DNA of 64,000 nt, taken from the NCBI GenBank assembly GCA_902529115.1, contig CABZVB010000007.1:1-64000 (forward strand), given 5' to 3'. The notes beneath the pieces were generated by a model. That model made no database searches. It had not been told where the DNA came from and saw nothing but the letters and a program-made list of their open reading frames with translations. Origin of the DNA: an uncultured Balneola sp. (GTDB lineage: Bacteria; Bacteroidota; Rhodothermia; Balneolales; Balneolaceae). The translations under genes were made by a program, and so were the position numbers. Below, in pieces: positions 1-64,000 of this stretch; within the stretch, counting starts at the first letter, position 1; each line of letters begins with the position of its first letter.

Positions 1-1431
1 CATATTGCAATTACTTGCATACTTCTACTCACATGTCGACCTGTAATGACTTCATCAGAGGACTTTTATTGGATAACTAATGTAACCATTGTGGATCCAA
101 TCGAAGGTGTTCAACCATCGAAGAATGTATTAATAAAGCAAGGTAGAATAACCGACATTACCAATTATGAAGAAATGGATAAAGTTTTCAGTATACACAG
201 TATTGATGGCCAAGGTCTTTATCTAATACCTGGTTTATGGGATGCTCACGTTCATTATGCTTTTGACGATAATATGCGACCCGCTATGAACGCCTTATTT
301 TTGGCTCATGGAGTAACAAGTGTTCGCGATACAGGCGGTCCCTTAGAGTTGGTAACAGAAGTTAGGAATCGGGCCCTAGAACAAACTACGAAGGCACCAA
401 ATGTGTATATAGCAGGGCCATTAATTGATGGTACACCTAATGTGTACAATGACTCTTCGCCGAGCTATCCTTTATTGTCCATCGAAAATAATTCGCCAAC
501 ATCCATACAATCTAACACTCAGCTACTAATAGATAATCAGGTGGATTTCTTGAAAGCATATGAAATGTTGAGTGAGACACAATTTCTGGAGCTCATGCGT
601 ATGGCTAGTGAAGAAGGACTTATGGTGACAGGGCATATTCCACTGAGCATGGATTTATTTTCTGCAGTCGAGGCAGGATTGAATGGGATGGAACATCTTC
701 GAAATTTTGAAATGTCGATTGCTACCAATTCACAAGAATTATTAAGAGAACGTTTGTCTATTCTCGAAAATCCAGACAGTCTAAGTGGTGCTGAATTGCG
801 TTCATCATTACATGCTAAACAACGCATGGATGCCATTAAAATGATCGATAGTACGCTATTGAGTCAGGCAACAAAGTTATTGGCTCAAAATTCAGTGTGG
901 CAAACACCTACTTTAGCTTTGTACAATAATTTCGCAACTCGTGAATTTCTGGCAGAGAATCAGATGGCTGAACTCGAAAAACTTCCATCGAAACTTGCAG
1001 AACAGTGGCGCGCAGCAATGTATCCAATGCGTAACTTAGCTATTGACCCTAATGCAGATATCGCTGTTTATATCAGATGGATGAAAAAAATGGTGCTATA
1101 CTTACACTCCAATAATGTACCGTTTATGGCGGGTACCGACACTCCAATTGGCTATTTGATACCGGGGCAAAGCTTGCATAGAGAGCTTGAGTTACTTGTG
1201 GAAAGTGGGTTTTCAAATGAAGATGCATTACAAGCTGCAACCATAAACCCAGCAACATTTTTAGGAGTAGAAGCAGAAGCTGGTCAGATAAAAGTTGGTT
1301 ACAATGCCGACCTAGTACTACTAAAAGGAAACCCCTTACAGAATATTTCTTTCACTCAACAAATACATGCAGTCATAAAAAATGGGACCTTTTGGAGCAT
1401 TTCTGAGCTAGACTCTATGCTGATTCCATAA
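1..1431 (+). CDS. amidohydrolase-family lipoprotein, 5' end outside window
   Basis: Metal-dependent amidohydrolase (imidazolonepropionase/prolidase-like TIM barrel). Counting from the Met at 46, the metal ligands are H68 and H70 (DAHVH), a probable carboxylated lysine K170 (DFLKAY), H197 (TGHIP), H217 (EHLRN) and D365 (AGTDTP). The C-terminus has the usual GxxADLVLL segment. The Met at 46 is probably not the start: the frame is open back to base 1 and reads a hydrophobic stretch ending LLLTC, a lipobox. The gene therefore starts upstream and the protein is probably exported and lipid-anchored. The substrate, perhaps a peptide or cyclic amide, cannot be told. Family assignment is firm; the lipoprotein call is inference because the signal peptide is incomplete here. 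Confidence 0.88.
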   Translation, partial: HIAITCILLLTCRPVMTSSEDFYWITNVTIVDPIEGVQPSKNVLIKQGRITDITNYEEMDKVFSIHSIDGQGLYLIPGLWDAHVHYAFDDNMRPAMNALFLAHGVTSVRDTGGPLELVTEVRNRALEQTTKAPNVYIAGPLIDGTPNVYNDSSPSYPLLSIENNSPTSIQSNTQLLIDNQVDFLKAYEMLSETQFLELMRMASEEGLMVTGHIPLSMDLFSAVEAGLNGMEHLRNFEMSIATNSQELLRERLSILENPDSLSGAELRSSLHAKQRMDAIKMIDSTLLSQATKLLAQNSVWQTPTLALYNNFATREFLAENQMAELEKLPSKLAEQWRAAMYPMRNLAIDPNADIAVYIRWMKKMVLYLHSNNVPFMAGTDTPIGYLIPGQSLHRELELLVESGFSNEDALQAATINPATFLGVEAEAGQIKVGYNADLVLLKGNPLQNISFTQQIHAVIKNGTFWSISELDSMLIP

Positions 1432-1587
1432 AGTATGGGTATCCAGATTCCTTTTTAAGAAAGTCAGCCAAATTCAAGCCATCCAAATTTCAAAAAAAGG
1501 AATTAATACCCTTGTAGCTTAGTTTGATATAATTCAACGGATTGCCATTCTAGTGCGTCCGGTAACTAAGATTCCAAATCCCTAAAT

Positions 1588-2352
1588 ATGAGCAGTAAAC
1601 CCATTATCCAATTGAAACAGCTTTCAAAAAGTTATCAAGAGGGTAATAAAAGACGATTGGTACTTAACGAACTAGAGCTTTCTGTGGCAGAAGGTCAAAT
1701 GTATGTGCTTTTGGGGCGTTCTGGTTCTGGGAAAAGTACGATGTTGAATTTGTTAAGTGGGATTGATCAGCCCGACACTGGGCAGGTAATTATTGATGGT
1801 ACCGATATTTCAAAGATGAATGAGAAGGACCGCACCAAATATCGGCGAGATAACATTGGGTTTGTGTTTCAGTCGTTTAATCTTATCTCAACGCTCACCG
1901 TTTTCGAGAATGTGGTACTACCTTTGTCTTTGAAAGGGGATAATCCAGCTGAGAGTAAGCAGAAAGCGCAGTTTTTTTTGGATCAAGTAGGACTCGGTGA
2001 TAGGGGAGGGAGCTATCCTGATCGGCTTTCGGGAGGTGAGCAGCAACGAGTGGCCATCGCAAGAGCCTTGGCTCATGAACCGAAGTTTATTTTGGCAGAT
2101 GAGCCCACAGGTAACCTAGATTATAAAACCGGAAGCTTGGTATTGAATATGCTAAGTGATTTGATTCGGGATAATAGTCGAACGATGATTATTGCAACAC
2201 ATGATCGGGAAATGGCCCAAATTGCAGATCAGGTATTAGAGCTTCGTGAAGGAAGTCTGCACACCATGAACGCATCATTGAATGTTGCCAAATTATCGGA
2301 ACAGGCACAAGCGATCAACGAAACTGAATCGACCAAAGCATTCCGCGCATGA
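1588..2352 (+). CDS. ABC transporter ATP-binding protein (MacB/LolD type)
   Basis: Cytoplasmic ATPase of an FtsX-type ABC system. Visible motifs are Walker A GRSGSGKST (residues 43-51), a Q-loop near VFQSFNL (93-99), the signature LSGGEQQR (147-154), Walker B ILADEPTGNLD (168-178) and the H-loop THD (204-206). Length (254 aa) is normal, with a short C-terminal tail. Its stop overlaps the start of the permease gene by 4 nt (ATGA), so the two are translationally coupled. Together with the following AttH-like gene it resembles the AttEFGH-type clusters of other bacteria. The cargo is not evident from the sequence; LolD-like lipoprotein release or export of a lipid are the main alternatives. Confidence 0.92.
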   Translation: MSSKPIIQLKQLSKSYQEGNKRRLVLNELELSVAEGQMYVLLGRSGSGKSTMLNLLSGIDQPDTGQVIIDGTDISKMNEKDRTKYRRDNIGFVFQSFNLISTLTVFENVVLPLSLKGDNPAESKQKAQFFLDQVGLGDRGGSYPDRLSGGEQQRVAIARALAHEPKFILADEPTGNLDYKTGSLVLNMLSDLIRDNSRTMIIATHDREMAQIADQVLELREGSLHTMNASLNVAKLSEQAQAINETESTKAFRA

Positions 2353-4898
2353 GCAGGAAGCACCAAGATTTACTCTGGCAGTCTAGCCTTCGGTTTCTAT
2401 TGAAACATCCATGGCACTTTTTGTTATCCATCTTAGGCGTGGCACTTGGCGTGGCCATGGTCATCTCAATTGACCTTTCTAACAGCTCAGCCCAACGAGC
2501 TTTTTCGCTGTCGGCCGAAGCCCTAACGGGCAAGGCTACCCATCAAATTCAAGGGTCTGGTGGTTTTTTGAGCGAACAGGTGTATCGGGATGTAAAACTG
2601 GCTACTGGATACCGAAATGCTGCACCAGTTATCGATGGCTATGGCAGGGTCCAAGGATTGAATCGCACTTTCCAGATACTGGGTGTGGACCCGATTGCAG
2701 AAGGGCCATTTCGAGATTTTTCAAGCCAGGATGGCGGCATTGACTTAGCTAAGTTTATAACAGGGCAACCTACAGCTGTTTTAAGTGAGCTAGTACTAGC
2801 AAATTTGGGTAAAAATATCGGGGATAGTCTTCAAATCTCCGTTGGTGGGCGACCATTTGTCCTGTTTATTGCTGGAGCTATTGCAACATCCAACAAGCCC
2901 AGTGAACAAGCCTTAGAAAGTGTTCTGCTAGTAGATATTAATACCGCCCAGCATCTTTTTGATATGGCTGGTCAGCTATCCAGAATTGACTTAATAATTC
3001 CAGATGAGAATGAAGAGTTAATTATAGGGTCACTATCGTCTAGCTTACCACAGGGTACACGTCTGGTTTCTTCTGGCTCACGTACGGACACCCTCAGTCA
3101 AATGACGCGGGCATTTGAACTCAATTTACAAGCATTAAGTCTATTGGCTTTACTGGTGGGAATGTTCCTTATTTATAACACCATGACTTTTTCGGTGGTT
3201 CAACGTTTACCCCTCATTGGTCGTCTCCGCGCCCTAGGAGTGACGAAATCGGAAATACTCTTCATGATTATAAGGGAAGCCGTGCTTATCGGCCTCATCG
3301 GCACTATGCTTGGGATAACGGCAGGTATCGGCTTGGCGCAATTTCTCCTTGGGCTAGTCACTCAGTCCATCAACGATCTCTATTTTGTGCTATCCGTTCA
3401 AGAATTGACCATCGATTTAGTTCCAGTGCTCAAAGCGGTCACGTTGGGCTTGGGCGCGACCTTAATGGCGGCTTTTTGGCCAGCTCGCGAGGCTGCAGAA
3501 ACAGAGGTTTCCACTGTTCTACGTCGCTCTTTAAGTGAATCTAGACTGGCTCAGCGCTTACCATCACTTTCTTTGATTGGGCTGGCTATTGGCCTAGCGG
3601 GTGGGGGTATTCTATTAATTCCCAATGGCGAAATTATCGCTGGATACAATTCATTACTCTTTGTCATTATAGGATTTTCATTAGTTATTCCCGCCCTAAT
3701 GGTGGGTTTGGTCGCCCTTATGCGTCCCATTTTTGGAGCTCTAAACGGGTTGATTGGTAAGATGTCGGTTCGTGGTGTGGTGACCGAGCTTAGCCGAACC
3801 TCAGTAGCAGTTGCTGCACTAGTTGTTGCCGTGGCTGCCTCGGTTGGGGTGGGTGTGATGGTCGATAGCTTCCGAGTCACTGTTGTATCTTGGTTGGAAT
3901 CTCAACTTCAAGCCGATATTTATGTGCAGCCCCCCAGTGCGGTAGCCCGCAAAGCCGATGCTCAACTGCAAGCCGAATTAGTTCAGATATTCAAAGAAAC
4001 CGAGGGGGTTGCTAGCGTGCACTCGGTTTTTAGCGAAGATGTGATGACTACGTATGGCAGTAGTAACCTAGTGACTACTTCATTGGGTGCCAAGGCGAGC
4101 CATTCCTACCAAACAAAAGAGATACAGGATGGCTTTTGGGAGCAGTTTGCCCTAGAAGAGGTGATCATGATTTCTGAGGTGTATGCCTACCGTTTTGGAG
4201 TTGGAATGGGGGATAGTTTGGGCATCATCACCGATAAGGGTATGCAGTATTTTCCAATTCAGGCTATCTACTTTGATTATGCCTCAGATATGGGGACTAT
4301 TACCATGAATCGTAGCTTATACGACCGTTATTTCGATAACCGCGCCATTTCCGGTTTGGCTTTATATGCCGATGATCAGACTGAGGTAGATGTACTGGTC
4401 AACCGTTTACGGGATAGTGTTGTAGGGGTACAAGAGGTCTTTATTCGTTCGAATAAAGGATTACGCGAAGCTTCGATCGAAATTTTTGACAGGACATTTA
4501 CAGTAACCGTGGTGCTCAGATTATTAGCTGTAGTGGTGGCCTTTGTTGGCATTTTAAGTTCGTTAATGGCGCTGCAACTCGAGCGGGCTAGAGAACATGC
4601 TGTGCTAAGAGCCAATGGTATGACTCCGGGGCAGTTATGGAACTATGTAATCACCCAAACCGGGGTTATGGGTGTGATTGCAGGGGTCTTGTCCATCCCT
4701 CTTGGGCTACTTATATCCTATGTCTTGGTCTACGTGATTAATCTTCGCTCTTTCGGATGGACTTTGGAATTTATTGTTAGTCCTCCACTGTTAATACAAG
4801 CGATAGGCCTTGCTGTTGGTGCAGCTTTGTTGGCAGGAATCTATCCCTCATGGAAAATGGCTAGAGCGAATCCAGCCGATGCATTGCGTAATGAATAA
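2349..4898 (+). CDS. ABC transporter permease with two FtsX domains
   Basis: Inner-membrane permease of 849 aa. An N-terminal membrane segment (about residues 20-45) is followed by a MacB-like periplasmic domain (about 45-240) and a first FtsX membrane block (about 260-380). A second helix group (about 405-500), a second periplasmic domain (about 515-700) and a terminal FtsX block (about 715-845) complete it. This duplicated layout is typical of exporters that use mechanotransmission rather than a classical channel. It overlaps the ATPase gene by 4 nt and is followed after 27 nt by an AttH/CrtC-like gene, so the three probably form one operon. No substrate can be read from the sequence. The domain boundaries are estimates from hydrophobicity. 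Confidence 0.9.
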   Translation: MSRKHQDLLWQSSLRFLLKHPWHFLLSILGVALGVAMVISIDLSNSSAQRAFSLSAEALTGKATHQIQGSGGFLSEQVYRDVKLATGYRNAAPVIDGYGRVQGLNRTFQILGVDPIAEGPFRDFSSQDGGIDLAKFITGQPTAVLSELVLANLGKNIGDSLQISVGGRPFVLFIAGAIATSNKPSEQALESVLLVDINTAQHLFDMAGQLSRIDLIIPDENEELIIGSLSSSLPQGTRLVSSGSRTDTLSQMTRAFELNLQALSLLALLVGMFLIYNTMTFSVVQRLPLIGRLRALGVTKSEILFMIIREAVLIGLIGTMLGITAGIGLAQFLLGLVTQSINDLYFVLSVQELTIDLVPVLKAVTLGLGATLMAAFWPAREAAETEVSTVLRRSLSESRLAQRLPSLSLIGLAIGLAGGGILLIPNGEIIAGYNSLLFVIIGFSLVIPALMVGLVALMRPIFGALNGLIGKMSVRGVVTELSRTSVAVAALVVAVAASVGVGVMVDSFRVTVVSWLESQLQADIYVQPPSAVARKADAQLQAELVQIFKETEGVASVHSVFSEDVMTTYGSSNLVTTSLGAKASHSYQTKEIQDGFWEQFALEEVIMISEVYAYRFGVGMGDSLGIITDKGMQYFPIQAIYFDYASDMGTITMNRSLYDRYFDNRAISGLALYADDQTEVDVLVNRLRDSVVGVQEVFIRSNKGLREASIEIFDRTFTVTVVLRLLAVVVAFVGILSSLMALQLERAREHAVLRANGMTPGQLWNYVITQTGVMGVIAGVLSIPLGLLISYVLVYVINLRSFGWTLEFIVSPPLLIQAIGLAVGAALLAGIYPSWKMARANPADALRNE

Positions 4899-4925
4899 CC
4901 TATTTGAGATTGTAATAATTGTACT

Positions 4926-6212
4926 ATGAAACTATCCTTCTGGCAAGTTATAACGATTCCACTACTAGTAGGCCTTGTGCTGTCTTGGGTTCTATTCTCC
5001 GAGTCAGAAGCTGAAATTAAAGCTACTATTTCTGCGGCTCAGGCCTTGAGTGGAGGCGACACAGAGGGCTACATCCAAGCACTTGGTCCTAGAGAATTTG
5101 TCTTTCCAGGCGATCATGGGGCTCACCCAGGTTTTAAAACTGAGTGGTGGTATTACACTGGGAATCTGTTTACCGAGGAGGGTAAGCAGATTGGTTATCA
5201 GTTCACCATTTTTAGAAATCAACTAAGCCCTTCAGTTGCGGGGAATGCATCAAGTCTAGCGCAAGATAATGATCGGCAGACCTCACAAGCCGGTTCGACG
5301 GATCCCGCACAAATCAAACCGGATGATTTTGTACGCATCAACCCAGAGTCAAAGGGAGCTCAAAATTCGGTATGGAATACTAATCAACTATATTTAGCGC
5401 ACTTTGCTATATCCGATGTATCGAAGAAAGAACATGTGTTTGACGAGCGCTACAGCCGAGGTGCCGCAGGTTTAGCGGGGGCGAGCGTGGACCCTTATCA
5501 AATCTGGCTTGAAGATTGGGAGATTACTCGGGTTAAAGATTTAGAGGCCAGTGATGAGCGTTTTCCAGTGAGAATTAAGGCCGAAATGAGTAATGGAACA
5601 GCTCTAGATGTGGTGTTGAATCCACTAAAACCGCTGGTTCTTCAGGGGGAAGAGGGCTATGATAAGAAAGGGGGTGAGGATGGAAATGCCTCCTTCTATA
5701 TTTCGTTTACGCGCATGCAAACCGAGGGAATACTACAAAAAGACGGCGAATCATTGGTGGTTTCAGGGCTGAGTTGGATGGATCATGAGTGGAGTACCTC
5801 AGCCTTGGATTCAGGGCAGACAGGTTGGGATTGGTTTTCGATTCAGCTGTCTAACGGATATGAGCTCATGTACTATCAAATTCGAAATACCGATCCTGAG
5901 TTACTCCCTCAAACCACCGGTAGTTTGGTTGCCCCTAATGGTCAGAAGAGAGATTTAGACCAAGGCGAAGTGCGTTTGGATGTGCTAAAGTATTGGACTA
6001 GCCCTTATACCGGGGCGCGTTATCCCGTGCAGTGGATACTAGCTATTCCTTCTGAAGAGCTAGAAATAGATGTAGCTACTGTGTTTGATGATCAGGAGAT
6101 GACGGTATCGGTGCAGTATTATGAGGGAGCCTTGCAAGTTTCTGGAAAATTCAGGGATAAGGCCATCAAAGGGAATGGGTATATCGAGATGACGGGTTAT
6201 GAGCAGGATTAG
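4926..6212 (+). CDS. AttH/CrtC-like secreted hydrolase-family protein
   Basis: Member of the lipocalin-like carotenoid 1,2-hydratase/AttH family. The hallmark EWWYYTGNL lies in the first quarter of the protein and DHEWS later (SWMDHEWST). An N-terminal hydrophobic segment (about residues 5-25) looks like a signal peptide or membrane anchor. The gene follows the FtsX permease closely, as attH follows attEFG in other genomes. A role in carotenoid hydration is possible by homology to CrtC, but no carotenoid genes are in the window. The association with an ABC exporter makes a cell-envelope lipid or export function at least as likely. The family is clear; the reaction is not known for this branch. 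Confidence 0.85.
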   Translation: MKLSFWQVITIPLLVGLVLSWVLFSESEAEIKATISAAQALSGGDTEGYIQALGPREFVFPGDHGAHPGFKTEWWYYTGNLFTEEGKQIGYQFTIFRNQLSPSVAGNASSLAQDNDRQTSQAGSTDPAQIKPDDFVRINPESKGAQNSVWNTNQLYLAHFAISDVSKKEHVFDERYSRGAAGLAGASVDPYQIWLEDWEITRVKDLEASDERFPVRIKAEMSNGTALDVVLNPLKPLVLQGEEGYDKKGGEDGNASFYISFTRMQTEGILQKDGESLVVSGLSWMDHEWSTSALDSGQTGWDWFSIQLSNGYELMYYQIRNTDPELLPQTTGSLVAPNGQKRDLDQGEVRLDVLKYWTSPYTGARYPVQWILAIPSEELEIDVATVFDDQEMTVSVQYYEGALQVSGKFRDKAIKGNGYIEMTGYEQD

Positions 6213-6258
6213 ATAGCTCCATATATTGGCTTGCTAACGATCCCAGTACCTACTCAAC

Positions 6259-7035
6259 TCACTCCCAAGAACCATAGACCGCGTTAGGCAGAAGCAACAC
6301 ATCGGATGAAATCCGTTCTATGAAGTCTTTGGTATCCACATTTTCTTGGGTGGTTTGTCTAAAATCCTTAATATTATCTCCTACTTCAAATATAATGGAT
6401 AAAGGCTTGTTCCAAATTTCTTTGACCTCTGGATACTCCTCCCAGCAATAGTTGGCTGTACCATTAGCGATTTGACTGCGTCGAAGATCTTTGTCATTCA
6501 TCATTCCTTGTGTTCCCACGGAGTTTCGGTCGGCTTGAGACCGCCCCATTATACAGGTGTTGTTACGGTTTAGTGGGAACTCTAGCGAGACTAAATTATT
6601 CCATGTATTTGAGTCTAGTTGGCGTTCACGATTGGTGATGAGTACGATGAGCCCCCCTTTTTCAAATACTTGGGTGACAAATTCAATCGAACCAGGGACG
6701 GGGGTTGCGGATTCTTCTTTTACCCATTCCGCCCAACTTTCCGATGAATATCCCAAGCCCAAAAGGTCACGTCGCCGGTTGTATTCCACATTATTTAGTA
6801 ATGTTTCATCTACATCCATAGCAACGACCCAAGGCTTTTTAGGTACTTCAATAGCGGCTATATTTCGGGTAGCCGTACGGTACAGATGTTCAGTTATAAT
6901 CTGGTATTCTGCGCTCTTCATAGTCCATTTTACTGCAGAACTTACTCCAAATTCTTGGTTGAACTGTTTATTAGGTTGGGTGCAGAATAGTAAGCTAGAA
7001 AAACAAAGTAGAATGAGCGCAAAGGATTTAGTCAT
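6259..7035 (-). CDS. class C acid phosphatase / 5'-nucleotidase, lipoprotein e(P4) family
   Basis: HAD-superfamily phosphatase of the outer-membrane e(P4)/OlpA type, which dephosphorylates nucleotides such as NMN or 5'-AMP outside the cytoplasm. The nucleophile motif DVDETLLNN (D74, D76), a threonine motif (ITNRE) and the acidic motif VGDNIKDF are present. I chose the ATG at 7035 rather than the in-frame ATG at 7077 because it opens directly into a signal peptide with lipobox LLFC (Cys18); the upstream start would put 14 extra polar residues before it. It is transcribed divergently from the luciferase-like gene, with a 13-bp inverted repeat in the shared intergenic region. A role in phosphate or nucleoside scavenging is inferred from the family. 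Confidence 0.88.
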   Translation of the reverse strand: MTKSFALILLCFSSLLFCTQPNKQFNQEFGVSSAVKWTMKSAEYQIITEHLYRTATRNIAAIEVPKKPWVVAMDVDETLLNNVEYNRRRDLLGLGYSSESWAEWVKEESATPVPGSIEFVTQVFEKGGLIVLITNRERQLDSNTWNNLVSLEFPLNRNNTCIMGRSQADRNSVGTQGMMNDKDLRRSQIANGTANYCWEEYPEVKEIWNKPLSIIFEVGDNIKDFRQTTQENVDTKDFIERISSDVLLLPNAVYGSWE

Positions 7036-7177
7036 AGGAGTACATTTAGCCAAGTTGGTAACTTTTTGTTGTGTCATGGTTGCTGATTGTATTGAGGTGA
7101 AGCTAAAAAAAAATCACCTTACAACCCACTAAACATACTAGATGTATATCATTCATCATATCAACGAGATTGATGCA

Positions 7178-7217
7178 GATACTAAAAATACTTTAACATT
7201 AAACTATTTTTAGTATC
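7178..7217. promoter_or_regulatory. perfect 13-bp inverted repeat, candidate operator
   Basis: GATACTAAAAATA at 7178-7190 is exactly complementary to TATTTTTAGTATC at 7205-7217, with a 14-nt spacer. It lies in the divergent region between the acid phosphatase and the luciferase-like gene, about 52 bp before the latter's ATG. No T-run follows either arm, so a regulator site or promoter element is more likely than a terminator. The binding protein is unknown. Confidence 0.4.
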
Positions 7218-7268
7218 TTATATTTAAATGAAGACTATTCATCAAGAAAGACAACATAACTTAATATC

Positions 7269-8345
7269 ATGAAACTAGGAATAGATAGCTTTGCTGCCGT
7301 GCAAGGACAACACGGAGAGCCCAGTACCCCAGATCAACGTGCCGAAACCATTGAAAATTTACTTACTCGAATCGAACTTATGGAAGAGGTAGGCTTGGAT
7401 GTGTTCGGTCTAGGAGAGCATCACCGTCAAGAATATCTAGACTCCTCCCCTTTAACTATACTAGCTGCCGCTGCCGCTCGTACGTTTAAGATTGAACTGT
7501 TAAGTGCGGTTACAGTACTCAGCGCACAAGACCCTGTGCGGGTATTTCAGCAGCTAGCGACGCTTGATATCATTTCCAAAGGGCGTGCAGGACTGGTAGC
7601 AGGTCGAGGGTCATTTTCCGAAGCCTTTCCTTTATTTGGACTAAACTTTCAAGATTATGATGATCTTTTTGAGGAGAAACTCGAGTTGCTGCTTCAGCTT
7701 AGAGCTGAGGAGAATGTGAATTGGGAAGGACGGTTTCGACCAGCACTCACCGGGCAAGGAGTCTATCCGCGGCCATATCAACCAGAAGTCCCTATTTATG
7801 TGGGTGTAGGTGGGACACCAGCATCCTTTGCGCGAGCAGGGCGGCTTGGTCTACCTTTGATGATAGCTATAATAGGGGGACAAACACATCGTTTTAAACC
7901 TTTAGTCGATATGTATTATCGAGCTGGAATCGAAGCAGGGCAAGCTCGAGAAAAATTAAAAGTAGCTGTGCATTCGCTGGGCTTTATTGCAAAGGACTCG
8001 CAGTCGGCTCACGAGCAATTTTTCCCAGGTTATGCAAAAACTTTTACTCAGATTGGGCAAGAGCGAGGGTGGGGTGGAGCTGTCACCCGGCAAAGTTATG
8101 AATCGCAGGCTGATGAAATGGGTGCATTGGTAGTTGGTAATCCGGAGGAAGTTGCGGACAAAATTGTACGCCATTCCAGAGCATTGGGGGGATTGACAGA
8201 GTTTCGTTTACATATGAATGTGGCTCATTTATCCCATGAGCAATTATCGAGTGCCATTTGTTTACTTGGTGAAGAAGTAGCGCCAATAGTTCGAGAAAAA
8301 TTGGGTACGCCTAGAAAGAAAGTAGCTGGTAGAATGTCTGAATAA
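7269..8345 (+). CDS. LLM-class flavin-dependent oxidoreductase
   Basis: Luciferase-like monooxygenase family TIM barrel of 358 aa. Family marks are the start MKLGIDSF, the stretch GLDVFGLGEHHRQEY (about residues 43-57), the RVFQQLATLD segment and GRAGLVAGRGSF. The C-terminal part carries a GNPEEVADKI segment typical of these enzymes. Such proteins use reduced FMN, or in some phyla F420, to oxidise small organic compounds; the substrate is not evident. The gene stands alone between a divergent phosphatase gene and a LysR gene. A 13-bp inverted repeat upstream suggests dedicated regulation. Assignment to the family is sure, the specific reaction open. Confidence 0.88.
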   Translation: MKLGIDSFAAVQGQHGEPSTPDQRAETIENLLTRIELMEEVGLDVFGLGEHHRQEYLDSSPLTILAAAAARTFKIELLSAVTVLSAQDPVRVFQQLATLDIISKGRAGLVAGRGSFSEAFPLFGLNFQDYDDLFEEKLELLLQLRAEENVNWEGRFRPALTGQGVYPRPYQPEVPIYVGVGGTPASFARAGRLGLPLMIAIIGGQTHRFKPLVDMYYRAGIEAGQAREKLKVAVHSLGFIAKDSQSAHEQFFPGYAKTFTQIGQERGWGGAVTRQSYESQADEMGALVVGNPEEVADKIVRHSRALGGLTEFRLHMNVAHLSHEQLSSAICLLGEEVAPIVREKLGTPRKKVAGRMSE

Positions 8346-8456
8346 CTCCATTAAGTGAGATTTATGTGTTTTTGGTTGGTACATGTCATGAGTAAAATGG
8401 CTAGTAATATATAAGCAAAAATTTATATATTATAACTGATTAATAAACATAAGTAT

Positions 8457-9371
8457 ATGTCTTTTACCCTGCATCAATTGCATATTTTTGCCGCCGTTGC
8501 TCAACAAAAAAGTATGACTAAGGCAGCTGAGCTGCTTAAAATGTCCCAGCCAGCTGTTTCTATTCAAGTGAAGAAACTGCAGGAACATTTCGGGATAGAC
8601 CTCTTTGAAGTCATTGGGAAGCAGTTATATTTGACGGAAGCGGGCAGAGAGTTGTACCATGCCCAGATTTTAGTACAACAAAGTCTCGAAAATGCTGAAA
8701 TGAGTTTATCGCAATTACGAGGGGCGATGATGGGCTCTTTGAATATTGCAGCTGTATCTACGGCAAAGTATGTGATACCTTATATATTAGGAGCTTTTCA
8801 GAAGCAACACGCCAATATTTCTATTTCTCTTAAGGTTTCTAACCGTGCGGAAGTAATCTCTGCGCTCAGAGAGAATGGTTGCGATTTTGCTGTCTTCTCA
8901 CAGCTTCCTAGCGATTTAGCGTTGGATTATACGGATTTAATAGATAATCCATTGGTATTTGCTGCAGCTAAAGATCATCCAAAACTCCGAAAACGACTCA
9001 AGGTGGCCGAATTGAAAGACGAGGCTTTGGTGCTTCGAGAGAAAGGTTCAGGCACGCGCATGGTTATGGAAGAGCTTTTTGAGAAAGAGGAGATACGCAT
9101 AAATCCGGTAATGGAGCTTAGCACAAATGAAGGTGTTAAGCATGCAATTATGGCAGGAATTGGAATTTCACTGGTTTCGGAGTTTAGTTTGCGCTTAGAA
9201 AAGGTTCATGGTCAAATAGGTATTCTTAATGTGGTAGGTTTTCCTATAAATAGTACTTGGAAATTGGTTCACTTACGCGGTAAGAGTCTAAGCCCTCTCG
9301 CTCAAACCTTCAAAACATACATCCAACAAACAGAGTTAACTACATCAACCTATGGAATCCCTACTATCTAA
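8457..9371 (+). CDS. LysR-family transcriptional regulator (CbbR/CmpR-like)
   Basis: N-terminal winged HTH (residues 1-62: MSFTLHQLHIFAAVAQQKSMTKAAELL, then MSQPAVSIQVKKLQ) followed by a LysR substrate-binding domain from about residue 90. The HTH and the ISLKVSNRAEV region resemble CbbR/CmpR-type regulators of carbon fixation and bicarbonate uptake. Its 3' end overlaps the start of the SbtA-type gene by 20 nt on the same strand. This is unusual for LysR genes, which are commonly divergent from their targets. The overlap strongly suggests that it controls, and is co-transcribed with, the transporter. The effector (2-oxoglutarate, a phosphoglycolate or other) is not visible. Confidence 0.9.
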   Translation: MSFTLHQLHIFAAVAQQKSMTKAAELLKMSQPAVSIQVKKLQEHFGIDLFEVIGKQLYLTEAGRELYHAQILVQQSLENAEMSLSQLRGAMMGSLNIAAVSTAKYVIPYILGAFQKQHANISISLKVSNRAEVISALRENGCDFAVFSQLPSDLALDYTDLIDNPLVFAAAKDHPKLRKRLKVAELKDEALVLREKGSGTRMVMEELFEKEEIRINPVMELSTNEGVKHAIMAGIGISLVSEFSLRLEKVHGQIGILNVVGFPINSTWKLVHLRGKSLSPLAQTFKTYIQQTELTTSTYGIPTI

Positions 9372-10308
9372 TTTTGCCTCGCCGGTAGTACTAGCCTTTA
9401 CCCTTGGTATAGCAGCTAAACTATTGAAGAGTGATCTTGAAATTCCAAAACCACTGTATCAAGGTTTGTCGATTTATTTATTGTTGGCCATTGGTCTAAA
9501 AGGGGGTGTTGAGCTCAGTAAAACCTCTCTTAATGCTTTTATAGGTCCGGCTTCTATTACACTTTTGCTTGGTATATTAACCCCACTTATCGCCTACGCT
9601 GTTCTTCGATATTTGGGCCGTATGGATATGATAAACTCTTCGGCTATTGCTGCGCATTATGGCTCTGTTTCCGCGGTGACCTTTATTGCTGCTATCAGTT
9701 ATGTTGAGAGTTTGGGTTACAGCCCAGAAGGCTTTTTGCCCACACTGGTTGCTTTGTTAGAGGTTCCTGGTATAATTGTCGCCTTGATTATCCCTCAACT
9801 CTCTAATAGTGGAAATGGATCCTTTAAAAAAGCCTTACATGAAGTGGTAACGGGCAGTTCCATTATATTGTTACTCGGAGGGCTACTTATTGGATTTGTA
9901 GCGGGGCCGGTTAAGTTTGAGTCGGTTCAGCCCTTTTTTGTGAGTGGTTTTCAGGGGGCATTAGTGCTCTTTTTATTGGAATTGGGTATGGTTACGGCTC
10001 GCCGACTCAGTGATTTGAAAAAAGTGGGGGTATTTTTACTTGGTTTTGGAATCTTAGTACCGATATTACATGGTATATTGGCCATTTGGCTGGGTCTTAT
10101 GGTTGGCTTAAGCGTAGCTGGGGCAACGGTTTTGGCAGCTATGGTCTCAAGTGGATCTTATATAGCCGCTCCTGCTGCGGTAAGAATAGCTCTTCCGAAA
10201 GCCAATCCAAGCTATTATCTTACAGCATCCTTAGGAATTACTTTTCCCTTTAATATTACCATTGGAATTCCTATTTATTATTTAATTGCAACATGGATGG
10301 GAGCATAA
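9352..10308 (+). CDS. sodium-dependent bicarbonate transporter, SbtA family (DUF897)
   Basis: Inner-membrane protein of 318 aa with about ten predicted membrane segments in two similar halves. It has the family-typical LLLAIGLKGGVELS in the first half and SGSYIAAPAAVRIALPKANPS near the C-terminus. In cyanobacteria SbtA imports bicarbonate with sodium to supply Rubisco. No Rubisco or carboxysome gene is in this window, so here bicarbonate would more plausibly feed carboxylases or pH control. It overlaps the LysR gene by 20 nt and is followed after a single base by the PII-like SbtB gene, its usual inhibitor partner. Family assignment is good; the ion specificity is by homology. Confidence 0.9.
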   Translation: MESLLSNFASPVVLAFTLGIAAKLLKSDLEIPKPLYQGLSIYLLLAIGLKGGVELSKTSLNAFIGPASITLLLGILTPLIAYAVLRYLGRMDMINSSAIAAHYGSVSAVTFIAAISYVESLGYSPEGFLPTLVALLEVPGIIVALIIPQLSNSGNGSFKKALHEVVTGSSIILLLGGLLIGFVAGPVKFESVQPFFVSGFQGALVLFLLELGMVTARRLSDLKKVGVFLLGFGILVPILHGILAIWLGLMVGLSVAGATVLAAMVSSGSYIAAPAAVRIALPKANPSYYLTASLGITFPFNITIGIPIYYLIATWMGA

Positions 10309-10309
10309 A

Positions 10310-10615
10310 ATGGAGTTAAAAGAACTTACGTTGGTTACCATAATCACCGAGCGATTATTGCGTGACGAAATCATAGATCGTCTGAAAGAAACAGGTGTAT
10401 CAGGTTATACTCTCTCTGACACTACTGGAGAGGGATCAAGAGGAATTCGGGCTAGCGACTGGGAAGGTAAGAATGTAAAAATTGAGGTGATTGTGAATCA
10501 CTCTACTGCTGAAAAAATTATCCAGCAAGTTAGTGATGAGTATTTTGAAAATTATGCAGTTGTAGCTTATACTCAAACCGTACGTGTTGTTCGAGGTGAA
10601 AAGTACATGAGCTAG
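10310..10615 (+). CDS. PII-like signalling protein, SbtB type
   Basis: Small ferredoxin-like PII protein of 101 aa. The T-loop region carries GEGSRG (about residues 42-47), and the fold runs from KELTLVTIITE to AYTQTVRVVRGEKY. SbtB proteins bind adenine nucleotides, including cAMP and AMP, and in cyanobacteria bind SbtA to tune bicarbonate uptake. The start is the ATG at 10310, directly after the SbtA stop; an in-frame codon at 10286 would lie inside sbtA and gives no conserved sequence. The LysR-SbtA-SbtB order makes a compact regulated uptake unit. Confidence 0.87.
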   Translation: MELKELTLVTIITERLLRDEIIDRLKETGVSGYTLSDTTGEGSRGIRASDWEGKNVKIEVIVNHSTAEKIIQQVSDEYFENYAVVAYTQTVRVVRGEKYMS

Positions 10616-10774
10616 TAGTTATAGACTCAAAACAAATAGTAGTTTATTGGCAAAAATAATGTGTATTTTCATCTGTGCTATTAAATTAGCCTTTAAAGCC
10701 CGAGTTGAGATGATGCCGCAACCACATTCCTCTCTTTGCTGGCAACATCTTATTTTCAAATCAATAGTTTATAC

Positions 10775-12268
10775 ATGTCTTTATTTTCAGAGTTGGGCCT
10801 CAGGCAAGAATTGCTTGAGGGAGTAGAACGTTTAGGTTTTACAGAACCAACCAAAGTTCAAGAACTTGCGATTCCTACTATTTTGGAATCTGCTCGGGAT
10901 TTAGTGGCATTAGCCCAAACAGGTACGGGAAAAACAGGGGCTTTTGGCCTTCCCTTATTACACAAAATAGATCCAGAAAATAAAAATGTGCAAGCGGTTG
11001 TACTTTCACCTACTAGAGAATTAGCTATTCAGATTGCAAAGGATTTAAAAGCTTTTGCAAAAAAACTTAAAGGAGTTAAAACCGTAGCGGTTTATGGCGG
11101 TTCAGAAATTCGCACGCAAATTAAGGCCCTAGAAAGTGGATGTCAGGTTGTTGTAGGAACACCTGGACGTATGCTAGATTTAATTCGACGCCGTAAATTA
11201 AGAGTAGAGAATATACAGACCTTAGTACTTGATGAAGCCGACGAAATGCTTAATATGGGCTTTCAAGAAGACCTAGATGCGATATTGGTGGATACCCCGT
11301 CAGAAAAACAAACACTCTTATTTTCAGCAACCATGCCTAAACAAATGTCGAGCATGGCTAAAAAATATATGCATGAACCTGCTGAAATAGAGGTGGGCGA
11401 GCGTAATTCTGGCTCAAAAGACGTTGAGCATGAATATTTTGTGGTAAAAGCCAGTAATCGGTTCGAAACACTTAAGAGATTGGTAGATATACATCCTAGT
11501 ATGTATGGTATCATTTTTTGTCGTACTCGTAACGAAACAATGAATATTTCTAAGTGGCTAAGCAGAGATGGATACGAAGTTGACGTATTAAATGGTGATC
11601 TCTCGCAAAATCAGAGAGATCAGGTGATGAACCGTTTTAGAAAGTCAGAGCTTAAAATTTTAGTTGCTACCGATGTAGCTGCCCGTGGGCTCGACGTCAA
11701 CAATCTCTCCCATATTGTTAATTATAATTTACCAGACGATTTAGAAGTGTATATTCATAGAAGTGGACGTACAGGACGTGCAGGAAACAAGGGTATTTGT
11801 ATGAGTATTGTTAGCCCACGTGAGCAAAGTCGTATACGACGTTTGGAAAAAATGGCTTCACAGCCTTTCATCAAATCTGAAGTTCCAACTGGTGAGGAAA
11901 TATGCTCCAAGAGGTTATTACATGGTTTAGAGAGAGTTAAAAAGGAAGCAGTAAATCCAGAAAGGATTCAACCATTTTTACCTTCAGCTCTTGAAGCATT
12001 GAAGGATTTGACCAAAGAGCAGGTTATAGAACGCTTTCTAAGCCTAGAATTTCATAATATGCTAGAGTATTATGCTGGAGCAACCGATGTTAATGCTAAA
12101 GGTAATAGGGGTCATGGTGATAGTGGTCGTCGTCGTGGACGGCGCGATGGTAGAGTTAGAGGACGTGGGCGTTCAAGTGGTAGTCGAGGAGGCCGACGTT
12201 CAGATCGAAACTCCGATGATAGTCAAAGGAAAGGGAGATTTAGAGGTGGTAGGAGAAGGAAAGCTTAG
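10775..12268 (+). CDS. DEAD-box ATP-dependent RNA helicase with RGG tail
   Basis: RNA helicase of 497 aa acting in RNA decay, ribosome assembly or cold adaptation (DeaD/CsdA-like). Motifs in order: Q motif GFTEPTKVQ, I AQTGTGKT, Ia PTREL, Ib TPGR, II DEAD, III SAT, V ARGLD and VI HRSGRTGRAG. A short C-terminal domain is followed by an Arg/Gly-rich tail of about 65 residues, a flexible RNA-binding region. The start is placed at the ATG at 10775 (MSLFSELGL), which matches the family; an earlier in-frame start at 10736 adds 13 unrelated residues. It is monocistronic by layout and convergent with the amidase gene. Confidence 0.93.
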   Translation: MSLFSELGLRQELLEGVERLGFTEPTKVQELAIPTILESARDLVALAQTGTGKTGAFGLPLLHKIDPENKNVQAVVLSPTRELAIQIAKDLKAFAKKLKGVKTVAVYGGSEIRTQIKALESGCQVVVGTPGRMLDLIRRRKLRVENIQTLVLDEADEMLNMGFQEDLDAILVDTPSEKQTLLFSATMPKQMSSMAKKYMHEPAEIEVGERNSGSKDVEHEYFVVKASNRFETLKRLVDIHPSMYGIIFCRTRNETMNISKWLSRDGYEVDVLNGDLSQNQRDQVMNRFRKSELKILVATDVAARGLDVNNLSHIVNYNLPDDLEVYIHRSGRTGRAGNKGICMSIVSPREQSRIRRLEKMASQPFIKSEVPTGEEICSKRLLHGLERVKKEAVNPERIQPFLPSALEALKDLTKEQVIERFLSLEFHNMLEYYAGATDVNAKGNRGHGDSGRRRGRRDGRVRGRGRSSGSRGGRRSDRNSDDSQRKGRFRGGRRRKA

Positions 12269-12314
12269 GATAGTATCCTGTTAAGGTGCAAGATTAACCA
12301 AACAGTCTATAGAG

Positions 12315-13907
12315 TTATTTCAAATGCGGTGCAAAGCGAGCTTGTGTCATTTGCTCAAAGGCATATGCATAGCCTATGAGCTTTGCCTCGTCCCATGCGC
12401 GACCAAAAAAAGACATCCCCACTGGTAGATTTTCGATCTGCCCCATTGGTACTGTAATATTTGGGTAGCCTGAGCGAGCAGCTGGTGAACTTGATGATAG
12501 TCCAAAATTGTCCCCATTGATTAGATCGATTTTCCAAGCGGGGCCTCCTGTTATAGAGATGATTACATCTAAATCATGCATATTCATCACTCGATCTATC
12601 CCTTCTGTCTGGGTTTTACGGTTTAACTCGCTGAGTGCTTGCTCGTAGGCAGGCTCGGTTATTGGGCCTTTTGCTTGGGCTCTTAATAATCGATCATGAT
12701 CGAAATAACGCATTTCAACTGGGTCACCCAGCGTTTGCAGGATTAAATCATCTAAGTCATTAACTAGGGCATTCTCTCCCAAAGAGCGGAAATATTTGTT
12801 AAGACCATCTTTAAATTCATAGAGCATAATCTGATAGGAATTCCCACCAGGATTTTCTTGAGAAATTTGATCAAGTTCTATAAGGGTAGCTCCAGCTTGT
12901 TCTAAATCTCGAAGTCTGCTATTAAATAAGGTGTCTACCCGAAAGTGTCGTCCTCTAGGGTCATTATAAACTCCAATCCTAGCACCTTGTAAAAGGTTTT
13001 GGTTTAAATATGCCAGATAATCTGTTTTTAGATATGCTTCACTAGCCAATGTTTTTTTATCCGTTGAATCGATACCTATCATGGCAGATAATGCAATGGC
13101 AGCATCTCTGACAGTTCTTGTCATAGGTCCAGGAGTATCTTGAGTATACGATATAGGTATAATTCCACTTCGACTCAGTAATCCAACCGTAGGTTTGATT
13201 CCAACCAAACCGTTGGCGTTGGCTGGACATGTTATTGATCCGTTGGTTTCTGTGCCTATGGTAAACATGGCAAGGTTTGCTGATGCAGCCACTCCTGAGC
13301 CAGCACTCGACCCGCAAGGACTTCTACTCTGATCATATGGATTCTTAGTCTGCCCTCCAAGACCACTCCAACCACTTGAAGAAAAACTAGAATGAAAATT
13401 GGCCCATTCACTTAGATTTGTTTTACCTAATATGATTGCTCCAGCTTCTCGTAGTTGTTGTACGATGAACGCATCACGATAAGGCCTTGATTCTGCCATT
13501 GCTCGTGCGCCAGCCGTATTGGGCATTCCTTCTTTTGTATCAATATTATCTTTAAGTAAAACTGGAATACCAAAAAGTAGCGGTAGCACACCTTCAGCAG
13601 ATTGCAAAAGTTGTGTATCCATCGACGTAGCAATATCTATCGCTTCGGAGTTAATTGTAATGACCGAGTTTAACTCTGGTCCATTAGGATCTAGGTCAAT
13701 CGCCTCAATGCGCCCAAGATAGGCTTGTACAACCTCAAGTACTGAGAATTCTCCACTCAGATAACCTTGTTGTAATTCTTCAATAGTAATCTCTTCAAGA
13801 CCTAGTGCTACAAATGCAGCATTAGAAGGATGTTCTATCCCTGTCTTGATTTGGCATTGCAGGTTAAAAAGCAACAAACAAAAGAAAACAAGGAGGCGGA
13901 AATTCAT
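12315..13907 (-). CDS. amidase signature family lipoprotein
   Basis: Amidase-signature enzyme of 530 aa with the Ser-cisSer-Lys triad. K119 lies in LLKDNIDT, the cis-serine region in GSSAGSG (about 199-204), and the nucleophile is probably S224 in TETNGSITCPAN. It hydrolyses an amide whose identity cannot be read off. The N-terminus is a lipoprotein signal peptide with lipobox FNLQC (Cys18), so this is an exported form rather than the GatA subunit. The gene lies 24 nt downstream of ahcY on the same strand and is probably the last gene of a TlpA-like/ahcY/amidase operon, although no functional link to ahcY is evident. Confidence 0.9.
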   Translation of the reverse strand: MNFRLLVFFCLLLFNLQCQIKTGIEHPSNAAFVALGLEEITIEELQQGYLSGEFSVLEVVQAYLGRIEAIDLDPNGPELNSVITINSEAIDIATSMDTQLLQSAEGVLPLLFGIPVLLKDNIDTKEGMPNTAGARAMAESRPYRDAFIVQQLREAGAIILGKTNLSEWANFHSSFSSSGWSGLGGQTKNPYDQSRSPCGSSAGSGVAASANLAMFTIGTETNGSITCPANANGLVGIKPTVGLLSRSGIIPISYTQDTPGPMTRTVRDAAIALSAMIGIDSTDKKTLASEAYLKTDYLAYLNQNLLQGARIGVYNDPRGRHFRVDTLFNSRLRDLEQAGATLIELDQISQENPGGNSYQIMLYEFKDGLNKYFRSLGENALVNDLDDLILQTLGDPVEMRYFDHDRLLRAQAKGPITEPAYEQALSELNRKTQTEGIDRVMNMHDLDVIISITGGPAWKIDLINGDNFGLSSSSPAARSGYPNITVPMGQIENLPVGMSFFGRAWDEAKLIGYAYAFEQMTQARFAPHLK

Positions 13908-13931
13908 TATCGAGAAAAGATTATTTAGAGA

Positions 13932-15296
13932 TTAGTAACGGTATTCGTCTGACTTGTAGGGGCCAGTGATAGGCACACCAATATAGGCTGCTTGCACTTC
14001 GGTTAATTCCTCTAAATCGGCACCAATCTTGGATAGATGCAGTCGGGCTACTTTTTCATCTAAAGTTTTAGGAAGCGTATGAACTTTTCCTGTTTCGAAT
14101 TCTTTTGGGCGATTCCATAAAGCAATTTGTGCTAGTGTTTGGTTGGCAAAAGAATTGCTCATCACAAAAGATGGGTGACCTGTAGCATTACCAAGATTCA
14201 TTAAACGGCCTTGAGACAACAGAATGACTTGTTTTCCACTTTCGAGGGTATATAAATCGACCTGAGGCTTAATATTATCTTCGGTTGCGTGAGTTTTTAG
14301 CCAGGCTACATCTATTTCGTTGTCGAAGTGACCGATGTTACCTACAATTGCTTTGTCTTTCATGGCTTCAAAATGCGAACCAGTAACAATGTCTTTATTT
14401 CCTGTTGCTGTAATAATAATGTCAGCGCGAGTTGCTGCTTCGTTCATTCGCTTGACTTCAAAGCCATCCATCGCCGCTTGAAGAGCACAAATCGGATCTA
14501 TCTCGGTCACGATAACCCGTGCACCCGCACCACGTAACGATGCTGCAGTTCCCTTACCAACATCGCCATAACCTGCAACAACAGCTACTTTACCCGCCAT
14601 CATAACATCGGTAGCGCGTCTAATTGCGTCAACTGCAGATTCTTGACATCCATATTTATTGTCGAACTTAGATTTGGTTACGGAATCATTTACATTTATG
14701 GCTGGGAGAGGTAATGTGCCGTTTCTTTCACGTTCGATCAGTCGTAATACGCCGGTGGTGGTTTCCTCGGAAATACCATTGATACCGTCGGCTAACTCTG
14801 GATATCGGTCCAACACCATGTTGGTGAGGTCTCCACCGTCGTCTAAAATCATATTCAAAGGTTGACCATCAGGGAAATACAAGGTTTGCTCGATACACCA
14901 ATCGAATTCTTCTTCATTCATCCCTTTCCATGCATATACCGGAACACCAGCAGCTGCTATAGCTGCAGCAGCATGATCTTGGGTAGAATAAATATTGCAT
15001 GAACTCCAAGTTACATCTGCTCCTAGGTCTACTAAAGTTTCAATGAGTACAGCAGTCTGAATGGTCATATGAAGGCAACCTGCAATGCGAGCACCTTTGA
15101 GAGGTTGTTCGGTTTTGTACTCCTCTCGGATAGCCATTAATCCAGGCATTTCAGCCTCTGCGAGTTCTATTTCTTTACGCCCGTATGCCGCTTGAGAGAT
15201 ATCGGCTACTTTATAGGTAGGTTTACTGTTTGGTAAATCTTCTTTGGCAGTTTCTTTAATGGACTTAGTAGATGAATCTATCGTTTCTTGAGACAT
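13932..15296 (-). CDS. ahcY: adenosylhomocysteinase
   Basis: S-adenosylhomocysteine hydrolase, cleaving SAH to adenosine and homocysteine in the methyl cycle. At 454 aa it is typical, with an N-terminal extension of about 27 residues. Visible features are the substrate domain ([22 protein letters not shown], here AGCLHMT), the NAD-binding motif [21 protein letters not shown] and the C-terminal YKSDEYRY. The start at 15296 lies 12 nt after the stop of the TlpA-like gene upstream, and the amidase follows 24 nt downstream, so co-transcription is likely. No SAH riboswitch-like structure is apparent upstream of the operon. Confidence 0.96.
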
Positions 15297-15308
15297 ATAA
15301 TGTATGTT

Positions 15309-15878
15309 TTAAGGTAAAAATTTGTCTAAAATAGCTTTAGTTTTCTCATAGTCGCCTTGAGTTCCTCGGGATCCTAATTCCGTTGTGATGACGTAACCGG
15401 CAGTGTCAATAAATACTTTGAAGGGTATGCCCATGGATATTACTTGCTCGCCCACACCGTTTGCGTCAACTAGCCAGTTAAAATCATAAGGATTTTCATT
15501 GGCAAATTCTGCAACCTGCTTAGGATTATCGGCTAAAATTGTATTCACTGCTAATACTTCGAATTGGTCGCTATACTCTGCGCGCAGAGAATCCATCGCT
15601 GGAAATACCATTAAACATGGCGAACACCATGTTTCCCAAAAATCTATAAGCATAATTTTTCCTGCATAATCGGTTATTTGAACTGTGTTACCATCTAAGT
15701 CTTTGAAGCTAGCTCGTTGTAGTACACCTTGAATGCGTAGCTGATCTTCGTTCAAATTATACCGATTGATGCTACTCTCATTGGACTCATAACTACCGTT
15801 TGAACAGTTAATAAATGTGAGAGCAACCAACAATATTGCAACACCTACTAAGCCAATATGAGTAAGTTTACTGGTCAT
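15309..15878 (-). CDS. TlpA-like thioredoxin-family lipoprotein
   Basis: Envelope thiol-disulfide oxidoreductase of 189 aa. The N-terminal hydrophobic segment ends in a lipobox (TFINC, Cys25), so the protein is probably tethered outside the inner membrane. The redox motif is WETWCSPC (Cys85, Cys88) in an AhpC/TSA-Redoxin fold with the usual cis-Pro segment (MGIPFKVF). Relatives reduce c-type cytochrome precursors or other periplasmic disulfides. It is the first gene of the minus-strand set with ahcY 12 nt downstream. The exact substrate is not evident. Confidence 0.88.
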   Translation of the reverse strand: MTSKLTHIGLVGVAILLVALTFINCSNGSYESNESSINRYNLNEDQLRIQGVLQRASFKDLDGNTVQITDYAGKIMLIDFWETWCSPCLMVFPAMDSLRAEYSDQFEVLAVNTILADNPKQVAEFANENPYDFNWLVDANGVGEQVISMGIPFKVFIDTAGYVITTELGSRGTQGDYEKTKAILDKFLP

Positions 15879-16025
15879 TGATTATACATTCTTTATGGTT
15901 GATCAATAAAATAATTATAAAAATTTTGGTCGGGTTTAATGGATTATAAAGATACGATTTCATTCCGATAAAAGTTCCTTTGCACATTTTCGTGTGAATT
16001 TTGTCAGAGCCTCTTATCTTACTTT

Positions 16026-17303
16026 ATGCAACATTCATCAAAAGATAGCAGTTCGATTGCGGTGGAGGCCTTGAAAAAAAAATCTACCTCTACCCAAAAA
16101 ACCTATGACTTTATCATCGTAGGGGCTGGTATTGTTGGTCTTGCTACGGCGTACAAATTGCACAAAAAATTTTCAGATGCCACTATTTTAGTACTCGAAA
16201 AAGAGGGTCATGTGGGGGCGCACCAAACTGGAAAAAACTCTGGAGTTATCCACTCGGGAATCTATTACAAGCCAGGCAGTTATAAAGCGAGAAACTGCCG
16301 AGAAGGTAGATTGCAATTGGTCGATTTTTGTAATGAAATGAACGTGGCCATGGAAGTTTGTGGTAAGGTTATTGTAGCAACTAAGGAAGAGGAATTGCCT
16401 CGCTTGGACGGGATCTATCAGCGTGGTATCGAGAATGAAATTGAAGGTATTAAGATGATTAATCTCGATGAACTTGCAGAGATTGAGCCACACGTTAAAG
16501 GGGTGAAAGCAATTCATGTTCCTTGCTCTGGCATCGTAGATTATGTGGGAATGTGTGACCGGATGATGGAAGCAATTAAAGGAGATAGTCGTGGATATAT
16601 CCAATTTAGCGCGCGCGTACATGCTATTCGTGAGGCTTCAAATGCAGTACATGTTCAAGCAGGAAACAGTAGCTATAAAGGGCGTTATCTAATTAATTGT
16701 GCAGGCTTATACTGTGATCATGTGGCTAAGTCCGCAGGATTGAATTCGCCGGTGAAAATAGTACCGTTTAAAGGAGAATATTACGAGCTTAAACCTGAGT
16801 CAGAGTACCTCGTAAAGCATCTTATCTATCCACTTCCAAATCCTGAATTTCCATTTTTAGGAGTACATTTTACCCGGATGGCTTTAGGAGGTATAGAATG
16901 CGGTCCCAACGCTGTTTTTGTATTTAAACGCGAGGGCTATGAAAAGTTCGCTTTTGACTTTAAGGAATCTCTGGAGTCTTTAACTTTTCCAGGATTCTGG
17001 AAAATGGCAACCAAGCATTGGCGTATGGGTCTTGACGAGTATAAGCGCTCATTCTCCAAAGAAGCCTTTGTAAGAGGACTACAGAGCCTAATTCCAGAGG
17101 TCCAAAGTCATCATTTAAAACGTTCGCCTGCAGGAGTTCGTGCCATTGCTTTACAGCCTGATGGAGAAATATTGGATGATTTTCACTTTGAACGGGCAGA
17201 CCGCCAGATTCATGTACTTAATGCTCCAAGTCCGGCTGCTACCGCTTGCCTATCGCTGGGAGATGAGTTGGTGCGGAAATGCGAAATTGATTTTGACTTA
17301 TAG
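16026..17303 (+). CDS. lhgO: L-2-hydroxyglutarate oxidase/dehydrogenase
   Basis: FAD-dependent DAO-family enzyme of 425 aa that oxidises L-2-hydroxyglutarate to 2-oxoglutarate and feeds electrons to the quinone pool. The dinucleotide motif is VGAGIVGLATAY (about residues 33-44) after an N-terminal extension of about 27 residues. The family-specific block GKNSGVIHSGIYYKPGS follows. A C-terminal SPAGVRAIALQPDGE segment is also characteristic. About 110 nt downstream lies a YdiJ-like FAD/Fe-S dehydrogenase on the same strand, a candidate for the D-enantiomer. Assignment is strong on motifs. Confidence 0.9.
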   Translation: MQHSSKDSSSIAVEALKKKSTSTQKTYDFIIVGAGIVGLATAYKLHKKFSDATILVLEKEGHVGAHQTGKNSGVIHSGIYYKPGSYKARNCREGRLQLVDFCNEMNVAMEVCGKVIVATKEEELPRLDGIYQRGIENEIEGIKMINLDELAEIEPHVKGVKAIHVPCSGIVDYVGMCDRMMEAIKGDSRGYIQFSARVHAIREASNAVHVQAGNSSYKGRYLINCAGLYCDHVAKSAGLNSPVKIVPFKGEYYELKPESEYLVKHLIYPLPNPEFPFLGVHFTRMALGGIECGPNAVFVFKREGYEKFAFDFKESLESLTFPGFWKMATKHWRMGLDEYKRSFSKEAFVRGLQSLIPEVQSHHLKRSPAGVRAIALQPDGEILDDFHFERADRQIHVLNAPSPAATACLSLGDELVRKCEIDFDL

Positions 17304-17412
17304 CACATAACCTTGGTGGCCGAAAATATAATTACTGAAAAGGTAGCAGCTATGTTAGCCAGAAAAGAAAAAATATAAAAATATCAATTGATTGAATATT
17401 TGAATCTTACTT

Positions 17413-20286
17413 ATGTGTCCTAAAGTAGCTATTAAAACCGATTCTCTGTCAAAGCACTTGTATGCTCAAGACGCGTCTATGTATGAGGAAATACCCAAAG
17501 GAGTGGCATTTCCAGAATCGGGGGAAGATATTGTTTCTTTGGTGAAGCAAGCAGCAGCAAAAAAATGGAGTATAACAGCGCGTAGTGCGGGTACTTCTTT
17601 AGCTGGACAGACTACTGGAGATGGGTTGATTATCGATGTATCGAAGTACATGGATAAGGTGCTCGAGTGGAACATCGAAGAGCGGTGGGTGCGAGTCGAG
17701 CCAGGAATTATCCGCGACCAATTAAACCAGATGGCGGCCACAAATGATCTACTTTTCGGACCAGATACAGCTACGACTTCTCGTTGTATGATTGGTGGGA
17801 TGATAGGTAACAACTCAGCGGGTATGCATTCTATTAAGTATGGTAGCACCAGGAATCATATCCTAGAGATGGAGGTGGTATTAAGCGATGGTTCGAAAAT
17901 GATTGCCAAGCCACTGAATAGCAAGCAATTGGAAGAAAAGATAGCTCTGCCCAATTTAGAAGGCCATATATACAGGGAAATCATTGAGCTATTAACAGAA
18001 CACAAAGAAGCGATTCTTTCACAGTATCCCCATAAAGAAATTAAGAGACGTAATACTGGATATGCACTCGACGCCTTGTGTGAAATGAGCCCTATCACTG
18101 AGGGTGGTAGGTCGTTTAATTTATGCGAATTACTCGCAGGTAGTGAAGGAACTTTAGCAATGACTATTTCTGCTAAATTGAATCTTGAAGAAATCCCACG
18201 CTATAAGTGCATGATCATACCTCATTTTAGGGGTATAGAAGATGCGATGCATGCAACTGTGGAAGTTGTTAAAAAAAATCCTTCTGCAGTAGAACTGATT
18301 GATGATATAATTTTGGATGCGACAAAAAATAATTTAGAACAAGTAGAAAATAGATTTTTCTTGCGCCAAGCACCAAAATGTATTTTGGTAATTCAATTCG
18401 AAGGCGATAATCGAGTTACTATGTTTAAGAAAGCAAGAGAATTAGCAAAACACTTGGAAAATGAGTTTTGTGCTTATGCTTGCGTTGAATTATTTGAATC
18501 AGATGAAATACAGAGAGTTTGGGACCTCAGAAAAGCTGGTTTGGGATTACTTATGGGTTTAGGTAAAGAATCTAGAACCCCCGCTTTTTGTGAGGATACG
18601 GCTGTTCGGGTGAAAGATTTACCTGACTATGTCAAAGATATTGAGACTATTTTGGATAAACACGACACTCATTGTGTGTTTTATGCACATGCTTCTGTTG
18701 GAGAATTACATTTCCGGCCCATGATTGATACTACGAGCATTGAAGGGGTTACTAAGATGAAACAAATGGCGCAAGAATTTGCTGGAACCGTGCGACGCTA
18801 TAGAGGATCTCTTTCTGGAGAGCATGGCGATGGTAGGGCACGAACTCCCTTTATCGAAGAGGTCTTGGGCGCAGATATGACACCACTACTTGAACGTGTA
18901 AAAGATATCTGGGACCCTGAGTCACTTTTTAACCCTGGTAAAATTGTCAGGGCCGAACCTATGGAGAAGGGCTTACGTTATTCTCCAGAATACCGCCCAT
19001 TAGTGGCGCCAACGGTATTTAATTGGCGGAAAGTAGGGGGTTTTACTCACGCATTAGAACTTTGTAATGGCGCTGGAGTATGCAGAAAGTTAGCTGAAAG
19101 TGGGGGTACGATGTGTCCGTCCTATATGGCAACTAGAGACGAAAAGGATTCTACCCGAGGAAGAGCCAATGTATTCAGGCATGTATTTTCAGGAGGTAAT
19201 CCAGAAGGTTATCGCTCTAAAGATCTTAAAGACGCACTCTCCCTTTGCCTGAGTTGTAAAGCCTGTAAAAGTGAGTGCCCTGCTAATGTAGATATGGCCA
19301 AAATGAAAGCGGAATTTATGCATGGCTATCATCAAAAGCATGGAGTAAGTAAAAAAGAGGAGTTCTTTGGGAATCCTGGCAAACACTACCCACTAGCTGC
19401 TCGTTTTTCTAGCCTAGTTAATATAGTGGCAAAGTCTCAGATTGGTAAACAATTACTCAGGCAGTTATTTGGAGTTTCACCATTGCGTGATCTTCCGGAA
19501 TTTAGCTCGGAGCGTTTTAGAGATTGGTTCCGAAGGAATCCTTCTCCAACCACTAATCATAAGGTCATTTTATTGGCCGATTTATTTACTGATTATCATG
19601 ACCCAATGGTTGGAAAACATGCGGTTTATGTCCTGGAATCCATGGGCTTTGAAGTTATGCTCTCAAAGGTACAGGAATTAGGGCGTACTTTTTTGTCAAA
19701 GGGGCTCTTGGATAAAGCCTTAGAAACGGCTGAAACAGTGGTGGAAGGTTTGGCCCCTTTTGCTCAAAAAAACTATCCTATTATAGGCCTAGAACCCTCA
19801 GAAATATTAACTATTCGGGACGAATATTTGGATCTAGTGCCTGATGCCCAGCTTCAGGCAGCAAAAACACTGGCCTCCAAGACCTATACCTTTGAGGAAT
19901 TTGTAGCCCTTCACAAAGATCGCTTTCCTACTACCAGATTGAATCCAATATCCAAAGCACCTAAAGTGGTACTGCACGGACATTGTCATACAAAAGCTTT
20001 AATTGGAAATACAGCTACCATTAAAGCCCTTGAACTGGCAGGTTATGATGTTGAGGCTATGGATACGGGCTGTTGCGGGATGGCAGGTAGTTTTGGGTAT
20101 GATCAAGAGACCTATGAACTGTCTATGGAAATAGGGTGGCAGCGGCTGTTTCCACAGCTTGGAAATTTACAACCAGAAACACAGATTTGTGCATCTGGTT
20201 TTTCCTGCAGGCATCAAATTAAAGACGGAATAGGCATGGGTGCTTTACATCCGGCTACTCTTATTGCTCAGCGGATAGGTCACTAA
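17413..20286 (+). CDS. FAD-linked and Fe-S dehydrogenase, YdiJ-like (candidate D-2-hydroxyglutarate dehydrogenase)
   Basis: Multidomain protein of 957 aa. An N-terminal VAO/PCMH FAD-binding domain (about 20-245, with RSAGTSLAGQTTGDG) is followed by an FAD-oxidase C domain (about 270-530, with SGEHGDGR). Next come Fe-S motifs including C612-x2-C615-x2-C618-x3-C622-P, and a C-terminal CCG domain with HGHCH and DTGCCGMAGSFGY. This is the GlcD-plus-GlpC fusion seen in E. coli YdiJ, which is described as a D-2-hydroxyglutarate dehydrogenase. D-lactate or glycolate are alternatives within the family. Its position directly after lhgO supports 2-hydroxyglutarate as substrate; that part is inference. 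Confidence 0.87.
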   Translation: MCPKVAIKTDSLSKHLYAQDASMYEEIPKGVAFPESGEDIVSLVKQAAAKKWSITARSAGTSLAGQTTGDGLIIDVSKYMDKVLEWNIEERWVRVEPGIIRDQLNQMAATNDLLFGPDTATTSRCMIGGMIGNNSAGMHSIKYGSTRNHILEMEVVLSDGSKMIAKPLNSKQLEEKIALPNLEGHIYREIIELLTEHKEAILSQYPHKEIKRRNTGYALDALCEMSPITEGGRSFNLCELLAGSEGTLAMTISAKLNLEEIPRYKCMIIPHFRGIEDAMHATVEVVKKNPSAVELIDDIILDATKNNLEQVENRFFLRQAPKCILVIQFEGDNRVTMFKKARELAKHLENEFCAYACVELFESDEIQRVWDLRKAGLGLLMGLGKESRTPAFCEDTAVRVKDLPDYVKDIETILDKHDTHCVFYAHASVGELHFRPMIDTTSIEGVTKMKQMAQEFAGTVRRYRGSLSGEHGDGRARTPFIEEVLGADMTPLLERVKDIWDPESLFNPGKIVRAEPMEKGLRYSPEYRPLVAPTVFNWRKVGGFTHALELCNGAGVCRKLAESGGTMCPSYMATRDEKDSTRGRANVFRHVFSGGNPEGYRSKDLKDALSLCLSCKACKSECPANVDMAKMKAEFMHGYHQKHGVSKKEEFFGNPGKHYPLAARFSSLVNIVAKSQIGKQLLRQLFGVSPLRDLPEFSSERFRDWFRRNPSPTTNHKVILLADLFTDYHDPMVGKHAVYVLESMGFEVMLSKVQELGRTFLSKGLLDKALETAETVVEGLAPFAQKNYPIIGLEPSEILTIRDEYLDLVPDAQLQAAKTLASKTYTFEEFVALHKDRFPTTRLNPISKAPKVVLHGHCHTKALIGNTATIKALELAGYDVEAMDTGCCGMAGSFGYDQETYELSMEIGWQRLFPQLGNLQPETQICASGFSCRHQIKDGIGMGALHPATLIAQRIGH

Positions 20287-20343
20287 GTCGTATTAATCAG
20301 AAGTAGCTACCAGTTATGGGCTGCCAACACACTTTGTCCCTGT

Positions 20344-22074
20344 TTAACTCTGTTGGTTATGGGCAATCAACTCTCTAGCTGATTGCAACGTTGCCTCGGT
20401 GATTTGTGCACCACTCATCAGACTCGCCACTTCCCGAATATGTTCTTGATCTTCTAGGCGTAAAATAGTGCTCACCGTACGCTCACCCTTCTCAGATTTA
20501 TACACTTTATAGTGGACGTGCGCCTGACTCGCGATTTGCGGTTGATGAGTAATGGCAATTATTTGACAGTGTTGGGCAAGGCTCCGCATACTTTGGCCTA
20601 CTTTTTCGGAAACCTCCCCACTTATACCAGTATCAATTTCATCAAAAATCATTACGGGTAAGTGTTGCTCCTTTGCCAGCACACTTTTTAGGGCCAACAT
20701 GACTCGGCTTATTTCTCCACCTGAGGCGATTTTTGCCAAAGCCTTAGGCAATTCTCCCTTATTGGTACTTAGGTAGAAAACTACATCATCCGCACCGGAT
20801 TCAGTACACTCTACTCGCTCAGTGCGTGCAGAATCGGTTTGTTCCTGCTTGGGTAAGCCAAACCAACCATTAGTATTATAAAGCCAATTTACCTGAACTT
20901 GAAGCCGCGCATGTGGAATGCCCAACTGTGCTAATTCTATTTCGATAGAATGCGCAAGCTGATCTCCCGTACTTCTTCGGGCATTATGTAATTCAATGGC
21001 AGCTTCTCCTAACAGTACCTCATGCTTAGCGATCAACTGGTCAATACGTTCTAAAGCCAGATCAAAATTTTCAGAAAGCGATAGCTCTTCAGCAATGGTG
21101 CGTTCGTATTCAATGAGTGAAGAAATATCCCTGCTGTATTTTTTTTGAATCCGGTTAAGTTCAGCTTGACGCTGGCGTAATTCTTCGAGCCTAGATGGAT
21201 TAAACTCAATACGATTGCGGTATTGTTCAGCAAAATGCATGGTTTCAATTATGCTCACTCTGGCTGCATTAACCTCGGACAAGTATTGATCAAATTCCGG
21301 TTCAATACGTGCAATGTCTTCTAATGTCAATTTTAATTTATTCAATAATCCAGCGACATCAACATCGTCACTTTCGCCTAGTTCGCTAATCCATTGAGCT
21401 TTTTGATCTAAGATTTCCGCATTGTCAAGTAGCTGCATTTCTGCCTGAATCTGTTCTTCTTCATCGGCTTGCAGTCGCGCTTTTTTCAACTCCTGAAGTT
21501 GAAACCGATATAATTCTGTTTTTTCAAGGAGTTCTTGCTCTCGTTTAAGCAGCTGACGCTTTTCCTGACGTAGCTCCTTCATTTTTTGATAGGCGGTTCG
21601 ATATACTGTAAGTTGCTGTTGAGTATGTCCAAATTGATCCAGCACCCCTAAGTGATGTTCTTCTTTGAGCAGAAGTTGATGATCATATTGCCCGTGTAAG
21701 TCCACTAGTAAATCACCAATGAATTTAAGCACTCCAATGGTAACAGGTGAGTCATTTATAAAAGCCCGACTACCGTTTTCCCGTATTTCACGCCTGAGTA
21801 TGATAGGGCTGGGTTGTTCAATATCATTTTCTTGGAGTGCCATTAGTAAAACTGGATCATTGTTGTGGGCAATGGTTGCTTCGGCGATAGCTTTGTTGCT
21901 GCCTTGTCGAATTACCTCAGTATCGGCTCGTTCGCCTAAAATCATATTTAATGCACCAATAATTATAGACTTACCTGCGCCGGTCTGCCCAGTGAGTATA
22001 TTGAGCCCATCTCCAAACTCTACTTCGAGTTCGTCTATTAAGGCAAAGTCTTTTATATATAGGCTGCGTATCAT
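20344..22074 (-). CDS. recN: DNA repair protein RecN
   Basis: SMC-like ATPase of double-strand break repair, 576 aa. Visible are the start MIRSLYIKDFALIDEL, Walker A GQTGAGKS (29-36), a central coiled coil (about 150-370), the ABC signature ASGGEISRVMLALK and Walker B VMIFDEIDTG, followed by an ITHQPQIAS segment. Length is normal for the family. The gene is convergent with the YdiJ-like gene and divergent from the RluD-like gene. No LexA-type box was recognised upstream. Confidence 0.95.
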   Translation of the reverse strand: MIRSLYIKDFALIDELEVEFGDGLNILTGQTGAGKSIIIGALNMILGERADTEVIRQGSNKAIAEATIAHNNDPVLLMALQENDIEQPSPIILRREIRENGSRAFINDSPVTIGVLKFIGDLLVDLHGQYDHQLLLKEEHHLGVLDQFGHTQQQLTVYRTAYQKMKELRQEKRQLLKREQELLEKTELYRFQLQELKKARLQADEEEQIQAEMQLLDNAEILDQKAQWISELGESDDVDVAGLLNKLKLTLEDIARIEPEFDQYLSEVNAARVSIIETMHFAEQYRNRIEFNPSRLEELRQRQAELNRIQKKYSRDISSLIEYERTIAEELSLSENFDLALERIDQLIAKHEVLLGEAAIELHNARRSTGDQLAHSIEIELAQLGIPHARLQVQVNWLYNTNGWFGLPKQEQTDSARTERVECTESGADDVVFYLSTNKGELPKALAKIASGGEISRVMLALKSVLAKEQHLPVMIFDEIDTGISGEVSEKVGQSMRSLAQHCQIIAITHQPQIASQAHVHYKVYKSEKGERTVSTILRLEDQEHIREVASLMSGAQITEATLQSARELIAHNQQS

Positions 22075-22247
22075 AACAATGTTTTCTATAAAGTCTAAAT
22101 ATCCGATATCCCTTTCATCTTTTAAAGAAAAATCGAAAAACTTTTTGAGCTTTCGTTTTTGAAGGTGGTCAGAAAAAATTGGAGGCAGCCAAGTTGCTAG
22201 CTTTTTTCTAGGTATATTAAAGGTTCAATCACGATAGCTAGGACTCC

Positions 22248-23255
22248 ATGAGCGTACGCCCAACTACTACACTATATGAATTTACAGTGCCACCTGGACA
22301 GCATGAATCCATTCGGCTCGACGTATACATAACCTCTTTTGTGGAAAATGCGACTCGAAGCAAAGTGCAGGAAGCCATTAAAAAGGGCTATGTTTGGGTG
22401 AATGGTAAGCATGAAAAAGCATCCTATAAAATGCTTTCAGGGGATCAAATTTATATTGAATTACCTATTGCGCCGCCTCCAGAAGCGGTTGCAGAGGAAT
22501 TACCTCTTGATATTATTTATGAAGATGCTGATTTATTGGTGGTTAACAAAGCTGCAGGAATGGTGGTGCATCCAGCCTATGGTAACTGGACGGGCACTTT
22601 GGTTAACGGCCTAATGCACCATGCGGAAGAACTAGGTAGCAGAGATGATGATCCTGGCGATTTACGCCCAGGTATTGTGCACCGGCTCGATAAGGATACC
22701 TCGGGCCTGCTTTTAGTAGCAAAAAATGATCATACCTTAGCGACTCTTTCAGCTAAGTTTGCAGAGAAGGATGTGGAACGAACATACTGGGCCTTAGTAT
22801 GGGGTAATCCACCCGAGGAGGGAACCATACAGGGGGATATTGGGCGTTCTAAGCATGACCGAAAGCTTATGACAGTTCTGCCCGCTGGCAGGGGAAAGCA
22901 TGCGATTACTCATTATAAGGTGTTGGAATATTTCGATTATCTCTCACTCGTAGAAATTCGATTAGAAACAGGGCGTACTCATCAAATCCGAGTGCATATG
23001 GGGCATATTGGCCATCATGTTTTTGGGGATGTTACCTACGGGGGAGCATCAGTGCGATTTGGACCTAATACAGGAAGTCGTAAGGTGCTTTTTCATCGGC
23101 TTATAACGGATTTAGGGCGTCAAGCATTACATGCGAAGACGCTTGGTATAGAGCACCCATCAACCCGGAAAAAAATACGCTTTGAATCTGAGTTGCCCGA
23201 TGATATGCAGCAAGTATTAGATACATTTCGCGAGCATTGTAGTAGTGAGTATTAG
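22248..23255 (+). CDS. RluA-family pseudouridine synthase, RluD-like
   Basis: Converts uridine to pseudouridine in 23S rRNA. An N-terminal S4 RNA-binding domain (about residues 22-85, RSKVQEAIKKGYVWVNG) precedes the RluA catalytic domain. The active-site motif is HRLDKDTSGLLLVAKN, in which the aspartate is catalytic, followed by the ETGRTHQIRVHM motif. The order S4 plus catalytic domain and the length (335 aa) match RluD more than RluC, but the exact positions modified cannot be determined from sequence. It stands alone between recN and a DUF418 gene. Confidence 0.92.
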   Translation: MSVRPTTTLYEFTVPPGQHESIRLDVYITSFVENATRSKVQEAIKKGYVWVNGKHEKASYKMLSGDQIYIELPIAPPPEAVAEELPLDIIYEDADLLVVNKAAGMVVHPAYGNWTGTLVNGLMHHAEELGSRDDDPGDLRPGIVHRLDKDTSGLLLVAKNDHTLATLSAKFAEKDVERTYWALVWGNPPEEGTIQGDIGRSKHDRKLMTVLPAGRGKHAITHYKVLEYFDYLSLVEIRLETGRTHQIRVHMGHIGHHVFGDVTYGGASVRFGPNTGSRKVLFHRLITDLGRQALHAKTLGIEHPSTRKKIRFESELPDDMQQVLDTFREHCSSEY

Positions 23256-23296
23256 GGATTGGCGAGGTGAGAATAGAAACTTTTAGTTTTGATGGG

Positions 23297-24508
23297 TTAG
23301 GATCGTAGAAAAGGTTGTTTTTCACCATAAGTTAATGATCGCCATACCCATTCTAATGGACCAAATTTATAGTAGTTGAGCCATTTTTCAGAAGCCAGGT
23401 ATTGAAATACCCAGATGGCACTCACAATGATTAATTGAAGACTTCGATCTATCTTTCCAAACAGACCAAATCCAATGCCAAAAAAGATAAATGCCCCTAA
23501 AAACGAGTGCAAAATGTAATTGGTCAGAGCCATTTGTCCAATGCTGGCGAGACGTTTTTTGATGGTGTAATAGTTTTCGGATTTTGCAAACACCATGATT
23601 AGCGAGATATAACCGTAGGCAATGAATAAACTTCCCCAATAATTAAATTGGCTCCCCGTAAACATAGAATATTGAAAATCCCAATTCATGGTGAAATTCA
23701 TGTATATACCGTAAATGACGATAGGGAATCCAATGGTTAAAGAATAAAAGGCATTTTTTAGATAAAAGGACCTTGAGTTTACAGCCGATAATATCCCCAA
23801 CTTGTACAGTGCCATACCCACGAGCATTAACCCTCCCGCTCTCCAAAGAAATAGAATCATAAAAACAAAGGTTTCTAAATATAGGGCATTTTGGGAGTTC
23901 TGGGTAATTTGATGGGATAAAGAGCCAGTAAATGCGGTGATTTCCTGTTCAATTAATTCACTTGAAGGAGCCCAACCTATACTTAAATCTTGTAATTCTG
24001 AGGCTGGCATGAAAGGTAAAGAAAACTGAAATAGTCCATTCAACATACTGGGTACCGATAAGATAAGGAGACCGGTAATCAAGAGTTTTTTGGGAGATAA
24101 TTTTCTGAATGGATACACTAGAAAGGAACAGAGGGCATAGGCCACCAAAATATCGCCATACCAAATTAAGTGAGCATGAAGCAGGCCAATAAGCAGTAGT
24201 ATTAGGTTTCTAGTATAATGTAATTTGAGAGATGAGCCTGTAAGTAATTCTTTTTTTTCTGTAATTAAAATAATACCCGCACCAAATAATATTGAAAAAA
24301 TACTCATGAATTTTTGATCAGCAAATAAGTGACTGAGTATCCAGGTTATTTTATTTAACCCAGTTAAATCTCCATAGGCAAGAGGATTGTTATAAGCAGC
24401 ACTTGGCATAGCAAAACTTTGAATATTCATAATTAGTATACCAAGAATTGCGATACCTCTGAGTAGATCTATTGATTGTATTCGATTAGTTTTTTCAACC
24501 GGTTTCAT
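23297..24508 (-). CDS. DUF418 (YeiB-like) multi-pass membrane protein
   Basis: Integral membrane protein of 403 aa with roughly nine or ten membrane helices. The N-terminal IQSIDLLRGIAILGILIMNIQSFAMP is characteristic of the DUF418/YeiB family, distantly related to acyltransferase-3 and heparan acetyltransferase folds. The C-terminal GPLEWVWRSLTYGEKQP is the conserved DUF418 ending. The function is not established; transfer of acyl groups or transport have been suggested by fold. It is convergent with the RluD-like gene and divergent from gldC. Confidence 0.88.
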   Translation of the reverse strand: MKPVEKTNRIQSIDLLRGIAILGILIMNIQSFAMPSAAYNNPLAYGDLTGLNKITWILSHLFADQKFMSIFSILFGAGIILITEKKELLTGSSLKLHYTRNLILLLIGLLHAHLIWYGDILVAYALCSFLVYPFRKLSPKKLLITGLLILSVPSMLNGLFQFSLPFMPASELQDLSIGWAPSSELIEQEITAFTGSLSHQITQNSQNALYLETFVFMILFLWRAGGLMLVGMALYKLGILSAVNSRSFYLKNAFYSLTIGFPIVIYGIYMNFTMNWDFQYSMFTGSQFNYWGSLFIAYGYISLIMVFAKSENYYTIKKRLASIGQMALTNYILHSFLGAFIFFGIGFGLFGKIDRSLQLIIVSAIWVFQYLASEKWLNYYKFGPLEWVWRSLTYGEKQPFLRS

Positions 24509-24615
24509 GAAAATGTAAAGTTAGGAATTAGGTTTATTTTCAAGTGTGTCAATTATGTATATTTACGCAGTTGAACTGAAATATGTTTCAAGAATAATAG
24601 CTAGACGTAAAATGC

Positions 24616-24945
24616 ATGCAGACAAAAAATATCAACATAAAAGTTGAGTTAGATAAAGACCATATTCCATCGAGTATAGAATGGACAGCAGATGACCTTC
24701 AAGGAATGGACCAAGCTTCGTGCCGGGCTATGCTCTTATCACTTTGGGATAATCGCAATAAAGATACGCTTAAATTGGATTTGTGGACTAGGGATATGAC
24801 AGTGGACGAAATGAAAATTTTTTTCCATCAAACTTTGATAAGTATGGCAGATACATTAGACCAGGCTATTAATGATGAACGTATATCAGGTGATATGCGA
24901 GATTTTTGTGACCACTTTGCAGAGAAAATGGAAATAAAAAAGTAG
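24616..24945 (+). CDS. gldC: gliding motility-associated protein GldC
   Basis: Small cytoplasmic protein of 109 aa matching GldC: an N-terminal IKVELDKDHIPSSIEW, a DLWTRDMTVDEMKIFFHQTL core and a C-terminal helix with MRDFCDHFAEKM. GldC occurs throughout the FCB group, also in non-gliding species, so its presence supports the taxonomic placement more than motility. No other gld gene is in the window. The ATG at 24616 is preferred over one 4 nt earlier, which is out of frame. Confidence 0.87.
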   Translation: MQTKNINIKVELDKDHIPSSIEWTADDLQGMDQASCRAMLLSLWDNRNKDTLKLDLWTRDMTVDEMKIFFHQTLISMADTLDQAINDERISGDMRDFCDHFAEKMEIKK

Positions 24946-25021
24946 ACAAATTTATTAATCTGCCTATATCAAGAAACCAAGATTAAAAAAATATCTTGAT
25001 ACCTCAAAAAAACTATTTACC

Positions 25022-25609
25022 ATGAAATCAAATTCAATTTTATTTTCAGAGAAAGATGTATTGTTTAAGTACAACACAAAGAATGACAATTATGAATGGG
25101 ATCTAGAGTTTGAATACAACGTATATGGAATAGTACGTATCGATAATTATGTCTTCGTTACAACTTATTCAAATTGGGGTAAGATGTTTACATCTCTTGT
25201 TGATTTTACGACTGGAGAGAAAATTTGGACTAAAGAAATTTATCTATATTCTATTCATATCATTGATGGCTTGCTCATATATGTAAATAAAAAAAAGAGA
25301 TATTGTGGCCTAGAATTACTGACTGGAAACGAAATTTTCAGCACAAAATCACCTTTCAGATGGTCTACACCAAAAGCTATTGTGTTCGAGAGTAATTTTT
25401 ATCTACATACAAAAAAAGAGACTCAAAGACTTAATCTTAAAAGTGGTGGGTTCGTCAAAACAAAATTCCCGCCTAAAATACAGACTAGAGATTTAGGTAT
25501 AGTATTAGACCAATTTCAAATAAATATCAACAATATTCCAGCGCCAAGTGATAATTCTGCAAGCTATACAGGTGATGCTGGGGTAACTTATGTAGGCGCG
25601 GAAGTATAA
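25022..25609 (+). CDS. hypothetical protein, PQQ/beta-propeller-like fragment
   Basis: A 195-aa protein I do not recognise as a named family. It contains repeats of short beta strands with blades such as VDFTTGEKIWTKEI and LELLTGNEIFSTKS, resembling PQQ-like repeats (xxxTGxxxW). Only about two or three blades are present, so it is either a small partial propeller or a remnant of a larger one. No signal peptide is visible, and the C-terminus ends in small polar residues (DAGVTYVGAEV). Its codons are rich in A and T, as in the neighbouring accessory genes. The start follows an AT-rich stretch with a weak 8-bp inverted repeat. Confidence 0.6.
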   Translation: MKSNSILFSEKDVLFKYNTKNDNYEWDLEFEYNVYGIVRIDNYVFVTTYSNWGKMFTSLVDFTTGEKIWTKEIYLYSIHIIDGLLIYVNKKKRYCGLELLTGNEIFSTKSPFRWSTPKAIVFESNFYLHTKKETQRLNLKSGGFVKTKFPPKIQTRDLGIVLDQFQININNIPAPSDNSASYTGDAGVTYVGAEV

Positions 25610-25667
25610 TTAAAAGAAAAGTGAGGCAGGACAAACGATTAAATAATAAAGATAATTATTAAATATT

Positions 25668-26324
25668 TCACTCTTGAACGTTTACAGAGCTTATTTCATC
25701 ATAAAATAAAGCAAAAGCAGTGTAATATTGAGGAATTAACCATAAAGACCATATAAATAACGTAAACGCACTTAATATCAAAAAGAAACAAAAACGAAGA
25801 TACAGAAAAAATAATTGCATTTTATATCCTTTCATCAACAAAGCACTTTCCTTAAATAACTCGGATATAGATTTTTCTGGAGTTTTAAGTATTAAAAAAT
25901 AAACCTGAGAAAACATGATACTTAAAACTATACCAGGTATGATGAGTAATAAAAAACCAATAATGATAACTAGGATATAAACTAAAGTAACAGCTAAAAC
26001 TTTTTGAAAAACTTTAAATCCCTCTAATAGTTTATTTTTCTCAAATCCTTCTTCTCTTGCAATGTGTAATCCAAATGATGCAAATCCTATAGTTGCCAGA
26101 GAAATGTATATAAAGGAAATTATACCGTATGTAATTGCACTATAAAGACCATAATTATTAAACAGATGGCTATAAAATTCTTGTGAATTTTGTAAAATAA
26201 CTTGCACTAAGAATACTAAAAAAAATGGCAACATTACTTTACTGTAATTTGCACTGAGTATTTCTTTTGATTTTTTTAAAAGTTCTGTATTACTCAATAT
26301 GGCTTGCTCAGGATTACCCATCAT
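25668..26324 (-). CDS. DUF975-like multi-pass membrane protein
   Basis: Inner-membrane protein of 218 aa with about five or six hydrophobic helices. Mid-protein LLLIIPGIVLSIMFSQVYFLIL is followed by SISELFKESALLMKGYKMQLF and a C-terminal LIPQYYTAFALFYDE, which is the pattern of DUF975 proteins. The function is unknown. I place the start at the ATG at 26324; the TTG just before it and the ATG at 26321 are equally possible. Very AT-rich, like the whole 25-30.5 kb region. Confidence 0.7.
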   Translation of the reverse strand: MMGNPEQAILSNTELLKKSKEILSANYSKVMLPFFLVFLVQVILQNSQEFYSHLFNNYGLYSAITYGIISFIYISLATIGFASFGLHIAREEGFEKNKLLEGFKVFQKVLAVTLVYILVIIIGFLLLIIPGIVLSIMFSQVYFLILKTPEKSISELFKESALLMKGYKMQLFFLYLRFCFFLILSAFTLFIWSLWLIPQYYTAFALFYDEISSVNVQE

Positions 26325-26424
26325 CAAAATATATAACTTAGTTAGTGTTCAATTGGTATATAGCGTGAATTATTTAATTATATCATAATAATTTCAATAC
26401 ATATTAACAAACATATCAATTTTT

Positions 26425-27276
26425 CTATAGATTATTAAAGTGATTCCAAATTACTTCCCATATTTGTGGATAATTTTCTGCAACATTATGACCGGCGTTT
26501 TCAATACGAAGGTATTCTATGGTTATTTCATCCAAACACCCAGAAAACTGATAGCGTATACTCAATTCATTTTCAGATACATTGGGATCAAGGTTACATT
26601 CAAATTGAGTCGCCCAAATTACTACACTTTGATAGGCATCCAGAAAAGTATGACCAAACCGACTTCCGCCATTGATTGGGACAGTATTATCTTGTGCTCC
26701 ATTTATCTGTAGTATTGAAACAGGGTCAGTCTGATTTGTTACGTCAATTGAAGTTATTAACTGAGATGCTATTGGAGCTAATCCTTTGAAGTAATTGGTT
26801 TTTGATCCTAATAGGTTTACCATACCAGCTCCATTAGATGCACCAATTGCAAAAATTCTTGTTGTATCGATATTATCATAATTATAAAGCTCTCGGATTA
26901 TTTTTTTGATAAAATCAACATCATCTGCATTAGATGGTTCAGTGCCAAGATTCCAAGATTTTAAATAACCTTGGGGATAAACCCCAATAAAGTCTCCTGA
27001 ATCTGTAAACTCTTTAAGTATATTTACCCAAGAACTGTTAGATCCACCACGACCATGAAATGCAATAACAACTGGGTATTTTTTTAGTGTATCAATTTCC
27101 TCTAATGTTCTTATGATCACAGGTCTATTGACAAGTTGATTGTCAATTTCTTGTTCAATAATTATTATTTTTGATCTTAGTGTATTGGTATTTTCATAGA
27201 ATTCACTAGAGACTATTTTATCATTTGAACAATTAATCAATAAACTAAATACAGTTAGTATGTAAAGATGATTCAT
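26425..27276 (-). CDS. alpha/beta-hydrolase esterase lipoprotein (PHB depolymerase/LpqC-like)
   Basis: Secreted esterase of 283 aa. The signal peptide ends in lipobox LLINC (Cys16). The oxyanion segment is VIAFHGRGGS (about 70-79), the nucleophile S147 lies in GASNG, and the catalytic His is probably in ENAGHNV near the C-terminus. The NGAQDNTVPINGG segment is the typical acid-containing region of the polyhydroxybutyrate depolymerase/feruloyl esterase family. The substrate is unknown; acyl esters on polysaccharides or polyesters are the usual ones. It lies in the AT-rich accessory stretch with no clear partner gene. Confidence 0.82.
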   Translation of the reverse strand: MNHLYILTVFSLLINCSNDKIVSSEFYENTNTLRSKIIIIEQEIDNQLVNRPVIIRTLEEIDTLKKYPVVIAFHGRGGSNSSWVNILKEFTDSGDFIGVYPQGYLKSWNLGTEPSNADDVDFIKKIIRELYNYDNIDTTRIFAIGASNGAGMVNLLGSKTNYFKGLAPIASQLITSIDVTNQTDPVSILQINGAQDNTVPINGGSRFGHTFLDAYQSVVIWATQFECNLDPNVSENELSIRYQFSGCLDEITIEYLRIENAGHNVAENYPQIWEVIWNHFNNL

Positions 27277-27370
27277 TTAGTAAGAATATATGGTGGAGTA
27301 GAATTTATATGAGGTGAGGTATAGATATAACAGTGAAAATTAACTGGTGTAGACACTTAGGTGAGCTATT

Positions 27371-27583
27371 TTAAGGTAATATGAATAAGTCTTCAACTTT
27401 GCATTGTAATGTTTTAGCTATTCTGAGAGCTAATACAGTCGAAGGGACATAAACGCCATTTTCAATAGCATTTATACTTTTTCTTGAAACATTAGCAGAG
27501 ACTGATAATTCTTGCTGAGTTAAGCCAGCAGATTTTCTTAAAATTTCAAGATTATTCAATAATTTTTTGTGATTTTTTCCCAA
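27371..27583 (-). CDS. small XRE-family HTH regulator
   Basis: A 70-aa protein that is almost entirely one helix-turn-helix (LRKSAGLTQQELSVSANVSRKSINAIENGVYVPSTVLALRIAKTL split over residues 15-58), of the YozG/XRE type. There is no ATG: the frame offers only a TTG at 27583, two bases after the stop of the DUF6249 gene, which implies translational coupling. Small XRE proteins paired with a membrane protein are a recurrent arrangement, and the regulator often represses its own operon. Confidence 0.8.
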   Translation of the reverse strand: MGKNHKKLLNNLEILRKSAGLTQQELSVSANVSRKSINAIENGVYVPSTVLALRIAKTLQCKVEDLFILP

Positions 27584-27585
27584 AT

Positions 27586-27981
27586 CTATTCGCTCTCAAA
27601 TTTTTCAACAGCATCAGTAAGCTCTGAACCAGTATTTGGATAAAGATACCCAGCAATTATTTGACCTATACCAATCATTGCAACTAAGGCACCGACACCT
27701 TCAAATATTTTTCCAATGAAAATATACCCTAGAAGGTAGAGTCCAGCACCTACAAACATTGTAATGACACCACCTCTACGATAATCAAGTGGCTCTTTTT
27801 TTCTATCTTCAAAAATCCCTAATAATTCTTCTAATTTTTTAGGTTCATCTAAGTATTTTGATATTTCAATTATAGCTTCTCTTTTTCCTTTTTCTTCAAG
27901 ATATAACCAAATAAAAACTACTGAGACAATTAAAATTGCCGTTAACATTCCTGAAATGGGAATAATGATGTTTTGATCCAA
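27586..27981 (-). CDS. DUF6249-like membrane protein paired with XRE regulator
   Basis: Membrane protein with an N-terminal helix (about residues 5-25 of the chosen form), a charged linker with ISKYLDEPKKLEELL and YRRGG, then two closely spaced helices. This layout resembles DUF6249. The start is uncertain: no ATG precedes the first helix. I use the TTG at 27981, which gives an N-terminus like related proteins (MDQNIIIPIS); a TTG at 28044 would add 21 residues and an ATG at 27948 would remove 11. The XRE gene starts 2 nt after its stop, so the two form one unit. Function unknown. Confidence 0.65.
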   Translation of the reverse strand: MDQNIIIPISGMLTAILIVSVVFIWLYLEEKGKREAIIEISKYLDEPKKLEELLGIFEDRKKEPLDYRRGGVITMFVGAGLYLLGYIFIGKIFEGVGALVAMIGIGQIIAGYLYPNTGSELTDAVEKFESE

Positions 27982-28212
27982 AATGCAAAGATTTATAAAA
28001 TTTAAATGTAACGTAAAGGTAACACATATAATAAAGAGAAGCAAACGTTACACTATAAAGTTTTTATCTGATTTATTCTATGTATATAAATATTAATTTC
28101 GTTCTTTAGCTTTATTTGTATAATCTGAAAACGAACTCCATTTAAATGTATCATCATCTCTAAGCAAAAATATATCGGATTTTGGTCTAGCACCTCTCTT
28201 GTAGTAGGTAAC

Positions 28213-29454
28213 ATGGTTGGTTCGGGTATATTTTTACTTCCAGCTACATTAGCTTTATATGGTAGTATAAGTTTAGTTGGGTGGGTTTTTGCATCTATAG
28301 GTGCCATTCTACTAGCAATAGTTTTTGGAAGTCTAGGTAAAATAGCTCCCAATATTACAGGGGGTCCGTATGCATACACAAAACTTGGATTAGGTCTTTT
28401 TCCTGGATACTTAGTTGCCTGGGGATATTGGGTATCTATTTGGTGTACCAATGCTGCTATTGCAGTTGCCTTAGTGGGGTATTTAGAGGTTTTTTTCCCT
28501 GTTCTCAATAATACTACTTATGCAATATTAACAGGCTTATCAGTTATATGGTTATTTACTTGGATCAATTCAAAGCCATTAAATACGGTTGCTATCGTGC
28601 AAATTGTTACTACTATGCTAAAAGTAACGCCAATATTTTTAATTGCCATATTTGGTTATTTCTATATCGAGTCGGGTAATTTTAAAGTGCCTAATTTAAG
28701 TGGGGAATCTAATTTAAGTTCAATTACAATAACAACTACAGCAACATTATTTGCTTTTTTAGGTATGGAAAGTGCCACTATTACAAGTTCAAAAATTGAA
28801 AATGCTCATACAACAATCAGGAATTCTACAATTGCAGGAACTTTTTTCACTATAGCAATTTATATCACTAGTTCAGTCGTAATAATGGGTATCATTCCTC
28901 AAGTCGAACTTATGAGTTCAAATGCTCCTTTTGCAGATGCAGCAGCTTTATTTTGGGGTGATTTAGCTAAATACATTGTTGCAGGAGGTGCGGTTATAGC
29001 AACATTAGGAGCCCTAAATGGGTGGATACTTATTCAAGGGCAGGTGCCTATGGCAGCAGCAAATGATAATTTATTCCCTAAATTATTTGGGAAAACAAAT
29101 AAAAACGATTCACCAATTATAGGAATCATTTTATCAAGTAGTCTTGCCTCCCTAGTGATGGGTTTAAATTTTTCTGACGGTTTGGTTCAAGCGTTTACCT
29201 TTATGATGAACTTATCTACTCTTTCGGTGTTAACTCCGTATCTACTATCATCAATAAGCTTGATAATTTTAGTCAAATCATTGCCAGGTGAACATCTAAA
29301 AGAAAAAATTATATCATACCTAGCCATTATCTTTTGTATATGGGTTATATTTGGAAGTGGTATTAAAGTAGTATTATGGGGTATATTTCTGCTGATTATA
29401 GGTATTCCATTATATTTTTTACTTAACAAAGATGAAAATCAAAATACTAAATGA
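28213..29454 (+). CDS. APC-family amino acid permease; annotated start lies inside the first helix
   Basis: Amino acid/polyamine/organocation permease of about 413 aa with 11-12 membrane helices. The conserved first-helix motif GNMVGSGIFLLP spans the only ATG (28213), and ITGGPYAYTKLGLG follows in helix 3. The in-frame sequence upstream reads KQKYIGFWSSTSLVVGN, which is just what the family has at the N-terminus. Yet no ATG, GTG or TTG exists between the stop at 28126 and 28213. Either a rare start such as ATC is used or the 5' end is damaged. The stop overlaps the Rieske gene by 4 nt (ATGA), so the permease probably imports that enzyme's substrate. Confidence 0.8.
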   Translation: MVGSGIFLLPATLALYGSISLVGWVFASIGAILLAIVFGSLGKIAPNITGGPYAYTKLGLGLFPGYLVAWGYWVSIWCTNAAIAVALVGYLEVFFPVLNNTTYAILTGLSVIWLFTWINSKPLNTVAIVQIVTTMLKVTPIFLIAIFGYFYIESGNFKVPNLSGESNLSSITITTTATLFAFLGMESATITSSKIENAHTTIRNSTIAGTFFTIAIYITSSVVIMGIIPQVELMSSNAPFADAAALFWGDLAKYIVAGGAVIATLGALNGWILIQGQVPMAAANDNLFPKLFGKTNKNDSPIIGIILSSSLASLVMGLNFSDGLVQAFTFMMNLSTLSVLTPYLLSSISLIILVKSLPGEHLKEKIISYLAIIFCIWVIFGSGIKVVLWGIFLLIIGIPLYFLLNKDENQNTK

Positions 29455-30533
29455 TTAAGTTTCATATTGACCAAGACATAACCAAAGCAGAGAGTCTCCC
29501 TGCCAGCTTTTACAGGGATGACGCTATTTTTAATAGAATTAAAGAGAATATATTTGAGAAAACATGGCAGTGGGTAGGTGATTCAAACACACTAGTACCT
29601 CTATCTAATCACGTACATCCATTCATCTATATTGAAAATTTCATTTTGGAACCGATGTTATTGGTCCGAAATAGACAGGATCAGATAAATTGTTTTTCTA
29701 ATGTTTGTACACATAGAGGAAATTTGATTGCACATAATCCGGGAAAAAATAAAACCCTAAAGTGTATGTATCATGGGCGCCAATTTAATCTGGATGGTTC
29801 ATTTAAGAGTATGCCAGAATTTGACGAGGCTATAAATTTCCCAAGACCTTGTGATCATTTACATAAGTTCTCGATGCGTGACTGGGCTACGCATCTATTC
29901 GTTGCATTAGACCCACTTTATGATTTCTCTAAAGTTATAAATAAGATGAAGGAAAGAGTTGGTTTTTTACCACTGAATGAATTTAAACTGGATGTAAGTA
30001 GAAATAAAGATTACTTGATCAATTGTCATTGGGCTTTATACTGTGATAATTATTTGGAAGGATTCCATATTCCTTTTGTACATGATGACTTAAATACGGT
30101 TTTAGATTATGGAACATATAAAACAGAGATATATGAGCATCTCAACCTACAAATTGGATATTCTGAGGGTGCTGAGGAAGTGTTTGATTTACCAACCGGC
30201 CATCCTGATTATGGTAAAAATGTAGCGGCATACTACTATTGGGTTTTTCCAAATATGATGTTCAATTTTTATCCATGGGGTTTATCCGTAAACGTTGTTA
30301 AGCCAATTAACAAAGATAAAACAAAGGTTTCTTTTGTAACATATGTATATGATGAAAGTAAGTTAGATTCTGGGGCAGGAGCTTTATTAGATAAGGTTGA
30401 GAGGGAAGATGAGTTTGTTGTTGAGGGTGTTCACTTGGGTTTACAATCTAAATTCTATGAAAGAGGTAGATTTTCGCCTACACGAGAAAAAGGAGTACAT
30501 CATTTCCATTCGCTTTTAGCAAAATATTTGTAG
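29451..30533 (+). CDS. Rieske non-heme iron oxygenase, alpha subunit
   Basis: Terminal oxygenase of 360 aa. The Rieske cluster ligands are C86-x-H88 and C105-x2-H108 (CTHRGN, CMYHGR). The mononuclear iron site is in the DNYLEGFHIPFVH segment, with His206 and His211. The C-terminal domain is an SRPBCC fold. Relatives hydroxylate or demethylate quaternary amines such as betaine, carnitine or stachydrine, as well as aromatic acids. Coupling to an amino acid permease by a 4-nt overlap favours an amino acid-like or betaine-like substrate. No reductase or ferredoxin gene is adjacent, so electrons must come from elsewhere. Confidence 0.85.
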   Translation: MIKFHIDQDITKAESLPASFYRDDAIFNRIKENIFEKTWQWVGDSNTLVPLSNHVHPFIYIENFILEPMLLVRNRQDQINCFSNVCTHRGNLIAHNPGKNKTLKCMYHGRQFNLDGSFKSMPEFDEAINFPRPCDHLHKFSMRDWATHLFVALDPLYDFSKVINKMKERVGFLPLNEFKLDVSRNKDYLINCHWALYCDNYLEGFHIPFVHDDLNTVLDYGTYKTEIYEHLNLQIGYSEGAEEVFDLPTGHPDYGKNVAAYYYWVFPNMMFNFYPWGLSVNVVKPINKDKTKVSFVTYVYDESKLDSGAGALLDKVEREDEFVVEGVHLGLQSKFYERGRFSPTREKGVHHFHSLLAKYL

Positions 30534-30589
30534 TCGATTTGATTTGAGAATTGCGTAGATGAATAGTATTTAATGTAATCTAGTTTAAT

Positions 30590-31285
30590 TCAATCTTTTT
30601 TGCAGGGGCAGTTACGTGAGTAATGTCTACACAAGTTGTCATCAGGTGCTTTTGAGAAACGGGCTTTGCATGGGCCTCGACCATGATGAATCATTAAATG
30701 GGATAAATCGGTCCAGCATTCTTGAGGGAATAAGGCCATAAGATCACGTTCAATTTTATCGGTGTTATTCTTCTCGCGGGTAAGTCCAAATCGATATGAA
30801 AACCGTTTAACATGGGTATCGACCACGACTCCTGCGTTAATATTGAAAGCATTACCTAGTACTACATTGGCGGTTTTTCGGGCCGCTCCACGAAGGCTAA
30901 GTAAGTCATCCATATTTTGCGGTACTTCTCCACCAAAATCGGAGACAATTCGCTGGGAGGCTTCTTTGAGTGACTTTGCCTTATTCCGATAAAATCCAGT
31001 TGTTTTAACCAATTTTTCCAACTCTTCTAATGGAGCCTGAGACATGAGTTCTGCAGTAGGGTAACTTTCAAAAAGAGCCGGGGTAACCATATTTACTCGT
31101 ACATCGGTGCATTGTGCGCTTAAAATTGTAGCCATCAATAGTTCAAAGGCATTTCTGTGATCTAACTCGCAGTGAGGATTAGGATACTTGGTATAGAGTA
31201 TTCGAAGAATTTCTTCAGCTCGCTCTTTTTGCTGTTTCGATTTGCGAGGTAGCTTAGGGCCTTTACTGATTGATTTTTTTTTCAT
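30590..31285 (-). CDS. nth: endonuclease III-like DNA glycosylase, altered Fe-S region
   Basis: HhH-GPD base-excision enzyme of 231 aa. Catalytic Lys137 (LRGAARKTANVVLG) and Asp156 (VVDTHVKR) are present, so glycosylase/AP-lyase activity is expected. The hairpin reads LRGAAR where the E. coli protein has LPGVGR; alanine at these sites is known in some branches. The C-terminal cysteines are at 206, 219, 226 and 228 instead of the canonical C-x6-C-x2-C-x5-C, so a normal 4Fe-4S cluster loop is not visible. The gene is convergent with the Rieske gene, and the SDR gene lies 24 nt upstream on the same strand. Confidence 0.9.
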   Translation of the reverse strand: MKKKSISKGPKLPRKSKQQKERAEEILRILYTKYPNPHCELDHRNAFELLMATILSAQCTDVRVNMVTPALFESYPTAELMSQAPLEELEKLVKTTGFYRNKAKSLKEASQRIVSDFGGEVPQNMDDLLSLRGAARKTANVVLGNAFNINAGVVVDTHVKRFSYRFGLTREKNNTDKIERDLMALFPQECWTDLSHLMIHHGRGPCKARFSKAPDDNLCRHYSRNCPCKKD

Positions 31286-31309
31286 GCATCAAAAATAAAC
31301 AATCTTGAG

Positions 31310-32332
31310 TTATTTTTTTACCGGTATCAGACTTTCTATAAAGGTAGCGGTATCTTTTATGCTTTGTTTAAAAGGTAAAGGCTCCCAATTAAAAACCTCT
31401 TTGGTTGCTGAGTTGTCAGCGTACACCTTCATGCCCAGAAAACCTAGCATCCCTTCAGCTTCGCGGTCAAAATAAGACAATAATTTTAGCAATAGATTTG
31501 GTGCAAGTCGAGTACTGGGGCCAGTATAGCCTAGTTTGTTGAGTATTGCTCCAATCTCCTGAAAACTTCGGGGCTTCGATTCAGCGGCAATAAATCGTTG
31601 ATTAGCTGCTTTTTCTATTTTTAACGCAGCCACATGTAGTTTTGCCACATCACGAACATCGACCATGGGGAAGGCAGCATCGGGTACTAGGGGTATTTTT
31701 CCTTGAAGCATTAGGGAGGCCATGCTCATAGAAGTACCCGATAAATTATCTCCGATGGCCGGGCCAAAAACACCTCCAGGATTAATGCTGACAAGTTCAG
31801 GCGAGTTATCTACTTCACTGTCTTTAATAAAATCCCAAGCGGCTTGTTCGGCTAAGGTTTTACTTTTGGCATAAGTGTTTAAGTCTTTTGCTTGCAGATT
31901 GGTCCAATGCTCGGGCGTTATTGTCCCTTGTTTTTTGCCGCCCATGATGGCAACAATTGAACTGGTTAAAACCACTCGCTTTAATCCATTTTTTTCGGCA
32001 GCCCGCAGCGCACGTAAGGTTCCATCGACAGCTGGTTCAATAATCTCACGTTCCCGCTTGGGATTGGCTATTGGAAAAGGGGACGCAGTATGCATAAGAT
32101 AATCACAACCATGTAGCGCTTGATCCCATCCCCTATCTTTAGTGAGGTCTAATTCTACAAAGCTTAGATTAGAGGTATCAATACCTGCGTTAATTAAACT
32201 TCGTAGCACTTCTTCTTTTTTTGAATGTGATCGAACAGAACCAATAACGCTATAGCTACTTTCTAGTAGTTGATGGGCACAGTTCAGTCCGATATATCCA
32301 GATATTCCAGTTAAAAGTACTTTTTCAGACAT
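31310..32332 (-). CDS. NAD(P)-dependent epimerase/reductase (dihydroflavonol reductase-like SDR)
   Basis: Extended short-chain dehydrogenase of 340 aa. The N-terminal nucleotide-binding motif is TGISGYIGLNCA (8-19), the catalytic motif is YAKSK (about residues 154-158), and TSSIVAIMG carries the serine. The family includes DFR-like aldehyde and ketone reductases. It is divergent from an HxlR-type regulator gene, and the intergenic region contains a 23-bp palindrome, so control by that regulator is likely. The nth gene lies 24 nt downstream. Substrate unknown. Confidence 0.88.
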   Translation of the reverse strand: MSEKVLLTGISGYIGLNCAHQLLESSYSVIGSVRSHSKKEEVLRSLINAGIDTSNLSFVELDLTKDRGWDQALHGCDYLMHTASPFPIANPKREREIIEPAVDGTLRALRAAEKNGLKRVVLTSSIVAIMGGKKQGTITPEHWTNLQAKDLNTYAKSKTLAEQAAWDFIKDSEVDNSPELVSINPGGVFGPAIGDNLSGTSMSMASLMLQGKIPLVPDAAFPMVDVRDVAKLHVAALKIEKAANQRFIAAESKPRSFQEIGAILNKLGYTGPSTRLAPNLLLKLLSYFDREAEGMLGFLGMKVYADNSATKEVFNWEPLPFKQSIKDTATFIESLIPVKK

Positions 32333-32417
32333 AATACTTGGAGGAGAGTGACATGATTAGGTGAGTTTTTTGGGAGTAATTGTGCAGGTAATTAAGCAAC
32401 CCAGAATGACAAGAATT

Positions 32418-32440
32418 ATTGCTTTTATTTTAAAAGTAAT
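32418..32440. promoter_or_regulatory. 23-bp near-perfect palindrome, candidate HxlR operator
   Basis: ATTGCTTTTA (32418-32427), spacer TTT, TAAAAGTAAT (32431-32440): ten-base arms with one mismatch. It lies in the 181-bp divergent region between the SDR gene and the HxlR-family gene, 74 bp before the latter. HxlR-type dimers bind such AT-rich palindromes; binding here is inference. Confidence 0.45.
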
Positions 32441-32513
32441 TTGAAAATCAGGAATTAACTATTTATTCACAAGTTTAAGTTTTAATTTAATATATATAAA
32501 CATCTTTGAGAAT

Positions 32514-32966
32514 ATGGAACCCAGTAAGAATTTATTTAGATGTAACTGTCCTCTTACTTCGGCTGTGGATATAGTGGGAGATAAATGGACCTTGGTCATT
32601 ATTAAGCTCATGCTTATTCAACATTGCCATACTTTTAAGGATATATCCGAATCAGATGAAGGAGTCGCCCCAAATATTTTATCCTCCCGTTTAAAGACCA
32701 TGCAGAGCTTAGATTTTATCAGAAAAACTCATCCCCCTAATAACAAAAAGGTGAATATTTATTATCTTACTATGAAGGGTTTATCCATTTGCCCCATAGT
32801 ATATGATTTAATGACATGGAGTTTTACCTATTTGAGAGATTATCATACTGATATGACCTCCTTTGTTCAACCATACATATCTCAACTTAAGCGTGAAGAA
32901 GCTATTCTCGAGATTCAAATGCATTATAAAGCTTCTGTAGCATCAGTGTTGTCAGATGACTTCTAG
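32514..32966 (+). CDS. HxlR-family winged-helix regulator
   Basis: Transcription factor of 150 aa with the HxlR signature: CNCPLTSAVDIVGDKWTLVIIKLML (shown here only as CPLTSAVDIVGDKWTL, residues 13-28), then ISESDEGVAPNILSSRLKTM as recognition region. N-terminal cysteines (Cys11 and Cys13) could serve as a redox switch, as in HypR or YodB of this family. It is divergent from the SDR gene and sits 60 nt upstream of an MFS gene, which suggests that it controls one or both. A palindrome lies between the divergent genes. Confidence 0.88.
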   Translation: MEPSKNLFRCNCPLTSAVDIVGDKWTLVIIKLMLIQHCHTFKDISESDEGVAPNILSSRLKTMQSLDFIRKTHPPNNKKVNIYYLTMKGLSICPIVYDLMTWSFTYLRDYHTDMTSFVQPYISQLKREEAILEIQMHYKASVASVLSDDF

Positions 32967-33026
32967 ATTCAAGATTCGGCTCACCAATAATTTTTGTTGG
33001 TGGGCATCAAAAAGCCATCTACCATC

Positions 33027-34313
33027 ATGAGTTCTAGCTTATTCAGTGTTAGCTTTGCTCGTTACCTATCTTTGTCCCTACTCATGCTATTATATGTCAA
33101 TAGCTTTGTAGATCGTCAAATTATCGCAGTATTAGGAGAATCTATACGGCAAGATTTGGGACTAAGTTATACCGATTTAGGATGGTTGTATGGACCTAGC
33201 TTTAGCTGGGTATATGCCATAATGGGCTTGATAATGGGACGTTTAGCCGATAAAACGTCTCGGGTTCGTATTATTTTAGCAGGTGCAACAGTTTGGAGTT
33301 TGGCTACTCTAATTAGTGGTTGGGTATCTTCTCTTAGCTTTCTTATAGCCTTAAGAATGGCTTTGGGACTCAGCCAAGCAGCCCTAAGTCCAGCGGTTTA
33401 TTCATTGCTAGCCGATTTATTCCCAAAAGAGCGACGCGCTACTGTTTTTTCAGCTTACGCTTCTGCCATTTTTATCGGTGTAGGTCTGTCTTTCTTAGTT
33501 GGTGGTTCTGTGGCACAAGCATATGATTGGCGTATTTCATTACAGGTATTAGGGGCATCTGGTTTCTTTCTAGTTGGATTATCTTTCTTTGGGTTAGTCG
33601 AACCAAAGAGAGTGGATTATAAGCTTAATAGAGGAAATTTCATTAATCAGGGGAATCCAACAGCTTCCTTTGGAGATGAAGAATCTGTATGGCATCAAAT
33701 TAAAGATTTATTAGCTAAACCGGCGTTAAGATATCATTTATTGGGTTTTGGATTGCTTGCAATGAGTGGGTATTCCATACTGGCTTTTATTGGTAGTATT
33801 TTTACTCAAAGCTTTGATCGAGTCGATTTAATACCACATTACGGATGGTTTCTAATAGTGACAGCACTGGCCGTTACCATTGCTGGATGGGTAACGGATC
33901 ATTGGGCTAAACATTTTGGCCCTAGGAACCGATTAGCCTGGGGCTGGGTTTCTGGATTAGTATCACTGCCTTTTTTGTGGGTTGGATTGCATAGTGAGAG
34001 TCCTTTAATTGCATTTTGGTTTATAGGAATCGGAAATGTAATCGCGTCTTCCTATAATGGGGTAGCCGCTGCGATTATTCAATTCTTTGCGCGTGATGAC
34101 CAGCGTGGCCTAGTGGGTGCTTTATATTTATTTGTTGTTAGTGTTGTTGGTTTTGGTGCAGGCCCACCTCTCGCAGGTTGGTTGAGTGATCAAATTTTTC
34201 AAGGAGCCAATGCGGTAGCTTCGTCTGTATGGAGTATTTATCTAATATGTGGAATAGGCTCCGCTGGTGCATTCTATTTAGCACGCAAATATTACGAACA
34301 GGATATAGTATAA
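33027..34313 (+). CDS. MFS transporter, spinster-like
   Basis: Major facilitator of 428 aa with about twelve membrane helices. NSFVDRQIIAVLGESIRQDLGLSY is split over residues 21-44, and the loop 2-3 motif is GRLADKTSR. The DRQ in the first helix is typical of spinster-type and related anion or drug transporters of Proteobacteria and FCB bacteria. The start is the ATG at 33027 (MSSSLFSVS); a TTG at 32994 would add eleven residues just after the hxlR stop. It probably forms a unit with hxlR, so its substrate may relate to that regulator's ligand. Substrate unknown. Confidence 0.88.
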   Translation: MSSSLFSVSFARYLSLSLLMLLYVNSFVDRQIIAVLGESIRQDLGLSYTDLGWLYGPSFSWVYAIMGLIMGRLADKTSRVRIILAGATVWSLATLISGWVSSLSFLIALRMALGLSQAALSPAVYSLLADLFPKERRATVFSAYASAIFIGVGLSFLVGGSVAQAYDWRISLQVLGASGFFLVGLSFFGLVEPKRVDYKLNRGNFINQGNPTASFGDEESVWHQIKDLLAKPALRYHLLGFGLLAMSGYSILAFIGSIFTQSFDRVDLIPHYGWFLIVTALAVTIAGWVTDHWAKHFGPRNRLAWGWVSGLVSLPFLWVGLHSESPLIAFWFIGIGNVIASSYNGVAAAIIQFFARDDQRGLVGALYLFVVSVVGFGAGPPLAGWLSDQIFQGANAVASSVWSIYLICGIGSAGAFYLARKYYEQDIV

Positions 34314-34345
34314 AAAAACCCTTCAACTTTTCAGGGTTGAAGGGT
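34312..34345 (-). terminator. intrinsic terminator read on the minus strand
   Basis: ACCCTTCAAC (34318-34327) pairs perfectly with GTTGAAGGGT (34336-34345) around an 8-nt loop. On the minus strand the stem is followed by a run of seven T (34312-34318 as A on the plus strand). On the plus strand there is no T-run. It would end minus-strand transcripts coming from about 34.6 kb, before they run into the MFS gene. Confidence 0.8.
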
Positions 34346-34460
34346 ACTAACCAAATAATAGGAGTTTTATCAAATAGAGCAAATCATGCTACTAATTGAC
34401 CACAGCCAGAGGCTGCAATAATGATTGAAATACAAAGATGAAAAAAACTCCTTAACTTTT
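34346..34460 (-). ncRNA. candidate structured non-coding RNA or 3' UTR
   Basis: Between the minus-strand terminator and the FKBP stop there are about 290 bases with no convincing reading frame. The part nearest the terminator can fold: a 9-bp outer stem AGGAGTTTT/AAAACTCCT (34360-34368 with 34444-34452) encloses a small hairpin CAGCC-AGA-GGCTG (34403-34415). Directly after it comes the terminator. This could be a small RNA, a structured 3' UTR of the FKBP operon or an attenuator relic. On the plus strand a six-T run also follows the outer stem (about 34457-34462), so the direction is not certain. Bases 34461-34633 show nothing further. Confidence 0.3.
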
Positions 34461-34633
34461 TTACATCTATCTTAGCGTATCACTATCTACCTAACTAAAT
34501 GCACAACTTAGGCTTAAAAGTTCCCAAGATTTAATATTAAATAATTCTTATGATGCATTTGTTTGATTTTTATCGCGATTTGATAAGGCTTTTTACTGAG
34601 ATTTGTAAGTTTTTACTATTGCAGACCTAGGAA

Positions 34634-35119
34634 TTAATTGATTTGAAAAAGTAATATTTCAAACTCCAATGAAGCATTTGGTAGAATATCAGAGCCTATA
34701 CCGTTTTTCCCATAAGCATAAACAGAAGGAATATATAGGGTGATGCGCCCGCCCTCTTTTATAAGTGGGATTCCAATCTGCCAGCCTGTTATTAAATTTT
34801 CTAAAGGAAAATTTATAGGTGTAGAACGACTATCGAATATATTCCCATTCAAAGTTTTACCCTCATAGCTCACTGAAACATTAGAACAGTAATTGGGTCG
34901 ATCACCCTCGCCACTACGCTTTATTATATAGCGCAGGCCTGAAGGGTGTGTTTGTGCTTCGATGTTATTCGATGCTAAATAAGCGTCAATTGCTTCAATA
35001 TCTTTGGTCAATTGCTCTTGATTAACAGCTAAATTTGGTTCTAATGAGCATTCGTCCTTGGAGCATCCCAGCCATAGGATAGCTATTATACTAGCAATTA
35101 AGGGGTAATTATACTTCAT
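34634..35119 (-). CDS. FKBP-type peptidyl-prolyl isomerase lipoprotein
   Basis: Envelope PPIase of 161 aa. The signal peptide ends in lipobox LWLGC (Cys19). The C-terminal two thirds is an FKBP domain (VSYEGKTLNGNIFDSR, then LITGWQIGIPLIKEGGRITLYIPS as separate segments, and YGKNGIG). A conserved DSR and the GW of the active site are present. It assists folding of exported proteins. Its start lies inside the 3' end of pntB (11-nt overlap), so it is the last gene of the pnt operon, an uncommon neighbour for a transhydrogenase. Confidence 0.9.
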   Translation of the reverse strand: MKYNYPLIASIIAILWLGCSKDECSLEPNLAVNQEQLTKDIEAIDAYLASNNIEAQTHPSGLRYIIKRSGEGDRPNYCSNVSVSYEGKTLNGNIFDSRSTPINFPLENLITGWQIGIPLIKEGGRITLYIPSVYAYGKNGIGSDILPNASLEFEILLFQIN

Positions 35120-36527
35120 TCAACGCTTCATTAAGAGCTTGCAAGCTTTTTTTTGCGTCGCCAAAGAACATTTGATTTTTTTCAGCATAGAATAATGGAT
35201 TGTCCACACCAGCATATCCAACACTTAGTGATCTTTTGAAAACAACCGTTCTCTTTGCATCATCCACATTTAGTATAGGCATACCATAAATAGGACCTGT
35301 TGGGTCCGTTTTAGCTAGTGGATTTACTACATCATTCGCTCCTATAATGAGTACTACATCGGTAGTAGTAAACTCGGGGTTTATTTCATCCATATCTTTT
35401 AAAAGGTCATAAGGGACGTCTGCCTCGGCTAATAAAACATTCATATGTCCAGGCATGCGACCTGCAACCGGATGAATTCCGTATTTGACCTGAACGCCAC
35501 GAGACTCGAGTTTGGTGGCAACCTCTTTAACAATATGCTGCGCTTGAGCTACCGCAAGACCATAGCCAGGTACGATCACTACTTTAGATGCATAGGCTAC
35601 TTGAATAGCTAAATCCTCAGCGGAGGTTTCATGTACGTTTTTGTTACCATCTCTAATTCCTGTTGAACCCCCAGCTGCTACGCCAAAACTACCAAAAATG
35701 ACGTTGCTCAAGCTACGATTCATAGCTTTACACATAATATTAGTTAGAATAAGTCCTGCTGCACCTACGAGGGCACCTGAAACAATCAATAGGTTATTCT
35801 GCAATACAAAACCAGCCATAGCTGCTGCGATACCCGAGTATGAGTTAAGTAGCGAGATTACCACTGGCATATCGGCACCACCAATTGGGATTACGGACGT
35901 CACCCCGACAAGCAATGAAATCCCAAGGATTATCCAAAATAAAGTAGAATTGGTGGGATCAAAAGCGAAATATCCAATAAGTCCTAAAGTGGCTATCATA
36001 GCCCCTATGTTAATCACGTTTAAACCAGGGAAGGTGATGGCATTTCCAGAAATAAAGCCGCTCAGTTTACCAAATGCGATAAAGCTACCGGTAAATGTTA
36101 GGGCTCCAATAAATACACTAAGCCCTATAGATACCAATCCAGCAGTGTCAAAACTCAATATTTCAGGATTTCGAGCTAACTCACCCCATGCTACAAGCGC
36201 TGAGGCAGCGCCGCCAAAACCATTGAATATAGCAACAAGTTCCGGCATGGAGGTCATTTGCACTTTTTTGGCAAGTAATAATCCTATAAGTCCGCCAATT
36301 ACGATGCCGCCGATAATTAGCTCAAACTCAACAATATTTTGGTCAAATAAAGTGACGAGTACGCCAATCATCATCCCTGTAGCTGCAAATTGATTCCCTT
36401 TTCGTGCTGTGCTGGGAGAATTGAGAAGTTTTACCCCACGGATAAAGAAAGCAGTAGCCACCAAATAGAATAATTGGATTGTATCTGGAAGCCAGTTTAT
36501 GATAGTTTCAGGAAGGAATACGCTCAT
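35109..36527 (-). CDS. pntB: NAD(P) transhydrogenase subunit beta
   Basis: Membrane domain II plus NADP(H)-binding domain III of the proton-translocating transhydrogenase, 472 aa. The N-terminal two thirds carries about eight or nine helices. The C-terminal domain III begins near SAEDLAIQVAYASKVVIVPGYG, of which VVIVPGYGLAVAQAQ is the nucleotide loop, and includes GANDVVNPLAKTDP. It couples proton entry to formation of NADPH from NADH. The 5' end overlaps pntAB by 4 nt and the 3' end overlaps the FKBP gene by 11 nt. Confidence 0.95.
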   Translation of the reverse strand: MSVFLPETIINWLPDTIQLFYLVATAFFIRGVKLLNSPSTARKGNQFAATGMMIGVLVTLFDQNIVEFELIIGGIVIGGLIGLLLAKKVQMTSMPELVAIFNGFGGAASALVAWGELARNPEILSFDTAGLVSIGLSVFIGALTFTGSFIAFGKLSGFISGNAITFPGLNVINIGAMIATLGLIGYFAFDPTNSTLFWIILGISLLVGVTSVIPIGGADMPVVISLLNSYSGIAAAMAGFVLQNNLLIVSGALVGAAGLILTNIMCKAMNRSLSNVIFGSFGVAAGGSTGIRDGNKNVHETSAEDLAIQVAYASKVVIVPGYGLAVAQAQHIVKEVATKLESRGVQVKYGIHPVAGRMPGHMNVLLAEADVPYDLLKDMDEINPEFTTTDVVLIIGANDVVNPLAKTDPTGPIYGMPILNVDDAKRTVVFKRSLSVGYAGVDNPLFYAEKNQMFFGDAKKSLQALNEALNEV

Positions 36528-36817
36528 TTTTCATCCTCCTTTTTTTTAAACATTTCTAACATGCGATCGGTGACCATAAAACCTCCAATCACATTAATAG
36601 TAGCCAAGACGATAGCAGCGAAACCAATCCATTTTCCTAGCGGGTTACCTAGGCTACCCGCTACGATAACAGCCCCTACTATGGTAATTCCAGAAATAGC
36701 ATTGGCGCCACTCATTAATGGAGTGTGGAGTGTGGGTGGTACCTTAGAGATAAGTTCAAAACCAATAAAACTGGCTAAAGCAAAAATAAAGAGTAATAGT
36801 GTTAAATCGACTTCCAT
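36524..36817 (-). CDS. pntAB: NAD(P) transhydrogenase subunit alpha part 2
   Basis: Small membrane subunit of 97 aa with three or four helices, including PPTLHTPLMSGANAISGITIVGA split over residues 27-49, the conserved domain II segment. The C-terminus is lysine- and glutamate-rich. In E. coli this part is fused to PntA; here alpha is split in two as in Rhodospirillum and many FCB bacteria. It lies 19 nt after pntAA and overlaps pntB by 4 nt. Confidence 0.93.
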   Translation of the reverse strand: MEVDLTLLLFIFALASFIGFELISKVPPTLHTPLMSGANAISGITIVGAVIVAGSLGNPLGKWIGFAAIVLATINVIGGFMVTDRMLEMFKKKEDEK

Positions 36818-36836
36818 AGTATATAATTAGGGGTAA

Positions 36837-37964
36837 TTAATTTGTTTGCATTATAGGTGAGATTATCTCTCCATCCTTAGTTATGGTAGTATTCAGGATA
36901 ATTTCGTCATCCATGTCGAATTCTAACTCACCATCTTTGATCAACAATTTGAGTAATGCCAGCATATTTTTTGCATAAAGAAGGCTAGCATGTGATGAAA
37001 GCTGGCTCGGTATATTGATTGGCCCTACTATTTTTACACCATGCTTAATTATTGTTTTACCTGCTTTGGTAAGGGCACAATTTCCACCATTTTCAGCAGC
37101 TAAGTCTATAATAACAGATCCAGCTTGCATATCGGCTACCATTTCTTCGGTAATTAATAAGGGCGCAGGTTTGCCCGGAACCAGTGCCGTAGTTATGACA
37201 ACATCTGATTTTTTAACATGCTCATGCATTATTTGACGTTGGCGTTCCTGAGCATCGTTTGATAATTCCTTGGCATATCCACCCTTGGTCTCAGTGCTAA
37301 CTTCTTCTAGAGGAACCTCCACAAAATTGGCACCCAAACTTTCAACTTGTTCTTTCACTGCTGGTCGAACATCATAGGCTTCAACTACTGCACCTAACTT
37401 CCGGCAAGTTGCAATGGCTTGTAATCCGGCAACACCCGCACCCATAATTAAAGCTTTAGATGGTGGAATAGTACCCGCTGCGGTCATCATCATGGGGAAG
37501 TACTTATCTAGTTCTGAAGCTGCCATTAGTGCGGATTTATACCCAGCAATAGAACTCATAGACGATAAGGCATCCATATTTTGAGCCCTTGAGATTCTAG
37601 GGATCGCATCCATTCCAAGGGCAGTAATACCCAAACTGATAAGTTTTTTTACTAATTCCGGATGCTGAAGTGCCCATAGAAAACAAATTAGAGTACTACC
37701 TTTTTTCATTAGGCTTAGATCATCATCTGAAGGGGTTTGGACAGCTAGAACTAAATCGGCCTGTGAAAATAAATCCTTCCGATTTTTAGCTATGGTAGCT
37801 CCGGCATCAGTGTAATCTTGATCTAAAAAATTAGAAGCCTCACCAGCTCCCTTTTCAATAAGCACTTTATGCTCGTTTTTAATCAACTGACTGGTGGCTA
37901 CAGGAGATAAAGCTACTCTATTTTCATGAGCAGCTGATTCTTTTGGTACTGCGATTTGTAACAT
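36837..37964 (-). CDS. pntAA: NAD(P) transhydrogenase subunit alpha part 1
   Basis: Soluble NAD(H)-binding domain I, 375 aa, homologous to alanine dehydrogenase. Visible are MLQIAVPKESAAHENRVALSP at the start (residues 1-19 core), the Rossmann motif GAGVAGLQAIATCRKLGA, YDVRPAVKEQVESLGA and PAPLLITEEMV, then IIDLAAENGGNCALT. It is the first gene of pntAA-pntAB-pntB-FKBP. The 241-bp upstream region to the divergent lipoprotein gene should hold the promoter; no clear motif was recognised. Confidence 0.95.
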   Translation of the reverse strand: MLQIAVPKESAAHENRVALSPVATSQLIKNEHKVLIEKGAGEASNFLDQDYTDAGATIAKNRKDLFSQADLVLAVQTPSDDDLSLMKKGSTLICFLWALQHPELVKKLISLGITALGMDAIPRISRAQNMDALSSMSSIAGYKSALMAASELDKYFPMMMTAAGTIPPSKALIMGAGVAGLQAIATCRKLGAVVEAYDVRPAVKEQVESLGANFVEVPLEEVSTETKGGYAKELSNDAQERQRQIMHEHVKKSDVVITTALVPGKPAPLLITEEMVADMQAGSVIIDLAAENGGNCALTKAGKTIIKHGVKIVGPINIPSQLSSHASLLYAKNMLALLKLLIKDGELEFDMDDEIILNTTITKDGEIISPIMQTN

Positions 37965-38205
37965 ATTTTTCTGAATTTATTGAGCATAACATAATAATAA
38001 AATGCAACCTTTGGATAAACTAAGGTGAGAGCACTTTTTTAGAATAAAATGCAGTATGTATCTATATTTATTAAAAGCTACGCGCATCTTATGCTTTAAA
38101 AAGAAATAATTACCTTGGTAAATGCGTTTTAAATTTGAATATAGTCCTTTCTAACGCTATTATTAGTGTAGATGTAGTTTTAAAAAAAGTCCAAACAAAA
38201 AAGTA

Positions 38206-38979
38206 ATGAAACTTATTAAGGTACTTTACTTACGCTCATTATGGGTAGTTGCTTTTCTTTTAGTTTTGTCAACCTGTGATGCAATAGATGTTATGGATCC
38301 CAACTTTAATGATAGAAATATTGGAATCTGGGAAAAATGGACTGATGATAATAATTATACCTATATAGAAATTTCTGAAAATGAAGTTACTTTTTATTTT
38401 TACAATGAAATTCATAGATGCAGTGTTGTTGAAAGATTTACCATCTTAGATATACAAGCAAATGGAGTATATACATTGCAAATTATTGGCTCAGATGAAG
38501 TTAATATTATGGGTTTTTCACGAAATGATCGCTTTTTACATGTTCGAGATTTAAATACAGATGAAGAAACAAAAGAAACACAAATCTTTAATCCAAGCTC
38601 GAAGAACATAGATGATTTAGATAAAGCATGTGCTACTTATCCATTCTTGGGAGTATGGGAACGCACTCTAAGTCAAGAACTTACCGCGTATCTAAACATA
38701 ACTGAAGAGTTCGTAGATGTTATCGCATACCTGAAGTCTCAAAATTGTTACAGCATGGTTCGACTAACCATAAATAGTATTACAGAGGTAGAGGGGTCTT
38801 ATAAGTTGGAAGTGCAAGAAGAAGCAGATACCAGTGGTGAAACAGCCGAAGAGGTAGAAATTTTTATTTTTCCAGACTATATGTTGCTAAAGCGAATTGA
38901 AAATGGATTTCCAATCACAGAAACTTATCAACCCTCAGACTTAGATATAAATGGGCAATTTCCAAGCTGTTCTCTGTAG
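38206..38979 (+). CDS. hypothetical lipoprotein with two lipocalin-like repeats
   Basis: A 257-aa protein of no named family that I recognise. The signal peptide ends in LVLSTC, a lipobox (Cys24). The mature part contains two similar domains: the first starts GIWEKWTDDNNYTYIEISEN and the second GVWERTLSQELTAYLNITEE. Both continue with a cysteine-containing strand (RCSVVERFTIL and NCYSMVRLTIN). Each looks like a small beta-barrel of the kind often annotated as lipocalin-like in FCB genomes. It therefore arose by internal duplication. The function is unknown; it is divergent from the pnt operon and upstream of trxB, with no evident operon link. Confidence 0.7.
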   Translation: MKLIKVLYLRSLWVVAFLLVLSTCDAIDVMDPNFNDRNIGIWEKWTDDNNYTYIEISENEVTFYFYNEIHRCSVVERFTILDIQANGVYTLQIIGSDEVNIMGFSRNDRFLHVRDLNTDEETKETQIFNPSSKNIDDLDKACATYPFLGVWERTLSQELTAYLNITEEFVDVIAYLKSQNCYSMVRLTINSITEVEGSYKLEVQEEADTSGETAEEVEIFIFPDYMLLKRIENGFPITETYQPSDLDINGQFPSCSL

Positions 38980-39095
38980 TCCAATTTCTGTTGATTATAT
39001 AGATTAGCCTTACTCATTTTGTAGTCAGAAAGAACGGACGATTATTTCTAGAATCTGTATCTTTTCAGATCGCAAAATTATAGTTGGAGAAAAAG

Positions 39096-40043
39096 ATGGA
39101 AGATATTGCAGGAAAGACATTCAAAGTTGTTGTGATGGGCAGCGGTCCGGCTGGTTTAACTGCTGCTTTATATGCCGCTCGTGCGGATCTAAGGCCTATA
39201 GTATTTGAAGGTCCTGAGCCCGGTGGTCAGTTGATGACAACGACCGATGTTGAAAATTTCCCAGGTTATCCTAACGGGGTAATGGGACCACAGATGATGC
39301 AGGACTTTCGCGAACAGGCAACAAAATTTGGGGCCGATTGTCGCTATGGGTTTGTAACTGATATAGATTTCAATGAGCAACCCTATACACTTACTGTTGA
39401 TGAGAAAGTACAGATTAAGACGCATGCACTTATTATCTCTACAGGGGCTTCAGCGATGTGGTTGGGTATAGAAAGCGAAACTCGTCTACGAGGCAAAGGG
39501 GTTTCGGCTTGCGCTACATGTGATGGTGCTTTTTTCCGTAACGAACATGTGGCTGTTGTAGGAGGAGGTGACACCGCAATGGAAGAAGCTACCTTTTTAA
39601 CTAAATTTGCCAGCAAAGTAACCGTTATTCATCGACGTGATCAACTTCGTGCTTCCAAACCTATGCAGGCTCGTGCATTCGCCAATGAAAAAATTGAATT
39701 TATATGGGATAGTGAAGTAGTAGAGGTTTTGGGCGATCAGGTGGTTCAAGGAGTTAATGTAAAAAATCGAAATTCCGGTGAGTTGACGACCTTAAACGAT
39801 GTTACTGGATTATTTGTAGCTATTGGTCATCGCCCCAATACCGAACTCTTCAAGGGAGTCTTAACCATGGATGATATAGGCTATATACAGACTAAAGCCC
39901 AAACTACAAAAACCGATTTACCTGGTATATTTGCCTGCGGCGATGCTATGGACGCTGTGTACCGTCAAGCTGTTACAGCAGCCGGAACAGGGTGTAAGGC
40001 AGCACTAGATACCGAATATTATTTAACAAGTATGATGAAATAA
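39096..40043 (+). CDS. trxB: thioredoxin-disulfide reductase
   Basis: NADPH-dependent flavoenzyme of 315 aa that reduces thioredoxin. The FAD motif GSGPAGLTAALYAARA is near residue 15, the redox pair is C139-ATC142 in SACATCDGAFF, the NADPH motif VVGGGDTAMEEA follows, and GIFACGD is near the C-terminus. The ATG at 39096 is chosen over an in-frame TTG at 39084 because a GGAG sequence lies about 7 nt before it. A decayed fragment of a second trxB is found at 42131-42363, so the gene was once duplicated. Confidence 0.95.
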   Translation: MEDIAGKTFKVVVMGSGPAGLTAALYAARADLRPIVFEGPEPGGQLMTTTDVENFPGYPNGVMGPQMMQDFREQATKFGADCRYGFVTDIDFNEQPYTLTVDEKVQIKTHALIISTGASAMWLGIESETRLRGKGVSACATCDGAFFRNEHVAVVGGGDTAMEEATFLTKFASKVTVIHRRDQLRASKPMQARAFANEKIEFIWDSEVVEVLGDQVVQGVNVKNRNSGELTTLNDVTGLFVAIGHRPNTELFKGVLTMDDIGYIQTKAQTTKTDLPGIFACGDAMDAVYRQAVTAAGTGCKAALDTEYYLTSMMK

Positions 40044-40132
40044 CCTAAGATTATAGATTTTATAAAAAAGAATAGATTTTGTTAATCATATAAACGGTTG
40101 TAGGAATTTACAAAGTAAAAACAGAAAGTATA

Positions 40133-41890
40133 ATGAGAATAAATAGAACCCTAATAGGTTTAATTTTAATGTTCAGTGCTGCTATTAATTCTTGTATTCC
40201 TACAACCCAGCCTGAGCAGATGAATATATTGTGGTTAGTAGCTGAGGATTTAAGTTCAATGTATTTAAGTATGTATGGTGATAGTAGTGCTTTTACTCCC
40301 AATTTAAATAGACTTGCAAATGAAGGTGTAATATATACAAATGCTTATTCTGTGTCCGGAGTCTGTTCCCCTAGTAGATTTACACTAGCAACTGGAGTTT
40401 ATCCAAATTCAGCTGGGGCACATAATATGCGAACTTTGGTTCAACAACCAAGCGCTAAAGAAAAAGGGCTAATTGATTATCAGGTCGTATTACCAAAAGA
40501 TGTTAAGATGGTTAGTGAAATTTTAAGATTAAATGGTTACTACACTACAAATAATGATAAAGAAGATTATCAATTTTTTAAATCAGAATTAGCTTGGGAT
40601 GAATCTAGTAAGTTTGCACATTGGAGAAATAGATTAGATAAAGATACCCCTTTTTTTAGTGTATTTAACTTTTTTGTTACACATGAGTCGAATATGTGGA
40701 ATTTTGACTATCAACTCTCAGATTTAGCCACATTTCCACCTAAAAGAAATTCGTCCAATATTAATTCACAAAAAAAAAATAAAGATGAATATCCTCTACT
40801 CTTTCATAGTGATACTAATATTGTAATACCACCATATTTACCTCAAAATGAGGTTGGTATTAAATCTATGCAGCGTTTGTACACAAACATAATGAGATTG
40901 GATATAGGTATTGGTAAAATTTTAGACCAACTTGAAGAAGATGGGTTGCTAGACAACACTATTATTTTTTTCTATTCTGATCATGGCGGTCCACTTCCTC
41001 GACAAAAAAGATTATTATATGATTCAGGTTTAAAAGTACCACTCATAATAAGATACCCGAATAAGATTAGGGCTAGGACTATTGATGATAGATTAATAAG
41101 TTTTGTAGACTTTCCTGCGACTTTATTGTCACTAGCTAATATTGAACCGCCTGATTTCATGCAGGGACAGGCATTTGAAGGCAAATATAGGTCTAATTCA
41201 GAGAGACAATATGTTTATGCGCATGCTGATCGATTTGACGAAAGTACGGATATGATTCGCGCAATTCGGGACAAAAGATATAAATATCTTAAAAACTATT
41301 ATCCTGACAAGCCTTATTATTTGCCACTTAGCTACAGAGAAAATATGGATATAATGAAAGAGTTACTGCAGATGCGTAACATGAATAAATTAGATGCAAA
41401 TCAAGCCCTTTGGTTTAGAAAAAAGAAAGATTACGAAGAATTATTTGACACACAAAATGACCCTCATGAATTAAACAATCTTGCTAATGATACAACATAT
41501 TATAATCTCTTATTTGAATTTAGAAATGAACTTGATAAATGGATTCAAAAAATTGATGATAAAGGCAATATACAAGAGGTAGATTTGATTTCAGAGTTTT
41601 ACCCGGGTGGAAAAGCGCAAATGACAAAAATGCCAAAAGTTAATATTAATGATGGAATAATTACTTTGGAAGAAATTGATTCAGATCTAAGTATTGGATA
41701 TAAATTTTCGTCTGAAATTAAGCCAAGCTTAGGTTGGAAACATTATAATGGGCCAATCAAAGAAAGTTTAGGTGATACTTTGAAGATAGTTGCTCACAAA
41801 GTTGGCTATAAATATGGAATTATAAACATTATCAATGGGCAAATAAGTCAACCTGTTTATCCAAATAACAGACATGACTTAAATGAGTAG
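40133..41890 (+). CDS. sulfatase lipoprotein
   Basis: Type I sulfatase of 585 aa, probably acting on a sulfated polysaccharide. The signal peptide ends in lipobox INSC (Cys21). The formylglycine motif is C78-S-P-S-R in GVCSPSR, metal ligands are expected at ED39-40 and in YSDHGG, and the C-terminal part resembles the chitobiase-like C-terminal domain of this group. It may be a heparan-sulfamidase-like member. No formylglycine-generating enzyme gene is nearby. Codons are more AT-rich than in trxB. The gene sits between intact trxB and the remnants of a duplicated trxB/DUF4342 pair, so it was probably inserted later. Confidence 0.88.
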   Translation: MRINRTLIGLILMFSAAINSCIPTTQPEQMNILWLVAEDLSSMYLSMYGDSSAFTPNLNRLANEGVIYTNAYSVSGVCSPSRFTLATGVYPNSAGAHNMRTLVQQPSAKEKGLIDYQVVLPKDVKMVSEILRLNGYYTTNNDKEDYQFFKSELAWDESSKFAHWRNRLDKDTPFFSVFNFFVTHESNMWNFDYQLSDLATFPPKRNSSNINSQKKNKDEYPLLFHSDTNIVIPPYLPQNEVGIKSMQRLYTNIMRLDIGIGKILDQLEEDGLLDNTIIFFYSDHGGPLPRQKRLLYDSGLKVPLIIRYPNKIRARTIDDRLISFVDFPATLLSLANIEPPDFMQGQAFEGKYRSNSERQYVYAHADRFDESTDMIRAIRDKRYKYLKNYYPDKPYYLPLSYRENMDIMKELLQMRNMNKLDANQALWFRKKKDYEELFDTQNDPHELNNLANDTTYYNLLFEFRNELDKWIQKIDDKGNIQEVDLISEFYPGGKAQMTKMPKVNINDGIITLEEIDSDLSIGYKFSSEIKPSLGWKHYNGPIKESLGDTLKIVAHKVGYKYGIINIINGQISQPVYPNNRHDLNE

Positions 41891-41982
41891 TATGTTTTAA
41901 CTAACATGGATTCCTCATTTGATTCTCTTTTCTTCGATTTTCTGAGACTATGTATCTCATTTTATTTAGAATTTATTGTGAT

Positions 41983-42130
41983 CTATAAATCGGTAATCTG
42001 AATAATTTCTGCTTCTTCAATATTCTTAGTATCCTTGTTTAGTATTCTCACTGTTTTCATTTACTTCTAGCTCGTATTCGTTAAAGGAAACTTCCTTTTC
42101 GACAAGTATCTGGTAGTCATTCAAAAACAT
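41983..42130 (-). pseudogene. decayed copy of the DUF4342 gene, 3' part
   Basis: On the minus strand, bases 42130 downward read MFLNDYQILVEKE, matching the intact gene at 42397-42876 (FLNDYQILVEKE), with 18 identical bases around 42092-42109. After a divergent acidic stretch the frame breaks, and a second frame reads IEEAEIIQITDL before a stop, against SDEAVIIEILDE in the intact gene. The 5' half is missing; the remnant abuts a trxB remnant at about 42130. Not expressed as a protein. Confidence 0.82.
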
Positions 42131-42363
42131 AGAGTTCATGTGGGATAGCAAGGTAGCAAAGGTTTTGGGCGATCAGGTGATTCAAAGTATACAGGTTAAA
42201 AACTAGAGTTCTAGTGAGTTAATGATTTTATATGATGTAACTGGATTATTTGTAGCCATTGGTCACTGACCAAATACAGAACTTTTCAAAGAAGTGTTAA
42301 CCATGGATGATGTAGGCTGCATTAGACGCTGACCATTATCTTACTGATAATGGTCTAGCCTGA
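42131..42363 (+). pseudogene. decayed second copy of trxB, C-terminal fragments
   Basis: Reads in the trxB frame as EFMWDS...VLGDQVIQ...VTGLFVAIGH...NTELFKEVLTMDDVG, matching trxB bases 39694-39893. In-frame stops occur at the positions of Arg and His/Arg codons (TAG after VKN, TGA after AIGH). After DDVG about 39 codons are missing, including the GIFACGD segment, and the C-terminal end returns as AALDADHYLT with a stop at 42361. Divergence from trxB is well beyond a recent duplication. Clearly non-functional. Confidence 0.9.
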
Positions 42364-42396
42364 TTATACCGCGTCAAAGAATAAACAGTGAATCCG

Positions 42397-42876
42397 TTAT
42401 TTTCCAACATTTTTTTTGGAATTCTTCTTTGATGATGCATTTTTTCGCCTTTTTTTTGGTGATTCTGAAGTTTTAGATGGGTTGGATATATCCTCATTTT
42501 CGTCTAGGATTTCAATTATTACTGCTTCGTCGCTATCGTTAATATCTTGTTTGGCTTCTTGACTAGCTCCATGTACTTCTGGCCCATGTTCATCGGTGGT
42601 GATTTCCTTTTCGACAAGTATTTGATAATCATTCAAGAACATGGCAAACATTCCAATAGCTGAAATCACAGGTGCCATTGCGCCGACTAAAGCTGCTCCA
42701 CCTACTCCGAAGGCAAGTTGCGTTTGAAAAACCACTTCCCCATCTTTGTTTTTAATAATTAAGCGTCTTGCGGAACCCTCTTCAATTAGATTGCGAATTC
42801 CATTTAACACTTCTTTAGCACCACCTTGGATTTCTTCGTAGATACGTTTGGCTTCTTGTTTTGTGTTTTTCATCAT
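42397..42876 (-). CDS. DUF4342 domain protein with basic tail
   Basis: A 159-aa protein: an N-terminal helix with GGAKEVLNGIRNLIEEG, then RRLIIKNKDGEVVFQTQLAFGVGG split around residues 37-60, a hydrophobic AALVGAMAPVISAIGMFAMFL helix and FLNDYQILVEKE. This is the DUF4342 layout. The C-terminus adds an acidic stretch and a Lys/Ser-rich tail of about 25 residues. Function unknown; the hydrophobic segment may contact the membrane. A 10-bp inverted repeat lies 33-66 bp upstream. A decayed second copy lies downstream at 41983-42130. Confidence 0.82.
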   Translation of the reverse strand: MMKNTKQEAKRIYEEIQGGAKEVLNGIRNLIEEGSARRLIIKNKDGEVVFQTQLAFGVGGAALVGAMAPVISAIGMFAMFLNDYQILVEKEITTDEHGPEVHGASQEAKQDINDSDEAVIIEILDENEDISNPSKTSESPKKRRKNASSKKNSKKNVGK

Positions 42877-42908
42877 TGTATGATTAAATGTTGTATTAGC
42901 GTATAAAA

Positions 42909-42942
42909 TATACTTTTGACACTTTTTTTAAACAAAAGTATA
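42909..42942. promoter_or_regulatory. perfect 10-bp inverted repeat upstream of the DUF4342 gene
   Basis: TATACTTTTG (42909-42918) pairs with CAAAAGTATA (42933-42942) across a 14-nt spacer, 33-66 bp before the start of the minus-strand DUF4342 gene. It may be an operator or overlap the promoter. The spacer length equals that of the repeat at 7178-7217, though the arms differ. Confidence 0.35.
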
Positions 42943-43391
42943 AAGATAATGGGAACATTTTCTTTCAATTGTATAGAGTTTAAAAGCCCATAAATGTATA
43001 AAGTTCACTCTTTATGTTGATAAAATACTTCAAAGAAAAGCTACTATATTATACTATCATAATGGTAACACTTAACTCAAGAAAATAGTGCTCAAATCAT
43101 ATTTATACTACGACGCAGACTAAAAAAAGTTCCAAACTACCTGTTAATGTTTTTAAGAGTCAGTTATCCAATATACAGTCTCTACGCACATCATTTAGCG
43201 GAGACTAATCAGTTTAGAAGCTTAGATCAATTTTGAGGGTTTTGTAGTATAAGCTATTGAATGCGATTATCAATAGATTTAGGCTTAGCTAGAACGAACT
43301 GAGGTTTAGACGTGGTACTTCTGAGTTACTATATAGTCTATTACTTCAAAAGCCTAGCACATTAGTTGTTTATTGAATTTTTCAGTCCATC
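42943..43391. other. AT-rich intergenic region, no gene seen
   Basis: About 450 bases between the DUF4342 promoter region and priA. I find no open frame with recognisable protein features, no tRNA-like fold and no clear repeat. It presumably holds the priA promoter. It may also be further eroded sequence from the duplication to its left, but no alignment to neighbours was recognised. Confidence 0.5.
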
Positions 43392-45848
43392 TTGAGTACT
43401 CTTTCACCACCTTTATTTGTTGACATTGCTTACGCTTTGGCACCACGACAGCTCTATACCTACCGAGTTCCAGAAAAGTTGTATGAGCAGGTATCTATAG
43501 GAAAAAGAGTTTGGGCCCCTTTTCGAAGTTATAATGCGATAGGAATGGTAGTACGTGTTCATAAGCAAGAGCCATCCTTTGAACTTAAAGCAATACGTGA
43601 GGTACTTGATACTGAAGCTATTTTGAATGAATCGCTACTTAAGCTCACCGAGTGGATGCATCGCTTTTACTATTGTAGTTGGGGCGAGACCATTCAGGCG
43701 GTATTACCTAGCGGGCTTAATATGGTTTCAAAGCGGTATGTTCGGGTGAATTCCAATAGAGTAAAAGCCGTAGGTAAATTAAGCGTGAAAGAAAAAAATA
43801 TATGGAACTGGGTAGAGTCTTTAGCAGAAGAAGGGACATTAGAAGAACTTCGAAAGCGAAGCAGAGCTCAGGGTGACTTGGGTATTTTAAATAACTTGAT
43901 CAAGATGGGATGGTTAGAAATTTGGGAACAACCCGAGGCCAAATCTAAAGAAGCCAAAGAAATCTGGTGGGATTGGAAGGATAAAGAAGCTAAGAATAAG
44001 GCGTCGATTTTTTTTCCATCTGAAAAAAAATATAAATGGGAACAGGCTCTAAATGTAGTGAAAGGGCAATGCTTACCGGCTCGCAATCAAGACCTAAAAA
44101 TGCTAGAAAAGGTTGGAATATCTGAACTTCGAACCTTAGCCAAAAAAGGTTATTTGAGTAAGTTTGAAAAAAGCCGATTTGAAATGCAGACTCAGCAACT
44201 CTCTTACGATCCCTCTAAAATCAAAACTCTTAATGAAGAACAGTGTGTAGCAATCGATCCTGTTTTACAACAATTAGAGAACCAGAAGTTCGGCCAGTTT
44301 TTACTTTATGGCATAACGGGAAGTGGGAAAACAGAGGTATACATACACGCCATCAAAAAAGCCCAAGAATTAGGTAAAGGAGCTATTGTTTTGGTACCAG
44401 AGATTGCACTGACACCCGGTACCGTGGCTCGTTTTTATAAAATTTTTGGAGAAGATATTGCAGTTTTTCATAGTCAATTAAGCGCTTCTGAGCGTCTATC
44501 AGCCTGGAATGCGCTCAAGAATGGACAAAAAAATATTGCCATTGGCCCCCGATCAGCCCTCTTTACCCCCATTAAATCCTTAGGGCTTATAATTATTGAC
44601 GAAGAACACGATTCTTCTTACAAACAAAAAGACCCAGCACCCCGTTATCATGTTAGAGAGACGGCTATTATGCGAGCTCATATAGAAGAATCGGTTATAG
44701 TTATGGGTTCAGCTACTCCTAGTTTACAAACTCTACACCGGGTTGCTAAAGATAAAGCTACTATGCTACGCTTAAATCATCGACACGCTGAGGCCACTTT
44801 ACCCCATGTCCAAATATTAGACCTCAAGCAATACAAGTCCGCGATGAAAGGTCCTATGGCAGTGCCTACATTTTTAGCAGTCAAAGAAGCCCTTGAGCGA
44901 AATGAACAAGTTATTTTCCTGCTTAATAGGCGTGGTTTTGCCTCTTACCTTCAATGCGATGAATGTGGGCATATCCCAATGAGTCCTGATTGTTCGGTAA
45001 GTTTAACACTTCATAAGCGTAAAAATATACTTTTATGCCATTATTCCGGTTATGCACGACGCATAGATACGAATTGCGAGGCCTGCGGGTCACCTAATTT
45101 GAGTATATATGGCTCGGGTACTCAACAGGCGGAAGAACAAATTGAGGTGCTTTTTCCTGAGGCTAGAGTTTTTAGGTTTGATCGTGACAGTACATCCAAA
45201 AAAGGGGCTCATGCCAAAATTTTAGAGTCATTTGGCCAGGGTAATGCCGATATTTTAGTGGGTACACAAATTGTAGCCAAGGGGTTGGACTTCCCCAATG
45301 TGACTCTTGTGGTAGTACTCGATGCGGATACCGAACAGGCATATCCCAGTTTTCAATCCTCAGAGCGATTATACCAACTTCTCTCACAGGTTGCGGGCCG
45401 ATCAGGTAGAGGGCAGAAACCAGGTAAGGTATTTATTCAAACTCGTCAACCCGAACAACCTGCATTACAGTTTGTTCCTAGTCACGATCATGAGGGTTTT
45501 GCTCGTCATGAAATGGCCTTAAGAAAACCTTTGGATTACCCTCCATTTTCTAGACTTATAAAGTGTGTATTAAAAGGTTCAAACAACGAACAGGTTTCGG
45601 CTGCTTCTATGGTTTTATTCCAAGCATGGCAGCAGGTTGTACCGCACTGGCCATTGTTAGGACCATCCCCGGCACCCATAGAATGGATACAAGGTAAATA
45701 CTATTGGGAACTCATGGCGAAAGTAAACCCAGAAAAAGGAGCGCATTATATGGAGGCTATGTTGGACCAAGTTCTGGAAATCTACGAATTGTCTTTTCCT
45801 GAACATCGCTCGGTCCAAGTAACTATCCATGTGGACGCGATACGATAG
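43392..45848 (+). CDS. priA: primosomal protein N' (replication restart helicase)
   Basis: PriA of 818 aa. An N-terminal DNA-binding domain precedes the helicase core with Walker A GITGSGKT, DEEH box IIDEEHDSSY and GSATPSLQ, then the zinc region, GTQIVAKGLDFPNV and QVAGRSGRG. The start is the TTG at 43392 (MSTLSPPLFVDIAYA); no ATG occurs before residue 50, so the rare start is required. The zinc region keeps C522, C525, C562 and C565 (site 1), but at site 2 only C534 and C549 remain; the two others are Ser531 and Ser552. It lies upstream of scpB. Confidence 0.94.
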   Translation: MSTLSPPLFVDIAYALAPRQLYTYRVPEKLYEQVSIGKRVWAPFRSYNAIGMVVRVHKQEPSFELKAIREVLDTEAILNESLLKLTEWMHRFYYCSWGETIQAVLPSGLNMVSKRYVRVNSNRVKAVGKLSVKEKNIWNWVESLAEEGTLEELRKRSRAQGDLGILNNLIKMGWLEIWEQPEAKSKEAKEIWWDWKDKEAKNKASIFFPSEKKYKWEQALNVVKGQCLPARNQDLKMLEKVGISELRTLAKKGYLSKFEKSRFEMQTQQLSYDPSKIKTLNEEQCVAIDPVLQQLENQKFGQFLLYGITGSGKTEVYIHAIKKAQELGKGAIVLVPEIALTPGTVARFYKIFGEDIAVFHSQLSASERLSAWNALKNGQKNIAIGPRSALFTPIKSLGLIIIDEEHDSSYKQKDPAPRYHVRETAIMRAHIEESVIVMGSATPSLQTLHRVAKDKATMLRLNHRHAEATLPHVQILDLKQYKSAMKGPMAVPTFLAVKEALERNEQVIFLLNRRGFASYLQCDECGHIPMSPDCSVSLTLHKRKNILLCHYSGYARRIDTNCEACGSPNLSIYGSGTQQAEEQIEVLFPEARVFRFDRDSTSKKGAHAKILESFGQGNADILVGTQIVAKGLDFPNVTLVVVLDADTEQAYPSFQSSERLYQLLSQVAGRSGRGQKPGKVFIQTRQPEQPALQFVPSHDHEGFARHEMALRKPLDYPPFSRLIKCVLKGSNNEQVSAASMVLFQAWQQVVPHWPLLGPSPAPIEWIQGKYYWELMAKVNPEKGAHYMEAMLDQVLEIYELSFPEHRSVQVTIHVDAIR

Positions 45849-45945
45849 GCAGGATAAAGACGCTATTACTTCTATGCAATAAAGCTAAAAGGGTGTTAAA
45901 TTGCGTCTATTATGCAATCGTGTAGATTAATTAAGTATTTCAGGC

Positions 45946-46707
45946 ATGCAGGATTATGAATTTATAGATGGAAGTCGACTCTCTTCAGTAATAGAAGCTC
46001 TTATTTTTGCTAGCAATGAACCCCTGAGTGCATCTAAAATTCGCAAGGTCATAATTGATAATGAGCAAAATATCGAAATCTCTGAGGAGACTGTGGATGA
46101 ATTTATTCAATTACTAAACCAGCGATATGAAGAAAGTGGTTGTAGTTTTCGCATTGAACGTATTGGTGGTGGATACACATTTTTGACTCAAAAGAAGTAT
46201 CACTATTGGTTAAGTGTTTTTCAGCATGAAAATGCCTACAGAAAATTATCTCAATCGGCCACAGAAACTTTGGCAATCGTAGCGTATCGGCAACCGATTA
46301 CCAAACCTGAAGTAGACCAAATCAGAGGGGTAGACTCTGGATATATTTTACGTCAGTTAATGGAAAAAGCCCTTATTGAGGTAGCTGGTAGAGGAGATGG
46401 TCCTGGAAAGCCGTTGGTATACAAGACCAGTCGTCATTTTTTAAGACACTTTGGACTTAATTCAGTTCAAGATTTACCAAAACCCAGAGAAATTGAAGAG
46501 ATTCTGAAGGATGATGACATGGCCGAACATCGGCAACTACTTATGTCACGACAGTTGATGTTAGAGGCTGAGGAGGAAAATCGGATCGAGATAAAAGGTG
46601 ATATTTACGAAGACAATGACGAAGGAATAGCTCAAAAGTCAAATGAGAAACCACATAAAGCCTCAACTGCTAGTGAACCCAACATCACTGCTGAAGAGGA
46701 TAATTAA
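45946..46707 (+). CDS. scpB: segregation and condensation protein B
   Basis: Kleisin-associated winged-helix protein of the SMC-ScpAB condensin, 253 aa. It starts DGSRLSSVIEALIFASNEPLS and has the conserved SATETLAIVAYRQPITKPEVDQIRGVDSGYILRQL (cited as AIVAYRQPITKPE and IRGVD). A long acidic C-terminal tail of about 60 residues follows. scpA is not in the window. The rluB-type gene starts 2 nt after its stop, a common scpB-rluB order. Confidence 0.94.
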   Translation: MQDYEFIDGSRLSSVIEALIFASNEPLSASKIRKVIIDNEQNIEISEETVDEFIQLLNQRYEESGCSFRIERIGGGYTFLTQKKYHYWLSVFQHENAYRKLSQSATETLAIVAYRQPITKPEVDQIRGVDSGYILRQLMEKALIEVAGRGDGPGKPLVYKTSRHFLRHFGLNSVQDLPKPREIEEILKDDDMAEHRQLLMSRQLMLEAEEENRIEIKGDIYEDNDEGIAQKSNEKPHKASTASEPNITAEEDN

Positions 46708-46709
46708 CA

Positions 46710-47531
46710 ATGAGCTTACGATCGATCCCTAAAAAAGGGGAACAATTCCGATTAAATAAATTTATTGCTCAATCGGGACTATGCTCTAGGCGGGAGGCAG
46801 ATGTTCGTATTGCAAATGGTGAGGTCACTGTCAATGGAAAGTTAGTAACAGAGATGGGATTAAAGGTGACTATGGAGGACAAGGTGGAGGTTGAGGGAAA
46901 GGCACTAAATCCTGAACCACCAGTGTATCTATTACTAAATAAACCCAAAAATACCATAACAACCACATCCGACGAACATGGCCGAAATACCGTGATGGAT
47001 GAGATTGAGCATGCTACGGGCTACAGAGTGTATCCAGTGGGGCGATTGGACAGAAACACCACAGGCATGCTTTTGCTGACAAATGATGGAGATTTAGCTT
47101 ATCGCCTTATGCACCCTTCATACAAAGTTCGTAAGACATATGAAGTGGTAAGTGAACGAGCGTTAACCGATGATGAATTGGCCGGATTTCAAAAAGGTGT
47201 CCCACTGGATGATGGTGTTGCGAAAGCTCATAAAGTTCAAGGATTTGCAGATACCCCGGATCGGTTTCAACTGTCCGTATTTGAAGGAAGGAATCGTCTA
47301 ATTAGACGTATGGTAGAATATTATGGGACTAAAGTGACTAAACTAAAGCGAATTCAGTATGCGGGATTAGATTTAAAGGGAGTATCTCCTGGCCGTTGGC
47401 GCTTCCTGCGTGACAAAGAGATTACTGATTTACGTGTTTTGGTTAAACTGAAACCATTGGGAAAAGTGGTAACAGTCAAAAAATCAGCTTTAAATAACTC
47501 AAAAAAAAACAGAAAGCGTAAAAAGCATTAG
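46710..47531 (+). CDS. rluB: RsuA/RluB-family pseudouridine synthase
   Basis: Pseudouridine synthase of 273 aa acting on 23S rRNA. It has an S4 domain (FRLNKFIAQSGLCSRREAD, residues about 12-30, to VTVNGK) and a catalytic domain with PVGRLDRNTTGMLLLTNDG, in which the Asp of GRLD is the nucleophile. The RRMVEYYGTKVTKLKRI motif is typical. The C-terminus is a lysine-rich tail. It is coupled to scpB by a 2-nt gap. RluB rather than RluE/F is inferred from the S4 domain and the neighbour. Confidence 0.92.
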   Translation: MSLRSIPKKGEQFRLNKFIAQSGLCSRREADVRIANGEVTVNGKLVTEMGLKVTMEDKVEVEGKALNPEPPVYLLLNKPKNTITTTSDEHGRNTVMDEIEHATGYRVYPVGRLDRNTTGMLLLTNDGDLAYRLMHPSYKVRKTYEVVSERALTDDELAGFQKGVPLDDGVAKAHKVQGFADTPDRFQLSVFEGRNRLIRRMVEYYGTKVTKLKRIQYAGLDLKGVSPGRWRFLRDKEITDLRVLVKLKPLGKVVTVKKSALNNSKKNRKRKKH

Positions 47532-47812
47532 TTCTTACATTTAGGATTCTTACAATTTGACAAGGATTTATTTTATCGGCGTGGTCTCTTTTAATCTCAT
47601 TTGTATTTAATATACTTGTTATTTCGAATTAAGCTATTCATTTTGTGACCTTGATTACAGTATGGTATATTGAATGGCTGAAATGGTTTAGCTTGTTACT
47701 TTAGATACTTTTAGTGAAGCACCTTTTTCAGTTTATTAAATAGAATAAATCTGTTAATTAGAACGGGAAGTTAAACACCTGTTCATTATTAAAAATAACA
47801 AAATCCATTAGC

Positions 47813-50293
47813 ATGAACTACGGTAAACCAACAATGTGGCGTTTGGCCATACTATTTATTATATCAACATTCACCTTTACGGCTTGTTCGACCTTTAAAA
47901 AAGCAGAAGCGCCAACACCTAAGGCCAGCGCACCAAAACCATCTTCTAAAAAAGGGGATATGAAGGCCTTTACCGATGTAATAACAGATAAAGCAATCTC
48001 TGATGAGGGGGTATTTACAGTCCATAAAGTAGATGAAAAGTATTATTTTGAGATTCCTAAGGAAATACTCGACCGAGAAATGCTATTGGTTAGTAGAGTG
48101 GCAGGAACAACACAAAATCTTAGCTTTGGTGGGGCCGGGCAAAAAGCTCGTTCACAGCAGGTGATTCGGTGGCAGCAAAAAGAAAAACAAGTACTTTTAC
48201 GCCATGTATCATACTCGAGTGTAGCTGATGCTGATGATCCAGTTTATAATTCTGTTAAAAACAACAATTTTGAACCTGTAATTGAGACTTTTAAAATCGA
48301 GGCTATGAGCGATGATAGTTCTTCTATAGTTATTGACGCCTCTGGTCTGTACACTTCTGACATACCTTTGTTAAGTGGATTGAGTTCATTTCAGCGTAGA
48401 AATTTTCAGGTAAGAAGGCTAGATGGCTCAAGAACCTTTATCGAACGAATGGCTAGTTATCCAGAGAATTTAGAAGTACGACATGTGTTAACATATGATG
48501 CAGCAAGTCCACCAGATGATGCAACAACTGGAACAATTTCCTTAGAAATGAATCAATCGATGATTCTTTTGCCAGAAGAACCTCATACACCTCGAAATCA
48601 CGATATGAGAGTAGGCTATTTCTCGATTTCACAATACGATTATAGTTCAGAAAAACATCGAGCGGATCAAAACAGATATATTACTCGTTGGAAATTAGTT
48701 CCATCAGACAAACAAGCATATTTACGTGGAGAGTTAGTTGAGCCTGAAGAGCCTATCGTTTATTATTTAGATCCGGCCACCCCTGAAAAGTGGAGAACAT
48801 ACCTCATTCAAGGAATTGAAGATTGGAATGTTGCATTTGAAGCTGCTGGCTTTAAGAATGCCATTATTGGTAAAGAAGCACCAACACCTGAGGAAGATCC
48901 AGAATTTTCTCCGGAAGATGTTCGATACTCGGTTATACGCTACATCACCAATCCTATCCAAAATGCACAAGGTCCACACGTGCATGACCCAAGAACGGGT
49001 CAAATCTTAGAAAGTGATATTTTATGGTATCATAACGTGATGAACCTATTACGGAACTGGTTCTTTATACAGACAGCCGCGGTAAACCCAGATGCTCGAA
49101 ATGTAGATTTTGATACTGAATTAATGGGTGAATTAGTTCGCTTTGTATCTGCGCACGAAGTTGGTCATACATTAGGTTTACCACATAATATGGGTTCTAG
49201 TGCTGGTTATACAGTTGAACAACTGCGAGATCCGGAGTTTACATCAACTCATGGTGTATCACCATCTATCATGGACTATGCGCGGTTCAATTATGTCGCA
49301 CAACCAGGCGATGGCGTTACAAATTTCTTCCCAATGGTAGGAGAATATGATATTTGGTCGATCAATTGGGGGTATAGGTGGTTTCCCGACGTGGAAGAAG
49401 CTGATGATGAAAATAAAATTCTTCATGACATGATAATGGCTAATGGCGACGATCCACTTTATTTTTTTGGGTATGCCAATGGTTCTGACCCTCGTTCACA
49501 AACTGAAGCTATAGGTGATGATGCGATGGAAGCCAGTGAATTAGGGATTGCAAATTTGGAGCGTATCACAGGTAACCTCATTGAGTGGATAGAAAAACCA
49601 GGTCAGGACTATGATGATTTAGCCGAGCTTTACAGTAATGTTATTTCACAGTGGAGACGATATATGGGACATGTTACCACTTATATTGGAGGGGTATACG
49701 AAACCTATAAAACATTTGATCAGGATGGGGTTGTCTACGAAGTTGTGGATGAAATAGATCAGCGACGATCAATGGAGTTTCTCCAAGAATATGCCTTCTC
49801 TACGCCAACCTGGGCATTTAACAGAGATATATTGGATCGCATCAATGAATCTACTGCTGTTGAAACTTTTCGCTCGGCACAGTCAGGTGTACTTAATGGG
49901 GTGCTCAATCCAGCCAGAATTGCTCGTCTAACCGAAGCAGAAACACGTACTGACGCCGATACCTATACTCTTTTTGAGATGATGGATGATTTGCGCAATG
50001 GTATATTTAGTGAATTACGTGCCAATGAAAATATAGATGTACATCGTAGACACTTACAACGAGCCTATGTAGAGCGAATGGAGTATATGATGACCCAAGA
50101 GCCATCAGGATTCTTTGGTTCACGTGTAGATGTAAGTCAATCTGATATCAGACCATCCGTACGTAATCAGCTAATTTTATTACGCAGAGATTCAGGACGA
50201 AGAATCAGTGCAGGTAATATCGATCGAAATACTCGTGTTCATTTGGAAGATATCATCGCTCGAATTGACAACATTCTTGATGAGAATGATTAA
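47813..50293 (+). CDS. zinc-dependent metalloprotease lipoprotein (DUF5117/DUF5118 type)
   Basis: Large exported protease of 826 aa. The signal peptide ends in FTACS, a lipobox. An N-terminal DUF5118/DUF5117 region (about 50-400) precedes the catalytic motif HEVGHTLGLPH (H448, E449, H452, H458) and the Met-turn SIMDYARF. Such proteins are widespread in FCB bacteria and act on periplasmic or extracellular peptides. A 103-nt gap separates it from the sortilin-like gene; joint transcription is possible. Substrate unknown. Confidence 0.9.
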   Translation: MNYGKPTMWRLAILFIISTFTFTACSTFKKAEAPTPKASAPKPSSKKGDMKAFTDVITDKAISDEGVFTVHKVDEKYYFEIPKEILDREMLLVSRVAGTTQNLSFGGAGQKARSQQVIRWQQKEKQVLLRHVSYSSVADADDPVYNSVKNNNFEPVIETFKIEAMSDDSSSIVIDASGLYTSDIPLLSGLSSFQRRNFQVRRLDGSRTFIERMASYPENLEVRHVLTYDAASPPDDATTGTISLEMNQSMILLPEEPHTPRNHDMRVGYFSISQYDYSSEKHRADQNRYITRWKLVPSDKQAYLRGELVEPEEPIVYYLDPATPEKWRTYLIQGIEDWNVAFEAAGFKNAIIGKEAPTPEEDPEFSPEDVRYSVIRYITNPIQNAQGPHVHDPRTGQILESDILWYHNVMNLLRNWFFIQTAAVNPDARNVDFDTELMGELVRFVSAHEVGHTLGLPHNMGSSAGYTVEQLRDPEFTSTHGVSPSIMDYARFNYVAQPGDGVTNFFPMVGEYDIWSINWGYRWFPDVEEADDENKILHDMIMANGDDPLYFFGYANGSDPRSQTEAIGDDAMEASELGIANLERITGNLIEWIEKPGQDYDDLAELYSNVISQWRRYMGHVTTYIGGVYETYKTFDQDGVVYEVVDEIDQRRSMEFLQEYAFSTPTWAFNRDILDRINESTAVETFRSAQSGVLNGVLNPARIARLTEAETRTDADTYTLFEMMDDLRNGIFSELRANENIDVHRRHLQRAYVERMEYMMTQEPSGFFGSRVDVSQSDIRPSVRNQLILLRRDSGRRISAGNIDRNTRVHLEDIIARIDNILDEND

Positions 50294-50396
50294 TTAATTT
50301 TATTTTCAAAAAGTCCTTTAAAGTTCGGGGATTTTTTTTACCCTTATTTTATGAAGCAATAGCGTCTATAATTATTCTAACTAAATTACTCTGATT

Positions 50397-53300
50397 ATGA
50401 AAGTTTTACCACGATTTTTCCCTTTTAATATAGCATTAGTCATTACTTTCTCAACGATGTTAAGTGCTCAGCAAGTCGATATGGAATTATTAAAATCTAT
50501 AGAACCCCGTAATATTGGTCCAGCTGGGATGTCAGGTAGGATTACCGCAATCGATGTGGTAGAATCCAATCACGATGTAATGTATGCTGGTTCTGCCTCT
50601 GGTGGGATTTGGAAATCTGAAAGTGGAGGTGTAGCCTGGAAGCCTATATTTGACGAGTATGGAGTAGCCTCTATTGGTGCAATTGATATTTATCAAGACA
50701 GTCCAGACATTGTTTGGGTAGGTACCGGCGAGGGTAATCCGCGTAACTCTCAGACATCCGGCGCTGGAGTATATCGAAGTTTGGATGGAGGGCGAAGTTT
50801 TGACTTTATGGGTCTAGAAGGGGTTCGTAATATCCACCGAATCATCGTTCATCCTAAAGATCCAAATACAGTATGGGTTGGTGGCCAGGGTGATGCATGG
50901 GCGGATAGCGAGCATCGTGGTGTGTATAAGACTACCGATGGTGGTGAGACTTGGGATAAAATTTTTTATGTAAACAGCCGCACTGGTGTGGGTGATATGG
51001 TAATGGATCCAAGTAACCCCAATAAAATCCTGGTTAACATGTGGGAATTCCGACGTTGGCCTTGGTTTTTTAAGTCTGGTGGTGAAGGTTCTGGAATGTT
51101 TATGACCTTGGATGGTGGTGAAACATGGAACGAAGTTACTGACGAAAATGGATTACCCGAAGGAGAATTAGGCAGAATGGGTATCGCATTTTCATCGTCC
51201 AAACCAAACATTGTCTACGCAATCATCGAATCCAGTGCGAATGCTATCTACAGAAGTGAAGATGGTGGTTTTACTTGGGAACAAAGACAAACCGTTAAGG
51301 ATGATCCAGATGTAGGGAATAGGCCGTTCTATTATTTTGAAATATATGTAGATCCATTTAATGAAAACCGGGTCTACAGTATCTACACTTATATGTCTGT
51401 GAGTGAAGATGGAGCGAAAAACTTTGAGAGTCTTTATCCATATTACAACTGGGTACATCCTGATCACCATGCTTTTTGGATGAGTCCAACTAATCCTGGC
51501 TTTATTGTACAAGGAAACGATGGTGGACTAAATATTTCGCATGATGGCGGCAAAACATGGCGCTTTGCGGAAAATATACCTGTGGGTCAATACTATCATG
51601 TTAGCGTAGACATGGAAATTCCATATAACGTTTATGGTGGTATGCAGGATAACGGTTCATGGGAAGGTCCTGCTTATGTTTGGAGAGAAGGGGGGATTCG
51701 AAACGCCTATTGGGATGAATTATTCTTTGGAGATGGTTTTGATGTGATGATGGATCCAAGTGACTCTCGATACCTTTATGCTATGTCACAACAGGGTAAT
51801 GTAGGAAGAGTTGACCGAGAAACTGGAAGCGCCCGCTTCGTAAAACCAACCCATCCCGATGGAGATAACTTACGATTTAACTGGAATGCAGCGATTAACT
51901 TTGATCCATTTGATAAAGAAACCGTCTATTTTGGAAGTCAGCATGTTCATAAAAGTACTGATCGAGGAGAAAGTTGGACCATAATTTCTCCAGATTTAAC
52001 TACGAACGATACAACCAAGCAAAAGCAGCATGAGAGTGGTGGTTTGACCATGGATGCCACTGGAGCTGAAAATCATACAACTATTTTAGCTATCGAGCCT
52101 AGTCCAGTTGAAGAAAACATTATTTGGGTAGGTACTGATGATGGCAATATTCAAGTAACAACCGATGGAGGGGTAAATTGGACTAATACTGCGAATAACA
52201 TCAAAGGCATTCCTCAGGGAAGTTATATAGCTCAGGTGAAAGCGTCGGCTTTCAATGCTGGAGAAGCAGTTGCGGTTATTAATAATTATCGTCGTGGAGA
52301 TTGGACCCCGTATGTAGTGCATACTACCAATTATGGAAAAAAGTGGACCAATATCGTAGAGAATAAAGGCTTAGAAGGCTACGCTTTATCCTTTGTTCAA
52401 GATTTAGTAGAACCTAATCTAATGTTTGTAGGGACTGAGTTTGGATTATATTTCACGATTGATGGGGGAGATAATTGGACACGATGGACCAATGGTTATC
52501 CAACTGTTTCTACTTATGATATGGTCATTCAACCACGTGAGCATGACTTGGTGATTGGTACATTTGGTCGTTCTTTTTGGGTCCTAGATGATATAAGACC
52601 ACTTCGAGAGTTAGCAACTGAAGGAGCAAATGAACTTGAAAAAGCTATTAAAGCCTTTGATAGTCCAGATGCTTATTTAGTAAACTGGCGTCAAGCTATG
52701 GGAACTCGATTTGCCGCCGATGCTATGTACTCGGGTGATAATCGACCTCGTGGGGCCATGATCTCCTATTCTGTGAATAAAGAGTTATCTCAAAAGTCCG
52801 AAAAAATAGATGCACCTTCTGCAAAAGGTCGTTCAAGGGCAAAAAGAGGATCGGATGAAGAAAAAGTTAAAGTGGCTATATTTAACGAATTAGGTGAAAA
52901 TATTCGCAATATTGAAGTTACTCCAGAACATAATGGTGTAAATCGTATGCAATGGGGGCTAGAACGAAAAGGAATGCAGCGCCCATCACGAAGAGCTATT
53001 CGTCCAAACATGCCAGAACCACGCGGTGGTAATGTATTGCCGGGAACTTATAAAATAGTAATGAGCTATGCTGGTAGTAAAGATTCTACCATGGTTACTG
53101 TTCATTACGATCCAAGGATAGAAATTACGATGGAAGCTCTGGAAGCTACAGCGGCACTAGAAGACGAAGGGGGAATGCTGGGAGCTGAATTAGCTGAAGC
53201 AGTTCAAAAGCTTGTTACAGCTGAATCAATTATGAAGGTAAACAAAGGAATACTAGACGCGGACCCGCGGTCTGCTGAAGATTTAAAAGCTGTGCGTAAT

Positions 53301-53621
53301 GTACACAGAACAACACATGTAAGTTTGGATGCCTTGTTTGCTCACATTTTTGGAAGTGATGATGACGAGCGTCAAGGCATTGTTCGGAATCCTGAAGTAA
53401 CAGTAATGTCAAGATTATATGGGGTTGGAAGGTATTTCGGTAATGACGTTGATGGCCCTGGAGTTACTGAGGAAAATTTACTCAGACTTGCTAGGGAAGC
53501 AGTAACGGAAGCCCTGAAGAAAATTGATGATTTCTTAAACCAAGAATGGCCTGCCTATGAGGCTGCGGTTCGAGAAGCTAATCTAAGTCCATTTAAATCC
53601 TTATCCGGCAAGGATAATTAA
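50397..53621 (+). CDS. secreted sortilin/VPS10-like beta-propeller protein (glycosyl hydrolase-like BNR repeats)
   Basis: Exported protein of 1074 aa with a Sec signal peptide (MKVLPRFFPFNIALVITFST, ending about AQQ). Many BNR/Asp-box-like repeats occur, such as SLDGGRSFDF, TTDGGETWDK, SEDGGFTWEQ, SHDGGKTWRF and TIDGGDNWTRW. These form one or two beta-propellers as in sortilin, Vps10 or sialidase-fold proteins. A long C-terminal region (from about 830) contains coiled-coil-like helices. No catalytic residues of a sialidase are evident, so a binding or peptidase-partner role is as likely as hydrolysis. The desaturase-family gene follows 17 nt downstream. Confidence 0.85.
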   Translation: MKVLPRFFPFNIALVITFSTMLSAQQVDMELLKSIEPRNIGPAGMSGRITAIDVVESNHDVMYAGSASGGIWKSESGGVAWKPIFDEYGVASIGAIDIYQDSPDIVWVGTGEGNPRNSQTSGAGVYRSLDGGRSFDFMGLEGVRNIHRIIVHPKDPNTVWVGGQGDAWADSEHRGVYKTTDGGETWDKIFYVNSRTGVGDMVMDPSNPNKILVNMWEFRRWPWFFKSGGEGSGMFMTLDGGETWNEVTDENGLPEGELGRMGIAFSSSKPNIVYAIIESSANAIYRSEDGGFTWEQRQTVKDDPDVGNRPFYYFEIYVDPFNENRVYSIYTYMSVSEDGAKNFESLYPYYNWVHPDHHAFWMSPTNPGFIVQGNDGGLNISHDGGKTWRFAENIPVGQYYHVSVDMEIPYNVYGGMQDNGSWEGPAYVWREGGIRNAYWDELFFGDGFDVMMDPSDSRYLYAMSQQGNVGRVDRETGSARFVKPTHPDGDNLRFNWNAAINFDPFDKETVYFGSQHVHKSTDRGESWTIISPDLTTNDTTKQKQHESGGLTMDATGAENHTTILAIEPSPVEENIIWVGTDDGNIQVTTDGGVNWTNTANNIKGIPQGSYIAQVKASAFNAGEAVAVINNYRRGDWTPYVVHTTNYGKKWTNIVENKGLEGYALSFVQDLVEPNLMFVGTEFGLYFTIDGGDNWTRWTNGYPTVSTYDMVIQPREHDLVIGTFGRSFWVLDDIRPLRELATEGANELEKAIKAFDSPDAYLVNWRQAMGTRFAADAMYSGDNRPRGAMISYSVNKELSQKSEKIDAPSAKGRSRAKRGSDEEKVKVAIFNELGENIRNIEVTPEHNGVNRMQWGLERKGMQRPSRRAIRPNMPEPRGGNVLPGTYKIVMSYAGSKDSTMVTVHYDPRIEITMEALEATAALEDEGGMLGAELAEAVQKLVTAESIMKVNKGILDADPRSAEDLKAVRNVHRTTHVSLDALFAHIFGSDDDERQGIVRNPEVTVMSRLYGVGRYFGNDVDGPGVTEENLLRLAREAVTEALKKIDDFLNQEWPAYEAAVREANLSPFKSLSGKDN

Positions 53622-53638
53622 ACAGGCAAAAAAACACG

Positions 53639-54505
53639 ATGGAAATCTTCATTGATTTTTTTGAGAATATATCTTCTACTTTTCGAGCAGGAATACTGGT
53701 TGGGGGTATATTTATATTCTGGATTATCGAAGGTGTTTTTCCTCTCTTCAGCTTTGGCTATAATAAATTCCGTCATGCCTTAATCAACGGGTTGCTTACC
53801 TTATTTTTTGTGCTCATTGGACTAGGATTTGCATCCCTACTTTTGATGGCATCACAATGGGTTTCTCAGCAGGATATTGGTCTTATTAATTGGATTTCCA
53901 TGCCCCTATGGATGCAAGTTTTAGTTGGAGTATTGCTCCTTGATTTATTTGGAGCTTATTTAGTTCACTGGGTGGAGCACAAAGTAAAATTCTTATGGAA
54001 GTTTCATTTGGTTCATCATAGTGATACACATGTAGATGTAACTACGGGGCTTCGACACCATCCAGGGGAGGCCTTATTTCGAATGTTGTTTACTATTCTT
54101 GGAGTGGTGGTGGTTGGAGCTCCTATATGGTTGGTTTTTTTATACCAAACATGTTCAGTTGTCTTCACTCACTTTAATCATGCTAACATTTCAATGTCAT
54201 CCTCTTTAGATAAGGTACTTTCTTGGGTGCTAGTTACACCAAATATGCATAAAGTGCACCATCATTATAAACAACCATATACAGATACAAATTATGGGAA
54301 TATATTTGCTATCTGGGATAGACTTTTTGGTACCTTTGCTCAGATAAATGATTCCACCAAGTTAACTTATGGCATTGATACACACATGAATCCTAAAGAA
54401 CATGAAGATGTTGTTAATTTACTTAAGATCCCTTTTCAGCCCTACAGACCACCAAGTGGATCTAAGTTTTCTGAAATCAATAAAAAGAAAGATTCATTGA
54501 AATAA
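53639..54505 (+). CDS. fatty acid hydroxylase / sterol desaturase family protein
   Basis: Integral membrane di-iron enzyme of 288 aa with four or five helices. The histidine boxes are H110-x3-H114, H123-x2-H126-H127, H140-H141, H178-x2-H181 and H204-x2-HHH207-209, followed by TDTNYGNIFAIWDRLFGTF, the family ending. It hydroxylates or desaturates a lipid such as a fatty acid, carotenoid or sterol. It is probably co-transcribed with the sortilin-like gene. The lipid substrate is not visible. Confidence 0.9.
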   Translation: MEIFIDFFENISSTFRAGILVGGIFIFWIIEGVFPLFSFGYNKFRHALINGLLTLFFVLIGLGFASLLLMASQWVSQQDIGLINWISMPLWMQVLVGVLLLDLFGAYLVHWVEHKVKFLWKFHLVHHSDTHVDVTTGLRHHPGEALFRMLFTILGVVVVGAPIWLVFLYQTCSVVFTHFNHANISMSSSLDKVLSWVLVTPNMHKVHHHYKQPYTDTNYGNIFAIWDRLFGTFAQINDSTKLTYGIDTHMNPKEHEDVVNLLKIPFQPYRPPSGSKFSEINKKKDSLK

Positions 54506-54637
54506 TTTATGAATCATCTTTTCCTGAGTTTTAAAGCAGAGATTTTTATATTTCCCAAAATAATGAGTTTAAAATACTTGTATTTTATTACTGCACTTAG
54601 TCTTGCAATTGATTAAGAGAAAGTGCTTATTCAGTTA

Positions 54638-54647
54638 GAAGCGCTTC
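54638..54647. promoter_or_regulatory. LacI-family-type palindrome upstream of susC
   Basis: GAAGCGCTTC, a perfect 10-bp palindrome with the central CG and the AAGCGCTT core used by many LacI-family regulators. It lies 54 bp before the susC start codon. No lacI gene is in the window, so the regulator would be encoded elsewhere. Other genes of the locus lack a copy upstream. Confidence 0.4.
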
Positions 54648-54700
54648 AATTTTCCTGCTCTTCCGAACTAGATTGTCTTAAACAAATAATAATAAACACT

Positions 54701-57700
54701 ATGAATAAACAATATATAAAGGTATGGTCTATTGCATCCATGTGTGCTATAGTATCTATTTTTATTACACATGTGGGTAGTTCATTGGTATATGCTCAGG
54801 TGACTAATTTTGGAATAGAAACTATAGAATCAGTCAATGCGTCCAATGAAGATTATAAAATTATAGATGTATCTGGAACTGTCACAGATGCAGAAACAGG
54901 GGAGCCTATTCCTGCAGCGAATGTTGTTGTATTAGGTACAACTATTGGTACCAGTACCGATGCTGAAGGTAAATATTCTTTGACCGTGCCAGATGATGCA
55001 GAAATTTTACAATTCAGTTATCTAGGTTATGTAACAGTAGAGGTTCCTGTAAGTGGTCGATCGGTAATTGATGTAAGTTTGGAGCAAGATCTTCTATTTT
55101 TAGATGATCTTGTAGTTGTTGGATACGGTACTCAACAACGACAGGAAGTAACTGGAGCAATTACTTCCGTCCGCTCAGAAGAAATTCAAAACATTCCTGT
55201 ATCAAGTTTTGAAAATGCTTTGCAAGGTAGAATGGCAGGAGTAAATGTAGCAGAGTCTACAGGAGAGCCTGGAGCTTCTCCTCAGATTACCATACGTGGT
55301 ACAGGTTCGATTTCAGCAGGTAACTCTCCTCTATATGTAATAGATGGTGTTCCAATTACAACTAATCGAAATTTACAGTCAGACATAGGTAGTCAACGTT
55401 CATCATTTCAACCACCCAGTGCGAATCCACTTGCTACAATTAATCCAAATGATATAGAGTCTATTGAGGTTTTAAAAGATGCTTCAGCAGCTGCAATTTA
55501 TGGTTCAAGGGGATCTAATGGGGTTATCTTAATTACTACTAAGCAGGGTTCTGCGGGTAGAACATCTATAAATTTTAGTTCTTATTTAGGGGTCTCTAAT
55601 GTATTCAACAAGCCAGATATGATGAATGCAGAGGATCTAATTCAATACACAAAGGAATCCCGTAACAATAACTACTTACAAGAAATTGAAGTTGGTAATC
55701 AAGCCGCAAACCCAGATTATAATCCAGATACAAATGCTGGTCGACCAAACGTATCTCATTTTTTAATTCCTGAACAGTATGTTAACTGGAATGGAACAGA
55801 TACAGATTGGTTAGATTTAATATTTAGCCCTGCATCTATGCAAAATTATGATCTATCCATTAGTGGTGGAAATGCTACTACGACATATGCCTTTTCAACA
55901 GGTTATTTGGATCAAGAAGGTGTTATTGAAGGATCAGCATTTCAACGTTATACACTGCGATTGGGATTAACGCATAAGATGAATAATGATATTACTATTG
56001 GTGCTAATATGAATTCAGCCCTAGCGCAGCATGATCGTTTACCTGCTAATGCAGCTTATTTTGGACAACCCCCTGGGATTGTTTATTCAGCAATGGTTCA
56101 TTCACCAGTAGTTGCGCCATACAATGATGACGGGACCATCAATCAACGAAACAATCAAGGCTTTTTAGGCGGTGGAACTTCATCCGCAAGTAATCCGCTA
56201 GCCATCATGAAATATATAAGCGAAGACATTCAAAATACTCGTGTCTTTGGAAATATGTTTGCGGATTATAATTTTAGTGAAAACATTACTTTTAAATCTT
56301 TGCTTGGATACAATGTGGAGACTATGCAGCAAAGTTTTTATAGAGGCACAGAATTTCTATATAGAACTCAGAGTTCTCCTCAGCCATTTGCTCAAACTGG
56401 TGCAGGTAATTTATTTAACTGGATCTGGGAAAATACTGTCAATTATTCCAATAATTTTGGAACGGACCACAAAGTGAATTTGATAGCAGGTTATACTGCC
56501 CAAAAAGAACGTATAGAACGAAGCGTAATCGAATCCAATGGGTTTACTGACGATCAAATAACTACTATCAATGGTGGTATTGTGAATAGTGGTGAGGAAG
56601 TTATTGAGGAATGGAGTTTGGTCTCAGCTCTAGCAAGACTAAACTATGTATTTCAGGATAAGTACCTATTGACAGCGACTGTTCGTTCAGATAGATCGTC
56701 TAGATTTGGTGCTAATAACCAGACTGGAATTTTCCCATCATTCTCACTTGGATGGAGAGCTAATCAAGAGAGCTTCTTAAGTGGTATTGATGATATTAGT
56801 GAATTGAAATTCAGAGCTAGTTATGGTGTTACTGGTAACTTTGAGATTCCTAATTATGGTGCTATAGGTTTACTCGGTGGAGCAAACTATGTTGATGGTT
56901 CTTCTCAAATTAATGGTGTAGCTCCGAGTACTTCTAGTAATGCCGATTTAACTTGGGAGACTACCTATCAAACAAACTTTGGTGTGGACTATGCTCTACT
57001 CAATGATAGAATATATGGTTCAGTAGATGTATATAACTCAACTACTCAAGATCTATTATTATTTGTGACAGTACCTGCTGCAAGTGGATTTGATGTTGCT
57101 TTGACTAATATTGGTGAAGTAGAGAACAATGGTTTTGAATTTTCTCTAACAAGTAGAAATATGGTAGGGCAATTCAGTTGGGCTACTGATTTCAACTTTG
57201 CTGCTAATGAAAATAAAGTAACTAAACTAGGTCCAGAAGGTGATGATATTCTGAGTAGTGGTGTTGCTGGTGCTCGGCATATTACCCGTATTGGCGATCC
57301 AATAGGAAGTTATTATGGATATATTGTTGAAGGTATATACCAGAATCAAGCAGAAATTGATGCAGCACCTGTAGATGAATTGGTTGGTTCAGGAGGTGCA
57401 AGACCTGGAGATTTTAGGTTTAAAGACGTCAATGGTGATGGTAAAATTACATCTGATGATCGAACTGTGACAGGTAGTTACCATCCTGATTATACTTATG
57501 GTATAACCAATAGATTTAACTACAGAAACTTTGATCTAAATATCTTTATTCAAGGTGTAATGGGTCGTGAAGTTTTAAATCTAACAGCACGCCACCTTAA
57601 AAATGGGGAAGCGAATTTTGGCTCCTATGCGGTTCTAAATGATCGTTGGAGATCTGAATTAGATCCTGGCAACGGTATACATCCAAGAGCTGATAGAAGA

Positions 57701-57994
57701 GGTAATACGCATGGTAATAACAATAGGCCATCCAGCTATCAAGTTGAAGATGGTAGTTATCTAAAAATCAAAAATTTATCATTTGGTTATACTCTGCCAG
57801 AAGACTTCTTGAATGGGGCATTTTCTCGAGCTAGGATTTATACGGCTATGACAAATTTGGCAATATTTACTGATTATATAGGATTTAATCCTGAAGTAAA
57901 TATTCAAAGAAACAGCAGTCTAACACCTGGCCAGGATTATGGAGCTTATCCATTATCAAGAACCATTCAGGTTGGCATAGATCTCGCATTTTAA
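54701..57994 (+). CDS. SusC/RagA-family TonB-dependent outer-membrane transporter
   Basis: Outer-membrane glycan transporter of 1097 aa. A signal peptide ending near VYAQ (about residue 33) is followed by a carboxypeptidase-regulatory-like domain (about 58-130, GTVTDAETGEPIPAANVVVLG). Then come the plug with VVGYGTQQRQEVTGAIT and GTGSISAGNSPLYVIDGVPI, AAAIYGSRGSNGVILITTK, and a 22-stranded barrel ending in IDLAF. The ATG at 54701 is used; an in-frame GTG at 54623 adds 26 residues before a normal signal peptide. susD follows 26 nt downstream. It imports oligosaccharide with TonB energy. Confidence 0.95.
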   Translation: MNKQYIKVWSIASMCAIVSIFITHVGSSLVYAQVTNFGIETIESVNASNEDYKIIDVSGTVTDAETGEPIPAANVVVLGTTIGTSTDAEGKYSLTVPDDAEILQFSYLGYVTVEVPVSGRSVIDVSLEQDLLFLDDLVVVGYGTQQRQEVTGAITSVRSEEIQNIPVSSFENALQGRMAGVNVAESTGEPGASPQITIRGTGSISAGNSPLYVIDGVPITTNRNLQSDIGSQRSSFQPPSANPLATINPNDIESIEVLKDASAAAIYGSRGSNGVILITTKQGSAGRTSINFSSYLGVSNVFNKPDMMNAEDLIQYTKESRNNNYLQEIEVGNQAANPDYNPDTNAGRPNVSHFLIPEQYVNWNGTDTDWLDLIFSPASMQNYDLSISGGNATTTYAFSTGYLDQEGVIEGSAFQRYTLRLGLTHKMNNDITIGANMNSALAQHDRLPANAAYFGQPPGIVYSAMVHSPVVAPYNDDGTINQRNNQGFLGGGTSSASNPLAIMKYISEDIQNTRVFGNMFADYNFSENITFKSLLGYNVETMQQSFYRGTEFLYRTQSSPQPFAQTGAGNLFNWIWENTVNYSNNFGTDHKVNLIAGYTAQKERIERSVIESNGFTDDQITTINGGIVNSGEEVIEEWSLVSALARLNYVFQDKYLLTATVRSDRSSRFGANNQTGIFPSFSLGWRANQESFLSGIDDISELKFRASYGVTGNFEIPNYGAIGLLGGANYVDGSSQINGVAPSTSSNADLTWETTYQTNFGVDYALLNDRIYGSVDVYNSTTQDLLLFVTVPAASGFDVALTNIGEVENNGFEFSLTSRNMVGQFSWATDFNFAANENKVTKLGPEGDDILSSGVAGARHITRIGDPIGSYYGYIVEGIYQNQAEIDAAPVDELVGSGGARPGDFRFKDVNGDGKITSDDRTVTGSYHPDYTYGITNRFNYRNFDLNIFIQGVMGREVLNLTARHLKNGEANFGSYAVLNDRWRSELDPGNGIHPRADRRGNTHGNNNRPSSYQVEDGSYLKIKNLSFGYTLPEDFLNGAFSRARIYTAMTNLAIFTDYIGFNPEVNIQRNSSLTPGQDYGAYPLSRTIQVGIDLAF

Positions 57995-58020
57995 TCGCAA
58001 TGATAAATAAGGAAATAGTC

Positions 58021-59379
58021 ATGAAAAAATTAATACTTACACTACTACTCCCGTTACTGTTTATCTCATGCAGCGAGGACTTTACAGTATTGGGACCAAT
58101 ATCTGAAAGAAATGTGGTCAACTACTACAAAACACAATCTGATTTTGAAGTTGCCATAAATGGAGCTTTTGATGCGTTACAATCTAATGGAACATTCGGT
58201 GTTAAATATGTTCTATTCATGGAAATGCGAGCCGATAATACAGCCAATGGTGGCGGAGCTACCGGCTTAGCCGAAACTCTTGAAGACATCGATACATTTG
58301 GAGAAATACCAACTGCAAGTGAATTAAATGACTCTTGGATAGCCTCTTATGATGGTATTGCTAGAGCAAATACTATAATTTCAAGGATTGATGATGTTAC
58401 CTTCACCAGTGATGATGTTAAAAACAGGATTAAAGGTGAAGCTCATTTTATTCGATCTATGTTATATTATCACTTAGCAGTTATCTTTGGGAATGTACCT
58501 CTAGTTACAGCTGAAGTTACAGCTCCTCAAAATATGAATTTGAATCAGGTTTCAGCTGATCAAGTTTTTGCACAAATTGCAACGGATCTTACCGCAGCTG
58601 AAGGTTTATTACCAACTACTGGTCGTGTTAGTTCTGGTGCAGCCGCCGCTTTATTGGGACGTGTATACTTACAAGCTGGTGATAATGCTTCGGCAGTAGC
58701 GCCATTGAAACGTGTAGTTGCTTCAAATGTTTATTCACTAGAAGCAAATTATGCTGATATATGGGGACCGGCCAACGAAGGAAGTAGTGAAATACTCTTT
58801 CAAGTAGAATTTATGAGTGGTAATGTAGGGGAGGGTAGTTCATTTACTGATATGTTTACTGCATCAGGCGTTGCTGGTGGTGTTGGTGGTGGTGTCGCAC
58901 CACAAACAGTTACTCAAGATTTTATTGATTCATATGAAGCTGGTGATTTACGTCAAGGAGCTACATTATCTGAAAGTGCTACAGTTGAGAAATTCGAAGA
59001 TAATCCAACTTCACCTTTTGATTCAGATGTAAATTGGGTAGAAATTCGGTACGCAGAAGTTCTTTTGAATCTTGCTGAGGCCGTCGGAGAAGGTGCAGAA
59101 GGCTATGGTTATATCAACCAGGTTCGTGCTCGTGCAGGCTTAGCAGCCATTGATGGAACAACACCTGGTTCATACAATGACAAATTACTTCATGAGCGTC
59201 GGATTGAGTTAGCATTTGAGAATAAGCGTTGGCCAGATCTTCTGCGACATGGAAAAGCTAAGAGTGTAATGGCCTCACACTTGAGTATAGGTGAAGGATC
59301 GGTAACTTTACTATTCCCTATACCTCAAAGTCAAATTGATGTTGCACCAGATGAAATGTCACAGAATGCAGAACATTAA
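58021..59379 (+). CDS. SusD/RagB-family glycan-binding lipoprotein
   Basis: Surface lipoprotein of 452 aa that forms the lid of the SusC pore. The signal peptide ends in lipobox LFISC. Typical segments are SERNVVNYYKTQSDFEVAINGAFDAL (cited as the DFEVAINGAF part), RSMLYYHLAVIFGNVPLV, AAALLGRVYLQAGD, and the C-terminal ERRIELAFENKRWPDLLRHG and LLFPIPQSQID. The ATG at 58021 is preferred over 58000 because it starts directly with MKKLILTLLLPLL. Followed by a strong terminator. Confidence 0.95.
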   Translation: MKKLILTLLLPLLFISCSEDFTVLGPISERNVVNYYKTQSDFEVAINGAFDALQSNGTFGVKYVLFMEMRADNTANGGGATGLAETLEDIDTFGEIPTASELNDSWIASYDGIARANTIISRIDDVTFTSDDVKNRIKGEAHFIRSMLYYHLAVIFGNVPLVTAEVTAPQNMNLNQVSADQVFAQIATDLTAAEGLLPTTGRVSSGAAAALLGRVYLQAGDNASAVAPLKRVVASNVYSLEANYADIWGPANEGSSEILFQVEFMSGNVGEGSSFTDMFTASGVAGGVGGGVAPQTVTQDFIDSYEAGDLRQGATLSESATVEKFEDNPTSPFDSDVNWVEIRYAEVLLNLAEAVGEGAEGYGYINQVRARAGLAAIDGTTPGSYNDKLLHERRIELAFENKRWPDLLRHGKAKSVMASHLSIGEGSVTLLFPIPQSQIDVAPDEMSQNAEH

Positions 59380-59396
59380 TTTAAAATGAAGACTTT

Positions 59397-59433
59397 AACC
59401 GGGGTACTTAACACAGTACCCCGGTTTTTTTTT
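59397..59433 (+). terminator. intrinsic terminator after susCD
   Basis: A perfect 12-bp stem AACCGGGGTACT (59397-59408) with AGTACCCCGGTT (59415-59426), a 6-nt loop and a run of nine T. It separates the susCD transcript from the deacetylase-transporter-kinase set. Confidence 0.93.
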
Positions 59434-59498
59434 CTTTTAAATTGATTAAATGAAATATTCTGAGAAAAAGAATAATTACTAAAATAATATCTAACACT

Positions 59499-60389
59499 AT
59501 GAAACAAATAATACTTTTTATCTTTGCTGGAATTCTATCAACAGGTGTTTTTGCACAAATCCAAGATGGACCTTTAAATATTATAGCTGTTTTTGCACAT
59601 CCAGATGATGGGGACTCAAAAATGGGTGGGACAGCAGCTATGATGGCTAAAATGGGACATAATGTGAAATTTGTTTCTATTACAAATGGAGATGCAGGTC
59701 ATCACGAAGAGGGAGGAGGCATGTTAGCTAAAAGAAGAAGAGCAGAGGCTCAAGAAGCCGCAAGACAATTAGGAATTGCAGAGTATAAAGTATTAGATAA
59801 TCATGATGGTGAACTTTTACCAGAATTACATATTCGTCAACAGGTTATTCGTGAAATACGTAATTGGAATGCGGATGTGGTATTAGGTCTTCGGCCAAAT
59901 GACTATCACCCCGACCATCGTTATGCAGGTGTATTAGTACAAGATGTCGCTTATATGGTAGTAGTGCCAAACGTGACACCGGACACCCCTCCTTTGACAA
60001 AAAATCCTGTATTTTTATACATGAATGATCGATTTCAAAAGCCTAATCCATTTTCCCCAGATATTGTTATAGGAATAGATGCCGTATTTGAACAGAAAGT
60101 TAGAGGCCTAGATGCACATGAGTCACAAATGTATGAATGGCTTCCTTGGGTGGGAGGAAGATTAGATGAAGTGCCAGAAAGTAAAGAAGACCGATTTACA
60201 TATTTGACGAACTTATATACTAACCGTAGTAGCATATCCGATTTACAGAGAATAAGTCTAGAAAAGTGGTATGGTAAAGAAAAAGCAGCCTCGTTCCAAT
60301 TTGTTGAATCTTTTGAGATATGTGAATATGGACACCAGCCCAGTGATGAAGAAATTCGAGCAATTTTTCCAATGCTCAACAATAATTAA
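59499..60389 (+). CDS. PIG-L/LmbE family deacetylase, exported
   Basis: Zinc deacetylase of 296 aa with a Sec signal peptide (ending about VFAQ, residue 20). The metal-binding motif is AHPDD (H34, D36, D37) and the second motif is HPDH (H137, H140). Family members deacetylate N-acetylglucosamine-containing molecules. The export signal and position after susCD argue for action on an imported oligosaccharide rather than bacillithiol synthesis. It begins the second transcript of the locus. Confidence 0.88.
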   Translation: MKQIILFIFAGILSTGVFAQIQDGPLNIIAVFAHPDDGDSKMGGTAAMMAKMGHNVKFVSITNGDAGHHEEGGGMLAKRRRAEAQEAARQLGIAEYKVLDNHDGELLPELHIRQQVIREIRNWNADVVLGLRPNDYHPDHRYAGVLVQDVAYMVVVPNVTPDTPPLTKNPVFLYMNDRFQKPNPFSPDIVIGIDAVFEQKVRGLDAHESQMYEWLPWVGGRLDEVPESKEDRFTYLTNLYTNRSSISDLQRISLEKWYGKEKAASFQFVESFEICEYGHQPSDEEIRAIFPMLNNN

Positions 60390-60453
60390 ATACTCTCGAT
60401 GAATTCTATGAAAAGGATTCATCTTTTTTATTCTTATTAAACTAACCAATATT

Positions 60454-61701
60454 ATGCCTCGTAATTATTTCATGGTAGGGCTCATACTGCTCACCTTTTT
60501 TGTTATATCATTTTTAACTAACATTATTGGTCCTCTCGTACCAGAGATTATTGAGGATTTTGATCTTAGCCTAACTTTGGTCGCCTTACTTCCTTTCGCC
60601 TTTTTTATTGCATATGGAGTTATGTCTATCCCAGCAGGGATACTTATTGAAAGATATGCGGAAAAAAAAGTCATGATATTAGCCTTTGGGATAGCATTTT
60701 TTGGAGCATTATTGTTTTCTTTAATCCCTAGTTACCTGGTTGCAGTATTGTCACTATTTTTAATTGGAACAGGCATGGCTATGCTTCAAGTAGCGATTAA
60801 CCCACTGCTAAGGGTGTCTGGTGGAGAAGAGCATTTTGCCTTTAATTCATTGATTGGACAGTTATTTTTCGGTGCAGCCTCTTTTTTAAGTCCACTTGCC
60901 TACTCTTATTTGGTTTTAAATATGGGACAAGTTGACAATGGTTGGTTTTTGCAAATGCTGAGTTCTATGGTGCCTGATAATTTACCTTGGGTATCACTTT
61001 ATTGGTTGTTTGCTATGGTATCTTTGTTAATGATGGTCATTATTGCGATCTCCAAATTTCCAGAAGTAATAAAGACAGATGACGAAAAAATAGGCGCTTT
61101 ACAAACTCACATCGATTTACTTAAGAACAAAAAAGTGCTACTATTCTTCTTTGGAATCTTTTGCTATGTGGGAACCGAACAAGGAGTTGCTAACTGGATG
61201 TCAGAATTTTTGTCTACCTATCATGGATTAGATCCTCAAACGGTAGGGGCTTCTGTGGTGTCTACATTTTGGGGATTAATGACAGCGGGCACGGTATTGG
61301 GCTTATTCTTGCTAAAAATTATGGATTCTCGGAAAGTACTCATTCTATTCACTTCTATTGTACTAATTTGTCTAGCAGTAGCATTATTTGGATCTGCAAA
61401 TATTGCTAGAGTGGCATTTCCTGCCATTGGTTTCTTTATCGCGGTCATGTGGCCCATTATTTTTTCTTTAGCACTTAACTCTATTGAAGAGCATCATGGA
61501 TCTTTTTCTGGTATTTTGGTTACAGGAATTGCTGGCGGTGCCATTGTTCCTTTGATTGTGGGCTCATTGGGGGATGTTTTTGGTCTTCGAGCTGGAATGA
61601 TCTTCCTGTTCCTAACCTATGGGTACATTCTAAGTATAGGGTTTTGGGCTAAACCCATTATTGCTAATAAAACAATAGAATTCGGTAAAAAAGATAATTA
61701 G
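60454..61701 (+). CDS. MFS sugar transporter, FucP-like
   Basis: Major facilitator of 415 aa with about twelve helices. NIIGPLVPEIIEDFDLSLTLVALLPFAFFIAYGVMSIPAGIL is the first helical pair (quoted in part: PEIIEDFDLSLTL and GVMSIPAGIL). This resembles the L-fucose:proton symporter family used for monosaccharides in FCB bacteria. The ROK gene starts 2 nt after its stop, so import and phosphorylation are coupled. The sugar is not known. Confidence 0.9.
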   Translation: MPRNYFMVGLILLTFFVISFLTNIIGPLVPEIIEDFDLSLTLVALLPFAFFIAYGVMSIPAGILIERYAEKKVMILAFGIAFFGALLFSLIPSYLVAVLSLFLIGTGMAMLQVAINPLLRVSGGEEHFAFNSLIGQLFFGAASFLSPLAYSYLVLNMGQVDNGWFLQMLSSMVPDNLPWVSLYWLFAMVSLLMMVIIAISKFPEVIKTDDEKIGALQTHIDLLKNKKVLLFFFGIFCYVGTEQGVANWMSEFLSTYHGLDPQTVGASVVSTFWGLMTAGTVLGLFLLKIMDSRKVLILFTSIVLICLAVALFGSANIARVAFPAIGFFIAVMWPIIFSLALNSIEEHHGSFSGILVTGIAGGAIVPLIVGSLGDVFGLRAGMIFLFLTYGYILSIGFWAKPIIANKTIEFGKKDN

Positions 61702-61703
61702 CC

Positions 61704-62558
61704 ATGTTATTGGGTATTGATTTAGGGGCAACAAACCTACGGATTGGCAGGGTTCTTCGTGGAAAGATAGAAACCATAAAACAGGCTCCAATTGATCAAA
61801 CCGATGATCCAGATACTTTAATAAATCAAATTTTGTCACTTATTGAATCTTGTTGGCATCCAGCTATCAGTTCAATTGGAGTTGGGGTTCCTAGTGTGGT
61901 AGATATAGACAGGGGAATTGTCTATGATGTTCAAAATATACCCTCATGGAAAGAAGTACACCTAAAAGATATCTTAGAAGAACGTTTTTCAGTTTCTACT
62001 TCGGTCAATAACGATGCGAATTGTTTTGTTCTCGGAGAGCGGTATTTTGGCCAGGCAAAAGATAAAAAAAATATAATTGGCCTAATTATAGGTACCGGTT
62101 TTGGTGCGGGTATAGTACTCAATGGGAGGTTAGTATCCGGTACTAACTGCGGAGCAGGTGAAGTGGGCATGTTGCCATACAGAGAATCCATATTGGAGCA
62201 CTATTGTTCCGGGCAATTTTTTGAACGATTTTTTGGCCAGAAAGGAGCTTCCATATATGAGAAAGCTCAACAAGGACATCAAGAGGCCATTGATATATAC
62301 TCTGAGTATGCACATCATATTTCCGAAGGTATTAAGGCCGTACTATATGCTTATGACCCAGAAATGATACTGCTTGGGGGCGCAACTGCACAGGTTTGGT
62401 CTTTTATAGAAAAAAAAGTTTGGAAGGGATTAGAAAACTTCGCCTATCCAAATTCACTGAAGGGTCTCCATATCTCACCCTCTACGCTAGAGCATGTCGC
62501 AGTGCTAGGTGCAGCTGCTTTGGTCTTAGATTCAACTAATGATAACCCCTCGAATTAA
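61704..62558 (+). CDS. ROK-family sugar kinase
   Basis: Cytoplasmic sugar kinase of 284 aa. The phosphate motif is GIDLGATNLRIG, the catalytic Asp is in NNDANCFVLGE, and GLIIGTGFGAGIVLNG follows. The zinc motif of classic ROK kinases (GH...CxCGxxGC) is absent: the region reads GAGEVGMLPYRE...HYCSGQFFE. That variant is one I associate with FCB-group ROK proteins. It probably phosphorylates the sugar brought in by the adjacent MFS transporter. Confidence 0.88.
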   Translation: MLLGIDLGATNLRIGRVLRGKIETIKQAPIDQTDDPDTLINQILSLIESCWHPAISSIGVGVPSVVDIDRGIVYDVQNIPSWKEVHLKDILEERFSVSTSVNNDANCFVLGERYFGQAKDKKNIIGLIIGTGFGAGIVLNGRLVSGTNCGAGEVGMLPYRESILEHYCSGQFFERFFGQKGASIYEKAQQGHQEAIDIYSEYAHHISEGIKAVLYAYDPEMILLGGATAQVWSFIEKKVWKGLENFAYPNSLKGLHISPSTLEHVAVLGAAALVLDSTNDNPSN

Positions 62559-62606
62559 TACTGACATAATCAATTATTATCATCACACATACGAAGGAAA
62601 GAATTC

Positions 62607-64000
62607 ATGAAAAATTATCAGCCGTTTACCATCAAACCTATCATAATTTTTTTGATTGGGATTTTTATCCTTCATAATCAAACGGGTGTACAGGCTCAAA
62701 GTAATTCGTACAGCATTCCTGTAGAGGTGAAAGATAATGTTCCGGATACCCCACAACTACTTGGTATACCTATTCCAAAAGGTACACTTTACTCATCTGA
62801 TTATGTGCGGGTACTAAATGCTTATGGACAGGAAATTCCTTCACAAATCACCAAGGTGAGTACATGGGAACCTGCAGATGCTTCCATTAAATGGATTTGG
62901 GTATTTTTCTTTTCGCAGGAAGAAGATTCGTACACAGTTGAATATGGTGATGATATCCGAAATGGGCGATTATATGATAAAGTGCTTACTGTCAACAATA
63001 ATCAGCGCCCAACAGGCGAAGTGGAAGTGAATACTGGACCACTGCGTTTCACCATCGAAAAAGGAATAGGAGGTGGTTATTTAAATGCACCACCAAGCAG
63101 TGGATTTATGGATAAAGTGGAACTAGATTTAGAAGGAGATGGCTTTGAAGAGGATGATATTATCGCTACAGGTGCAGCCCAACGCGCTAATTTTTTGGAT
63201 ATACTGGATGATGCTGGCCTTGACCCCTCTAAAGCCGTTGTGACTCGTACGGTTAAGGAATTAGGCACTGGACCGCTTCATGCCATAATTAGAGTTGAAG
63301 GAGAATATCACTATGAACGAGAGGATAATAATTCTGCTCCTTTTGTAATCCGTATTCATGCCTATGCAGGAAAAAGTTATGTGCGTGTACAACATACTTT
63401 TGTTTATACGGGGGTTCCTGACAAACATACCAAACAGTTGGGAGAGTATGAGGCTATAGCAACACAGATGGAGAACATCATTGATGAAGAACCATTGAGT
63501 CAAGATCCTGGCTTTACCCAAGCTAATGACCGTATTGCAGCATTGGGACTACGATTGGATTATAAGCTCAAAGATAATACAACGGTATACACCGAAGCCT
63601 TTAATGAAGCTTGGTATAATCCTATGACTACCCAAGCATTCAGTACTTCCCTTAAGGGACAGAAAGCTTTTTCATTATTGCAGTCAGGACCCAATCCTTC
63701 ACAAATACCTCCTCTGGAGAATTCTGGGTCAAATGCGCGTATGGAGGGAGTATTTGAAGCAAGCTGGGGGATAGAAGGGGGTTCAAAGTCAACGGCAGAG
63801 CGAGCTCCAGGTTGGATTACTATAGCCGACGATGAACGAGGTATCACGGTAGCGTTTGATCAGTTTTTCGAGGAATATCCAAAAGAACTAATGGTTGATG
63901 ACGCCGCAAAAATCTTACAGGCCTATGCCTGGACGCCCAACGTAGAACCTCTGAGTTTTGCCAAACAAAACAATAATATCGACAGCGGGATGATAGCTAA
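62607..64000 (+). CDS. PcRGLX/YetA-like exo-rhamnogalacturonan lyase family protein, 3' end outside window
   Basis: The frame opens at the ATG at 62607 and stays open to the window end, at least 464 codons. A signal peptide (to about QAQ, residue 31) is followed by a RIFT-barrel-like domain: YSIPVEVKDNVPDTPQLLGIPIPKG, of which QLLGIPIPKGTLYSS is diagnostic, then IKWIWVFF. This is the PcRGLX/YetA-like N-terminal domain of the family containing exo-acting rhamnogalacturonan lyases (PL26). The catalytic part lies downstream. It would release sugars for the adjacent transporter. The polysaccharide is inferred only from the family. Confidence 0.8.
   Translation, partial: MKNYQPFTIKPIIIFLIGIFILHNQTGVQAQSNSYSIPVEVKDNVPDTPQLLGIPIPKGTLYSSDYVRVLNAYGQEIPSQITKVSTWEPADASIKWIWVFFFSQEEDSYTVEYGDDIRNGRLYDKVLTVNNNQRPTGEVEVNTGPLRFTIEKGIGGGYLNAPPSSGFMDKVELDLEGDGFEEDDIIATGAAQRANFLDILDDAGLDPSKAVVTRTVKELGTGPLHAIIRVEGEYHYEREDNNSAPFVIRIHAYAGKSYVRVQHTFVYTGVPDKHTKQLGEYEAIATQMENIIDEEPLSQDPGFTQANDRIAALGLRLDYKLKDNTTVYTEAFNEAWYNPMTTQAFSTSLKGQKAFSLLQSGPNPSQIPPLENSGSNARMEGVFEASWGIEGGSKSTAERAPGWITIADDERGITVAFDQFFEEYPKELMVDDAAKILQAYAWTPNVEPLSFAKQNNNIDSGMIA

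Follow-up and report, generated by a model that had tools for sequence, protein, structure and literature searches.

A recurrent SusCD locus of Balneola with a PIG-L deacetylase and a PL26-fold protein: candidate uptake route for an acidic amino-sugar conjugate

Which substrate is handled by a locus that joins a SusCD outer-membrane pair to a PIG-L deacetylase, a sugar carrier, a ROK kinase and a relative of an exo-rhamnogalacturonan lyase? This question arises at the 3' end of the window, i.e. the whole stretch of 64,000 nucleotides from an uncultured Balneola sp. analysed here. Gene calls and family models bear out the six genes in one direction read by the initial annotation, with susC and susD in tandem and with two linked candidate glycan-degrading enzymes, PIG-L and the PL26-fold protein, by predicted activity (Table 1). 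The contig past 64 kb, to which the initial annotation had pointed, does hold a further gene, a DASS carrier whose start overlaps the 3' end of the PcRGLX-like gene by 8 bases, but no LacI gene of the locus. Beyond this carrier follow WbqC (-), gltX (+, named by eye) and nhaC (-). The glycan-type utilisation locus first proposed is supported in the form of a sugar-conjugate utilisation locus.

Table 1. Features of the locus, numbered from the first letter of the window
Feature	Position	Strand	Remarks
LacI-type palindrome GAAGCGCTTC	54638-54647		54 bp 5' of the susC ATG
susC	54701-57994	+	TonB-linked outer-membrane receptor, ATG start, without STN signalling domain; TIGR04056 909 bits
susD	58000-59379	+	surface-binding lipoprotein; SusD_RagB (90 bits) and SusD-like_3 above cut-off
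Intrinsic-terminator-like hairpin 3' of susD	59397-59426	+	12 pairs and T tract; z -7.1
PIG-L (LmbE-like) de-N-acetylase	59499-60389	+	PF02585 91 bits; signal-peptide-like N-terminus
Weaker terminator-like hairpin before MFS gene	60398-60423	+	10 pairs, 3 of them G-C
MFS sugar carrier, GluP/FucP/NagP type	60454-61701	+	MFS_1 108 bits; TIGR01272 137 bits, below the cut-off of 202
ROK sugar kinase	61704-62558	+	PF00480 146 bits
PL26-fold (PcRGLX-like) protein, predicted	62607-64000 (window end), on contig to 65312	+	901 aa
DASS carrier	65305-66897, beyond window	same direction	TIGR00785 294.5 bits, cut-off 198.6

The comparison of 80 named neighbourhoods from Balneolota, Bacteroidota, KSB1, Caldithrix, Neomarinimicrobiota and Acidobacteriota revealed that the gene set, which had looked like an isolated odd mix, recurs across phyla in a largely fixed order. 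Within a sample of 392 genomes of the phylum the locus was found in 22, of which 21 belong to the window's class; outside this class it is sporadic in the sample. Cultured bacteria that carry it include Pedobacter caeni, Flagellimonas olearia and Polaribacter irgensii. A PIG-L protein of any of three types occurs in 72 of the 80 neighbourhoods and in 55 of 55 untruncated ones, and was not found in four with visible flanks (L102, L118, L139, L140). Across loci the PIG-L protein is interchanged with types of 830 aa or 287 aa, and the DASS carrier with SDF/DctA; these non-homologous swaps retain the two functions. In 28 loci DASS lies immediately 3' in the same orientation, and in some Balneolaceae it is on the opposite strand beside glmS; DASS or SDF is present in just 36 of the 55 untruncated loci. 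A glucosamine-6-phosphate deaminase gene is part of 12 neighbourhoods, and adjoins PIG-L, ECF, FecR and susC in G024, G011 and G026. No further enzyme family is recurrent in the loci, and there was no sign of genes for mobility or defence. Among the literature matches listed, none treats such a set of genes in its title or abstract; in the accessible part of PMC6298971 the terms PL26, PIG-L, deacetylase, GlcNAc and ROK do not occur, and PMC11713874, as far as its accessible part goes, concerns a CE4 enzyme and was rejected as a precedent. The spread of the locus over several phyla suggests a substrate that is common in the environment; we found no description of its use.

We consider it about an even chance that the locus serves the uptake and breakdown of a small, acidic N-acetylated amino-sugar conjugate. 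SusCD would be its route through the outer membrane. Still outside the cytoplasm, the conjugate would be N-deacylated by PIG-L and split by the PL26-fold enzyme, probably via beta-elimination, into the amino sugar and its acidic partner. The freed amino sugar would enter by the MFS carrier, be phosphorylated by the ROK kinase and be converted to fructose 6-phosphate by glucosamine-6-phosphate deaminase, encoded within the locus in other lineages and presumably elsewhere in that of the window. DASS, or DctA in some lineages, would import the acidic half, for which a C4-dicarboxylate is the most likely identity, and both products would feed central metabolism. susC may be controlled through the LacI-type operator. 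NagA would have no part in this route, as deacetylation outside the cytoplasm would bypass it. With the NagP/NagK/NagA/NagB pathway of GlcNAc catabolism the locus shares the sugar MFS carrier, the ROK kinase and, in relatives, the deaminase; it differs in that NagA was found in none of the 15 carriers surveyed and that deacetylation apparently takes place outside the cytoplasm.

This reading is supported by the gene swaps, since they retain the PIG-L and DASS/DctA functions, and by the position of DASS directly 3'. Among solved structures, the dicarboxylate cotransporter NaDC3 is closest to DASS; the sulfate carrier SLC13A1 was matched too, at a lower level. Besides the TIGR00785 match, the DASS protein contains two SNT motifs, which we take to be a signature of the family. 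For the MFS carrier the nearest solved relative is FucP, and in the ROK clade Met156 replaces the usual zinc-site His in 68 of 69 members.

Further support is given by pathway genes, surveyed in 57 relatives comprising 15 carriers of the locus, several of them incomplete drafts, and 42 others. PF01182, the deaminase family, was matched in 14 of the 15 carriers, and all 14 possess an open reading frame of 638-656 aa, equal in length to the deaminase-PIG-L fusion. Because PIG-L and deaminase recur in this way across loci and carriers, the part of the first reading that concerned an amino sugar stands. PF01182 includes 6-phosphogluconolactonases as well, and the model is weakened by its presence in 24 of the 42 non-carriers and by the lack of a match in the window's own draft, as it is by the four flanked neighbourhoods without PIG-L and by the incomplete share of loci with DASS or SDF. 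The absence of NagA from all carriers (at E 1e-20) agrees with the proposed route but weighs little, since NagA is rare in the group anyway (5 of 42 non-carriers). KduI and KDPG aldolase were each found in 3 of 15 carriers, G001, G026 and G093 having both; neither was found in the other 12, including G007, G011, G024 and G090, which are 98-100% complete.

The deacetylase belongs to the LmbE-like (PIG-L) superfamily by its PF02585 score above cut-off and by a metal site of H34, D36, D37 and H140. These residues, together with D139 and R80, are invariant in 15 PIG-L sequences. From its N-terminus, judged by eye, the enzyme is apparently exported. Its best NCBIfam match is BshB1, the GlcNAc-malate deacetylase of bacillithiol synthesis, at 107.5 bits under an equivalog cut-off of 182.5. 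According to the accessible text of section 2.3 of PMC4101496, Arg53 and Arg109 of BshB bind the substrate; the locus protein shares the metal ligands and the Arg53 equivalent (Arg80) but has Tyr136 in place of Arg109, and it differs further in its apparent export and in its setting within an uptake locus.

The PcRGLX-like protein matched PcRGLX_2nd (51 bits) and PcRGLX_3rd (47 bits) above cut-off, both partially, and PcRGLX_1st below cut-off. A first structure model from 14 sequences (pLDDT 72) was superseded by one from 64 sequences (pLDDT 90.9), which matches PcRGLX over the whole chain with a TM of 0.64-0.68 and a Z of 29.6 at 3.0 A across 708 residues. By this model the locus protein has the PL26 fold. 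It shares the three domains of the PL26 exo-rhamnogalacturonan lyase PcRGLX (5xq3, 5xqo) along the whole chain, but differs by an identity of 17-20%, by the deletion of a nine-residue loop and by its gene company. The Tyr that was mutated to Phe for the substrate complex 5xqo, and which we take as catalytic, is present in PcRGLX and in 6 of 6 canonical bacterial PL26 homologues; at its position all 16 of the locus members sampled naturally have Phe or Trp. Beta-elimination is therefore not assured. Given this missing Tyr and the 12 carriers lacking KduI and KDPG aldolase (several carriers being incomplete drafts), the pectic or uronate-containing glycan considered by the initial annotation is not supported. 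Should the conjugate model apply, the PL26-fold protein would be expected to have an activity new to that fold.

The C-terminal helical domain of this protein also resembles 6gdt, an exo-glucosidase/glucosaminidase (Z 21.9), and 5dgq, a GH9 exo-glucosaminidase (Z 18.7). This likeness fits a locus for chito-oligosaccharides or peptidoglycan fragments of the Dac/GlmA kind, in which PIG-L would deacetylate the non-reducing GlcNAc, the PL26-fold protein would release glucosamine by hydrolysis, and DASS would play a secondary part. The nearest solved relative of the PIG-L enzyme, the diacetylchitobiose deacetylase PH0499, favours this view, as does the archaeal chitin route itself, where, in the accessible part of PMC6566704, deacetylation precedes cleavage. 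However, the likeness to glucosaminidases is confined to one common domain and ranks below that to sugar epimerases, whereas PL26 is matched over the whole chain. Moreover, the recurrent DASS/DctA carrier is left unexplained and no additional enzyme family recurs in the loci. What the archaeal route shares is a PIG-L deacetylase acting before the amino-sugar bond is cleaved; instead of a GlmA-like enzyme, of which none was seen here, there are SusCD, the PL26-fold enzyme and a dicarboxylate carrier. We regard this explanation as doubtful.

Unlikely, too, is a locus whose lyase would attack a polysaccharide in which uronic acid and hexosamine alternate (resembling hyaluronan, heparosan or an exopolysaccharide). 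Here, the PL26-fold protein would yield an unsaturated uronate and PIG-L would deacetylate the hexosamine, which suits the fold of a lyase-like protein, the PIG-L and deaminase genes and the three carriers with both hexuronate genes. Against it stand the remaining 12 carriers, four of them near-complete, the missing PL26 Tyr, and the lack of a recurrent GH88/GH105-type unsaturated glucuronyl hydrolase among the named Pfam and BLAST labels.

Quite improbable, in our estimate, is the more specific idea that the locus scavenges glucosaminyl-malate compounds (bacillithiol, its conjugates, GlcNAc-malate). PIG-L would then be an amidase yielding GlcN-malate, and the PL26-fold protein a glycosyl-malate lyase that eliminates fumarate and frees glucosamine; fumarate would enter via DASS/DctA and glucosamine would pass through the MFS carrier, the ROK kinase and the deaminase. 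It is attractive since every gene gains a role, above all the C4-dicarboxylate carriers, and since most carriers lack the hexuronate genes. It is disfavoured since the GlcNAc-malate-binding Arg109 of BshB is not retained and since a glycan-type fold of 900 residues is large for so small a substrate. To our knowledge, no dedicated route for the reuse of the redox thiol bacillithiol has been described.

The first label implied a rhamnogalacturonan-I locus whose enzyme is a true exo-rhamnogalacturonan lyase. This is very improbable: the fold and the partial Pfam match to PcRGLX are outweighed by the loss of Tyr and loop, by the company of amino-sugar rather than rhamnose or galacturonate genes, and by the scarcity of KduI and KDPG aldolase.

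With regard to transcription, the strong hairpin between susD and the deacetylase gene had been missed in the first reading. Because of its position, the locus is likely read as more than one transcript. As a general feature, a terminator distal to susD was rejected, a similar hairpin being present in 8 of 53 related intergenic regions.

The palindrome in front of susC, already recognised by the initial annotation, is supported as a conserved LacI-type operator. On its own it could be a chance occurrence, since GAANCGNTTC has 2 matches in the window against 0.78 expected (17 of 100 shuffles reach 2) and the genome contains GAAGCGCTTC at 4 sites and the reversed control at 3. Chance does not seem to account for the conservation of the palindrome: the core AAGCGCTT precedes susC in 12 of 69 related regions, from related and thus non-independent species and all within the window's family, as compared with 9 matches in 943 other upstream regions, and the site is kept in a five-species alignment. 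This count of an 8-bp core is a looser test, picked after inspection of the genome sites; an earlier test of a 16-bp palindrome wanted near-perfect flanks and, for this reason, recovered the site in front of susC in no more than 3 loci. In the same region count the other LacI-type cores AACCGGTT, AAACGTTT and AATCGATT showed no comparable concentration before susC. A large regulon with the exact GAAGCGCTTC site was rejected on its number of sites relative to the control; two of the other three are intragenic and one is intergenic.

A LacI gene belonging to the locus was rejected, as the 80 neighbourhoods contain scattered matches only and no recurrent LacI family. Three LacI genes lie elsewhere in the genome. 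One of them, an orphan on contig C11, is conserved in 82 of 97 relatives irrespective of whether they carry the locus. It was not found in the drafts G002, G003 and G004, the latter two of which do have the operator; it is only a candidate for the cognate regulator.

The presence of such an operator had been noted as a puzzle, hybrid two-component or anti-sigma control being more usual for glycan loci. This is partly resolved, because most relatives do have the expected ECF sigma and FecR genes 5' of susC, and these were lost in the window's lineage while the operator stayed. Compared with SusCD polysaccharide utilisation loci under ECF/FecR control, the locus thus shares the SusC/SusD pair and, in relatives, both regulators, but differs by this loss and by having no recognised endo-acting enzyme or glycoside hydrolase. 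Relocation of FecR was rejected: a BLAST comparison at 1e-3 of the sole FecR match in the genome (on C14) with the reference set, of which the locus FecRs are part, gave no hit. The window's SusC lacks the N-terminal region of its relatives and gives no STN match. In the Balneola-type lineage, FecR and the STN domain of SusC have vanished together with ECF, while a LacI-type operator persists.

The six-gene order called by the initial annotation was borne out by gene calls and family-model searches (see table), and the locus is real and conserved. The window represents C7:1-64000 of a draft genome (1.97 Mb, completeness 87.6%), whose contig C7 extends to 70786. There the PcRGLX-like gene, in the following called PL26-like, is complete and overlaps by 8 bases with a gene for a DASS anion carrier. 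The closest named record of the PL26-like protein among the matches listed belongs to a Balneola sp. MAG (97% identity). No description of the locus was found among the literature searched.

Features of the locus on contig C7 and sites on other stretches
Feature	Position	Strand	Remark
Metalloprotease-like; sortilin/VPS10-like (1074 aa); fatty-acid-hydroxylase-type membrane protein	47813-54505		three large genes, names by eye; the last two also ahead of the locus in L073, L074, L075
Alternative GTG start of susC	54623	+	ORF list
LacI-type palindrome	54638-54647		core AAGCGCTT
susC	54701-57994	+	ATG start
susD	58000-59379	+	
PIG-L	59499-60389	+	
MFS	60454-61701	+	
ROK	61704-62558	+	
PL26-like	62607-65312	+	901 aa
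DASS	65305-66897		
WbqC		-	after DASS
gltX			after WbqC, named by eye
nhaC		-	after gltX
Orphan LacI-family gene	L059:9787-10797		window's genome, contig C11
Four AACCGGTT-centred palindromes	L048:9513-9640		G128
Two flagellin-like genes	L063:4176-5132, 7366-8454		window's genome, contig C21
GAAGCGCTTC site	L063:7043		between the two genes
Deaminase-PIG-L fusions	L169:7022-8947, L170:7557-9485		outside the locus

The PL26-like protein was matched in 37 of 146 genomes, including the window's own. Four of these matches (G020, G040, G054, G055) reach only 22-30% identity and are canonical PL26 proteins, one is a fragment at a contig end (G005) and two are partial (G006, G022). In 20 neighbourhoods picked from these matches the order SusC-SusD-PIG-L-MFS-ROK-PL26-like-DASS is repeated, with losses and moves. 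A scan limited to a single genome per species yielded 149 relatives, the best 80 of which are labelled as Balneolota, Bacteroidota (flavobacteria, sphingobacteria, Chitinophaga, Cytophagales, Saprospiraceae), KSB1, Caldithrix, Neomarinimicrobiota and Acidobacteriota. PIG-L enzymes are encoded in 72 of these 80 stretches; four of the eight without one (L102, L118, L139, L140) have no adjacent PIG-L despite enough visible flank. The 55 untruncated stretches hold PIG-L (55), ROK, SusC and SusD (50 each), MFS (49), FecR (43), ECF (34), DASS (30) and SDF (7), with DASS or SDF in 36. Within the phylum, the protein was found in 22 of 392 sampled genomes, 21 of them from the window's class; the distribution in this sample is sporadic rather than universal.

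The closest solved structure to a model of the PL26-like protein (built from 64 family members, pLDDT 90.9) is the exo-rhamnogalacturonan lyase PcRGLX, matched along the whole chain (TM 0.64-0.68, Z 29.6, 3.0 A across 708 residues) at 17-20% identity. Since deposited PcRGLX sequences show a Tyr changed to Phe in the crystal holding the tetrameric substrate, we infer that this Tyr is catalytic. Locus members were aligned with six canonical PL26 proteins of relatives, which share 43-48% identity with the PcRGLX segment: all six keep this Tyr, whereas 16 of 16 sampled locus members have Phe or Trp and lack a nine-residue loop. The adjoining Asn is invariant in 64 of 64 family members. Thus, the PL26 fold holds and the status as a PL26 enzyme stays putative. 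By eye, the N-terminus suggests putative export. Paired canonical homologues, likewise 43-48% identical to the PcRGLX segment, occur in L171 (G054) and L172 (G020) in gene surroundings unlike the locus, and G020 also possesses KduI and KDPG aldolase.

In sequence alignment, the locus PIG-L protein keeps the metal and catalytic residues whose roles are assigned in section 2.3 of PMC4101496. Among solved structures, diacetylchitobiose deacetylase and BshB come closest to it. Compared with BshB, the equivalent of Arg53 is kept (Arg80), whereas Tyr136 replaces Arg109, the GlcNAc-malate contact. This protein, too, is putatively exported, as judged by eye from its N-terminus. ROK kinases usually carry a His in the zinc and sugar site; 68 of 69 members of the locus clade have Met156 at this position.

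An 830-aa PIG-L protein takes the place of the usual one in Pedobacter and Acidobacteriota loci, or a 287-aa type accompanies or replaces it. SDF carriers stand where DASS is expected in Pedobacter and Chitinophaga-type loci, and the one tested lies above the DctA cut-off (571.7 vs 513). Because of these exchanges, de-N-acylation and C4-dicarboxylate transport look retained as functions. DASS directly follows the PL26-like gene on the same strand in 28 loci among the best 80 of 149 relatives. Counter to this, other Balneolaceae encode it on the reverse strand, in the company of a CBM9/DUF5916 gene, a nucleotidyltransferase and a glmS-like gene; there its linkage may be accidental.

The locus most likely serves amino-sugar utilisation, in which an amino-sugar compound would be deacetylated first and then split, as happens in the archaeal Dac/GlmA route (PMC6566704). 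C4-dicarboxylate carriers recur in the loci, which suggests that the compound joined to the amino sugar is a dicarboxylate or turns into one.

An amino-sugar- or uronate-containing glycan had been proposed initially; the deaminase in loci and carriers favours the former, and the scarcity of KduI and KDPG aldolase speaks against the latter. Glucosamine-6-phosphate deaminase occurs in 12 neighbourhoods of the best 80 of 149 (7 of 55 untruncated), stand-alone in L088, L098, L105 and L140 and as a fusion with a PIG-L domain in L082, L115, L117, L134, L137, L141, L144 and L151. One of each kind was tested: L098 passes TIGR00502 and the L151 fusion NF002557. Consecutive genes are deaminase-type, PIG-L, ECF, FecR and susC in G024 and G011, and PIG-L, deaminase-PIG-L fusion, ECF, FecR and susC in G026. 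Among 57 relatives, 15 carry the orthologue (G000-G007, G009, G011, G022, G024, G026, G090, G093; G020, with canonical PL26 only, was left out). PF01182 is present in 14 of 15 carriers vs 24 of 42 non-carriers, the one carrier without it being the window's own draft, and all 14 contain a fusion-sized frame (638-656 aa). NagA was found in 0 of 15 vs 5 of 42, KduI in 3 of 15 vs 8 of 42 and KDPG aldolase above cut-off in 3 of 15 vs 15 of 42; the same three carriers (G001, G026, G093) hold the latter two. Both are absent from G007, G011, G024 and G090 (completeness 98-100%), where a hexuronate product would thus be without its usual route, DhuI/DhuD being an alternative one. As NagA and KduI are scarce across the whole group, their absence supports but does not decide. 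In several Balneolaceae, fusions of the NF002557 type lie outside the locus, perhaps as a single-protein stand-in for NagA and NagB.

Upstream of susC, the operator core AAGCGCTT lies 10-92 bp from the ORF in 12 of 69 regions, all in the window's family (including L073, where it falls slightly within an over-long ORF). Ahead of fecR it occurs in 2 of 13 regions carrying one FecR label and in none carrying the other, and other upstream regions give 9 matches in 943. Relatedness of the species makes these counts non-independent, and the core was picked after genome sites had been inspected. It is kept in all species of a five-species alignment. With the GTG start, the palindrome would fall within susC. 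ECF and FecR genes precede susC in most relatives, where SusC has 1169-1213 aa; by our own count among the best 80 of 149 relatives, FecR is in the stretch for 50 of 51 such proteins. The sole long SusC tested (G001, window's genus) gave an STN match under the Pfam cut-off (E 3e-5). Seven short SusC (1070-1123 aa) have no FecR alongside; upstream genes are visible in L073, L074, L075, L082 and L140, and the stretch starts at susC in L107 and L141. The window's SusC misses the STN-bearing region and keeps a signal-peptide-like start, and its genome has one FecR match, unrelated to locus FecRs. ECF/FecR/STN signalling was thus apparently lost more than once, the operator being kept in the window's lineage and L082.

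The locus contains no LacI gene; three lie elsewhere in the window's genome. The orphan LacI gene on C11 has orthologues in 82 of 97 relatives and may act as a global regulator throughout the order. Between susD and the deacetylase gene there is a stem of 12 pairs with a T tract (z -7.1), and a second, weaker hairpin lies ahead of the MFS gene; expression of the locus is probably layered. In L074 and L075, two species of the genus, a AAACGTTT-centred palindrome absent from the window stands 35 bp upstream of the PIG-L gene. The palindromes of L048, upstream of susC at about 40 bp spacing, represent a different LacI-type spacing pattern. The neighbouring genes of L063, flagellin-like by eye, encode identical first 60 residues.
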